Source: Bacteroidales bacterium (GTDB taxonomy: Bacteria; Bacteroidota; Bacteroidia; Bacteroidales; UBA932). Taken from it: 35,918 bases of DNA. The stretch is taken from contig JAGCXV010000069.1 of NCBI GenBank assembly GCA_017961175.1, positions 1 through 35,918 of the forward strand, read 5' to 3'. A model generated the notes under the pieces. The model worked only from the letters and a program-made list of their open reading frames with translations, searched no databases and had not been told where the DNA came from. Every line of letters starts with the position of its first letter. Position 1 is the stretch's first letter. A program made the position numbers and the translations under genes. Shown here one piece after another: positions 1 through 35,918 of the stretch.

Positions 1-1269
1 CTCAAAGCCGTACCATGCGTTCTGGAATGCAACGGACTGGGCGGAAATACGACCTGAACCTCTTGGGTTTGGAGCGGAAGTAGAGTTGGTCGGCTGGTCA
101 TAAGTTCCTACAACCTCGTTGTAACGGAGGGTGAACTTGCTGGCCTTGCTGATATTCCAGTCAATTCTTGCCAGGATCTTGTGGTTCTTTTCCTCGAAGT
201 TGCGGAAGTTCTGGTAAGGACCAGCCTCATATCCGTAGGTAGAGAGCAGATAGTCGTGCATCTTCTGAAGATCTGAAACCAGGGTTCTGGAAGTCTTTGT
301 GGCATTATCTGCGGTTCCGCTTGTACCAGGCTCCCAAGCGCCTGAAGGCTTGGTGGTCTTTTCCAGCTCACCGCTTATGAAGAAGAAGAGCTTGTCTTTA
401 ACGATAGGACCGCCGAGAGTTACGCCAAAGGTCTGTGCCTTGGAATCGTGAGCACCTGCAACCTTGCTGTTTCCAACCTTTTCTCCGGTGAAGGATTTAG
501 GCCTGAAATAGGTGTAGACACTTCCGGTGAAACGGTTTGTACCGCTCTTGGTAACAGCGTTGATGGAAGCGCCGGTGAACTGGCTCTGACGGATGTCAAA
601 CGGTGCCAGGTTTACGGTAATTTCCTCGATTGCGTCCAAAGCGATAGGCTGAGCCTGTCCACCAGGGAGAATCTGGGTGGTGCTAAGACCAAAGTTGTTG
701 TTGAAAGCGGCACCGTCGATGGTAACGGTGTTCATTCTGTTGTCCCTACCGCCGAAGGATGTTCCGTTGGCCTGTGGAGTCAACTTTGTGAAATCGGTGA
801 TTCCCCTGCTGATGGAAGGGAGCTGACGCAGCTGGGCAGTGCTGATGTTGGTGGAAGCACCATCCTTGTCTGAATTCAGCATAGGATTAACTGCACCGCC
901 TTTTACAACGATAGCGTCCAGAGCAACAGCCTGCTCGGTCATTGTGATGTTGCGGACAAAGTTCTCACCCAGTTTGAGGTAAGCTCCGTCTGTCTTGGCA
1001 TCTGCAAAGCCGAGGAGATTTGCTGTAACTTCATAAGGACCACCGACCCTCATGTTAGGGATACGGTAATTACCGTTGCTGTCGGTTGTAGCGTAGTACT
1101 TTGTTCCAGAAGGAGTGTGCGTGGCAATCACGGTTGCACCCGCAACAGCACTTCCGTCCTTTTCGGTTACCTTGCCGCTCATGGAGGATGTAGTTACCTG
1201 AGCGTAAACGCTTGAGGCTACGAACATGCTCATAACCAGCAAGGCAAACAGCTTAATTGTTTTTTTCAT
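1..1269 (-). CDS. Oar-like TonB-dependent outer-membrane receptor (partial, N-terminal 423 residues)
   Basis: The frame stays open from the ATG at 1269 to the left edge, so the C-terminal beta-barrel lies outside the window. A signal peptide ends near residue 24 (SVYAQ). It is followed by a carboxypeptidase-regulatory-like beta-sandwich at about residues 27-105 (GKVTEKDGSAVAGATV, then DSNGNYRIPNMRVGGPYEV) and a TonB plug domain with VTIDGAAFNN and ALDAIEEITVNLAPFDIRQS. The GASINAVTKSGTN and FTGSVYTYFRP segments resemble Oar-type receptors more than SusC, and no SusD gene follows within view. Such proteins sit in the outer membrane and use TonB/ExbBD energy for uptake or surface export; the substrate cannot be read here. 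It is transcribed divergently from metK across 253 bases. Family assignment is strong; subfamily is by eye. Confidence 0.9.
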   Translation of the reverse strand, partial: MKKTIKLFALLVMSMFVASSVYAQVTTSSMSGKVTEKDGSAVAGATVIATHTPSGTKYYATTDSNGNYRIPNMRVGGPYEVTANLLGFADAKTDGAYLKLGENFVRNITMTEQAVALDAIVVKGGAVNPMLNSDKDGASTNISTAQLRQLPSISRGITDFTKLTPQANGTSFGGRDNRMNTVTIDGAAFNNNFGLSTTQILPGGQAQPIALDAIEEITVNLAPFDIRQSQFTGASINAVTKSGTNRFTGSVYTYFRPKSFTGEKVGNSKVAGAHDSKAQTFGVTLGGPIVKDKLFFFISGELEKTTKPSGAWEPGTSGTADNATKTSRTLVSDLQKMHDYLLSTYGYEAGPYQNFRNFEEKNHKILARIDWNISKASKFTLRYNEVVGTYDQPTNSTSAPNPRGSGRISAQSVAFQNAWYGFE

Positions 1270-1311
1270 AAAATTAAAATATAAGGTTTTTTGGATTTTG
1301 TTTTCAACAAG

Positions 1312-1343
1312 CGAAAATACAAAATGTCAAAGACATTTCCCAA
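1312..1343 (-). promoter_or_regulatory. Probable promoter of the TonB-dependent receptor
   Basis: Read on the minus strand: TTG (1343-1341), 21 bases, then TATTTTCG (1319-1312), one base off the Bacteroides -7 consensus TAnnTTTG. This gives a leader of about 40 bases before the ATG at 1269. Confidence 0.4.
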
Positions 1344-1380
1344 GAAAAAAATCCGCAAATCAAAATAAATTACATTTCTG

Positions 1381-1411
1381 TTGTTTGATATGTAAAAATA
1401 TGATACTTTTG
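1381..1411 (+). promoter_or_regulatory. Probable promoter of the metK transcript
   Basis: TTG at 1381-1383, 20 bases, then TACTTTTG at 1404-1411, an exact match to the TAnnTTTG form. Transcription would begin near 1417, just ahead of the riboswitch. A 7-base inverted repeat (GTTGTTT 1380-1386, AAACAAC 1423-1429) brackets the promoter. Confidence 0.6.
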
Positions 1412-1427
1412 CCGCCGATTATAAACA

Positions 1428-1475
1428 ACGGTGGACGGATTTGACTGCTTGCAACCACGCTAAAAAATGCTAAAA
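1428..1475 (+). ncRNA. SAM-II (SAM-alpha) type riboswitch upstream of metK
   Basis: The order of conserved blocks matches the SAM-II class: P1 5' strand GTGG (1431-1434), GATTTG-AC in the loop, then GCTTGCA, P1 3' strand CCAC (1455-1458), an A-rich TAAAAAA joint, and a terminal GCTAAA (1469-1474). SAM-II RNAs fold as a pseudoknot that binds S-adenosylmethionine and are known upstream of methionine/SAM genes in Alphaproteobacteria and Bacteroidota. The next gene makes SAM, so feedback control fits. I could not settle the P2 pseudoknot pairing by eye, and the stretch before GCTAAA looks about two bases shorter than in remembered examples. Confidence 0.8.
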
Positions 1476-1492
1476 TTGAATCAGACAAATCC

Positions 1493-1519
1493 TCTCCGCC
1501 ACAAACGGAGATTTTTTAT
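1493..1519 (+). terminator. Intrinsic terminator hairpin between riboswitch and metK
   Basis: TCTCCG (1493-1498) pairs with CGGAGA (1506-1511) around a 7-base loop, followed by a T run broken by one A. It ends three bases before the metK ATG. Its place between a SAM riboswitch and the gene suggests it is the expression platform, possibly with an effect on translation start because it adjoins the ATG. Confidence 0.65.
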
Positions 1520-1522
1520 TTT

Positions 1523-2788
1523 ATGGCATACTTATTTACATCAGAATCCGTGTCTGAAGGGCATCCGGACAAGGTTGCAGACCAGATATCAGACGCTATA
1601 CTGGACCAGTTCCTTATTCAGGACGAGGACAGCAAGGTAGCTTGCGAGACATTCGTAAGCACCGGCCTCGTGGTAATCGGAGGCGAGGTTAAAAGCGAGG
1701 CTTACGTAGACATTCAGCAGACAGCCCGCGACGTGATCAACAAAATCGGCTACACCAAGGCCGAGTACAAATTCGACGGTTCCAGCTGCGGTATCCTCTC
1801 CGCCCTGCACGAGCAGAGTGACGACATCAACCGCGGAGTGGAGCGCAAGAAGGAAGAAGACCAGGGAGCTGGCGACCAGGGCATTATGTTCGGCTACGCC
1901 TGCAGGGAGACAGAAGACTTCATGCCTCTGCCTATCTGGCTGAGCCACAACCTGCTGGTTACCCTCGCCGATATAAGGAAGAACACCAAGCTCATGCCTT
2001 ATCTGAGGCCTGACGCCAAGAGCCAGTTCACCATTGAATACTCAGACGACCGCAAGCCTTTAAGGGTTCACACAATCGTCCTTTCCACCCAGCACGACGA
2101 GTTCGGCAAGGATGCTGAAATGCTCAGGAAGATAAGGGAAGACGTTCAGGGCATCCTCATCCCAAGGATGCTTAAGAACATGCCTGAGAACATCAAGAAG
2201 CTTTTCGGCAAGGGCTACAAGCTCTATGTAAACCCAACCGGAAAGTTCGTCATCGGAGGTCCTCACGGAGATACCGGCCTGACAGGAAGGAAGATAATCG
2301 TGGATACCTACGGCGGAAGAGGAGCCCACGGCGGCGGAGCCCTCAGCGGCAAAGACCCGAGTAAGGTGGACCGCAGCGCTGCCTACGCCGGAAGACACAT
2401 CGCAAAGAACCTGGTTGCAGCAGGAGTTGCAGATGAAGTCCAGATCCAGATCTCATACGCCATCGGAGTGGCAAGGCCTCTGAGCATCTTCATCAACACC
2501 TTCGGCACTACCAAGGCAAAGAAAAACGGCAAGACTCTGACAAACGGCCAGATCGCCGAAGCTGTCGGAAAAATATTCGACCTGCGCCCTGCCAAGATTA
2601 TCGAGAAATTCGGTCTGAAGAACCCTATCTACGAGCCGTGCGCCGCTTATGGGCACATGGGAAGAAAGCCTTATACAAAGGAGGTTACGCTTCTGCGCGA
2701 TGGAAAGAAGATTCGGAAGAAACTTCAGTTCTTCGGCTGGGAGCTGACAGACTCAGTAGATAAGATACGCAAGTACTTCAACCAGTAA
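1523..2788 (+). CDS. metK: S-adenosylmethionine synthetase MetK
   Basis: Cytosolic enzyme that makes S-adenosylmethionine from methionine and ATP, releasing phosphate and pyrophosphate. The family signatures are present in order: [17 protein letters not shown] near the N-terminus, [12 protein letters not shown] near residue 115, [13 protein letters not shown] near residue 246, and [19 protein letters not shown] near residue 271. At 421 residues it is longer than the E. coli enzyme (about 384), which is usual for Bacteroidota. The ATG at 1523 gives [17 protein letters not shown], the expected N-terminus. It stands alone on the + strand behind a SAM-II-type riboswitch and terminator, so product feedback is likely. 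It converges on the next gene with a 9-base gap. Confidence 0.98.
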
Positions 2789-2797
2789 CCGGCAGGT

Positions 2798-3670
2798 CTA
2801 CAAACCTCCCTTGTCAGGACCGTTAGTGCTCTCCTTGGTCTTCGGCGATCCAGCCATAATTCTGACGGAAGGATTGACTTCTAATCTGAACTGAAAGCCA
2901 TAACCGCCATTGTTAACGTTACTTTGGCGGTATATGTTGTTTGCCCGGTAAACAGGATTAGATGAACTCCTGTAATATTGTGGGTTAGGCCTCATTTTGC
3001 TGCCGTTTGAATAGAACGGCAACGATATGTAACAGATAGCGTCACAAGGCTGCCCGTCTTCTAGGCTATATGCCGGAACAACTCGTTTCAAAGGATTGCG
3101 TCCAGCTTTTTCAGCGGCCTGTACAGCTGCACTATCAAGAACCGGATATCCAGAAGACTTTACCACTTTGATATCGCGGAGCCTGTTATCCGCACCCATT
3201 ACACAACTTAAGGTCACCATCCCTTGATGTCCAGCCTTCCTTTCTGAAGACGGATATTTCAGATACTTGTTGAAAGACCTGTAGAGATACCCGTCCACAA
3301 CAGATCCGCTTTTGGACATTATTGGAACCATTATTTTCAACGGATGGACCTTATTCTTGATTCCGTCCAGGCCTTTTGCATCGTACAGGGCTTTGAGATT
3401 CTTCCGGCTGAGCACATTGTATGCAAAAGCAATCTTTCCCATCTCCAGAAGTTTCTCTTTGTCTCCTTCGGTCTTGGACGGATGGTATTTCTTGAGCTGC
3501 CTGACATAAGCAGGCCACATCTTTTCTGGCAAAGCCTTCTTCTTTACGCCCAAGATCTGATACAGAGTCCTTGTTTCCCCGGCCATAAGGCTATCAACCG
3601 CAGTATTGTCTTGTGCATGAATGATGGAGGCTGCCAGCACAAAGGCCAAAAACATTAACAGTCTCTTCAT
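2798..3670 (-). CDS. Exported protein with degenerate J-like domain and TonB C-terminal-like domain
   Basis: 290 residues. A signal peptide ends at IIHAQ (residue 20). Residues about 35-103 resemble a DnaJ J-domain: TLYQILGV, a helix ending KYHPSKTEGDKEK, then AFAYNVLSRKNLKALYDAKG. The HPD tripeptide that stimulates Hsp70 ATPase is HPS (63-65). Residues about 125-225 resemble a TonB C-terminal domain (YLKYPSSERKAGHQGMVTLSCV, DNRLRDIKVVKSSGYPVLDSAAVQAA). The last 60 residues are Asn/Tyr/Ser-rich without a recognised fold. No Hsp70 is expected in the periplasm, so the J-like part may be a structural or adaptor module. It is a single gene with its own promoter. Domain calls are by eye; function unknown. 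Confidence 0.75.
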   Translation of the reverse strand: MKRLLMFLAFVLAASIIHAQDNTAVDSLMAGETRTLYQILGVKKKALPEKMWPAYVRQLKKYHPSKTEGDKEKLLEMGKIAFAYNVLSRKNLKALYDAKGLDGIKNKVHPLKIMVPIMSKSGSVVDGYLYRSFNKYLKYPSSERKAGHQGMVTLSCVMGADNRLRDIKVVKSSGYPVLDSAAVQAAEKAGRNPLKRVVPAYSLEDGQPCDAICYISLPFYSNGSKMRPNPQYYRSSSNPVYRANNIYRQSNVNNGGYGFQFRLEVNPSVRIMAGSPKTKESTNGPDKGGL

Positions 3671-3695
3671 AAAGCAATATTATTTAGTGTCGGTG

Positions 3696-3726
3696 TAAAG
3701 TTATGATTTTTTTTGATTTATACAAA
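3696..3726 (-). promoter_or_regulatory. Probable promoter of the J-like/TonB protein
   Basis: Minus strand: TTTG (3726-3723), 19 bases, then TAACTTTA (3703-3696), one base off TAnnTTTG. The leader would be about 20 bases. Confidence 0.5.
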
Positions 3727-3727
3727 A

Positions 3728-6232
3728 TCAACCAAGGGTTACAACGGTGATTCCGGCTCCACCCAGACGGACATCTTCGTCTGCGCAACTTTTAACTGCC
3801 GGATTTGTCTTTAGCCATTTCCGGATCTCCTCCTTGAGGACTCCGGTGCCCTTGCCGTGGAGTATCCTCACCTTTGAAGCACCCACAAGGGTTGCATCGT
3901 CGATAAATTTCGATACACTCATAAGGGCTTCCTCCAGCCTCTGGCCTCTTATGTCTATCTCATCCTTGAAAGAAAGCTTGCGCTTTGAGATGCTCTCGTC
4001 TATGTTCACGCTGTAATTCCTCAGCGATGCTGCCGGTTTCGCTCCGGCCTGGCTCTGGAACTCCTTGTTGGAGATTACAGTCACGGAGTCTTTCTTCACG
4101 CGGCTGGTGATGTCTCCAACGGAGATGGTGACATTCCTTCCCTCTATCTTCAAGACTTCACCCATCAGGCCGCTGCCTTGAACCTTGACCTTGCAGCCCG
4201 GTTCAAGCTTGAGGACTTTTGGCTCCTCGGCCTTTGCCTGAGGCTGCTGCTTTTCTCTTTTGGCCTTTCTTTCTTCTCTGCGAGCCTGACGTTCCTGGAG
4301 GGATTTCATCTTGGCCTCGATCTTCCTGTCCTGGTCGGTGTCCGGTTTGTTCTCGATCTTCTCGCCGGCATCCTTGAGGGCCTGGCGGGCTTTCTTGGTG
4401 GCTTCCTTCTCCGCCTGGGCTTCCTTGATTTTCTTGATGGTGGATTCCACCTTGCGGTTTGCATCGGTGATGATCTGCCTTGCCTCCTCCTTGGCCTGCT
4501 CGATTATCTGCTTCTTGGCCTGGCGGATGTCTGAAAGTTCCTTGGAATACTTTTCGGTGACAGACTCGAGGGTTTTGTCGGTATTGCGGATGCGGGCCAG
4601 TTTCTCGTCCAGCTTGCGGCGGTTGCGGGAAATCGTGCGGAGCTGCTTCTCAAGGTCTATGAAATCCTCTCCGGCCTTCTCCTCCGCCCGCTTAACGATA
4701 TGTTCCGGAAGCCCCATCTTCCTTGCCAGGTCAAATGCAAAGGAATTGCCCGGAACACCTGTCTCCAGCTTGTAGAGCGGAGCTATGTTCACGCTGTCGA
4801 ACAGCATTGCGCCGTTGATAACGCCCTTGCTGCCCTCCGCATAGACTTTCAGGTTGGTGTAGTGGGTGGTAATCACACCGTAGGTTCCCCTCTCCTCCAG
4901 TTCCTCCAGTATTGTCTGGGCGATAGCGCCTCCTGCGGCAGGCTCCGTTCCGCTTCCGAACTCATCTATCAGCACCAGGGTGCGGGAAGATGCAGCCTTG
5001 AGCAGGTTCCTCATGTTCAGCAGATGGGAACTGTAGGTACTCAGGTCATTCTCCATACTCTGCTGGTCTCCGATATCTATCAGTATGTTGTCAAATACAG
5101 GGAACTCGCTTTTCTGGTTACAGGATGTAGGCATTCCCCACTGGAACATGTACTGAAGTACGCCCACTGTCTTGAGAGCCACGGACTTTCCGCCGGCGTT
5201 CGGACCGGAGATTACGAGAATATGCTTGTCTTTGGTGAGTACGAGGTCTGTAGGGACAATCTTCTTGCCCTCCCTGGTAAGCGCAGACTCCAGAAGAGGA
5301 TGCCTTCCCTCATATATCCTAAGCGATCCGTCCACCGACAGGATTGGCATACCAGCTCTCATTCCACCGGCACACTCAGCCTTTGCCCTTATGAAATCAA
5401 CCTCGCCGATGAACCTTGCCCCGTCCATAAGTTCCGGAATGTAAGGGCGCAGGAAGTCCGTGAACTCCATCAGGATGCGGGCAATCTCCCTCTGGCGGTC
5501 GAATGTCAGGCGGCGGATGCGGTTATTGAGCTCCACCACCTCCATGGGCTCGATGAAGAAGGTCTTTCCGCTGGCGGAAGCGTCCTGGACAATGCCCGGA
5601 ATACTTCTCTTGCTGGTGGCGTTTACCGGAATCAGCATCTTGCCGTCGCGCACGGAAATCGTGGCGTCCTCGTCTGCAAGGTTATCCGCCTTGGCCTTTT
5701 TCAGCAGCGATTCTATCCTGCGGCTGACGGAACTCTGTGCCTGGCGGAGTTCTGATGAAATCTTGTGAAGCTCGGCCGATGCCGTATCCTTTACTATCCC
5801 GTTCTTGTCCAGAATGGAATCTATCCTTGCAGTAACCGTAGGGTAATACTGAATCGGCAGGGCCATGGTCTTAAGGAAAGGATATTTTTCCTGCTTCGTG
5901 GAAGAAAGGAAAGAAGTCACGGCCCTGAGATTTCCCATAAAATCGGAGAGCTTCTTCATGTTCTCCACGGAAATGGCGCTGCTCTCTTTTTTCAGCGACG
6001 GGAGAAAACCGGTGCAGTCAGTAAAGCCGCCCTGCGGAAACTTGGTCTCCATAATGGAGATCTGTATCATCTCGTCAACCAGATGCTGGCGGCGCATGAT
6101 TTCTTCGGGATCAGAAGAAATAGCCTCTTCCTCAGCCCTTTGCGATGCGTATACGGTTGAGCAGCGGCCTTTCACCCTTTCCCTCACAAAGCCGAATCCT
6201 ATCTTGTTTTCCAGTAAGGCGGTATCTTTCAT
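3728..6232 (-). CDS. mutS2: MutS2 family ATPase/endonuclease
   Basis: 834 residues, normal for MutS2. This MutS homologue lacks the mismatch-recognition domain. It is known for limiting recombination in some bacteria and for rescuing collided ribosomes in Bacillus, acting in the cytosol. Visible here: lever/clamp helices to about residue 320, Walker A GPNAGGKS (343-350), Walker B LVLIDEFGSGTEP with Asp-Glu at 423-424, a long charged coiled coil at about 520-660, and a C-terminal Smr domain from about 757 (DIRGQRLEEAL, then HGKGTG at 792-797, VRLGGAGITVV at the end). Both key Smr motifs are intact. It lies 11 bases downstream of the PHP gene on the same strand, so the two are probably cotranscribed. 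Confidence 0.96.
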   Translation of the reverse strand: MKDTALLENKIGFGFVRERVKGRCSTVYASQRAEEEAISSDPEEIMRRQHLVDEMIQISIMETKFPQGGFTDCTGFLPSLKKESSAISVENMKKLSDFMGNLRAVTSFLSSTKQEKYPFLKTMALPIQYYPTVTARIDSILDKNGIVKDTASAELHKISSELRQAQSSVSRRIESLLKKAKADNLADEDATISVRDGKMLIPVNATSKRSIPGIVQDASASGKTFFIEPMEVVELNNRIRRLTFDRQREIARILMEFTDFLRPYIPELMDGARFIGEVDFIRAKAECAGGMRAGMPILSVDGSLRIYEGRHPLLESALTREGKKIVPTDLVLTKDKHILVISGPNAGGKSVALKTVGVLQYMFQWGMPTSCNQKSEFPVFDNILIDIGDQQSMENDLSTYSSHLLNMRNLLKAASSRTLVLIDEFGSGTEPAAGGAIAQTILEELEERGTYGVITTHYTNLKVYAEGSKGVINGAMLFDSVNIAPLYKLETGVPGNSFAFDLARKMGLPEHIVKRAEEKAGEDFIDLEKQLRTISRNRRKLDEKLARIRNTDKTLESVTEKYSKELSDIRQAKKQIIEQAKEEARQIITDANRKVESTIKKIKEAQAEKEATKKARQALKDAGEKIENKPDTDQDRKIEAKMKSLQERQARREERKAKREKQQPQAKAEEPKVLKLEPGCKVKVQGSGLMGEVLKIEGRNVTISVGDITSRVKKDSVTVISNKEFQSQAGAKPAASLRNYSVNIDESISKRKLSFKDEIDIRGQRLEEALMSVSKFIDDATLVGASKVRILHGKGTGVLKEEIRKWLKTNPAVKSCADEDVRLGGAGITVVTLG

Positions 6233-6243
6233 TTCTCTCTGTT

Positions 6244-7065
6244 TTACTTTTTGGGTGAATAAAGCCTAGGCTGCCTGCCTTCAAAAAAGGTCAGACGGGC
6301 AAAACCGCACAAGTCGCAAACCCCGGCGAACTTCTCAAACTTGTCGCAGAGCCTGTCGGCGGAATGCGAGTCGCTTCCCAGAGTCACGAATTCTCCTCCA
6401 AGTTCCCTGAAGCGGCGCAGGATGTCCGTATCCAGAATCTGGAGATGATCTCCGTGCAGGTCATAGGTCTTGGTGTTGATTTCCAGGGCCTTGCCTTCTT
6501 CAGCCAGAAACCTCAGCAATGTGTCCAGTTCATCCGGGAAATCCTTGTAGCGGATATCCTTTACCTCATACGGGGCGTAGCGGGCCACATAGTCAAAATG
6601 ACCGATAATGTCAAAGTTCCCGAACTCCCTGGCTGTTTCATAAACCAGCTGAAGTACCCTGGAATAAGCCTGGCGGAAATCCTTCCCCTCATAGTAGTTG
6701 CCGTAGTACGGATCTTCTCCGTCCACAAAATGTATGGAGGCTATGATCTGGTCAAATGAATGCCCGGCAACATATTCCCTGGAGTGCTCCATGTTTTCCG
6801 GAGTAAGGCCTATCTCAATGCCTTTCAGCACTTTGCATCCACCATCGGGAAATACTTCCCGGCTTTGCTTTCCTATTTCCTCCTGCTGGGCGTCTATGCT
6901 GAACTCGAACAGTCCCGGGTTACGCGGAGCATCCAGGTCCAGATGGTCCGTAAGGCAAACGCCCGCCGATCCCGTGCTTTTTGCCCGGAGGAGAAGATCC
7001 CTTACCGTGGCATTGCTGTCAGGAGAAAACTGGGAATGAGTATGCGTATCAACAAAAAAGCTCAT
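6244..7065 (-). CDS. PHP-domain phosphoesterase, histidinol-phosphatase (HisJ-like)
   Basis: 273 residues, the usual size for HisJ-type histidinol phosphatases. These remove phosphate from L-histidinol phosphate with a metal cluster in a cytosolic PHP barrel. The metal-binding motifs appear in order: DTHTHSQFSPDS (residues 6-17), LTDHLD, KGIEIGLTPEN, IIASIHFVDGEDPYYG, NFDIIGHFDYVARYAP and LGSDSHSADRL near the C-terminus. HisJ is the nearest family, but no other his gene is nearby, so another phosphoester substrate is possible. It is first of a two-gene unit with mutS2 and divergent from comF. Confidence 0.87.
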   Translation of the reverse strand: MSFFVDTHTHSQFSPDSNATVRDLLLRAKSTGSAGVCLTDHLDLDAPRNPGLFEFSIDAQQEEIGKQSREVFPDGGCKVLKGIEIGLTPENMEHSREYVAGHSFDQIIASIHFVDGEDPYYGNYYEGKDFRQAYSRVLQLVYETAREFGNFDIIGHFDYVARYAPYEVKDIRYKDFPDELDTLLRFLAEEGKALEINTKTYDLHGDHLQILDTDILRRFRELGGEFVTLGSDSHSADRLCDKFEKFAGVCDLCGFARLTFFEGRQPRLYSPKK

Positions 7066-7072
7066 GCAAAAG

Positions 7073-7085
7073 GGTAAATTTTACC
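7073..7085. promoter_or_regulatory. Perfect 13-base palindrome between the PHP gene and comF
   Basis: GGTAAA-T-TTTACC lies eight bases upstream of the PHP-gene ATG, in its predicted leader. It could be an operator for the PHP-mutS2 unit or a small hairpin. No regulator is identifiable. Confidence 0.3.
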
Positions 7086-7095
7086 GGTTGGCGTG

Positions 7096-7103
7096 CAAAA
7101 TTA
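7096..7103 (-). promoter_or_regulatory. Probable -7 promoter box for the PHP-mutS2 unit
   Basis: The minus strand reads TAATTTTG, an exact TAnnTTTG match, 30 bases from the PHP-gene ATG. No good -33 TTG is present at the usual spacing. Confidence 0.45.
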
Positions 7104-7127
7104 CTTATTTCTTCCAAACTTTCCCGA

Positions 7128-7862
7128 ATGAAGCTGAAAGAGAGACTGAAAAAAGACTTCCGCCTATGGGCCCGGAGCCTGTCGGATCTGTTCCTCAAAA
7201 GAGAATGCGTGTGCTGCGGCAGGCAGCTGGAGTCTTTCGAGAGCGGGGTGTGCACCTTCTGCCTGGCGGAACTTCCGTCTTCCTATACCTGGGTGTCTGG
7301 AGAATCCCCTGCAGACAAGACCTTCTGGGGTAGAACCAGTATAGAGAAAGTCACCAGCCTTTTCCTCTATAACGGCAAATACCGCAACCTGGTGTATTCC
7401 ATCAAGTACGGAGGCAATATCCGCCTTGGCATAAGGCTCGGGCGGATGCTGGGAGAAGTCATCGCGGAGGAAGATATAGACTACATTGTTCCCGTTCCGC
7501 TGCATCCGCGCAAAAAGCGGAAAAGGGGCTATAACCAGTCTGAGGTTATCGGGCGCGGAATGCTTCTGGCTCTGAAAGAAAATAACCCCGCCGTAAAAAT
7601 GGAGACCGGGCTTCTGGAAAGGAAAAATTTCACCCCTACCCAGACACGCAAGGACAGGGCGGACCGCTGGACAAATGTCCGGAATGCTTTCCGGGTTAAT
7701 ATGAAAAGGGCGGTAAAACTCTCGGAGAACGGAAGGGTTCCAAAGATCCTCATCCTGGATGACGTGCTGACTACCGGTGCAACGCTTGACGCCTGCGCCA
7801 CCCTTCTCCACGAAGCCGTCAGCTGCAGAATCAGCATCGCAACCCTGGCCTACGTCCCTTAG
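7128..7862 (+). CDS. comF: ComF family phosphoribosyltransferase-like protein
   Basis: 244 residues from the ATG at 7128. The frame continues upstream, but that part is the shadow of the PHP gene. The N-terminus has a four-cysteine zinc ribbon (CVCCGRQLESFESGVCTFC, Cys27-45). The body has the phosphoribosyltransferase-like fold with DYIVPVPLHPRKKRKRGYNQSEV and a PRPP-loop motif ILILDDVLTTGATLDAC near the C-terminus. ComF homologues are needed for DNA uptake in competent bacteria (ComFC, GntX) and are widespread in non-competent ones, where the role is unclear. It is divergent from the PHP gene across 62 bases and 45 bases ahead of cdaA on the same strand. Confidence 0.93.
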   Translation: MKLKERLKKDFRLWARSLSDLFLKRECVCCGRQLESFESGVCTFCLAELPSSYTWVSGESPADKTFWGRTSIEKVTSLFLYNGKYRNLVYSIKYGGNIRLGIRLGRMLGEVIAEEDIDYIVPVPLHPRKKRKRGYNQSEVIGRGMLLALKENNPAVKMETGLLERKNFTPTQTRKDRADRWTNVRNAFRVNMKRAVKLSENGRVPKILILDDVLTTGATLDACATLLHEAVSCRISIATLAYVP

Positions 7863-7878
7863 TTTCATCCGTTTTTAT

Positions 7879-7886
7879 TACATTTG
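7879..7886 (+). promoter_or_regulatory. Probable -7 promoter box for cdaA
   Basis: TACATTTG followed by CCGGC matches TAnnTTTG and lies 21 bases before the cdaA ATG. No clear -33 element; read-through from comF is also possible. Confidence 0.5.
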
Positions 7887-7907
7887 CCGGCAGAAAGATT
7901 GCCGGTT

Positions 7908-8693
7908 ATGCTGGATTTCATCAACATACATTGGATAGACATCATAGACATCCTGCTTGTGGGACTGCTCATCTATCAGATTTACAAACTGATACGAGGA
8001 ACGGCCGCTATGAGCATATTCATCGGCATCATTATCCTTTATTTCATCTGGCTGGTGGTCAAGACCATCCACATGGAACTCCTCAGCGCCATTATGGGAC
8101 AGGTTCTCGGAGTTGGAGTGCTGGCCCTTATCATTATCTTCCAGCAGGAAATCCGCAGGTTCCTCATCCATATCGGCAACAACTCCTTCCAGCGCAACAG
8201 CAACTTCCTTACCCGTACACTTTTCGGAAGCAGCAACAAGACCATTCCGCTCAAAACCCTCGACGAGCTTACGCAGGCTGTAAGGAAAATGGCGGAAACC
8301 AAGACCGGGGCCCTGATAGTTATGACTCACCGCTCTACCCTGGAAAGTGTTACGGAAACAGGAGACAGGATAGACGCTGTTGTCAACCGCAGATTGATAG
8401 AGAATCTTTTCTTCAAGAATTCCCCACTCCACGACGGAGCATTGGTTATGGATACCAACCGCCTGATCGCCGCAAGGTGCACCCTTCCTATGTCTGAGAA
8501 CCAGAACATTCCGCCTCAGTACGGAATGCGCCACAGGGCAGCCGTAGGCATAACGGAACAGTCGGACGCAACGGCAATCGTGGTCTCCGAGGAAACCGGA
8601 GGCATTTCTTTCGTTAAAGACGGGGAGATAAAGACCATCAGCTCCATCACGGAGCTAAGGCTTGCTATTGAGAACTCTTATTCTGCTTCTTGA
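7908..8693 (+). CDS. cdaA: Diadenylate cyclase CdaA (c-di-AMP synthase)
   Basis: 261 residues from the ATG at 7908. An upstream in-frame TTG overlaps the promoter box and is rejected. The enzyme condenses two ATP into cyclic di-AMP, which controls potassium and osmolyte balance. The N-terminus is membrane-bound with three helices at about 13-30, 34-54 and 63-78 (DIIDILLVGLLIYQIYKL, FIGIIILYFIWLVV, VLGVGVLALIIIFQQ). The catalytic DAC domain at about 110-240 keeps HDGALV (DGA at 176-178) and GMRHRAA (206-212), then ATAIVVSEETGGIS. No CdaR partner gene is adjacent. Its 3' end overlaps the convergent exported-protein gene by 29 bases. Confidence 0.97.
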   Translation: MLDFINIHWIDIIDILLVGLLIYQIYKLIRGTAAMSIFIGIIILYFIWLVVKTIHMELLSAIMGQVLGVGVLALIIIFQQEIRRFLIHIGNNSFQRNSNFLTRTLFGSSNKTIPLKTLDELTQAVRKMAETKTGALIVMTHRSTLESVTETGDRIDAVVNRRLIENLFFKNSPLHDGALVMDTNRLIAARCTLPMSENQNIPPQYGMRHRAAVGITEQSDATAIVVSEETGGISFVKDGEIKTISSITELRLAIENSYSAS

Positions 8694-9096
8694 GTTCGGA
8701 TTTGTGATACCACTTTCCATCCTTGCCCTTCTTGTACTCCTTACCCTTGCCTATGTGGCGGAGGTAACCTATGTACTGCTGTTCATCCAGAACTTTCTTC
8801 ATTGCATCCAGATTCTTCTTCTGCCATTGCTCGTTAACAGCACGGTATGTTTCCGGATCCTGCATTCCGGCCTTCTGCATATCTTCCAATGCTGCCATGA
8901 CTCCAACATAGTTTACTGTCAGGATGGAATCAACATAAAATTCCTGGGCTTCCGTCAGATTGAGTTTCTTTGCCAGGGCTTTGGTATCTCTTTCCGCAAT
9001 CTCTTCAGGAGTCGGTTGCTTATCGTTCTGCGCAAAAGAAGACACTGTTCCCAGTGCCAGGAAGAATAGTGCCGTAAGGACAAGAATCTTTTTCAT
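8665..9096 (-). CDS. Small exported protein with an LTxxQ-like motif (Spy/CpxP-like?)
   Basis: 143 residues from the ATG at 9096. The reading frame extends upstream through the divergent gene's start, but MKKILVLTALFF begins a clear signal peptide ending near SFAQ (residue 23). The mature part is charged and helical, with NLTEAQEFYVDSIL at residues 46-59 and a second helix KVLDEQQYIGYLR. LTxxQ motifs mark the Spy/CpxP periplasmic chaperone family, but a single motif in a short protein is weak evidence. The C-terminus is Lys-rich (KGKEYKKGKDGKWYHKSE). Its stop lies inside the 3' end of cdaA on the opposite strand. Function unknown. Confidence 0.75.
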   Translation of the reverse strand: MKKILVLTALFFLALGTVSSFAQNDKQPTPEEIAERDTKALAKKLNLTEAQEFYVDSILTVNYVGVMAALEDMQKAGMQDPETYRAVNEQWQKKNLDAMKKVLDEQQYIGYLRHIGKGKEYKKGKDGKWYHKSELKKQNKSSQ

Positions 9097-9108
9097 ATCG
9101 AATTTTAG

Positions 9109-9136
9109 TATCTTTACTCCGCTTAATGCAAAAATA
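9109..9136. promoter_or_regulatory. Overlapping divergent promoters (C69 peptidase and LTxxQ-like gene)
   Basis: On the + strand TATCTTTA at 9109-9116 is one base off TAnnTTTG and faces the C69 gene. On the minus strand TATTTTTG (9136-9129) is an exact match facing the small exported gene. The boxes are 12 bases apart, so the two start points would lie close to or across each other and the promoters should compete. Confidence 0.4.
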
Positions 9137-9160
9137 ATGCGAAACAAAGTTATTAAAATT

Positions 9161-10873
9161 ATGAAATACAGAACCAGTATTATCGCGATGGCTGCAGCTT
9201 TGCTGACTTTTAGTTTCTCCCAGATCGGCGAGGCCTGCACCAATATCATCGTAACCAAAGGTGCTTCCAAGGACGGAAGCGTGATGGTAACCTATGCCGC
9301 AGATTCCCACACCCAGTACGGAGAACTTTACCACCACAATGGCGGGATTTGGCCTAAAGGCACAATGATCAAGGTGTACGAGTGGGATTCCGGCCGCTAT
9401 CTTATGGATATTCCGCAGGCCTCCAGGACCTATTCCACAATGGGCAACATGAACGAGTACCAGCTCATCATAACCGAGACCACTTTCGGAGGGCTTGAGT
9501 CTCTGGTGGACACTACCGGTGGAATAGACTACGGATCCATCATTTACCTGACGCTCCAGAGAGCCAAGACCGCAAGGGAGGCCATAAAGACCATCGCCTG
9601 GTTCATGGAAACCTACGGCTACTGTTCTGAAGGAGAGAGTTTCTCCATTGCAGACAAGGACGAGGCCTGGATTATGGAAATCGTGGGCAAGGGTGTAAAG
9701 CTCGGAAAGGACGGAAAGAACATCAACAAGGGCGCCAACTGGGTTGCCATAAGGATTCCGGACGGCTACATTTCCGGCCACGCCAACTGCTCCAGGATAT
9801 CCACCTTCCCACTGAACGATCCTGAGAACTGCCTCTATTCCAAAGACATCATAAAGTTTGCAAAGCAGAACGGCTATTATGACGGACCGGATAACGAGTT
9901 CAGCTTCTGCGATGCTTTTGCTCCTGCTTCTTTCGGAACCCTCAGAGGCTGCGAAACCCGTGTGTGGAGTTTCTTCAACATCCTTGGCGGCGGCAAGATC
10001 GGAGACCAGGACGCTTCCTATTACGTTGACTACGCTGCCGGAAAGAATCCTGCCAACAAGATGCCTCTGTACATCAAACCTGCCCATCCGCTTACAGTAA
10101 AGGATGTCGCTGATGCAATGAGAGACCATTTTGAGGACACTCCTTTCGAGTTCCGCTATGACCTTGGCGCCGGCCCTTACCAGAACCCTTACAGGTGGAG
10201 ACCGATGTCTTTCATCTCAGACGGCAAGAAATATGAGTTCGAGAGGTCCATTGCCACCCAGCAGACAGGTTTCTGGCTGCTCGGACAGGCAAGGGGATGG
10301 CTTCCTGACATCGTCGGAGGAATCATCTGGTTCGGAGTGGACGACACCGCCACCAGCAGCCTCACTCCAGTTTATTCCAGCGGACTTGAGGCGCCTATGT
10401 GCTTCAGGGTAGGAAACGGCAGCATGGTCAAGTATTCCGATTCTTCCGCCTTCTGGCTTTTCAACCGCATCGCCAACTTTGCCTACAGCCGCTATATGGA
10501 CATCGCTCCTGAGGTTAGGGCAGCAATTGACGAGCACGAGAACGGTGCTCTGAAGATCATTCCTGAGATCGATGCCAACGCTACCAGGATACTGGCCGAG
10601 AGCAAGGATGAGCAAAAGGTGAAGGCCTATCTTACAGACTGGTCAAACATGTTTGCAGACCGCATGTTCCGCAAGTTCAAGAAACTGGACGAATATCTCC
10701 TCGTCAAATACATGGACGGCAACATCAAGAAGCAGAATCCGGACGGAAGCTTCAAGACCATCCACAATGAGGATAACGTCGTGATGCCGGACCAGCCGGG
10801 ATATCCGCAGAAGTGGCTGGATGCCATCTCCAAGGAAATGGAACCGATTCCGGTCAACGAAAAGACATACTAG
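9161..10873 (+). CDS. Secreted C69 family dipeptidase (PepD-like Ntn-hydrolase)
   Basis: 570 residues from the ATG at 9161; an in-frame ATG at 9137 would add eight residues and cannot be excluded. A signal peptide leads straight into EACTNIIVTKGAS, which places the catalytic Cys26 at or near the new N-terminus, as this N-terminal nucleophile family requires. The AADSHTQYGEL and later GEGESFSIADKDEAWIMEI-type segments are typical of peptidase family C69. These enzymes cleave dipeptides; Bacteroidales versions are exported to the periplasm or surface and probably serve peptide scavenging. It is a lone gene, convergent with the DUF4465 gene and separated from it by a long hairpin. Confidence 0.93.
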   Translation: MKYRTSIIAMAAALLTFSFSQIGEACTNIIVTKGASKDGSVMVTYAADSHTQYGELYHHNGGIWPKGTMIKVYEWDSGRYLMDIPQASRTYSTMGNMNEYQLIITETTFGGLESLVDTTGGIDYGSIIYLTLQRAKTAREAIKTIAWFMETYGYCSEGESFSIADKDEAWIMEIVGKGVKLGKDGKNINKGANWVAIRIPDGYISGHANCSRISTFPLNDPENCLYSKDIIKFAKQNGYYDGPDNEFSFCDAFAPASFGTLRGCETRVWSFFNILGGGKIGDQDASYYVDYAAGKNPANKMPLYIKPAHPLTVKDVADAMRDHFEDTPFEFRYDLGAGPYQNPYRWRPMSFISDGKKYEFERSIATQQTGFWLLGQARGWLPDIVGGIIWFGVDDTATSSLTPVYSSGLEAPMCFRVGNGSMVKYSDSSAFWLFNRIANFAYSRYMDIAPEVRAAIDEHENGALKIIPEIDANATRILAESKDEQKVKAYLTDWSNMFADRMFRKFKKLDEYLLVKYMDGNIKKQNPDGSFKTIHNEDNVVMPDQPGYPQKWLDAISKEMEPIPVNEKTY

Positions 10874-10876
10874 CAT

Positions 10877-10964
10877 AATAATAGCAGCCAGATATTTTAG
10901 GCCCCTCCCATTCATGTGGCCATGGGCGGCCACGGGCAAGTTTAAAATACTGGCTGCTATTATT
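10877..10964. terminator. Long multi-part hairpin between convergent genes (probable bidirectional terminator)
   Basis: Outer arms of 15 perfect base pairs (10877-10891 with 10950-10964) continue after one bulged A into a further 7 A/T pairs (10893-10899 with 10943-10949). Inside are GCCC/GGGC (10901-10904, 10934-10937) and GTGGCC/GGCCAC (10916-10921, 10928-10933) with a 6-base loop and an 11-base bulge. Both outer flanks are T-rich in the exit direction (TATTATTTTA on +). The position between two gene ends fits a two-way terminator, though it is more elaborate than needed. Confidence 0.7.
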
Positions 10965-10980
10965 TTATGCAGTAATTGTT

Positions 10981-11811
10981 TTACTTGATGTTAGCCTTGT
11001 TAGGGTTAACGGTTGTGCCTTCGTCAACTCTTACAACGATGCAGTCGATAGCAACGTAAGCAGGAGTGTTAAGTCCGTAAACGCCCTTGTCACTTCCGTC
11101 CATGTCTATCTTGAGGGTATGGATCCTTCCAAGGCTTGAAAGTGGAATAGCCTGCCACTGCTCGAGCATGTACTTGTTGCCGTCTGTGTAGTTGGCAAGA
11201 TATACCTCTACCTTTCCCTTCTGGTTTCCGTCAGCGTCGAGGCCGATGAAGATAACCTTGAACCAACCGTCCTTGATCGGAACACCGCTTCCAAGGTCGG
11301 TAGTCATCTGTGCAACAGCATAGGAAGTGTTGGTGATATAAAGACCTTCGATAACCCTGGTGGTTGTGTCGGTATCGGTGAAGTTCATTGTAGGAGCGTT
11401 GTTCCATCCATTAGGGTCTGCCCAACCGAAAGAAACAAGGCAATGCTCGGTGTTGTTGTATCCAGGATATCCCCTAAGATTCTTGAAGTTGACTGCAAGC
11501 TGGCTCTTGTACCAGTCTGCGGCATCTTCCGGTTTAAGGTCAGCTGCAGGAAAGTTTCCGACAGCAATACCACCTGAATAATACTGGTCCCCAACAGGCT
11601 TTGAACCAAGGCCCGTGTTCTTGTCCAGCCAATAATAACCCTTTCCGTAAAGGTTCTCTCCATAAACGTCGCTGGCATACATTCCAGTCTCGAGGTCATC
11701 GAAAGTTGCTACAACCTGATGGTAAGGAGCATCAGGAGTATGGCTCTTGTTGCAGGAAACCATAACGGCAGCAGCAAGCAGAACCATCGCTGAAAGAACA
11801 ATCTTTTTCAT
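10981..11811 (-). CDS. DUF4465 domain lipoprotein
   Basis: 276 residues with a lipoprotein signal peptide ending MVSC (Cys20). The rest matches the DUF4465 pattern by eye: an early FDDLETGMYASDVYGENLYG, a central EGLYITNTSYAVAQMTTDLG, then DGWFKVIFIGLDADG, KVEVYLANYTDGNKY, WQAIPLSSLGRIHTLKIDMD and the closing NTPAYVAIDCIVV. The family forms a jelly-roll-like beta-sandwich found in secreted Bacteroidota proteins and may bind carbohydrate or a surface ligand; no role is proven. It is divergent from feoAB across 114 bases, which hints at shared metal-responsive control, but no operator is visible. Confidence 0.85.
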   Translation of the reverse strand: MKKIVLSAMVLLAAAVMVSCNKSHTPDAPYHQVVATFDDLETGMYASDVYGENLYGKGYYWLDKNTGLGSKPVGDQYYSGGIAVGNFPAADLKPEDAADWYKSQLAVNFKNLRGYPGYNNTEHCLVSFGWADPNGWNNAPTMNFTDTDTTTRVIEGLYITNTSYAVAQMTTDLGSGVPIKDGWFKVIFIGLDADGNQKGKVEVYLANYTDGNKYMLEQWQAIPLSSLGRIHTLKIDMDGSDKGVYGLNTPAYVAIDCIVVRVDEGTTVNPNKANIK

Positions 11812-11852
11812 ATCAATCCGTATTTTTAATATTAGTTTTCCGTTTGGCGGAG

Positions 11853-11860
11853 CAAATATA
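11853..11860 (-). promoter_or_regulatory. Probable -7 promoter box of the DUF4465 gene
   Basis: The minus strand reads TATATTTG followed by C, an exact TAnnTTTG match, about 41 bases from the ATG. Confidence 0.45.
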
Positions 11861-11906
11861 CAAGAAATACCGAAAAATGGGTATGGACTGCCTTTTTTAA
11901 TTACAC

Positions 11907-11914
11907 TATCTTTG
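11907..11914 (+). promoter_or_regulatory. Probable -7 promoter box of feoAB
   Basis: TATCTTTG followed by CCGCCG. The box ends 11 bases before the ATG at 11926, so the transcript would have almost no leader. No clear -33 element or Fur-like site was seen. Confidence 0.5.
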
Positions 11915-11925
11915 CCGCCGGAAAA

Positions 11926-14322
11926 ATGGCAAAACTATCAGAACTCAACACGGGAGAAAAGGGCGTCATCGTCAAGATCCAGGGCCACGGAGGTTTCCGC
12001 AAGAGGATAATTGAGATGGGCTTTATCCAGGGGAAAATCGTGGAGGTCGTCCACAGAGCTCCCCTGCAGGACCCTGTTGAGTATCAGATTCTTGGCTATC
12101 ACGTATCCTTAAGGCTCAGCGAAGCATCACAGATAGAGGTCATCTCCGTGGAGGAGGCCGAGCACCTTGCCAGGGAGCACAATCCAAGAACTGGCAACTT
12201 CATGCCAACCTGCATCGGATGCGCTGAAAGCAATTGCAAGTTCAGGGACTCCATCGCCAAGGCCACTGAAGAGGAAGACGCACTTTATCGCGGAGCCAGG
12301 GAAAAGAGCAAGGAAATCACCGTTGCGCTTGTGGGCAACCCGAACTGCGGAAAGACGAGCCTATTCAACCGTGCCAGCGGAAGCCACGAGAGGGTGGGCA
12401 ACTACAGCGGGGTTACCGTGGATGCCGTAAGGGGCAAGATGTACTACAAGGGTTACCGCATCACGCTGATAGACCTTCCCGGAACCTATTCCATCTCCGC
12501 CTACAGCCCTGAGGAAAAATATGTCCGCCATACTATCATCCACGACAAGCCGGATGTAATCCTCAACGTGGTGGATTCCTCCAACCTGGAAAGGAACCTC
12601 TTCCTGACCACCCAGCTCATTGACATGAACCTGAAGATGGTCATCGCCCTCAACATGTATGACGAACTTGAGGAGAAGGGAGATCTTCTGGATTACAGGG
12701 AACTTGAAAGGCTGCTCGGAGTGCCGATGGTTCCAACGGTATCCGTCAAGAACCGCGGCATCGCTACCTTGTTCGACACCATCATAGACGTGTATGAGGA
12801 AAACGAGAGCGTGCGCGGCATCCTGAAGCACATCCACGTAAACCATGGGCCGGTAATAGAAAAAAGCGTCAGCCGCATCAGGGAGGAAATCTACAAGAAC
12901 CCTAATGCAATCGATGAGTTTACTCCGCGATATATTGCTCTCCGTATCCTCCAGAAAGACAAGGAAATTGAAAAGGCTCTGGACAAATTCTCCAACAAGG
13001 ATGAAATACTCAAGGTCAGGGACAGCGAGGCCCAGGCAATTGAAAGGGAACTCCACGACACTCCGGAAAACGCGATAATGGATGCCAAATACGGCTTCAT
13101 AGACGGAGCCCTCAGGGAAACTTATCGCAGAGGAGAAAGGAAACCGGGCAAAACCCTTTCCGAAAAGATAGACAACATCGTTACCGGAAGATGGCTCGGA
13201 TTCCCTATTTTCCTAATCGCGATGTACCTGATTTTCCAGGCTACTTTCTCCATCGGCCAGTACCCAATGGACTGGATAGATTCCGGCGTGGGATGGCTGG
13301 GAGAAAAAGTGGGCTCGGCGATGAGCGACGGCTGGCTCAAGGCACTGGTTGTGGACGGAATAATAACGGGAGTCGGCGGGGTGCTGGTGTTCCTGCCTAA
13401 CATCCTGATCCTCTTCTTCTTCATCTCTCTGATGGAAGCCAGCGGCTATATGGCCAGGGCGGCTTTCATAATGGACAAGCTGATGCACCTGATCGGCCTT
13501 CACGGAAGAAGTTTCATCCCGCTCATGATGGGCTTCGGATGCAACGTTCCCGCGGTTATGGCCACAAGGACCATTGAGAACCGCAACGCCAGGATGATCA
13601 CCATCCTCATCAACCCGCTTATGAGCTGCAACGCCAGGCTCCCTATCTACCTGCTTCTGGCGGGAGTCTTCTTCCCTAAGAGCGCAGGGCTTGTAATCTT
13701 CTGCATCTATCTTGGAGGCGTCCTGCTTGCCGGACTTATGGCAAAGCTTTTCAGCAAGGTACTCTTCAACTCGGACGAGACACCGTTCGTAATGGAACTT
13801 CCTCCATACAGGGTTCCGACCCTGAAATCTCTGATCAGAGATACCTGGGACAAGGGAAAGCAGTATCTGCACAAGATTGCAACGGTAATCTTGATAGGAA
13901 CGCTCATCGTCTGGGCCTTGAGCTACTTCCCTACCGGAGACCCGGACCCGGCAGCAAGGCTGGAACACTCCTGGCTTGCCGCCATCGGAGGCTTCATAAG
14001 CCCGGTCCTCGCCCCTTTGGGATTCCACTGGCAGGAAAGCGTTTCCCTGCTTAGCGGAATGGCTGCCAAGGAAATCGTGGTCAGCACGATGAACATGCTC
14101 TACACCGTAGACGGAGAGCTTGTGATCGGAAGCGTTCTTACCCCTGCCGTAGCCCTTGCGTTCATGGCCTTTACCCTGATCTATTTCCCTTGCGTGGCCA
14201 CCATCGGTGCCATCAAGTCTGAAACCGGCAGCTGGAAATGGGCGATTTTCACAGTCTGCTACACCCTCATCCTTGCCTGGATTGTTGCCTTCGTTCTGGT
14301 AAAAGTGTTATCTTTGTATTAA
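11926..14322 (+). CDS. feoB: Fused FeoA-FeoB ferrous iron transporter
   Basis: 798 residues. It takes up Fe(II) across the inner membrane. Residues 1-75 are an SH3-like FeoA domain (MGFIQGKIVEVV, YQILGYHVSLRLSEA). Residues about 130-295 are the G domain with G1 GNPNCGKT (137-144), G3 DLPG (183-186) and G4 NMYD (243-246). The membrane part from about 425 has two Gate domains, including GFGCNVPAVMATR with the conserved Cys, and the second gate WQESVSLLSGMAAKEIVVST. FeoA-FeoB fusion is common in Bacteroidota. The linker carries CIGCAESNC (Cys96, 99, 104), a possible metal or redox site. It stands alone, with the next gene's promoter inside its 3' end. Confidence 0.97.
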   Translation: MAKLSELNTGEKGVIVKIQGHGGFRKRIIEMGFIQGKIVEVVHRAPLQDPVEYQILGYHVSLRLSEASQIEVISVEEAEHLAREHNPRTGNFMPTCIGCAESNCKFRDSIAKATEEEDALYRGAREKSKEITVALVGNPNCGKTSLFNRASGSHERVGNYSGVTVDAVRGKMYYKGYRITLIDLPGTYSISAYSPEEKYVRHTIIHDKPDVILNVVDSSNLERNLFLTTQLIDMNLKMVIALNMYDELEEKGDLLDYRELERLLGVPMVPTVSVKNRGIATLFDTIIDVYEENESVRGILKHIHVNHGPVIEKSVSRIREEIYKNPNAIDEFTPRYIALRILQKDKEIEKALDKFSNKDEILKVRDSEAQAIERELHDTPENAIMDAKYGFIDGALRETYRRGERKPGKTLSEKIDNIVTGRWLGFPIFLIAMYLIFQATFSIGQYPMDWIDSGVGWLGEKVGSAMSDGWLKALVVDGIITGVGGVLVFLPNILILFFFISLMEASGYMARAAFIMDKLMHLIGLHGRSFIPLMMGFGCNVPAVMATRTIENRNARMITILINPLMSCNARLPIYLLLAGVFFPKSAGLVIFCIYLGGVLLAGLMAKLFSKVLFNSDETPFVMELPPYRVPTLKSLIRDTWDKGKQYLHKIATVILIGTLIVWALSYFPTGDPDPAARLEHSWLAAIGGFISPVLAPLGFHWQESVSLLSGMAAKEIVVSTMNMLYTVDGELVIGSVLTPAVALAFMAFTLIYFPCVATIGAIKSETGSWKWAIFTVCYTLILAWIVAFVLVKVLSLY
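14285..14316 (+). promoter_or_regulatory. Probable promoter inside the 3' end of feoB
   Basis: TTG (14285-14287), 21 bases, then TATCTTTG (14309-14316). It faces the exported gene at 14341 and gives a leader of about 18 bases. Confidence 0.55.
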
Positions 14323-14340
14323 AAGAAAACATCAAATAGT

Positions 14341-15147
14341 ATGAAAAAGCTGATTATTATGGCAATGGCAACACTGCTGGGAACTTCCGTTCTGGCCCAG
14401 AACAAAGAAGTTATCGATTTGATCAACCAGAAGGGCACCATTGAAACAGAGGTTCTCTACATTACTACTGATGAGTGGGTTGACAGCATCACCGGAGAAA
14501 TGGAAAAGTTCAACAAGAACGACCTTCAGTTCATCGCGGAGCAAACAGAAAAGGAAATCGCCCGCCTGGACGGAATTATCCAGACCCGGAGCGATATCAT
14601 AAAAAACGAAACCAAACCGGCAAAGCAGATAAAAAAACTCGAGAAGTATTTTAAAGACCTGGACAAGGCCGCTGAATGCTTCACCAAGGCCGAAACCCTG
14701 AAAGCCAGGGCCCTCAAGGTTCACGAGGCCGCTGAAAACAGACTCAACACCCCACACAACGCCAAGCCTGAGGAAAAGCTGACCCATCTCACCTGGTTTA
14801 TCAAGGACAGTTACGGAAACTCCAGAAAGGTAAGGCTTGAGAGAAACGGTAACGGGAAGGCAGAAATCTCTTACGACGATACCGAAAAAGCAGTTGTGGA
14901 CGATTCAATTTTCGACACCGTTGACAAGATGATCAAAGACGGGCAGCTTTATGACGTTGCAAGACAATACGCCCCGATCAGCATTCTTCTGGACGCCAAT
15001 GACGTATGGAGCTGGTACCTCTCCATGGGTTTCGGTTCCAAGGAAATCTTCTCTTCCGGCACCGGCATAGATCCTGATCACAGGGATGCCCTGGTGGAAA
15101 TTCTCGAATATATCCGCAAAGTATTCGAAGACAATAGCGGAAACTAA
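14341..15147 (+). CDS. Exported helical protein of unknown function
   Basis: 268 residues; I do not recognise the family. A signal peptide ends at SVLAQ (residue 20). Residues about 45-135 are rich in Lys and Glu with heptad-like spacing (MEKFNKNDLQFIAEQTEKE, LEKYFKDLDKAAE), suggesting coiled coil. The second half is mixed (THLTWFIKDSYGNSRKVRLE, NDVWSWYLSMGFGS). It is 18 bases after feoB but has its own promoter, so a link to iron is unproven. Its stop lies 7 bases from the end of the convergent TPR gene, and I see no terminator between them. Confidence 0.75.
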   Translation: MKKLIIMAMATLLGTSVLAQNKEVIDLINQKGTIETEVLYITTDEWVDSITGEMEKFNKNDLQFIAEQTEKEIARLDGIIQTRSDIIKNETKPAKQIKKLEKYFKDLDKAAECFTKAETLKARALKVHEAAENRLNTPHNAKPEEKLTHLTWFIKDSYGNSRKVRLERNGNGKAEISYDDTEKAVVDDSIFDTVDKMIKDGQLYDVARQYAPISILLDANDVWSWYLSMGFGSKEIFSSGTGIDPDHRDALVEILEYIRKVFEDNSGN

Positions 15148-15154
15148 CGTATAA

Positions 15155-16333
15155 CTACCGTTCTTCCATAAACAGTTCGCCCTTCAGGAAATCCAGGTTT
15201 TCCTTGGCGAATTCATAGCCCTTCGTTCCGGGGCTGACAAGCTTCAGGTACCTTTCATACCATTCGATTGCTTGTTTGTAATCTTTCTTGATCTGGTAGC
15301 AGTAGGCGACGGTGGAAAGTGCGGCAATGAACTTCGGGTTATACCGGTAGGCCTCCTTGTAGTGCTCGATGGCCTTGTCCCAGGAATTCTGTTTACGGTA
15401 GTATCCCAAACCGTATAGCTGATGTATGCGGGACATAGTTGCCGGGTCTGGCTGAATCATAACCAGGGCCTTGTCCAGCCATGGTTTCACATCTTCCTCA
15501 AACGGATAGAGAAATTCAGATTTTATCGAGGCAATGGTATAAGCCAGATTCACGTCGCTGGAATCAATCTCCCAGGCTGCAAGAAGTTCCTGTTCGGCCC
15601 GGTATTTTGTCTGTGTATGCCAATAGCTCTGCCCCAGAAAATAGTGGATAGGATAAGAGTCGTTCCCGAGATCCTCCTGTCTCTGGAACACCTTGATGGC
15701 GGATTCATAATCCTTATTCCTGTAAAGTGCCAGGCCTTTCAGAGGCGCAATGGTCTCGTTGTCCGGATCCTCGGCGAGGAAGGACTCACAGATTGCAATC
15801 GCACCTTCATAATTGCTGCTGTCAATGAGGATGCCCATCGCCTTGGAGAGGACAGTCTCGTTCATAGGCTTCATCGCCAAAGACCTGCGATAGTACCAAA
15901 GGGCAGAATCTGTCTGCTTTATCTGCCGGAAAGCGTCGCCGACATAACTGATCACGGCAGGAATGGAGTCTAGCTGAAGTATCGCCTTGCCGGTCTGGAT
16001 GCTCTGTGGATATGCTTTCAGGCGGTAGTAGGCCTGCATCAGCCTGACCTTGTAAAGGATGTTGTCCGGCTTGAGGGACGAGAGCAGGAAGTATGTCCCC
16101 GATGCCGTATCATAGTCTCCACTCTGGAAGTGGCAGTCTGCCAGCTCTGCAAGCACGCCTTCATCCATCGCTTCGGGCTGTACCAGGTCCGACAACTTTT
16201 CTATGGCATCGTCCGTCCGGAAAATGCTTTTGAGGTAACGTGCTTCGGAGAGCACGGAATCGCGATGTGTGGTCTGCGCCCACAATGGCACGCAGACCAT
16301 AATCCATATCGCGACAAAGAGGACTTTTTTCAT
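15155..16333 (-). CDS. Exported tetratricopeptide-repeat protein (third gene of the blaI operon)
   Basis: 392 residues with a signal peptide ending at PLWAQ (residue 20). The rest is a run of about nine TPR units, for example VLAELADCHFQSGDYDTASG, ISYVGDAFRQIKQTDSALWY, YPIHYFLGQSYWHTQTKYRA and AALSTVAYCYQIKKDYKQAI. TPR solenoids bind protein partners, so this is probably a periplasmic scaffold. Its ATG shares one base with the stop of the M56-TonB gene (TAATG), meaning translational coupling. TPR proteins behind BlaI/M56 pairs recur in Bacteroidota; the partner is unknown. Confidence 0.88.
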   Translation of the reverse strand: MKKVLFVAIWIMVCVPLWAQTTHRDSVLSEARYLKSIFRTDDAIEKLSDLVQPEAMDEGVLAELADCHFQSGDYDTASGTYFLLSSLKPDNILYKVRLMQAYYRLKAYPQSIQTGKAILQLDSIPAVISYVGDAFRQIKQTDSALWYYRRSLAMKPMNETVLSKAMGILIDSSNYEGAIAICESFLAEDPDNETIAPLKGLALYRNKDYESAIKVFQRQEDLGNDSYPIHYFLGQSYWHTQTKYRAEQELLAAWEIDSSDVNLAYTIASIKSEFLYPFEEDVKPWLDKALVMIQPDPATMSRIHQLYGLGYYRKQNSWDKAIEHYKEAYRYNPKFIAALSTVAYCYQIKKDYKQAIEWYERYLKLVSPGTKGYEFAKENLDFLKGELFMEER

Positions 16334-17583
16334 TATTGAAGCTTGAATACTACCGGGAAGGAGAATCTAACAGGAACAGCTTCACCGTTTTGCTTGCCTG
16401 GCTCCCATTTCGGGGACGAGGAAACAACCCTCAGGACTTCAGCATTCAGGTCTTCGCGCACTCCTTTAACCAGTTCTACATTGCTGACAGAGCCATCGGT
16501 TCCGATGGTGAATTGTACGAGCACGCGGCCCTGAGCCTTGTCTTTTTTGGCTTTCTCCGGATAATTAAGCTGCGAGTACGCCCATTTGACGAACTCCCCG
16601 GCATCTCCGCCGTTGAAAGTAGGCTTGACTTCAATTGCGTCAAACGTAACGGCCTCAGCGACATTTTGTTCAGCCTGAGCTTCGGTTGTTGCGGAAACTT
16701 TCTGTTCTGTAGTTTCAGGAGCCACAGACTTGCTTTCCTTTGGAGAATTGCAGGCGTACATCAATACTGCCAGCACAGGAATCACGGCCAGGTACGACCA
16801 GCGCACCCAGCGGGAAGAAGATTTTTTGAGCATCATAGTAATTCTGTTTTTGAGTTTGGCGTGCTGGAAGCCGCTGGCCAGGGAGAAGCGGTGCTCTCCC
16901 ACGGCTTTCCGCACAAGTAACAGTTGGTATTGTGTTGCATCGATGCCTTTTTTAATGACTCCTTCATCTGCCTCGTACTCGTGCAGGAGGCGCAGCTCTT
17001 CACGGGTAATCCATACCAGCGGATTCCACCAGAAGAGTATCTGGAGAGGAAGGAACAGTATCAGATCCAGTGAATGGCGGCACTTTACGTGCATGCGTTC
17101 GTGGGTAAGGATGGCCGGATTCTCCTGCATATCCTTCCTGCTCATAACCACCGTCCGTCCCCAGCTGAACGACGGCGCTTCCGATTCCAGAAGCACCAGC
17201 CGGCAATCATCGAGAGCCGAAGCGTTGCCGTTCCTTATCAGCCGCCCCATCTTCCAGGATGATACCATATAAATAATCAGCGTAACCAGCGCTCCCGCAA
17301 CATACACGGCCAGCAGTACTTCCCGCCAAGGGACACTTGCGGACACGGTGGTGCTTTCCGCAGCCTCTCCTACACCCACAATCGTCAGGTCCGATACGAT
17401 AACTTCTGCCGTCTCGGTCCTGAGCCTTATAAACGGCAGCAGCAGGCACAGATAAGATCCGGCAAGCAAAAGCACACGGTTTAGTCTGAAGAAAGTGGTG
17501 CGCCTCATCACCAGCAGGTAAAAGGCGTAGAACAGGCCCAGATAGAGCCCCACTCTCGCGATATATAATAAGAATTGTGTCAT
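16333..17583 (-). CDS. M56 (BlaR1/MecR1-like) membrane metalloprotease with TonB C-terminal domain
   Basis: 416 residues. Helices at about 5-24, 36-52 and 88-108 flank a BlaR1-type M56 domain with FSWGRTVVMSRKD and the zinc motif HERMH (161-165), followed by LILFLPLQILFWWNPLVW. Another helix lies near 268-284 (LAVIPVLAVLMYAC). The periplasmic C-terminus, about 330-416, is a TonB_C domain (LNYPEKAKKDKAQGRVLVQ, TDGSVSNVELVKGV, PVRFSFPVVFKL) in place of the penicillin-binding sensor of true BlaR1. It overlaps blaI by four bases (ATGA). By analogy it cleaves the BlaI-type repressor when a signal is sensed, but that signal is unlikely to be a beta-lactam bound at this end. Confidence 0.92.
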   Translation of the reverse strand: MTQFLLYIARVGLYLGLFYAFYLLVMRRTTFFRLNRVLLLAGSYLCLLLPFIRLRTETAEVIVSDLTIVGVGEAAESTTVSASVPWREVLLAVYVAGALVTLIIYMVSSWKMGRLIRNGNASALDDCRLVLLESEAPSFSWGRTVVMSRKDMQENPAILTHERMHVKCRHSLDLILFLPLQILFWWNPLVWITREELRLLHEYEADEGVIKKGIDATQYQLLLVRKAVGEHRFSLASGFQHAKLKNRITMMLKKSSSRWVRWSYLAVIPVLAVLMYACNSPKESKSVAPETTEQKVSATTEAQAEQNVAEAVTFDAIEVKPTFNGGDAGEFVKWAYSQLNYPEKAKKDKAQGRVLVQFTIGTDGSVSNVELVKGVREDLNAEVLRVVSSSPKWEPGKQNGEAVPVRFSFPVVFKLQ

Positions 17584-17945
17584 TTCCTGTTCTTTTCAAT
17601 TTTTGCAATCAGTTTTTTCAATTCGCCGAGGTCCATCTTGTCCTCCTCCACAAACTGGGAAACAAGGCTCAGGTAGGAATTGTTGTAATACTTTGCCACT
17701 ACATCTGATACCGTGTCTCCGTGATATTGACGTTCGCTGATCTTTACCTTATAGCGGAATGAATTCGCCATCGGTTCCCTTTCCACAAAACCTTTTTCCT
17801 CCAGGAACTTCACCAATGTGGCCACAGTGTTGTAATGAGGTTTCGGATTGGGTAAATAACTGATTAGATCCCTGATAAACAGCGGCTCATGAGCCCAGAA
17901 AATTTTCATCAGAGTCTCTTCTTTTTCTGTCAGTTTCTGTTTCAT
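17580..17945 (-). CDS. BlaI/MecI/CopY family transcriptional repressor
   Basis: 121 residues, the usual size. A winged helix-turn-helix fills about residues 8-75 (LTEKEETLMKIFWAHEPLFI, then PHYNTVATLVKFLEEKGFVE, the recognition helix and wing). The C-terminal helices serve dimerisation and carry the site that M56 partners usually cut. It is the first gene of a three-gene unit (repressor, protease-TonB, TPR) joined by 4-base and 1-base overlaps. A palindrome at 18001-18016 overlaps its promoter and is the likely self-repression site. Confidence 0.94.
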   Translation of the reverse strand: MKQKLTEKEETLMKIFWAHEPLFIRDLISYLPNPKPHYNTVATLVKFLEEKGFVEREPMANSFRYKVKISERQYHGDTVSDVVAKYYNNSYLSLVSQFVEEDKMDLGELKKLIAKIEKNRK

Positions 17946-17973
17946 CGTCTATCCTGCATATTGAATTCTGACA

Positions 17974-17981
17974 CAAAGATA
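17974..17981 (-). promoter_or_regulatory. Probable -7 promoter box of the blaI operon
   Basis: The minus strand reads TATCTTTG, an exact TAnnTTTG match, 28 bases from the ATG. The operator palindrome lies 20-35 bases upstream of it, where the -33 box would be. Confidence 0.55.
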
Positions 17982-18000
17982 GTAATTATTTTCAAAACTC

Positions 18001-18016
18001 CTAATAAATTTAGTAG
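18001..18016. promoter_or_regulatory. Putative BlaI-type operator palindrome
   Basis: CTAATAAATTTAGTAG is a 16-base dyad with one mismatched pair (CTAnTAAATTTAnTAG). It lies over the -33 region of the blaI operon promoter, so a bound dimer would block polymerase. BlaI-family operators are similar short A/T-rich palindromes. Assignment rests on symmetry and position. Confidence 0.6.
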
Positions 18017-18051
18017 ATTTCCGTTGTGCTTTCGGAACGCGGGGCAAAAAG

Positions 18052-18083
18052 AAAGAGGAAAAACCTTCCGATTTTTCCTCTTT
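18052..18083 (-). terminator. Intrinsic terminator of the tRNA-Glu transcript
   Basis: Twelve perfect base pairs (18083-18072 with 18063-18052) close an 8-base loop, and on the minus strand the stem is followed by CTTTTT. It begins two bases after the tRNA's last base. Confidence 0.88.
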
Positions 18084-18085
18084 AG

Positions 18086-18157
18086 TAGGAGATAGGAGAA
18101 TCGAACTCCTATTTAGGGAATGAGAATCCCTTGTCCTAACCGTTAGACGAATCTCCC
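18086..18157 (-). tRNA. tRNA-Glu (anticodon CTC)
   Basis: A 72-base cloverleaf on the minus strand: acceptor GGGAGAT/ATCTCCT (first pair a G-U wobble), D-arm GTCT...GGAC with loop AACGGTTA, anticodon stem AGGGA/TCCCT around TTCTCAT (anticodon CTC at 18124-18122, reads GAG), 4-base variable loop, T-arm AGGAG/CTCCT with loop TTCGATT, discriminator A. The TCGTCTAACGGTTAGGAC start is typical of bacterial tRNA-Glu. CCA is not encoded. It has its own promoter and terminator. Confidence 0.95.
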
Positions 18158-18191
18158 GTTTATCCGCATCCCTTCTGGGGATTTGGGACTG

Positions 18192-18221
18192 CAAAGATAT
18201 GAAATAGTTTCAATTCTGCAA
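18192..18221 (-). promoter_or_regulatory. Promoter of the tRNA-Glu gene
   Basis: Minus strand: TTG (18221-18219), 19 bases, then TATCTTTG (18199-18192). Transcription would begin about 30 bases before the mature tRNA. Confidence 0.6.
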
Positions 18222-18229
18222 CATTTCTT

Positions 18230-19174
18230 TTAGTAGCGCTCGCTGTCCGGAGTGGCCTCTTCGCTCTTTATGAGTTCAACTGCAGCCTGCTCTCCAAGGG
18301 AAAGTTTAATGGTGCCGTTGTCTTCAACAGGCTTGTACCAGTCCTTTGAAGAGAAGTAGTCTTTCAGGTCTTTGGAGGTGAAATTGTAGCCGTGGCGGGC
18401 AAGGATCTCGTTGCGCATAATGCGGAGGGTTTTCTTGTCGAAGCCCCTTACCATAGACCTGTTTATCAGCATCATGCTTGTCCAGGGAAAACGTCCCTCT
18501 CCCTTGTCTATGAATTTGAGGCGGGCATAAAGATCGCCTTTGTCCCAGTAATCCGAACTCTCGTTGTAAATAGCCTTGTACAGTTCCATGCCGGAAAGCG
18601 TAATGTTGTAGAAGAAACTGTTCTTGCCAACGATTATGATATTTGAAGGGGTATCGTATTCTTCACCGAACTTGAAGGAAGTCTTGTTCGGAACAAGGTT
18701 TCCGAGAATGCAGTCGCCGTAGTCAAAAAGATACTTCTGCCCCTTTTCGTCTACATATTCCCCGTTCATCTGCGCCATCTGGTCAAATGTCATTTTATCG
18801 TACAGGTTATCATCATCGTCATCATAGCGGAACACTATCTCCGAAAGCAGGCCATTGTGGAAAACCTCCAGGAAATGCCATGCATTCTTTTGGTCATAGA
18901 TATATTTTACAATGTCCCCGGCCCTGCCGATCGAAGCATAGTCACTGTCTTCGTCAAGACTTGTAAGGGTGTATATCCCAGCCGTTTCCGTTGGCTTGAG
19001 GCCAAAGCGGTAACCACCCTCGTGGCAGGATCCGCCCATAAATGTCAGGTTGTCTTCCGAGCCGTTCATAACAAAAACCAGATCTCCGGTCATCCAGCTG
19101 TGTTTTCCCTTGAACTGGGAGAAAGCGCTTGAGCACACAAAAAGCAGTGCAAGAATAGTCAGTATCTTTTTCAT
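18230..19174 (-). CDS. Exported protein with C-terminal YARHG domain
   Basis: 314 residues from the ATG at 19174. The frame runs 11 codons further up, but MKKILTILALLF starts a normal signal peptide ending at SAFSQ. The central part (FMGGSCHEGGYRFGLKPTE, AWHFLEVFHNGLLSEIVFRY) is beta-rich and not recognised. The C-terminus has MRNEILARHGYNFTSKDLK and YFSSKDWYKPVEDN, the YARHG domain, an extracellular module of unknown function found in bacterial envelope proteins. The N-terminal sequence before it may bind a ligand, but nothing specific shows. It is divergent from the beta-lactamase-like gene with 84 bases between. Confidence 0.86.
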   Translation of the reverse strand: MKKILTILALLFVCSSAFSQFKGKHSWMTGDLVFVMNGSEDNLTFMGGSCHEGGYRFGLKPTETAGIYTLTSLDEDSDYASIGRAGDIVKYIYDQKNAWHFLEVFHNGLLSEIVFRYDDDDDNLYDKMTFDQMAQMNGEYVDEKGQKYLFDYGDCILGNLVPNKTSFKFGEEYDTPSNIIIVGKNSFFYNITLSGMELYKAIYNESSDYWDKGDLYARLKFIDKGEGRFPWTSMMLINRSMVRGFDKKTLRIMRNEILARHGYNFTSKDLKDYFSSKDWYKPVEDNGTIKLSLGEQAAVELIKSEEATPDSERY

Positions 19175-19195
19175 CGCGATTATTATTGGTATGAA

Positions 19196-19203
19196 CAAAG
19201 ATA
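19196..19203 (-). promoter_or_regulatory. Probable -7 promoter box of the YARHG gene
   Basis: The minus strand reads TATCTTTG, an exact match, 21 bases from the ATG. Confidence 0.45.
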
Positions 19204-19224
19204 GCAAATCTTGCCCAATTTGAC

Positions 19225-19232
19225 TAAATTTG
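19225..19232 (+). promoter_or_regulatory. Probable -7 promoter box of the nine-gene unit
   Basis: TAAATTTG is an exact TAnnTTTG match, 26 bases before the ATG at 19259. No -33 TTG at normal spacing. It is the only good box ahead of the run of genes up to 31960. Confidence 0.45.
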
Positions 19233-19258
19233 TGGGTTGGTGTTAAGTATCACTTGAT

Positions 19259-20455
19259 ATGACAAACAGATTGACAAAAATTTTATGCGGAGCCGGTATG
19301 ATTCTGGCGGTGGTGGCTCTCTCCCTCCGCCTTGCAGGCTGCAATGACAAAGAAAAAGCCATGGAACAGAGACAGGCTGCTTTTGAAGACTCTCTTCTCA
19401 CGATGATAAGGGAACACAATATCCCGATGATTCAGGTAAAGTACACCGCACCGGGAGACAGCGTTTACTGCCAGGTTGGAGTAACGCCTTGGTCAACGGA
19501 AGAGCCGGTTGCAATGGACTCCACCGGCTTCAGCTACAAGGAGACAGGCAAGGCAGACTATGAAAAGGAAGCTGTCTTCCAGGCCGCATCGCTGAGCAAA
19601 GTGGTATTCGCCTACGTTGTGCTGAAGATGTACGACAAGGGAGAGATTGACATAGACCGCCCTCTTTACGAGTACACCGATATTGACCGCTTTGTAGACA
19701 AGGATATGGCAAAGGAACTTACTGCAAGGCTGATACTTATGCACCGCAGCGGCATAGACGACTGGGCGGCTTCTCCGTCTTCGGATGCCTGGCCAACTGC
19801 CCCTATCAACTTCACCTTCCCTGTAGATTCCATTTTCGGATATTCCGGAGAGGGATATGCCTTCCTGCAGAGAGCCGTGGAGGCAATCAAGGGAAAAGAC
19901 ATCCAGTCCATCGCAAAGGAATATGTGTTCGATCCGCTGGACATGCCGCTTTCTTCCTACGAGTGGATTCCGGAATTCGAGGGCATAACCACAGCATCAG
20001 TAAGGCGTAACGGAGAAAGCCAGGGCGTAAGGCAATTCCCGAGGCAGAACGTTGCCTACACCCTGAGAACCAACGCTATAGATTACACCAAGTTCCTTAA
20101 GGCCATAATGAACGGAACAGGTCTCAGCGCTGAGTCCCATGCCCTGATGATAACCCCTTGCAGCGGACCTGCAACGCAGTTCCCTCCGAAGGTCAGGCCA
20201 ATCGACGAGAAGAAGACGATCTTCTGGGGCCTTGGAATCGGCATAGAGGAGAATCCGCATTACGGAAGGGTTCTCTGGCACTGGGGAGACAACGGAAACA
20301 CAAAGGCTCTGTTCATAATACTTCCGGCACAGAAAAAGACAATCGTATATTTTGCCAACAGCGGAGCGGGACACGAAATCGCCAACAGTGTGCTGAATCT
20401 TTTCCTCGGCGACAATACTCCGTTTGACATTGAAGACTGGATTAATCAGGAATAG
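19259..20455 (+). CDS. Serine beta-lactamase-like (S12 family) lipoprotein hydrolase
   Basis: 398 residues. The lipoprotein signal peptide ends LAGC (Cys28). The fold is that of class C beta-lactamases and DD-peptidases: the nucleophile motif SLSK (Ser111, Lys114), DRPLYEYTDIDRF with LILMHRSGIDDW after it, YSGEGYAFLQRAVE as the YxN-like element, and WHWGDNGNTKALFII as the third motif (HWG instead of KTG). S12 members include D-aminopeptidases, esterases and lactamases, so the substrate is open. It would be anchored in the envelope. It is first in the nine-gene unit, three bases before the acyltransferase, which suggests an esterase or peptidase role connected with that pathway. Confidence 0.88.
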   Translation: MTNRLTKILCGAGMILAVVALSLRLAGCNDKEKAMEQRQAAFEDSLLTMIREHNIPMIQVKYTAPGDSVYCQVGVTPWSTEEPVAMDSTGFSYKETGKADYEKEAVFQAASLSKVVFAYVVLKMYDKGEIDIDRPLYEYTDIDRFVDKDMAKELTARLILMHRSGIDDWAASPSSDAWPTAPINFTFPVDSIFGYSGEGYAFLQRAVEAIKGKDIQSIAKEYVFDPLDMPLSSYEWIPEFEGITTASVRRNGESQGVRQFPRQNVAYTLRTNAIDYTKFLKAIMNGTGLSAESHALMITPCSGPATQFPPKVRPIDEKKTIFWGLGIGIEENPHYGRVLWHWGDNGNTKALFIILPAQKKTIVYFANSGAGHEIANSVLNLFLGDNTPFDIEDWINQE

Positions 20456-20458
20456 CCG

Positions 20459-21823
20459 ATGGAAATGCGCAAAACCTTCAAGGGCGGACTTTACTACATG
20501 GGCTTCAAGGAGTTCATCCGCCTGCTTTTCAATCATTTTCTCTACAGGAAAGTTTACAAGATCGGAGACGAAAAGATCCTTCCGGACGGCAATCCTCAAG
20601 TGATAGCATCCAACCACCAGAATTGCCTGGTGGACGCCATTGCTGTGATGCTGTCTTTCAAGGGGCCGGGAAGAAGGCCTTTCTTCTGGGCCAGGGCGGA
20701 TATCTTTGCCGTAAGCAAGGTTCTGGAAAAATACCTGAGGTTCCTCGGCCTTATGCCAGCATTCAGGATGGAGCACGAGGGAATGGAAGATGTGGGAAAG
20801 AACAGCGCATCCTTTGAAGAAAGCTACCATCTGCTCAATCACGGGCAGAGCGTGATGATATTCCCGGAAGCAGGCCATCAGGACAAGAGGTTCCTTGGTC
20901 ACTTCACCTCCGGCTACACCACGATGGCGTTCAAGGCCGCGGAGCAGACAGGATTCGAAAAGGAAATTTTCATCCTCCCTGTGGCCAACCACTATTCCGA
21001 CTACTTCGGGATGAGGCGGGAGATGTGCGTGATGTTTGCCGATCCGGTATCCCTGAAGCCATACTACGAGCTTTACAAGGAAGCCCCGAGGACGGCGATG
21101 AGAAAGGTCAACCAGATTGTCAGGGAAGCCATCTCGGCGATGATGCTGGATATCCAGGACCTCGACAACTACCCGGCAATAGACTTCCTCAGGACCAATT
21201 ACGGAAAATCCTTTGCTTTCATCCGCAAGGAACCATACAAGACTCTTCCGGAAAAGCTCAAGGCAGAAAAGGAGTTAGTGGCGGCTCTGGGAGCGCTGGA
21301 AGACGGTACAAGGGAATCCGTTTACAGCCAGGCCGACAATCTGCGCAAAGAGCTTGAGGAAAGCAAGCTGCAGTACAAATCGCTGAGCAAGAAGGTAAAC
21401 TGGACATCAACGATATTGAAGATCGTGGGAATGGTGATACTGTTCCCTCTGTGGATATTCTCGCTGTGGCCGAATTTCTTCCTTTACCACATTCCAATGC
21501 GTCTGACAAAAAGGGTTGGAGACAAGATGCTGACATCGTCCTTCCTTCTTGGTGTTAACGCAGTGTTGGGCATAGCGTTTTTTGCCATTGTCTCATTTGT
21601 GCTCGTATGGTGCTTCCTCACCATCTATATGGCTGTGCTCTATGTTCTTATGATGCCGGCCCTGGCACTCTTCTGCTGGTATTATACGGAATGGTGGGCA
21701 TCCATAAAGGAGGATTTGAGGCTTCTGGCGTTCTATGGAAAATCAAAAATTGCTAAATTGCGTTCTTTAAGGAAAGAGAGCGAAAAATTGGAGGACCGTC
21801 TGTGGTCTATGTTCAAGATATGA
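20459..21823 (+). CDS. PlsC-type acyltransferase with C-terminal membrane helices
   Basis: 454 residues. The N-terminal half is a glycerophosphate-acyltransferase fold: ASNHQNCLVDA (His53, Asp59), FFWARADIFAVSKVLEKYL, and SVMIFPEAGHQDKRFLGHFT (FPEAG 135-139). The catalytic box is HX5D instead of the usual HX4D, as I recall also for the fungal Gat/Sct glycerol-3-phosphate and dihydroxyacetone-phosphate enzymes. The C-terminal half has a helical linker and strong membrane segments (VGMVILFPLWIFSLWPNFFL and a long pair at about 362-410). It would transfer an acyl group to a lipid or polar acceptor at the inner membrane. Its stop overlaps the ketoacyl synthase start by 4 bases, implying joint action with the synthase and carrier protein. 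Confidence 0.88.
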   Translation: MEMRKTFKGGLYYMGFKEFIRLLFNHFLYRKVYKIGDEKILPDGNPQVIASNHQNCLVDAIAVMLSFKGPGRRPFFWARADIFAVSKVLEKYLRFLGLMPAFRMEHEGMEDVGKNSASFEESYHLLNHGQSVMIFPEAGHQDKRFLGHFTSGYTTMAFKAAEQTGFEKEIFILPVANHYSDYFGMRREMCVMFADPVSLKPYYELYKEAPRTAMRKVNQIVREAISAMMLDIQDLDNYPAIDFLRTNYGKSFAFIRKEPYKTLPEKLKAEKELVAALGALEDGTRESVYSQADNLRKELEESKLQYKSLSKKVNWTSTILKIVGMVILFPLWIFSLWPNFFLYHIPMRLTKRVGDKMLTSSFLLGVNAVLGIAFFAIVSFVLVWCFLTIYMAVLYVLMMPALALFCWYYTEWWASIKEDLRLLAFYGKSKIAKLRSLRKESEKLEDRLWSMFKI

Positions 21824-23040
21824 AAAGAAGAGTTGTCATAACAGGAATGGGAATTTACTCCTGCCTCGGAAAGACTTTGGACGAGGTCAGGGATTCTCTT
21901 TACAGTGGAAAAAGCGGCATCGTGTTCGATCCCGTAAGGAAGGAAATGGGCTTTTTGTCCGCACTGACCGGGCATCTGGAAGTCCCTAATCTCAAGGGAA
22001 TCCTCAGCCGTAACCAGAGGGTTTATATGCCGGAACAGGCCATCTATGCATACTGCGCCACGGCGGATGCGCTAAGGGACGCCCGCATAGACCAGGACTG
22101 GCTGGACAGCCACGAAGTGGGCCTTCTCTACGGAAACGACTCCAGCGCCGAGCCTGTAGTGGCCAGCGTAGACGCGATGAGGCTGAAGGGAGACACCTCT
22201 CTGATCGGCAGCGGTGGAATCTTCAAGAGCATGAACTCTACCGTTACGATGAACCTTTCCTGCATATTCAAGCTCAAGGGAATTAACCTTACCGTTTCCG
22301 GAGCATGCGCCAGCGGAAGCCATTCAATCGGCTGGGGCACGATGCTCATCCAGAACGGACTTCAGGATATGGTCATCTGCGGCGGAGCCCAGGAAGTAAA
22401 TCCTTACTCCGTATGCAGTTTCGACGGTATCGGCGCATTCTCCAAGAGGGAGAGCGAGCCTGAAAAGGCATCCCGCCCGTTCGACCGCCACAGAGACGGT
22501 CTTGTTCCGTCCGGCGGAGCTGCCACGGTCATCCTGGAAGACTATGAGAGCGCAGTTAAAAGAGGCGCCCCTATCATCGCCGAGGTACTCGGATACGGCT
22601 TCTCCTCCAATGGAGACCACATCTCAGTTCCTAACGTTGACGGCCCGTCCAGATCTCTGAAGATGGCGCTGGCACAGTCTGGACTCACTCCGGCAGAAAT
22701 CGGCTACATAAACGCCCACGCCACAAGCACTATGGTGGGAGACCAGAACGAGGCAAAGGCAATATACCAGGTATTCGGAGACAATATGCCGCCTGTAACC
22801 AGCACCAAGAGCCAGACCGGCCACGAAATGTGGATGGCGGGCGCCAGCGAGGTTATCTACTCCATCCTGATGATGAAAAACGGCTTCATCGGGGCAAACG
22901 TCAACTTCGAGGAACCGGACGAGGATTCCGCCAAGCTGAACATTCCGGCAAAGAGGATAGAAAGGACCTTCGACACCTTCCTTTCCAACTCATTCGGATT
23001 CGGCGGAACCAACTCAACCCTTGTGGTCAAGAACCTTTGA
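21820..23040 (+). CDS. Beta-ketoacyl-ACP synthase (KAS I/II type)
   Basis: 406 residues from the ATG at 21820 (ATGA overlap with the acyltransferase stop). A GTG six codons upstream is rejected. It condenses malonyl-ACP with an acyl chain. The Cys-His-His triad is complete: VSGACASGSHS (Cys163), YINAHATSTMVGDQNEA (His300) and STKSQTGHEMWMAGASE (His335), with the FGFGGTNSTLVV C-terminal glycine loop. The sequence looks divergent from a housekeeping FabF: the N-terminal GIYSCLGKTLDEVRDSL is fitting but GHEMWMAGA differs from the usual GHLLGAAGA. Placed between an acyltransferase and a dedicated ACP, it probably serves a specialised lipid or polyene rather than bulk fatty acids. Confidence 0.93.
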   Translation: MKRRVVITGMGIYSCLGKTLDEVRDSLYSGKSGIVFDPVRKEMGFLSALTGHLEVPNLKGILSRNQRVYMPEQAIYAYCATADALRDARIDQDWLDSHEVGLLYGNDSSAEPVVASVDAMRLKGDTSLIGSGGIFKSMNSTVTMNLSCIFKLKGINLTVSGACASGSHSIGWGTMLIQNGLQDMVICGGAQEVNPYSVCSFDGIGAFSKRESEPEKASRPFDRHRDGLVPSGGAATVILEDYESAVKRGAPIIAEVLGYGFSSNGDHISVPNVDGPSRSLKMALAQSGLTPAEIGYINAHATSTMVGDQNEAKAIYQVFGDNMPPVTSTKSQTGHEMWMAGASEVIYSILMMKNGFIGANVNFEEPDEDSAKLNIPAKRIERTFDTFLSNSFGFGGTNSTLVVKNL

Positions 23041-23061
23041 TAACAAACTAAAACAAACAAT

Positions 23062-23310
23062 ATGACAAAAGAAGAACTGATTGCCAAGACAATTGATATT
23101 CTGGCAGAAGAATTCGAGGTAGAGAAGGAGGAAATCACTCCTGAAGCAGACATCAAGAAAACACTTGACCTTGACAGTCTTTCTCTGGTAGACCTTGTAG
23201 CCCTTATAGAAGAAACCTTCGACATCAAGATCAAGGGTACAGACCTGATGAAGACTACAAATTTCAGCCAACTCTACGACTTCCTCTTCGAGAGAATCAG
23301 CGAAAAATAA
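23062..23310 (+). CDS. Acyl carrier protein (pathway-specific)
   Basis: 82 residues, acidic, four-helix pattern. The phosphopantetheine site is DLDSLSLVDL with Ser39. Helix II/III residues VALIEETFDIKIKGTDL fit the family. It carries acyl intermediates as thioesters. It follows the ketoacyl synthase by 21 bases and its TAA directly abuts the ATG of the MMPL gene, so it is very likely the dedicated carrier of this cluster and not the housekeeping AcpP, which normally sits next to fabF in a fab locus. Confidence 0.95.
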   Translation: MTKEELIAKTIDILAEEFEVEKEEITPEADIKKTLDLDSLSLVDLVALIEETFDIKIKGTDLMKTTNFSQLYDFLFERISEK

Positions 23311-25824
23311 ATGACCCGTCTGGCCCTGGCCGTCTACCGCTTTTTCAGGAAGAGGCGCGCGGTATTCTATATAGTCCTCCTGGGCAGTTTCATCCTGCTG
23401 GCTTTCCTGGCCGGCCGGATGTACTATGAGGAGGATATAACCAAGCTCCTCCCGGCAACGGAAGAAAACAGCGGAGTCAGATATGTCTTTGACCGTCTGA
23501 GAGTCAAGGACAAGATCTTTGTGGAACTAAGGATAACGGACACCACGATGAGCCCTCAGGATATGGTGGACACTCTGGTTTCCGCCTCCGACAGGCTCTG
23601 CGATTCCATAAAGGCTCACGACAGTGACGGCTACATGCAGGACATCCTTAACAGGATAGACCCTTCCCTTCTGGAAGACGGAGCCTTCCTGATCCTGGAC
23701 AACGCCCCTTGTTTCCTTGACAGCACCTGCTATCCGGCTCTGGACAATCTCATGAACGCCAGCAGCCTGGATTCCCTTATGCAGGAGAATGCGGATATCC
23801 TCGCCGAGGATGCATCCGGAATGTGGTACGACATCATCTGCAAAGACCCTCTGGCCTTCCGCAGCCTGGCGATGAGGAACCTTGCTTCCGCCGGAGGAGA
23901 CCTTTCCGACGGTTCTGCCCACAAGGAAAGCGGAAAGCTCACCCTCACGGATTTCCACCTGATGAGTTCAGACAGCACGGTGGCACTGGCTTATGTCTCC
24001 CCTGCCTTCCGGGCAATGGACAGCAAGTCCGGCTCCCATCTGATAAGCCTGATCGAAGCAGAGGCTGAGGAACTCTACAAGGTATGCCCGCAGGTAGAAG
24101 TTCTCATCTGCGGCAAATCCACCAAGAGTGTCTACACGGCAAGGCGCATCAAGAAAGACCTGGTGCTGACTGTCAGCATCGCCCTGTTCATTATCATACT
24201 GATTATCGGATACTGCTTCCGCACAAAGGACACTCTGCTGTATATGCTGCTGCCTTTGATCTGGGGAGTGGTAGCCGCAATCGCCGCCGTTTACCTGATC
24301 CAGGGGCAGATGTCTTTCATCGCCCTGGGTATCGGATGTATAGTGGTTGGAGTGGCCCTGAGCTACTGCATCCACATCATAACCCATCACAAGTATATAG
24401 CCTCAGTCGAGCAGGTCATCCGCGACCAGGCAAAACCTGTAGCACTGGGATGCATCACCACCGTGGGCTCACTTCTGGGACTGATTTTCACCAAGTCTTC
24501 CCTCCTCAGCGATTTCGGCCTTATGGCCTCTCTGGTGATGGTCGGAACAACTCTGGCCGCAATATTCTTCCTGCCGCAGTTCTTCAGGAATTCCACCGGA
24601 AAGAAAAACGAAAAGGCTTTCGAGGCTATCGAGAAAATCACAACCTATCCATACCACAAGAGCGGATGGGTGATAGTTCTGGTTGTCATACTGTTTATCC
24701 TCAGCGTTATCTTTACAAGGGGAAAGGCAAACTTCGACACGGACCTTTTCCACCTTGCCTACAGCGATCCTAAACTCATAACCGCAGAGCAGGTTTACGA
24801 CGCCAAGCTGGAGAATGGCCTCCAGACAAAGTACATTGCCGTGCGCTCCAAAGACCTGGACAGCGCCCTGGCCCTGAACCAGGTAATGGCAGAAGAATGC
24901 CAGGCCCTTCAGGACAAGGGAACCATATCATCCTTCAATACGGTCTCCAACCTTCTTATCCCTTCAACGGAACAGGCGGAGAGGATCAGCCTCTGGAACG
25001 CCTACTTTACCCCGGAAAAGAAAAGCCTGGTAAAGAAAATGACCGCGGCTGCAGCTGAGCGGAACGGCTTTGAAGCGGATATGTTCGAGCCATTCTACGA
25101 GGCTCTGGACAAAGAATATTCTCCTGTGGACGTGTTCTCCAGCGGAACCGTTCCAAACGAGATAATGGGCAACTTCATAGAGAAGAACGAAGACGGAACC
25201 TACCTGGTGCTCACCACCATCAAGGCCAAGGACGCCGACAGCCTGTGGAGAGCTTCCGAAATCCTCGCCGGTGGCGGCCAGGAAAAGAACAAGGACCTTT
25301 CCGGCGGAGTCGTGGTGATAGACCCTCTGTTCTACACCACCAATATGCTGGAGATCATGGAACACGACTTCAACACCGTGCTGCTGATTTCCTCGCTGTT
25401 CGTTCTGGTTATCCTGCTTCTGGCTTTCAGGAACATTGTCCACGCCCTGATCGCGTTCCTGCCTATGTTCATGAGCTGGTTTATGGTGCTTGGCTTCATG
25501 AGGCTGTTCGGCATAGAGTTCAACCTGATCAATATGGTAATCTCCACCTTCATCTTCGGAATGGGAGTGGACTACAGCATCTTCGTGATGGACGGGCTGA
25601 TCAAGGGCAAGGAAAGGGAAGACCTTCTCAAATATCACCGCAGCGCCATATTCTTCTCCGCGGTGATGCTGATCCTGGCTGTAAGCAGCTTGCTGTTTGC
25701 CGTTCATCCGGCCATTTCCTCCATCGGTCTTTCAACCCTGGCGGGCATGATTTCCACCATCGTGATAACCTTCACCCTGCAGCCTTACCTGTTCTACAAA
25801 TGGGAGGCGTACAGACATAAATGA
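23311..25824 (+). CDS. MMPL/RND family lipid exporter
   Basis: 837 residues with the two-fold RND layout: helix 1 at about 16-36, a periplasmic domain, five helices at about 285-430, a further helix at about 451-470, a second periplasmic domain, and a final five helices at about 690-830. Signature segments include GIGCIVVGVALSYCIHIITHH in the first half and FIFGMGVDYSIFVMDGL in the second, the paired helix-4 Asp/Tyr proton-relay region of MMPL proteins. Such transporters move lipids, glycolipids or polyenes out of the inner membrane using the proton gradient. Direct abutment to the ACP and a 4-base overlap with the FAD oxidoreductase place it as the export step of this cluster. Confidence 0.92.
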   Translation: MTRLALAVYRFFRKRRAVFYIVLLGSFILLAFLAGRMYYEEDITKLLPATEENSGVRYVFDRLRVKDKIFVELRITDTTMSPQDMVDTLVSASDRLCDSIKAHDSDGYMQDILNRIDPSLLEDGAFLILDNAPCFLDSTCYPALDNLMNASSLDSLMQENADILAEDASGMWYDIICKDPLAFRSLAMRNLASAGGDLSDGSAHKESGKLTLTDFHLMSSDSTVALAYVSPAFRAMDSKSGSHLISLIEAEAEELYKVCPQVEVLICGKSTKSVYTARRIKKDLVLTVSIALFIIILIIGYCFRTKDTLLYMLLPLIWGVVAAIAAVYLIQGQMSFIALGIGCIVVGVALSYCIHIITHHKYIASVEQVIRDQAKPVALGCITTVGSLLGLIFTKSSLLSDFGLMASLVMVGTTLAAIFFLPQFFRNSTGKKNEKAFEAIEKITTYPYHKSGWVIVLVVILFILSVIFTRGKANFDTDLFHLAYSDPKLITAEQVYDAKLENGLQTKYIAVRSKDLDSALALNQVMAEECQALQDKGTISSFNTVSNLLIPSTEQAERISLWNAYFTPEKKSLVKKMTAAAAERNGFEADMFEPFYEALDKEYSPVDVFSSGTVPNEIMGNFIEKNEDGTYLVLTTIKAKDADSLWRASEILAGGGQEKNKDLSGGVVVIDPLFYTTNMLEIMEHDFNTVLLISSLFVLVILLLAFRNIVHALIAFLPMFMSWFMVLGFMRLFGIEFNLINMVISTFIFGMGVDYSIFVMDGLIKGKEREDLLKYHRSAIFFSAVMLILAVSSLLFAVHPAISSIGLSTLAGMISTIVITFTLQPYLFYKWEAYRHK

Positions 25825-27314
25825 AATACGACGTCATCATATTAGGCAGCGGGCTGGGAGGTCTGGAATGCGCCTTCATACTCGCCAAGTGCGGCATGAA
25901 CGTGTGCGTGGTGGAAAAGAACGCCGCCCTGGGAGGATGTCTGCAGAGTTTCCGCAGGGGTAAGGAGGAGTTCGACACCGGATTCCACTATGTGGGAGCA
26001 CTTGGAAAGGGCCAGATTCTGGAAAGGATATTCAGCCACCTGGGCCTGATGGACCTTCCGTGGCATCAGCTGGATACAGAAGGCTTTGACCAGGTCTATT
26101 TCAAGGACAAGGACATTCTGCTGGAAAACGGATACGGCCGGTTTGCAAGGTCTCTCTCTGCGATATTTCCGGAAAGCCAGAAAGAACTGGAAGACTATTC
26201 CGCCTTCCTGGAGAAAGTCGGAAACGGCATCGCGGACCCTATCCTGAAAGGGTCCCACGGCTTCAGCTCCATCAACTCGCTGTTTGAAAAAAGCGCCTAC
26301 GGACATCTTTGCCAAAGCATCAGCGATCCGCTCCTCAGAAACATTCTGAGCGGAACATCCCTGAAACTGGAACTCAGGCGCGGAACCCTTCCGCTCTACA
26401 CCTTTGCCCAGATCAACAGCTCCTACATACAGAGCGCCTGGAGGCTTAAGGGAAGAGGCTCTTTGATCGCCGATACGTTAGCGGAGGGAATAAGGAAAAT
26501 GGGCGGAACCGTCCTGACAAACGCCACCGTAACCTCCCTGGAGGAAAAGGACGGGAATGTTTGCCAGGCTCAAATCCTGCACAAGGGCAGCCAGGAAACC
26601 CTGACTGCAAACCTTTTTGTCTCCGACCTCAGTCCCCAGCTTACACTGGAGCTCCTGAAAGACAGCCCTAACCTCAGGCCTGTCTTCCGCCGCAGGATCA
26701 ACCGCCTGGAGCAGACCTGCGGATTCTTTACAGTTAACCTAAAGCTCCAGGAGGGCAAGATCCCTTACCTTAACCGCAACATCTACTGCTACACCCCGGA
26801 CCTGGAATCCGTCTGGGACATTGCTGAAAGCCAGACCGGGAAAACGGTAAAAGGTGTTCTTGTCAGCCAGCAGGTTCCTGAAAACGGAGGAGCAGCAACC
26901 CAGATGGATATTCTTACCCCTATGGACTATTCCGAGGTGGAGAGGTGGAAAGACACGCTGCCTAACCGCCGTGGAGAAGAATACCTGGCCTTCAAGGCAA
27001 AAAAGGCAGAAGAGTGCATCCTCCTTGCCCAGGAATGCTTCCCAGGCCTGAAAGATTCCATAGAAACCATATACACAAGTTCTCCGCTTACCTACATGAA
27101 CTACACCGGTGCTGTAAAAGGCACCGCCTACGGCATCCGGAAAGACTGCAACAACCTCACACAGACGCTATTAACGCCAAAGACACCGTTTGCCAACCTA
27201 TACTTTACAGGCCAGAACCTGAACCTCCACGGAATACTTGGAGTTTCCCTCACATCCCTGCTTACCTGCTCGGAAATTTTGGGAAAGGAACCAGTGGTAC
27301 CGTTTTTGGAGTAA
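25821..27314 (+). CDS. FAD-dependent CrtI-like oxidoreductase (phytoene desaturase/retinol saturase family)
   Basis: 497 residues. The N-terminus has the dinucleotide fold DVIILGSGLGGLECAFILAK (GxGxxG at about 9-14), followed by VVEKNAALGGCLQSFRR and FDTGFHYVGALG, typical of CrtI and retinol saturase relatives. The C-terminus has the FAD-closing segment PFANLYFTGQNLNLHGILGV. Members desaturate, saturate or isomerise polyene or isoprenoid chains. No isoprenoid gene is present, so a carrier- or lipid-bound acyl/polyene substrate made by the neighbouring synthase is the reasonable inference. A 4-base ATGA overlap with the MMPL gene supports translational coupling. Confidence 0.92.
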   Translation: MKYDVIILGSGLGGLECAFILAKCGMNVCVVEKNAALGGCLQSFRRGKEEFDTGFHYVGALGKGQILERIFSHLGLMDLPWHQLDTEGFDQVYFKDKDILLENGYGRFARSLSAIFPESQKELEDYSAFLEKVGNGIADPILKGSHGFSSINSLFEKSAYGHLCQSISDPLLRNILSGTSLKLELRRGTLPLYTFAQINSSYIQSAWRLKGRGSLIADTLAEGIRKMGGTVLTNATVTSLEEKDGNVCQAQILHKGSQETLTANLFVSDLSPQLTLELLKDSPNLRPVFRRRINRLEQTCGFFTVNLKLQEGKIPYLNRNIYCYTPDLESVWDIAESQTGKTVKGVLVSQQVPENGGAATQMDILTPMDYSEVERWKDTLPNRRGEEYLAFKAKKAEECILLAQECFPGLKDSIETIYTSSPLTYMNYTGAVKGTAYGIRKDCNNLTQTLLTPKTPFANLYFTGQNLNLHGILGVSLTSLLTCSEILGKEPVVPFLE

Positions 27315-27326
27315 ATTTGTACCGTT

Positions 27327-27968
27327 ATGAAAAAGTTATTCATCGCCATACTGTCCTTGTGCGTTCTGACTAGCGCCGCTGGCTTGTCGCAGAGCAAGGA
27401 AAAAGTTCTGGCAGACATCCAGAAAAAGAACGAAAGCTACAAGACCATTACCTCCAGCTGCACCCAGGTCAAGACAATGAAGGGAATGAAGAAAAGTGTG
27501 GAGAGCAGCGGCAAGATGTACTTCGTAAGGGCTACCGAGAAACTTTCCATGCAGCTTACTCACGACAGGGTCAAGCACAAGGACAAGGAAAACCAGCTGA
27601 TCATAAACGGAGACAAGGTCACGATGATAAGCGGCGGAACCCGCAACGTCTTCAACACCAAGACGGACCACAATATGAACATCCTGAAGGGAACCTTGAT
27701 CAGCTGCATCAAGGGGCAAATAGAAAAGGCTGCCCAGCTCAACAAGTCAGACATCAAGATGACTGTCAACGACAAGTACTATGTCTTTGAGATGAACATT
27801 GCCAAGCACGCAAAGGGAAGGTGGAACCATCTGACCGCATCCTACAGCAAGAAAGACCTTACCCTGTGCATATTCACCCTCACGGAGAAAAACGGGAACA
27901 CCACCACCTGGAACACCCTGGAAAAGGAGTTCAACGGAGTGATCCTGGACGATCAGTTCAACTATTAA
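27327..27968 (+). CDS. LolA-like periplasmic lipid/lipoprotein carrier
   Basis: 213 residues with a signal peptide ending near GLSQ. The mature part has the LolA pattern: VLADIQKKNESYKTITSSCT, repeated beta-strand pairs (GKMYFVRATEKLSMQLTH, ENQLIINGDKVTMISGGTR), and ITVNDKYYVF-like strands near the C-terminus. LolA/LolB-fold proteins hold acyl chains in a hydrophobic half-barrel and carry lipoproteins or lipids across the periplasm. As the next gene after an MMPL exporter and an oxidoreductase, it likely ferries this pathway's product to the outer membrane. A TAAATTTG box (27312-27319) overlaps the previous stop, but the 12-base gap favours cotranscription. Confidence 0.84.
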   Translation: MKKLFIAILSLCVLTSAAGLSQSKEKVLADIQKKNESYKTITSSCTQVKTMKGMKKSVESSGKMYFVRATEKLSMQLTHDRVKHKDKENQLIINGDKVTMISGGTRNVFNTKTDHNMNILKGTLISCIKGQIEKAAQLNKSDIKMTVNDKYYVFEMNIAKHAKGRWNHLTASYSKKDLTLCIFTLTEKNGNTTTWNTLEKEFNGVILDDQFNY

Positions 27969-27980
27969 AGCTTTTACGGA

Positions 27981-30587
27981 ATGGGCAAACGGGGAATACT
28001 GAAACTTCTGCCGGCGTTGCTGCTGGCCGCCCTGCTTTTGCCATCATTCGCCGATGCCCAGAGCACAAGGGTAAAGGGCCGTGTCACCGATGCAGACACG
28101 GGAGAAGGCCTTCCATTTGCCAACGTTTATTTCAAGGGTACCACCATCGGCGTTTCCACAGACCTTGACGGCTATTACACCCTTGAAACCAGAGACCAGA
28201 CCGTAGATCTGCTCAGGTTCGAGATGCTGAGCTACATCCCGGTGGAAAAGCAGGTCAAGAAAGGAGCGTTCAACCAGCTGGACATTGCCCTGAAGATTGA
28301 GGAAAACCTCCTCAACCAGATTGTGGTAAAGCCGGACTACCGCTACATCCGCTGGATTCTTTCCAACATAGAAAGGGCCAAGAAAATCAACAATCCTGAA
28401 GAGAGAGACCGCTACGAGTGCCGCCTCTACACCAAGATGGAGCTCGACCTTGTCAACGCGGATACCCAGATAAAGAACAAGCTGCTGAGGAAAAACTTCG
28501 GGTTCGTGTTCGACTATATGGACACTTCCGTTATCAGCGGAAAGCCATATCTGCCGATTATGATATCGGAGAACAACTCCAGGTTCTACAGGCAGAAAGA
28601 CCCTTCCCAGACGAAGGAAATCATCGAAGCCACCCGCATATCTGGAGTAAAGGACGAGGCCACCTTCGCCCAGTTTACCGGCAACATGCACATCCGCACC
28701 AACTTCTACGACGACTTCATCAACCTGTTCAACGTCCAGATCCCGTCTCCGGTGAGCGGCCCTAACGTTTACTACGACTATTTCCTCATAGACAGCCTCA
28801 ACATAGACGGAAGGAAGACCTATCATATACGCTTCCACCCTTCTAAGCTGGTTTCCTCCCCGACTTTCGACGGGGAAATGAGGATTGACGCAAAGGACTG
28901 GGCTATCAGGGAGATCCACGTTAAGCTCAAGAAAGGAAGCAACGTAAACTGGATCAGGGACCTCGTCCTGGATTCCGAATACCAGCTTGTCGGAGGAAGA
29001 GGCTCCTACCAGGGAAAGGACTCCCTGTGGTTCTTCAAGCAGGACAAGATGTACGCGGACTTTTCGGTGACGATGAGAGATTCCTCCAAGCTGATGTCTT
29101 TCCTCGGAAGGAGGCAGTGCGACTATCTCGACCCGAGGTTCGACCGGCAAATGCCGGACAGCGTGGCCAAGCTCATGAGCAACGTGGTGACCGGCAAGAA
29201 TCCTCTGATCGACGACGAGGCCTACTGGGAGCAGAACCGCCCTTACGCCCTCAGCGAGAAGGAAAGCAACATCTACAAGATGGTGGATTCCATCAAGAAC
29301 GTTCCGCTGTACCATAACATCTATACCATCGTAAACACCTTTGTAAACGGGCATTACGACTTCAAGTACTTTGGAGTGGGTCCTTACTTCAAGCTATTCA
29401 GCTTCAACAACATAGAAGGTGCAAGGTTCCAGTTCGGCGGAAGGACCACGGAAGATTTCAGCAAGAAGATCAGGCTTTCCGGCCACATAGCATATGGAAC
29501 CAAGGACAAGGACTTCAAGGGAAAGATAATGGCCGAATACATGTTCAGCAATCTGCCTACCCGTAAAATCGTTGTCAGTGCAAGCAGGGACCTTGTCCAG
29601 ATGGGAAGAGGTACGGATGCCCTTACGGAAGGCAACATCATGTCCTCCCTGCTCAACAAAGGCAACAGCGAGAGGATGAGTCCTGTCAACGATTATTCCA
29701 TTTCCTATGTCCACGAGTGGAACGAGGGATTCAACAACAGCATCGGCCTGGAAAGCCGTAGGGTTTATTCCAACCGCTATGTGCCTATGTTCACTCCCGA
29801 CAGCGTCCACGTAACCAGCGTTTCTTCCAACCAGCTGCATTATACCGCCCGCTTCTCCTGGGACGAGACGGTTACCCGCGGAACTTTTGACAAGATATAT
29901 GTCCTTACACACTATCCCGTTGTTACCATAGACCTTGTGGGAGCGGCCAAGGGAATGAGTCACAATGACTTCGGATTTTTCCGCGCGGAAGCTACCGTGG
30001 ACTATACCCTGCCTCTGCCGCCGTTCGGAACATCCAAGTTCCATCTTACCGGCGGAAAGATCGTGGGCAAGGTTCCATATCCTTTCCTCAAACTCCACGA
30101 AGGAAACGGTACCTATTTCCTGGACAAGAGCGCGTTCGCCTGCATGGACTTCTACGAGTTTGCCTCAGACACCTGGACCACACTCTTCTACGAACATAAC
30201 TTCAGAGGCTTCTTCCTGGGCAAGATTCCGCTTATGAAGAGACTCCAGTGGAGAGAAGTCTTCACCCTCAAAGCCGGCTACGGCACCCTGTCAAAGGTTA
30301 ATAACGGTATTACCGACGGAAAGATCGGAAATCCTTCCAGCACCATCATGGGAACCGGCCCTGGAGCAAAATACGAGGGCATGGAAGCCCGCCTGCTCTT
30401 CCCTGAAGGCATGAGCTCTCTGAGAAAACCTTATGTGGAAATGGGTGTTGGCGTGACCAATATCTTCAGGGTATTCCGCGTAGATGTCTTCTGGAGAATG
30501 ACTCACCGCTTCAAGATAGAAGATGGCGTAAAGGTCAAGAAAAACCACCGTGCCGCCATCAACTTCGGCTTCGAATGGGCCTTCTAA
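27981..30587 (+). CDS. DUF5686/carboxypeptidase-regulatory-like outer-membrane protein
   Basis: 868 residues. A signal peptide ends at SFADAQ (near residue 27). Residues about 31-115 are a CarboxypepD_reg-like beta-sandwich (VKGRVTDADTGEGLPFANVY, DLDGYYTLET). The remainder matches DUF5686, a large Bacteroidota family, with alternating beta-strands that suggest an outer-membrane barrel and a terminal aromatic strand (INFGFEWAF). There is no TonB plug, so it is not a standard TonB-dependent receptor. Twelve bases after the LolA-like gene, it may be the outer-membrane end point of the pathway. Exact role unknown. Confidence 0.87.
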   Translation: MGKRGILKLLPALLLAALLLPSFADAQSTRVKGRVTDADTGEGLPFANVYFKGTTIGVSTDLDGYYTLETRDQTVDLLRFEMLSYIPVEKQVKKGAFNQLDIALKIEENLLNQIVVKPDYRYIRWILSNIERAKKINNPEERDRYECRLYTKMELDLVNADTQIKNKLLRKNFGFVFDYMDTSVISGKPYLPIMISENNSRFYRQKDPSQTKEIIEATRISGVKDEATFAQFTGNMHIRTNFYDDFINLFNVQIPSPVSGPNVYYDYFLIDSLNIDGRKTYHIRFHPSKLVSSPTFDGEMRIDAKDWAIREIHVKLKKGSNVNWIRDLVLDSEYQLVGGRGSYQGKDSLWFFKQDKMYADFSVTMRDSSKLMSFLGRRQCDYLDPRFDRQMPDSVAKLMSNVVTGKNPLIDDEAYWEQNRPYALSEKESNIYKMVDSIKNVPLYHNIYTIVNTFVNGHYDFKYFGVGPYFKLFSFNNIEGARFQFGGRTTEDFSKKIRLSGHIAYGTKDKDFKGKIMAEYMFSNLPTRKIVVSASRDLVQMGRGTDALTEGNIMSSLLNKGNSERMSPVNDYSISYVHEWNEGFNNSIGLESRRVYSNRYVPMFTPDSVHVTSVSSNQLHYTARFSWDETVTRGTFDKIYVLTHYPVVTIDLVGAAKGMSHNDFGFFRAEATVDYTLPLPPFGTSKFHLTGGKIVGKVPYPFLKLHEGNGTYFLDKSAFACMDFYEFASDTWTTLFYEHNFRGFFLGKIPLMKRLQWREVFTLKAGYGTLSKVNNGITDGKIGNPSSTIMGTGPGAKYEGMEARLLFPEGMSSLRKPYVEMGVGVTNIFRVFRVDVFWRMTHRFKIEDGVKVKKNHRAAINFGFEWAF

Positions 30588-30613
30588 CAAGACTAAACTC
30601 AAAAACTTCAAAT

Positions 30614-31960
30614 ATGAAACAATACATAGAGAAGAACAAAGACCGTTTCTTCGAAGAACTTTTCTCAATTCTCAGAATCCCTTCCATCAGCGCCAAGAAA
30701 GAGCACAAGGCAGATATGCTAAAGTGCGCCAAAAGACTCGTTGAACTGCTTAAAAAGGCAGGTGCAGACAAGGCAGACGTTTATCCTACAGCCGGCAACC
30801 CTGTTGTCTTCGGCCAGAAAATGATAGACCCTAAGGCCAAGACCGTTATGGTTTACGGCCATTATGACGTGCAGCCTGCCGAGCCTCTGGAGAAGTGGAA
30901 CTCCAATCCTTTCGAGCCAGAGATCCACGACGGGGCTATCTGGGGAAGAGGTGCCAATGACGACAAGGGCCAGCTTTTCATGCATATCAAGGCTTTTGAA
31001 TATCTGGTAAAGACCAAGCAGCTCAAGCATAACGTCAAGTTCATCTTCGAGGGCGAGGAGGAAATCGGAAGCCCTTCCCTTCCTGCCTGGGTAAAGAAGA
31101 ACAAGAAGATGCTCGCAAGCGACGTTATCCTTGTCTCCGACACCACCATGATCAGCGAGAAAGTCCCTTCCATCAACTGCGGTATGAGGGGCCTTGCCTA
31201 TCTGGAAGTTACCGTCACCGGCCCTAACAAGGACCTTCATTCCGGCCATTACGGCGGAGCCGTTGCCAACCCTATCAATGTCCTCTGCGATATGATTTCA
31301 TCGCTGATAGACAAAAACGGCAAGGTTAAGGTAAAGGGCTTCTACGATGATGTCGTTAACCTCAGCAAGGCAGACCGCGCCCAGCTTGCCAGGGCTCCTT
31401 TCAACCTCAACGAGTACAAGAAATTCCTCGGCATAAAGGAAGTCAAGGGAGAAAAGGGCTACACCACCCTCGAGAGAACCGGCATCCGTCCTTGCCTGGA
31501 CGTCTGCGGAATCTGGGGCGGCTACACGGGAGAAGGCGCCAAGACCGTCCTTCCATCCACAGCCCACGCCAAGATATCGATGAGGCTTGTTCCTAACCAG
31601 GACAGTGCCAAGATAACCAAGCTCTTCAAGCAGCATTTCCTCTCTATCGCCCCTAAGTACGTCAAGGTTAAGGTAGAGGAGAAAGAAGGCGGAAACGGCT
31701 TCCTGATCCCAATCACCTCCACTGCCTTCCAGGCCGCCTCAAAGGCCATGAAGGAAGTTCTGGGCATAGAGCCTGTTCCAAGCCGTGGCGGCGGAAGCAT
31801 CGCTGTCCTTGCAGATATGCAGAAGATCCTGGGCACAGACCCTCTGCTGATGGGATTCGGCCTTGAGAGAGACACCATCCACTCCCCTAACGAGAGCTAC
31901 CTGCTCAAGCAGTTCTTTGGCGGAATGGAATCCATCGCCCTCTTCTACAAATACTACTAA
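30614..31960 (+). CDS. M20 family metallodipeptidase
   Basis: 448 residues from the ATG at 30614; 13 codons of upstream frame overlap the previous gene and are dropped. It lacks a signal peptide and should act in the cytosol. Zinc-site motifs are complete: MVYGHYDVQPAEP, GAIWGRGANDDKGQLFMH, FEGEEEIGSPSL, and the late GFGLERDTIHSPNESY. The dimerisation lid starts near NCGMRGLAYLEVTV. The closest class is the PepV/CNDP-like dipeptidases that split Xaa-Xaa dipeptides. It is 26 bases after the DUF5686 gene and ends the run before a strong terminator; its role is probably general peptide turnover, and its link to the lipid genes may be only positional. Confidence 0.94.
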   Translation: MKQYIEKNKDRFFEELFSILRIPSISAKKEHKADMLKCAKRLVELLKKAGADKADVYPTAGNPVVFGQKMIDPKAKTVMVYGHYDVQPAEPLEKWNSNPFEPEIHDGAIWGRGANDDKGQLFMHIKAFEYLVKTKQLKHNVKFIFEGEEEIGSPSLPAWVKKNKKMLASDVILVSDTTMISEKVPSINCGMRGLAYLEVTVTGPNKDLHSGHYGGAVANPINVLCDMISSLIDKNGKVKVKGFYDDVVNLSKADRAQLARAPFNLNEYKKFLGIKEVKGEKGYTTLERTGIRPCLDVCGIWGGYTGEGAKTVLPSTAHAKISMRLVPNQDSAKITKLFKQHFLSIAPKYVKVKVEEKEGGNGFLIPITSTAFQAASKAMKEVLGIEPVPSRGGGSIAVLADMQKILGTDPLLMGFGLERDTIHSPNESYLLKQFFGGMESIALFYKYY

Positions 31961-31986
31961 CAGATTTTCAGATATCTGAAAAGAAA

Positions 31987-32016
31987 AAAAGCACTTGCAG
32001 AAACGCAAGTGCTTTT
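31987..32016 (+). terminator. Intrinsic terminator after the M20 gene
   Basis: Twelve perfect pairs (AAAAGCACTTGC 31987-31998 with GCAAGTGCTTTT 32005-32016) around AGAAAC, followed by AATTTATT. Symmetric ends let it serve the convergent lipoprotein gene too. Confidence 0.85.
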
Positions 32017-32036
32017 AATTTATTGCTCTGTATTTC

Positions 32037-33734
32037 TTAGAATGCCAGGAAAGCCCTGACTGAACGGCCTTCCATTGATATAGAAGAATCTTTCCTGTCT
32101 TTTACATGATGGGCAAGAAGCACACCTTTGACACCATCTCCATCTCTAAATCCTGTACACAAAACCCTTTCCGCAGACATCTGGGTACTTGACCAATAAT
32201 AATTCCAGTTATAATTCTTACCTCCTACATTCTGATGGCTCCAACCAGGCAAGGTGCAAATATTGATAGGCATGGTAAATCCAGATGTGCTAACATAACT
32301 GTAGAATTTGTCATAAATGTCTCCAGAATAATAGAAATCACCATCTGTAGGATAATAGTTGTAATCATTGACATCCGAGTGTGTACTGGTCTTCAAGACA
32401 GGAAGAAAACTGGTACATTCGCCAAGTCCCAGGAAAGATGCTATCCACTGTGAAATCGTTGGCATGAACCACTTAGAGGAGTGTGTGGTGTCCACGGCTG
32501 GAGTATAACTGTTTATACAAGCGGCTGCCAGATATACATTAGGGCTGGCCTTCATAAATTCCGTCTTCCCTATTCCGTTGTAACTAAGAAACATCAATTC
32601 ATCACGACGGCTAGGAGAAAGATTATTTTTAAACCAATCCTGCTCAAAAGCAGAATTATTGATTCGTATTTTGTTTTCTGTTGTCCAACGAACGCCTCCG
32701 TCTGCAGGACTGCAATCCTTAAAAGCCATTACCAGGGCGTGACCATAACCGTTAGATTCCTCAGTAATGCCGTTTGCAAAGCTAAAGATATCTTCACCAG
32801 ATGTCATGAAAGAAGGATGCTTTGAGTTTTCTCCTTCATTCACATAAACAACCAGACCCAGTGCAACGCGAGTGCTTGAAACTGTCTGCTGTTTGTAGTT
32901 TCCCCAGGTTCCATCTGAATAGAAGACATCGCCGACTTTAATCTTGTCGGTTACGGTGCTAAGCTTTCCGGTACCCAAATTTGTGCTTGCGCTACCGAAC
33001 TTTCTTGTCCACACTACATTATTGCCAGAATCCTTGATTGTAATCAATGGGTTGCTGAGAACTGTCTCGCCAGGGAAAGCTATAGCAAAAAATGCATTTC
33101 CTTTTGAAATGCTAACCGTATTGTTTGCGCTATAGCTATTATCGTCAGAGAGTGTGATCGTATAATTTCCGTTTAAACCGCTTGCGATAATCTTAAAGCT
33201 TACAAATGTGCTGCCCTGTGAAAGATTAAAACTCTTTTCGCTAAAGGTACTCTCTGCAGTAAGTGAACTGTATTTCTGTACAGCCTCGCCCAGAGAAGAA
33301 ACGACAGCAGTAGAATAATTACCACCTGAGTTCAACACATCTGAAGTGCTTATAAGCGTGGCATTCAAGACCAAATCATCTGCAGGATCGCCTTCTCCTT
33401 CGTATTCAAGATTTCCGGAAAAAACAGCAGACTGCGTACCTGCGCCGGAAACGAGGGTAAGATTTCCTGAAATCTCTTCCCCTGTGATTCGCAAAACGTC
33501 TCCTGTCTCGAAAACCTGACTCTTTTCTCCTGAAATGGTGGCCTTCGTCGAAGAACCTCCATTGTGCACCTTTACAGAATAAGGTATCACTTTAGCGGTT
33601 GATACCTCAGGCTTTACTTCCTCAACAACAGGATCCTCTTTTACAACTGGTTGATCTGCCTTGCTGCAGGAAAAAGCGGCTGCGACAACAATCATTGTTG
33701 TAAACAACCTGAAAATATTATAGAGCTTCTTCAT
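32037..33734 (-). CDS. Fimbrillin-like surface lipoprotein
   Basis: 565 residues, lipoprotein signal peptide ending AFSC (Cys23). A Pro/Glu/Val-rich linker (VVKEDPVVEEVKPEV) precedes beta-rich domains. FETGDVLRITGEEISGNL and STFSEKSFNLSQGSTFVSFK resemble the N-terminal part of Mfa/FimB-type fimbrillins. After VGDVFYSDGTWGNYKQQ and VALGLVVYV the C-terminal domain resembles the paralogous-domain/DUF1566-like modules (KWFMPTISQWIASFLGL, NYYWSSTQMSA, VRAFLAF). It is probably surface exposed, as an adhesin or pilus-related protein. It follows a 44-residue peptide gene by 16 bases, a pairing I recall for fimbrillin-like genes in Bacteroidales. Base composition is more A/T-rich than the neighbours, which hints at accessory status. 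Confidence 0.82.
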   Translation of the reverse strand: MKKLYNIFRLFTTMIVVAAAFSCSKADQPVVKEDPVVEEVKPEVSTAKVIPYSVKVHNGGSSTKATISGEKSQVFETGDVLRITGEEISGNLTLVSGAGTQSAVFSGNLEYEGEGDPADDLVLNATLISTSDVLNSGGNYSTAVVSSLGEAVQKYSSLTAESTFSEKSFNLSQGSTFVSFKIIASGLNGNYTITLSDDNSYSANNTVSISKGNAFFAIAFPGETVLSNPLITIKDSGNNVVWTRKFGSASTNLGTGKLSTVTDKIKVGDVFYSDGTWGNYKQQTVSSTRVALGLVVYVNEGENSKHPSFMTSGEDIFSFANGITEESNGYGHALVMAFKDCSPADGGVRWTTENKIRINNSAFEQDWFKNNLSPSRRDELMFLSYNGIGKTEFMKASPNVYLAAACINSYTPAVDTTHSSKWFMPTISQWIASFLGLGECTSFLPVLKTSTHSDVNDYNYYPTDGDFYYSGDIYDKFYSYVSTSGFTMPINICTLPGWSHQNVGGKNYNWNYYWSSTQMSAERVLCTGFRDGDGVKGVLLAHHVKDRKDSSISMEGRSVRAFLAF

Positions 33735-33750
33735 GATTCATTTCTTTAAA

Positions 33751-33885
33751 CTAACCAATTTCATCGTCCTCGCCGCCTCCGATAAGGTCACCAATACTAG
33801 ATGTACCACTTTCGCAAATAAAAGACTCCAGACGGATATCAATCACTTTGATTACCGGAGTTTCATATTTTAACGGAATCCTCAT
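33751..33885 (-). CDS. Small 44-residue peptide upstream of the fimbrillin-like gene
   Basis: ATG at 33885, TAG at 33751, 44 residues. It begins MRIPLKYETPVIKVIDIRL, then ESFICESGTSS and ends GGGEDDEIG. There is no signal peptide. The layout (aromatic-Pro-hydrophobic start, alternating beta-like middle, Ser/Gly then GGG and acidic tail) is that of very short Bacteroidales proteins often left unannotated ahead of surface lipoproteins. It follows a near-consensus promoter after a leader of about 90 bases and directly precedes the lipoprotein gene, so it is likely translated. Function unknown; regulator, leader peptide or modified peptide precursor are all possible. Confidence 0.7.
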   Translation of the reverse strand: MRIPLKYETPVIKVIDIRLESFICESGTSSIGDLIGGGEDDEIG

Positions 33886-33981
33886 TGTTTTTGTTATTTT
33901 TAATGTTATATTATTCTATATCAGCAAGATGCTCGCCATTATAAATGGGAAGAGCTTGGTTTCTAAAGCGGTATCGGGGGG

Positions 33982-34013
33982 CAAATATAATGCGTAGGTC
34001 TTTTTTCTGCAAA
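33982..34013 (-). promoter_or_regulatory. Near-consensus promoter of the peptide/fimbrillin-like unit
   Basis: Minus strand: TTTG (34013-34010), exactly 20 bases, then TATATTTG (33989-33982), both boxes perfect. This is the best match to the Bacteroides primary sigma promoter in the window. Confidence 0.75.
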
Positions 34014-34055
34014 TTTTATCCCCTCAAATGATATTTAATTACATAAAGGTTTCAG

Positions 34056-34063
34056 TATCTTTG
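34056..34063 (+). promoter_or_regulatory. Probable -7 box for the membrane protein/metallopeptidase pair
   Basis: TATCTTTG is an exact match 36 bases before the ATG at 34100. A six-codon frame, MKTGVS (34069-34089), begins five bases after it and stops ten bases before the gene. Confidence 0.5.
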
Positions 34064-34099
34064 TAAACATGAAAACAGGTGTTTCTTAATAACCACATT

Positions 34100-34540
34100 A
34101 TGACTACCCTCGGAATTCTTATTATCGCGATTGCTTGTATTATCATTTCCGTGACAATTGTCTGGCTGGTAATGCGCGCCAAGCAAAATGAAACCAACAA
34201 GAAGGCAGAAATCACGCTCAAGGCCATTGAGGCGGGCCTTCCTGTTGATGTGGACAAGCTCAACACACCCAAAACACCCAAAGGCCCACAAAACAAACAA
34301 AGCCTCAAGCAGGATCTGTTGGGAAAACTTTCCGGAGCAGGTATCTTCTTTTTTATGGGCCTCTCTTTCCTGATTCTTTATTTTGTGGACCTGTTTGGCC
34401 CCGGCCTTCCCCAAGGCTTATGGTTTAGAGAAGGGCTGCCAATGGCTGGGGGAGTCTTGATGGCTATAGGAATCAGCCTGTTCATCACTTACTTTGCCGG
34501 CAAGAAACTGCTTGCAAAGGAGATGGAGAAGGAAGACTGA
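34100..34540 (+). CDS. Small inner-membrane protein (DUF6249-like)
   Basis: 146 residues from the ATG at 34100; seven upstream codons starting with GTG are not needed. Three membrane segments are visible: about 4-26 (GILIIAIACIIISVTIVWLV), 80-102 and 117-135 (MAGGVLMAIGISLFITYFAG). Between the first two is a cytosolic or periplasmic loop with KAIEAGLPVDVDKL and a Pro/Lys-rich stretch. The pattern resembles DUF6249 membrane proteins of Bacteroidota, often found beside sigma factors, but none is here. Its stop is 4 bases before the HExxH lipoprotein gene, so the two are probably coexpressed. Confidence 0.72.
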   Translation: MTTLGILIIAIACIIISVTIVWLVMRAKQNETNKKAEITLKAIEAGLPVDVDKLNTPKTPKGPQNKQSLKQDLLGKLSGAGIFFFMGLSFLILYFVDLFGPGLPQGLWFREGLPMAGGVLMAIGISLFITYFAGKKLLAKEMEKED

Positions 34541-34544
34541 GTCT

Positions 34545-35738
34545 ATGAAAAAGGGTGTTCTTTTGTTAGCGGTCTTGGCGCTGCTTGCAAGTTGCCGCAC
34601 TTCCGATGAGTCTATATTCGACCACGTCAAGAAACTTTGCAATAAAGATAATGGCAAACTGTGGGGCGTCAACCTCTATTCTCCGGTTCTTGGTGTGGAT
34701 TCGCTGAGGAATATTGTGAGCAATGTCTCTGATGCTCCAAAAACATTCCCGGAGGATAAGCCTGTTGCAAACTCTATAACGGAACTGGACGGCAAGCGTT
34801 GGACAATGATTTTGTGGCCTTTGTCCGGAGACCTGGTGCATCAATCCATAGTCCTCGTCCACGAGATGTTCCATTATCGCCAGCCGGAACTGGGACTTTG
34901 GCCGGATAGGGATCCAAATAATTCGCATCTTTCAAACAGGGACGCCCGTACGCTTCTGAAGCTGGAGTGGAATGCACTTAAATTCGCCGCAACGTGTAAG
35001 GGAGAAAAGAAGAAAGCCGCCCTGGCAGACGCTTTGAGTTTTCGTGCCCTGAGAAGACAGTTGTATCCGGATTTCATCGCCGAAGAGTGCTGTCTTGAGA
35101 TTATGGAAGGCCTCGCAGAATATACCGGAAGGCGTATCGTGATTCCGTCAGACAAGGAGTTTTTACAGAGCCTTTCGGAACTGGATTATCTATTCGACTC
35201 AGACAACCTGACTCGCTCTTTTGCATACCTTTCCGGACCTCTTTACGGATTGATTCTGGACCAGTCCGGCCATTCTTGGCATAAAGAGATGAACTCTGGC
35301 AGTGATCTTGGCTCCTCAGCGATGGAGATTTACGGAATAACCCTTCCGGAAAACCTGGAAGAAACCGTAGAAACAGCCAAAGCCAAGTATGACTTTGAGT
35401 CAATTGATGCTGCGGAAGAAGCTTTTCAGCGCAAACTGGAAGAGAGGAATCAGACACTTCGCAAGTTGTTTGCTCACGATAACATCATAACACTGGAATG
35501 CCCTAATCTCTCTATTCAGTTTTCCCCTGACAGCATGATTAAAATGGATGACGGGAGTATGGTCATCTATGGCTGCACCGCTTTTTGCGACTGGGGCTCT
35601 GTAGAAGGCCATCCGCTGAAAGTGACAAATGACTGGCGCAGGATTGAACTGCCTCGCCTAGACACGCTTTCTTTCAACAACGACACTATTACCACCTCCG
35701 GCTGGACTCTGATCAAAAAGAACAAGCACCTGCGATAG
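34545..35738 (+). CDS. Lipoprotein with HExxH zinc-metallopeptidase motif
   Basis: 397 residues from the ATG at 34545; 17 upstream in-frame codons overlap the previous gene. The lipoprotein signal peptide ends LLASC (Cys17). SIVLVHEMFHYRQPE holds a zinc-binding HEMFH at 106-110, and IMEGLAEYTGRR (Glu188 and Glu192) offers a third ligand on a later helix, as in gluzincin-type peptidases with a distant Glu. The C-terminal third is beta-rich (ALDNIITLECPNLS-like strands, DGSMVIYGC). I do not recognise a named family. It should be anchored in the envelope and face the periplasm or surface. It is coupled to a small membrane protein 4 bases upstream. Its last codons form the left arm of a terminator. 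Confidence 0.78.
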   Translation: MKKGVLLLAVLALLASCRTSDESIFDHVKKLCNKDNGKLWGVNLYSPVLGVDSLRNIVSNVSDAPKTFPEDKPVANSITELDGKRWTMILWPLSGDLVHQSIVLVHEMFHYRQPELGLWPDRDPNNSHLSNRDARTLLKLEWNALKFAATCKGEKKKAALADALSFRALRRQLYPDFIAEECCLEIMEGLAEYTGRRIVIPSDKEFLQSLSELDYLFDSDNLTRSFAYLSGPLYGLILDQSGHSWHKEMNSGSDLGSSAMEIYGITLPENLEETVETAKAKYDFESIDAAEEAFQRKLEERNQTLRKLFAHDNIITLECPNLSIQFSPDSMIKMDDGSMVIYGCTAFCDWGSVEGHPLKVTNDWRRIELPRLDTLSFNNDTITTSGWTLIKKNKHLR

Positions 35739-35752
35739 TTCGCAAGTGCTTG
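35723..35752 (+). terminator. Intrinsic terminator overlapping the end of the metallopeptidase gene
   Basis: CAAGCACCTGCG (35723-35734) pairs with CGCAAGTGCTTG (35741-35752) with one mismatch, then ATTTTGAA. The stop codon at 35736-35738 lies in the loop. Confidence 0.65.
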
Positions 35753-35918
35753 ATTTTGAATTGTGGGCCCAGAAGAACCACCAAGGGACTTTTTACATAT
35801 TTCTATCTATCAAGTTCTTACCTTCCTTATATGGGAGAGAAAAGACTCTCTGGCGACATATAGGCGACAAACTTGAGCGAATATAGCCGTTAAAAACATA
35901 TCGCACAAGGGGCCCAAA
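35753..35918. other. Non-coding tail with no supported gene
   Basis: GGGCCC occurs near both ends (35765-35770 and 35910-35915). GGCGACA is repeated in tandem (35852-35858, 35863-35869), and AGAGA/TCTCT (35836-35840, 35847-35851) can form a small hairpin. On the minus strand 41 codons are open from the edge to a stop at 35795-35793, too little to call. On that strand GGTTCTTCTGGGCCCA loosely resembles the 3' end of a tRNA, so an integration scar is conceivable. Confidence 0.3.

Follow-up and report, generated by a model that had tools for sequence, protein, structure and literature searches.

Two described kinds of gene cluster are among those closest to the locus analysed here. One is the flexirubin (flx/dar) cluster, whose product is an outer-membrane pigment according to PMC3992019, and in which LolA2 and LolB2 of Flavobacterium johnsoniae are located according to PMC11885536. 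The other is the aryl polyene (APE) cluster, described from E. coli CFT073. The stretch of DNA under study (the window, 35,918 nucleotides) belongs to a MAG-like draft genome, G000, which is 81% complete in 82 contigs. It carries a compact operon that we read, with a probability of roughly 0.57, as belonging in reduced form to the flexirubin/aryl-polyene family; it would depend on enzymes encoded in trans and would export a polyene-type lipid; both the product and the sharing of enzymes are what we infer.

Genes for an acyltransferase (AT), a beta-ketoacyl-ACP synthase (KS), an acyl carrier protein (ACP), an MMPL protein, a CrtI-like enzyme, a LolA-like protein and a DUF5686 protein lie head to tail on the forward strand at 20459–30587 in the list of open reading frames (Table 1). 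All seven genes of the initial annotation were recovered, with its gaps of 0–21 bases and two 4-base overlaps; from AT to DUF5686 the spacings are a 4-base overlap, 21, 0, a 4-base overlap, 12 and 12, taking the ATG at 21820 as the start of the KS (a longer GTG frame begins at 21802). Pfam agrees with the families proposed for the PlsC-type acyltransferase, both the N- and C-terminal halves of the KS, the PP-binding ACP, the MMPL protein, the FAD/NAD-binding amine-oxidase-like protein and DUF5686, the last having a single match in the whole draft. The proposed LolA-fold carrier holds in part: its best match is the NCBIfam model LolA2_flexi, yet it scores below cut-off there and in Pfam (LolA, 19.3 bits against 23.6). 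The best solved relative in the CrtI-like alignment is the gamma-carotene desaturase 4rep (56.2 bits). The KS triad said to be intact (Cys163, His300, His335) is invariant in 16 of 16 alignment rows, the window row counted, and the reported absence of ketoreductase (KR), dehydratase (DH), thioesterase (TE) and ammonia-lyase genes from the operon is real in the list of frames.

A further gene (19259–20455), three bases upstream of AT, had been overlooked. It encodes a predicted lipoprotein with a beta-lactamase fold (bla), a possible envelope esterase or acyltransferase. One of eight forward-strand matches in the window to TAnnTTTG, which we take to be the Bacteroidetes -7 consensus, precedes it, and a pattern scan of the window for the two-box form TTTG-N17-23-TAnnTTTG gave no match. 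Downstream, the M20 peptidase gene is probably co-transcribed with the operon and is not counted in the pathway. Terminator-like hairpins numbered 17 in the region against 15.7 expected, hence the single site behind this gene is weak.

Table 1. Features of the operon and its surroundings in the window.
Feature	Position	Strand	Basis and remarks
Possible Bacteroidetes -7 promoter element TAAATTTG	19225..19232	+	ends 26 bases before first gene; weak
Lipoprotein, serine beta-lactamase/esterase fold	19259..20455	+	PF00144 100.7 bits; SLSK motif; lipobox LAGC
Membrane acyltransferase (PlsC/LPLAT type)	20459..21823	+	PF01553 51.8 bits; TIGR00530 below cut-off
Beta-ketoacyl-ACP synthase, flexirubin-type clade, sister to E. 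coli FabB	21820..23040	+	Pfam; catalytic residues invariant; tree 100/100
Dedicated acyl carrier protein	23062..23310	+	PF00550 47.7 bits; DSL motif with serine
MMPL/RND lipid exporter (predicted)	23311..25824	+	PF03176 55.5 bits; nearest named model HpnN, TIGR03480 119.5 bits, below cut-off
CrtI/CrtD-like FAD oxidoreductase	25821..27314	+	TIGR02733 130 bits, below cut-off
LolA-like periplasmic carrier, nearest flexirubin LolA2	27327..27968	+	NF053544 (LolA2_flexi) 72.9 bits against cut-off 125
Outer-membrane DUF5686 protein (predicted), N-terminal CarbopepD_reg_2 domain	27981..30587	+	PF18939 191.9 bits
M20 peptidase	30611..31960	+	PF01546; non-adjacent in G003
Terminator-like hairpin 3' of M20 gene	31987..32016	+	pattern scan

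In a tree with three outside reference rows only, the window KS falls within a clade (100/100) that holds the KS of flexirubin-type clusters, apart from KS2 and the chain-length factor (CLF) and apart from the genome's own FabF (C30:10453), which groups with E. coli FabF. KS genes of the same clade adjoin ammonia-lyase, KR and ACP genes in clusters of G354, G358, G401 and G386; in G165 there is little of the cluster around the KS, and in G542 an ammonia-lyase was not found in range. Judged by its sequence, the window KS is a non-housekeeping enzyme. The initial annotation would have been contradicted by a KS grouping with housekeeping FabF in a genome with no second copy; instead the KS stands separate and further copies are present, with four KS matches in the genome. 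A duplication of housekeeping FabF/AcpP was also considered, and is contradicted by the KS tree and the separate FabF.

The arrangement is not peculiar to this strain, the other outcome that would have spoken against the early reading. The same gene order recurs in G119, G108, G074, G097 and G003 and at the named locus L084 (L082 and L083 duplicate the contigs of G119 and G097 and do not count as independent cases). The bla gene occupies the same place in these five genomes, at 57–88% identity, and is part of a conserved block in one subclade of the genus. It was not found at three other compact loci of the genus (G086, G140, G027), and homologues lie elsewhere in the genomes G086, G140, G027, G045, G061 and G130. 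The window form, lacking KR, DH and TE, occurs in 6 of 12 same-genus genomes drawn, and two genomes of the genus retain KR/dehydratase/TE genes.

Full-length frames in G000, G119, G108, G074 and G097, a KS that is 89–93% identical among these five with invariant active-site residues, and a conserved gene order bounded by bla and DUF5686 make it very unlikely that the operon is the decaying, productless remnant of a flexirubin-type cluster. Such decay would account for the several absent genes, for G003, where MMPL and CrtI each fall in two frames, and for L087, which has lost more genes (KS 85–86% identical; MMPL followed by M20 with no CrtI, LolA or DUF5686, on a 7-kb contig). Both edge genes seem to have joined the core; genomes of the genus also have homologues of them outside the cluster, and DUF5686 lies a few kb from this KS in G091, G113, G495 and G499, with four copies in G495 and three in G499. 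The converse, an old bla-DUF5686-M20 block into which the core was inserted later, was rejected on account of G130 and G027, where DUF5686 has no adjoining M20 or bla gene and bla is on a different contig.

The KS clade is widespread: with E no higher than 1e-100, matches were obtained in 68 of the 149 genomes sampled from the family of the window and in 33 of the 395 sampled from the phylum as a whole. Many Bacteroidales carry the compact operon, their record titles naming ruminant, horse, deer or other animal gut samples. Among the 80 named loci that have this KS, a CrtI-like gene lies in range at 48. The frame calls were crude and miss or split genes, and presence was recounted with HMMs built partly from the same loci. 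DH1, DH2 (two dehydratase types) and/or TE lie nearby on the same strand at 38 of these 48, and at 10 none of them does. The 32 loci left out comprise 24 in which less than 6 kb follows the KS, and eight longer ones with no separate CrtI frame, one of which (L105 = G013:C80) holds CrtI inside a 1336-aa frame. Counts of KR and LolA are lower bounds, and the HMMs for DUF5686, bla and M20, made from 4–6 close sequences, would miss distant copies. The locus and genome sets overlap (L082=G119, L083=G097, L089=G140, L105=G013, L108=G041, L118=G065) and are not independent.

This survey bears on whether the operon could be a stand-alone acyl-lipid pathway, in which the KS-ACP pair extends a fatty-acid chain, FabG and FabZ perform the other steps and a lipid that is no polyene is exported. 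The absence of a dedicated KR, DH and TE, the position of the KS as sister to E. coli FabB, the FabG-like and FabZ-like matches in the genome and the 10 CrtI-bearing loci that also lack DH1, DH2 and TE would all fit. We nevertheless hold it unlikely, given the dehydratase and/or thioesterase of their own at 38 of 48 CrtI-bearing loci and the CrtI-like gene in range at 48 of 80, though in eight of the remaining 32 a downstream stretch of 6 kb or more shows no separate CrtI frame. FabG and FabZ may still supply the missing steps within a reduced flexirubin/aryl-polyene operon. The KS tree and neighbourhoods thus bear out the initial annotation's reduced cluster of that kind; the borrowing from fatty-acid synthesis that went with it is not the necessary source, since many relatives carry KR, hotdog dehydratases and TE within the operon and G000 has KR-, DH1- and KS3-type loci.

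The only close KR of G000 lies in a second, aryl-polyene-like locus together with KS2 and a CLF-like protein, its DH1-type hotdog dehydratase in a third, and its KS3-type gene at C30, accompanied by an ACP and an AMP-ligase. This KS resembles the one of G542 (45%) more than the locus-2 copies of the genus (34–39%), so it is not established as a moved copy. DH2 was not found in the 81%-complete draft; a 129-aa frame in locus 3 was rejected as a second dehydratase, since it matches a 125-aa protein of G119 and not that genome's DH2. The one ammonia-lyase gene of G000 (PF00221, 623.8 bits) resembles the single copies of G119, G108, G074 and G097 and differs from the second, TAL-like copy that each of G003, G140 and G045 has (513–541 bits); by score it is read as HutH; a tyrosine ammonia-lyase (TAL) was found neither in the operon nor in the draft, where this is the only PF00221 gene. 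With DH2 also not found, it is therefore doubtful that the product is strictly an aryl polyene.

All six genomes of the window form have, in a second locus, a KR at 62–66% identity, and a single KS of the clade, inside the compact operon. In G000, KR and LpxL of locus 2 lie 4 bases apart, and in G354, G358, G401 and G386 this KS and ACP sit between those two genes. The window operon could accordingly be the supplier of a starter KS-ACP pair to locus 2, the loci forming one distributed pathway with one product after mutual losses: locus 2 lacks exactly the pair, each window-form genome has one clade KS, and the same-genus G140 has both sets in one locus with TAL. According to PMC8253772, ApeR is needed for initiation in vitro in a Xenorhabdus APE system, yet an E. 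coli apeR deletion still yielded APE lipid. Two exported lipids are suggested by the presence of MMPL, LolA and an acyltransferase in each locus. Moreover, another clade KS accompanies the compact one in six of the 29 genomes that have it, so the pathways can run separately, and we regard a single distributed pathway as rather unlikely. Nor is a single clade KS tied to reduction, since 9 of 15 genomes with compact KS, KS2 and no other clade KS are not of the window form, under identity cut-offs we chose (72% or more for the compact KS, with contig C150 of G027 admitted as well, and 41% or more for KS2) and with many genomes incomplete; some of these nine (G041, G123) keep KR or TE in the operon.

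The KR tree gives locus-2 rows a clade of their own (100/99), which disposed of the locus-2 KR as one moved from the compact operon; the main compact-operon clade (98/97) has 18 rows, with compact rows G007, L116 and G123 outside. The row for FabG_G000 had a suspiciously long branch and was left unused, and some rows were cut to the last 250 residues. The locus-2 KR thus appears native to the aryl-polyene locus, hence sharing of the KR is not proven by ancestry. In a more elaborate scheme, reciprocal losses would have scattered a polyene-lipid pathway across four or more loci, giving a new type of non-aryl polyene lipid: the compact operon would have lost KR, dehydratases and TE, the aryl-polyene locus its KS-ACP starter pair, and the KS3-type gene with AMP-ligase and DH1 would be placed on other loci, a tyrosine ammonia-lyase lacking. 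We consider this quite improbable.

Under the favoured reading, a reduced operon served in trans, the ACP would carry an acyl or aryl-acyl chain that the KS, whose active-site residues are intact, would, going by its clade, condense with malonyl units. Beta-keto reduction and dehydration would be performed in trans by the locus-2 KR and locus-3 DH1 and/or by FabG and FabZ, and the CrtI-like flavoenzyme, going by its family, may desaturate, isomerise or saturate the chain. At the inner membrane the PlsC-type enzyme would attach the chain to a lipid anchor, MMPL, the LolA-like carrier and DUF5686 would convey the lipid to the outer membrane, and the beta-lactamase-fold lipoprotein may trim or transfer an ester. 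No chemistry for the compact operon turned up in the literature searched. If a polyene or related lipid is made, gut Bacteroidales would have an envelope component that has gone unrecognised, and the contrast between one subclade that lacks KR, DH and TE and the same-genus genomes that keep them offers a natural test of enzyme sharing between polyene loci.

Among known systems, the FASII clusters for ladderanes or polyunsaturated hydrocarbons in Kuenenia and Desulfotalea, as described in PMC2649909, have FabB/F-type KS paralogues, ACP and phytoene-desaturase-like enzymes in common with the window operon, which lacks their radical SAM enzyme; they are likened by description. Description is also the basis of the likeness to the APE cluster of E. 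coli CFT073, which, according to PMC8253772, shares KS, ACP, acyltransferase, a LolA-like protein (a weak match here) and an RND/MMPL exporter with the operon. The APE pair of KS and CLF has no counterpart in the operon, which has a single KS, KS2 and the CLF-like protein being in locus 2; second KS/CLF, KR, DH, thioesterase and acyl-ACP synthetase are absent, whereas a CrtI-like enzyme and DUF5686 are present. The flexirubin cluster of Chitinophaga pinensis and F. johnsoniae, as set out in PMC3992019, has acyltransferase, a LolA-like protein and exporter in common with the operon, and the flexirubin-like clusters of G354 and G358 share the clade KS beside ammonia-lyase, KR and ACP. Relative to the flexirubin cluster, the operon lacks ammonia-lyase, ligase, KR, DH, TE and a second KS, and adds DUF5686 and the beta-lactamase-fold lipoprotein. 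Locus L116, from Bacteroides sp. 51 (NZ_QVMI01000038), reads AT-KS-ACP-MMPL-CrtI-LolA-KR. Lastly, compact Bacteroidales clusters of the type AT-KS-ACP-DH1-TE-DH2-MMPL-CrtI, with KR and LolA, for which no name was found in the literature searched, have a KS 72–93% identical to that of the window and the same order of AT, KS, ACP, MMPL, CrtI and LolA, whereas the window form is without DH1, TE, DH2 and KR and carries bla and DUF5686 at its edges.

The seven genes of the window operon and their intergenic spacings are all as described in the initial annotation. Its family assignments also stand, each backed by Pfam and NCBIfam, with the LolA-like call a weak one, this protein scoring 19.3 bits against Pfam LolA and 72.9 bits against flexirubin LolA2 (NCBIfam), both under the curated cut-offs. 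For the CrtI-like protein, the closest NCBIfam model is CrtD, with a score far under its cut-off. A lipoprotein gene of serine beta-lactamase fold (bla) ends 3 bases upstream of the acyltransferase (AT) gene and keeps this position in genomes G119, G108, G074, G097 and G003 (57–88% identity), hence the unit in the window's subclade comprises eight genes. It was not found at the compact loci (AT-KS-ACP-MMPL-CrtI type) of the same-genus genomes G086, G140 and G027. The M20 peptidase gene that follows, up to a terminator-like hairpin, is probably on the same transcript as the eight genes.

Coordinates of features in the window, elsewhere in its genome (G000) and in genome G003
Feature	Sequence	Position	Strand	Remarks
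M56 peptidase	window	16333-17583	-	BlaR1-type, with TonB C-terminal domain
bla lipoprotein	window	19259-20455		
Compact operon	window	20459-30587	+	seven genes
Terminator-like hairpin	window	31987-32016		after M20 peptidase gene
Long ORF	window	32037-33734	-	downstream of operon; no Pfam match at E <= 0.001
Long ORF	window	34494-35738	+	downstream of operon; no Pfam match at E <= 0.001
Locus 2	G000, C77	about 8.8-22.1 kb		KR-bearing
Further envelope-lipid cluster (L222)	G000, C77	about 46.7-54.4 kb		MMPL, BtrH_N/DUF4872, KAS III-like, LolA-like, DH1-type hotdog; adjoins peptide-chain release factor and UvrA-like genes; largely conserved in G119
AMP-ligase, ACP, 568-aa KS	G000, C30	about 59.4-62.6 kb (L068:5401-8645)		adjoin M13 peptidase
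MMPL	G003, L053	5938-8662		split into two frames
CrtI-like	G003, L053	8679-10200		split into two frames

The window lies on contig C35 of a draft genome (81% complete, 1.92 Mb, 82 contigs) with four ketosynthase (KS) matches. In a 46-row tree, with E. coli FabB, E. coli FabF and the genome's own FabF as the only outside references, the window KS fell into a 24-row clade (100/100) with E. coli FabB as sister, apart from the genome's own FabF, the rows of KS2 (the KS of locus 2) and the chain-length-factor rows. All 24 clade rows carry the motif TGHE[MC]WMAGAS at the catalytic His335 (in three rows read off the alignment); the corresponding residues in E. coli FabB and FabF are TGH[SL]LGAAG. The clade signature TGHE[MC]WM places a tryptophan three residues past this active-site histidine, a glycine in both E. 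coli enzymes. By its place in this clade, the window KS is flexirubin-type.

A scan of named genomes for this KS gave at least 592 pattern matches (at least 583 confirmed), and the best 80 loci were kept. The closest among the named matches listed was Bacteroidales MAG Tb.RUG.340 (L082, KS 93%); the remainder came largely from Bacteroidales MAGs, whose titles often name animal-gut samples. HMM searches detected a CrtI-like gene in range on the same strand at 48 of the 80 loci; 24 of the other 32 have less than 6 kb downstream and eight have more. The 48 loci include ACP (n = 42), DH1-type (n = 35) and DH2-type (n = 32) hotdog dehydratases, MMPL (n = 30), acyltransferase (n = 29), 4HBT thioesterase (TE, n = 23), ketoreductase (KR, n = 18), LolA (n = 18), bla (n = 3), DUF5686 (n = 3) and tyrosine ammonia-lyase (TAL, n = 1), and where at least 9 kb is available downstream, KR occurs in 14/28 and LolA in 16/28. 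From these counts, the usual cluster is AT-KS-ACP-DH1-TE-DH2-MMPL-CrtI, plus KR and LolA. DH1, DH2 and TE are all missing in 10 of the 48 (L082, L083, L084, L092, L116, L122, L130, L137, L148, L152), and the reduced forms probably have more than one origin. Among the best 80, bla is in position at L082–L086 and L088, and DUF5686 at L082–L084; at L087, MMPL is followed by M20, with CrtI, LolA and DUF5686 all missing. L116 (Bacteroides sp. 51) is a compact cluster with KR, in which HMM searches found neither dehydratase nor thioesterase.

The window form, lacking KR, dehydratases and TE and edged by bla and DUF5686, was present in six of 12 same-genus genomes drawn (G000, G119, G108, G074, G097, G003), and these six cluster together at 100/100 in the KS tree. 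The compact locus of G086 and G140 keeps DH1, DH2 and KR, and that of G027 is more distant (KS 67%). The only clade KS in G045 and G061 (58–68%) is on the same contig as their KS2, and G130 has none. The split frames in G003, a single-contig genome, reflect either assembly error or decay.

Candidate genes for some of the missing steps were located elsewhere. One KR (62–66% identity) occurs in each of the six window-form genomes, in the second, aryl-polyene-like locus. In G000, locus 2 also encodes a chain-length-factor-like protein, KS2, ACP, an LpxL-like protein, a nucleotidyltransferase and a kinase, together with two PlsC-type acyltransferases (one MMPL-fused), an esterase-like protein, a glycosyltransferase and LolA. 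DH1 is close to KR in G074, G108, G097 and G003, whereas G000 and G119 carry it in a third locus; DH2 is close to KR in the same four genomes and in locus 3 in G119, with only a FabZ-like match found in G000. Identity between the C30 KS of G000 and the third KS in loci of aryl-polyene type is 34–45% (474–610 aligned positions); the C30 KS need not be a moved copy, as its top match is G542 (45%) rather than the same-genus copies (34–39%). Ammonia lyase (PF00221) matches occur in nine of 12 same-genus genomes, all but G027, G061 and G130. We read the single high-scoring copy in G000, G119, G108, G074, G097 and G086 as HutH; G003, G140 and G045 possess a second, TAL-like copy. The pathway proposed in the initial annotation is indeed reduced, with the emphasis moving off borrowed fatty-acid enzymes.

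Across 149 genomes of the window's family, the KS clade was present in 68 and a KS2 match (E <= 1e-60) in 77, some of the latter FabF-like at 33–38% identity. Under cut-offs of our choosing, a compact-type KS occurs in 29 genomes. Of these, 15 carry KS2 at another place and no additional clade KS, four have both in one locus, six have a further clade KS and four lack KS2 as well as any other clade KS. All six window-form genomes fall in the 15; the other nine differ in form, some retaining KR or TE, hence this pattern alone does not tie the losses together. Non-compact clade KS lie within 20 kb of KS2 in 31/45 cases. The KR and LpxL genes of G000 locus 2 are 4 bases apart, a position that holds the clade KS and ACP in flexirubin-type clusters. 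These counts and this spacing fit reciprocal loss and use in trans without proving them, and, from the KR tree, the locus 2 KR does not seem to have been transferred from a compact locus.

A role for DUF5686 in the pathway is supported by the single copy found in G000, in the window operon, and by copies near clade KS in G091 and G113 (38–40%) and G495 and G499 (25%). However, G495 has four copies and G499 three, G130 has DUF5686 without the KS clade, G027 carries it on another contig, and none was found in G140, G086, G045 or G061. The term DUF5686 had no match in the literature searched.

The compact cluster itself had no description in that literature, mainly titles and abstract openings, where it may appear under other words. 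The KS clade takes in KS adjoining ammonia-lyase, KR, ACP and an LpxL-like gene in G354, G358, G401 and G386; G542 has no ammonia-lyase within range of its clade KS, and little of the cluster surrounds that of G165. The former four clusters resemble the flexirubin clusters of PMC3992019, which gives FlxA as the tyrosine ammonia-lyase, proposes FlxB or FlxV as reductase and counts FlxC among five proposed KS. Equating by gene order, we infer that the window KS is the FlxC counterpart. The compact operon is a real, conserved and apparently new variation on the flexirubin/aryl-polyene theme, and may belong to a polyene-type pathway whose parts are spread across several loci in one subclade.
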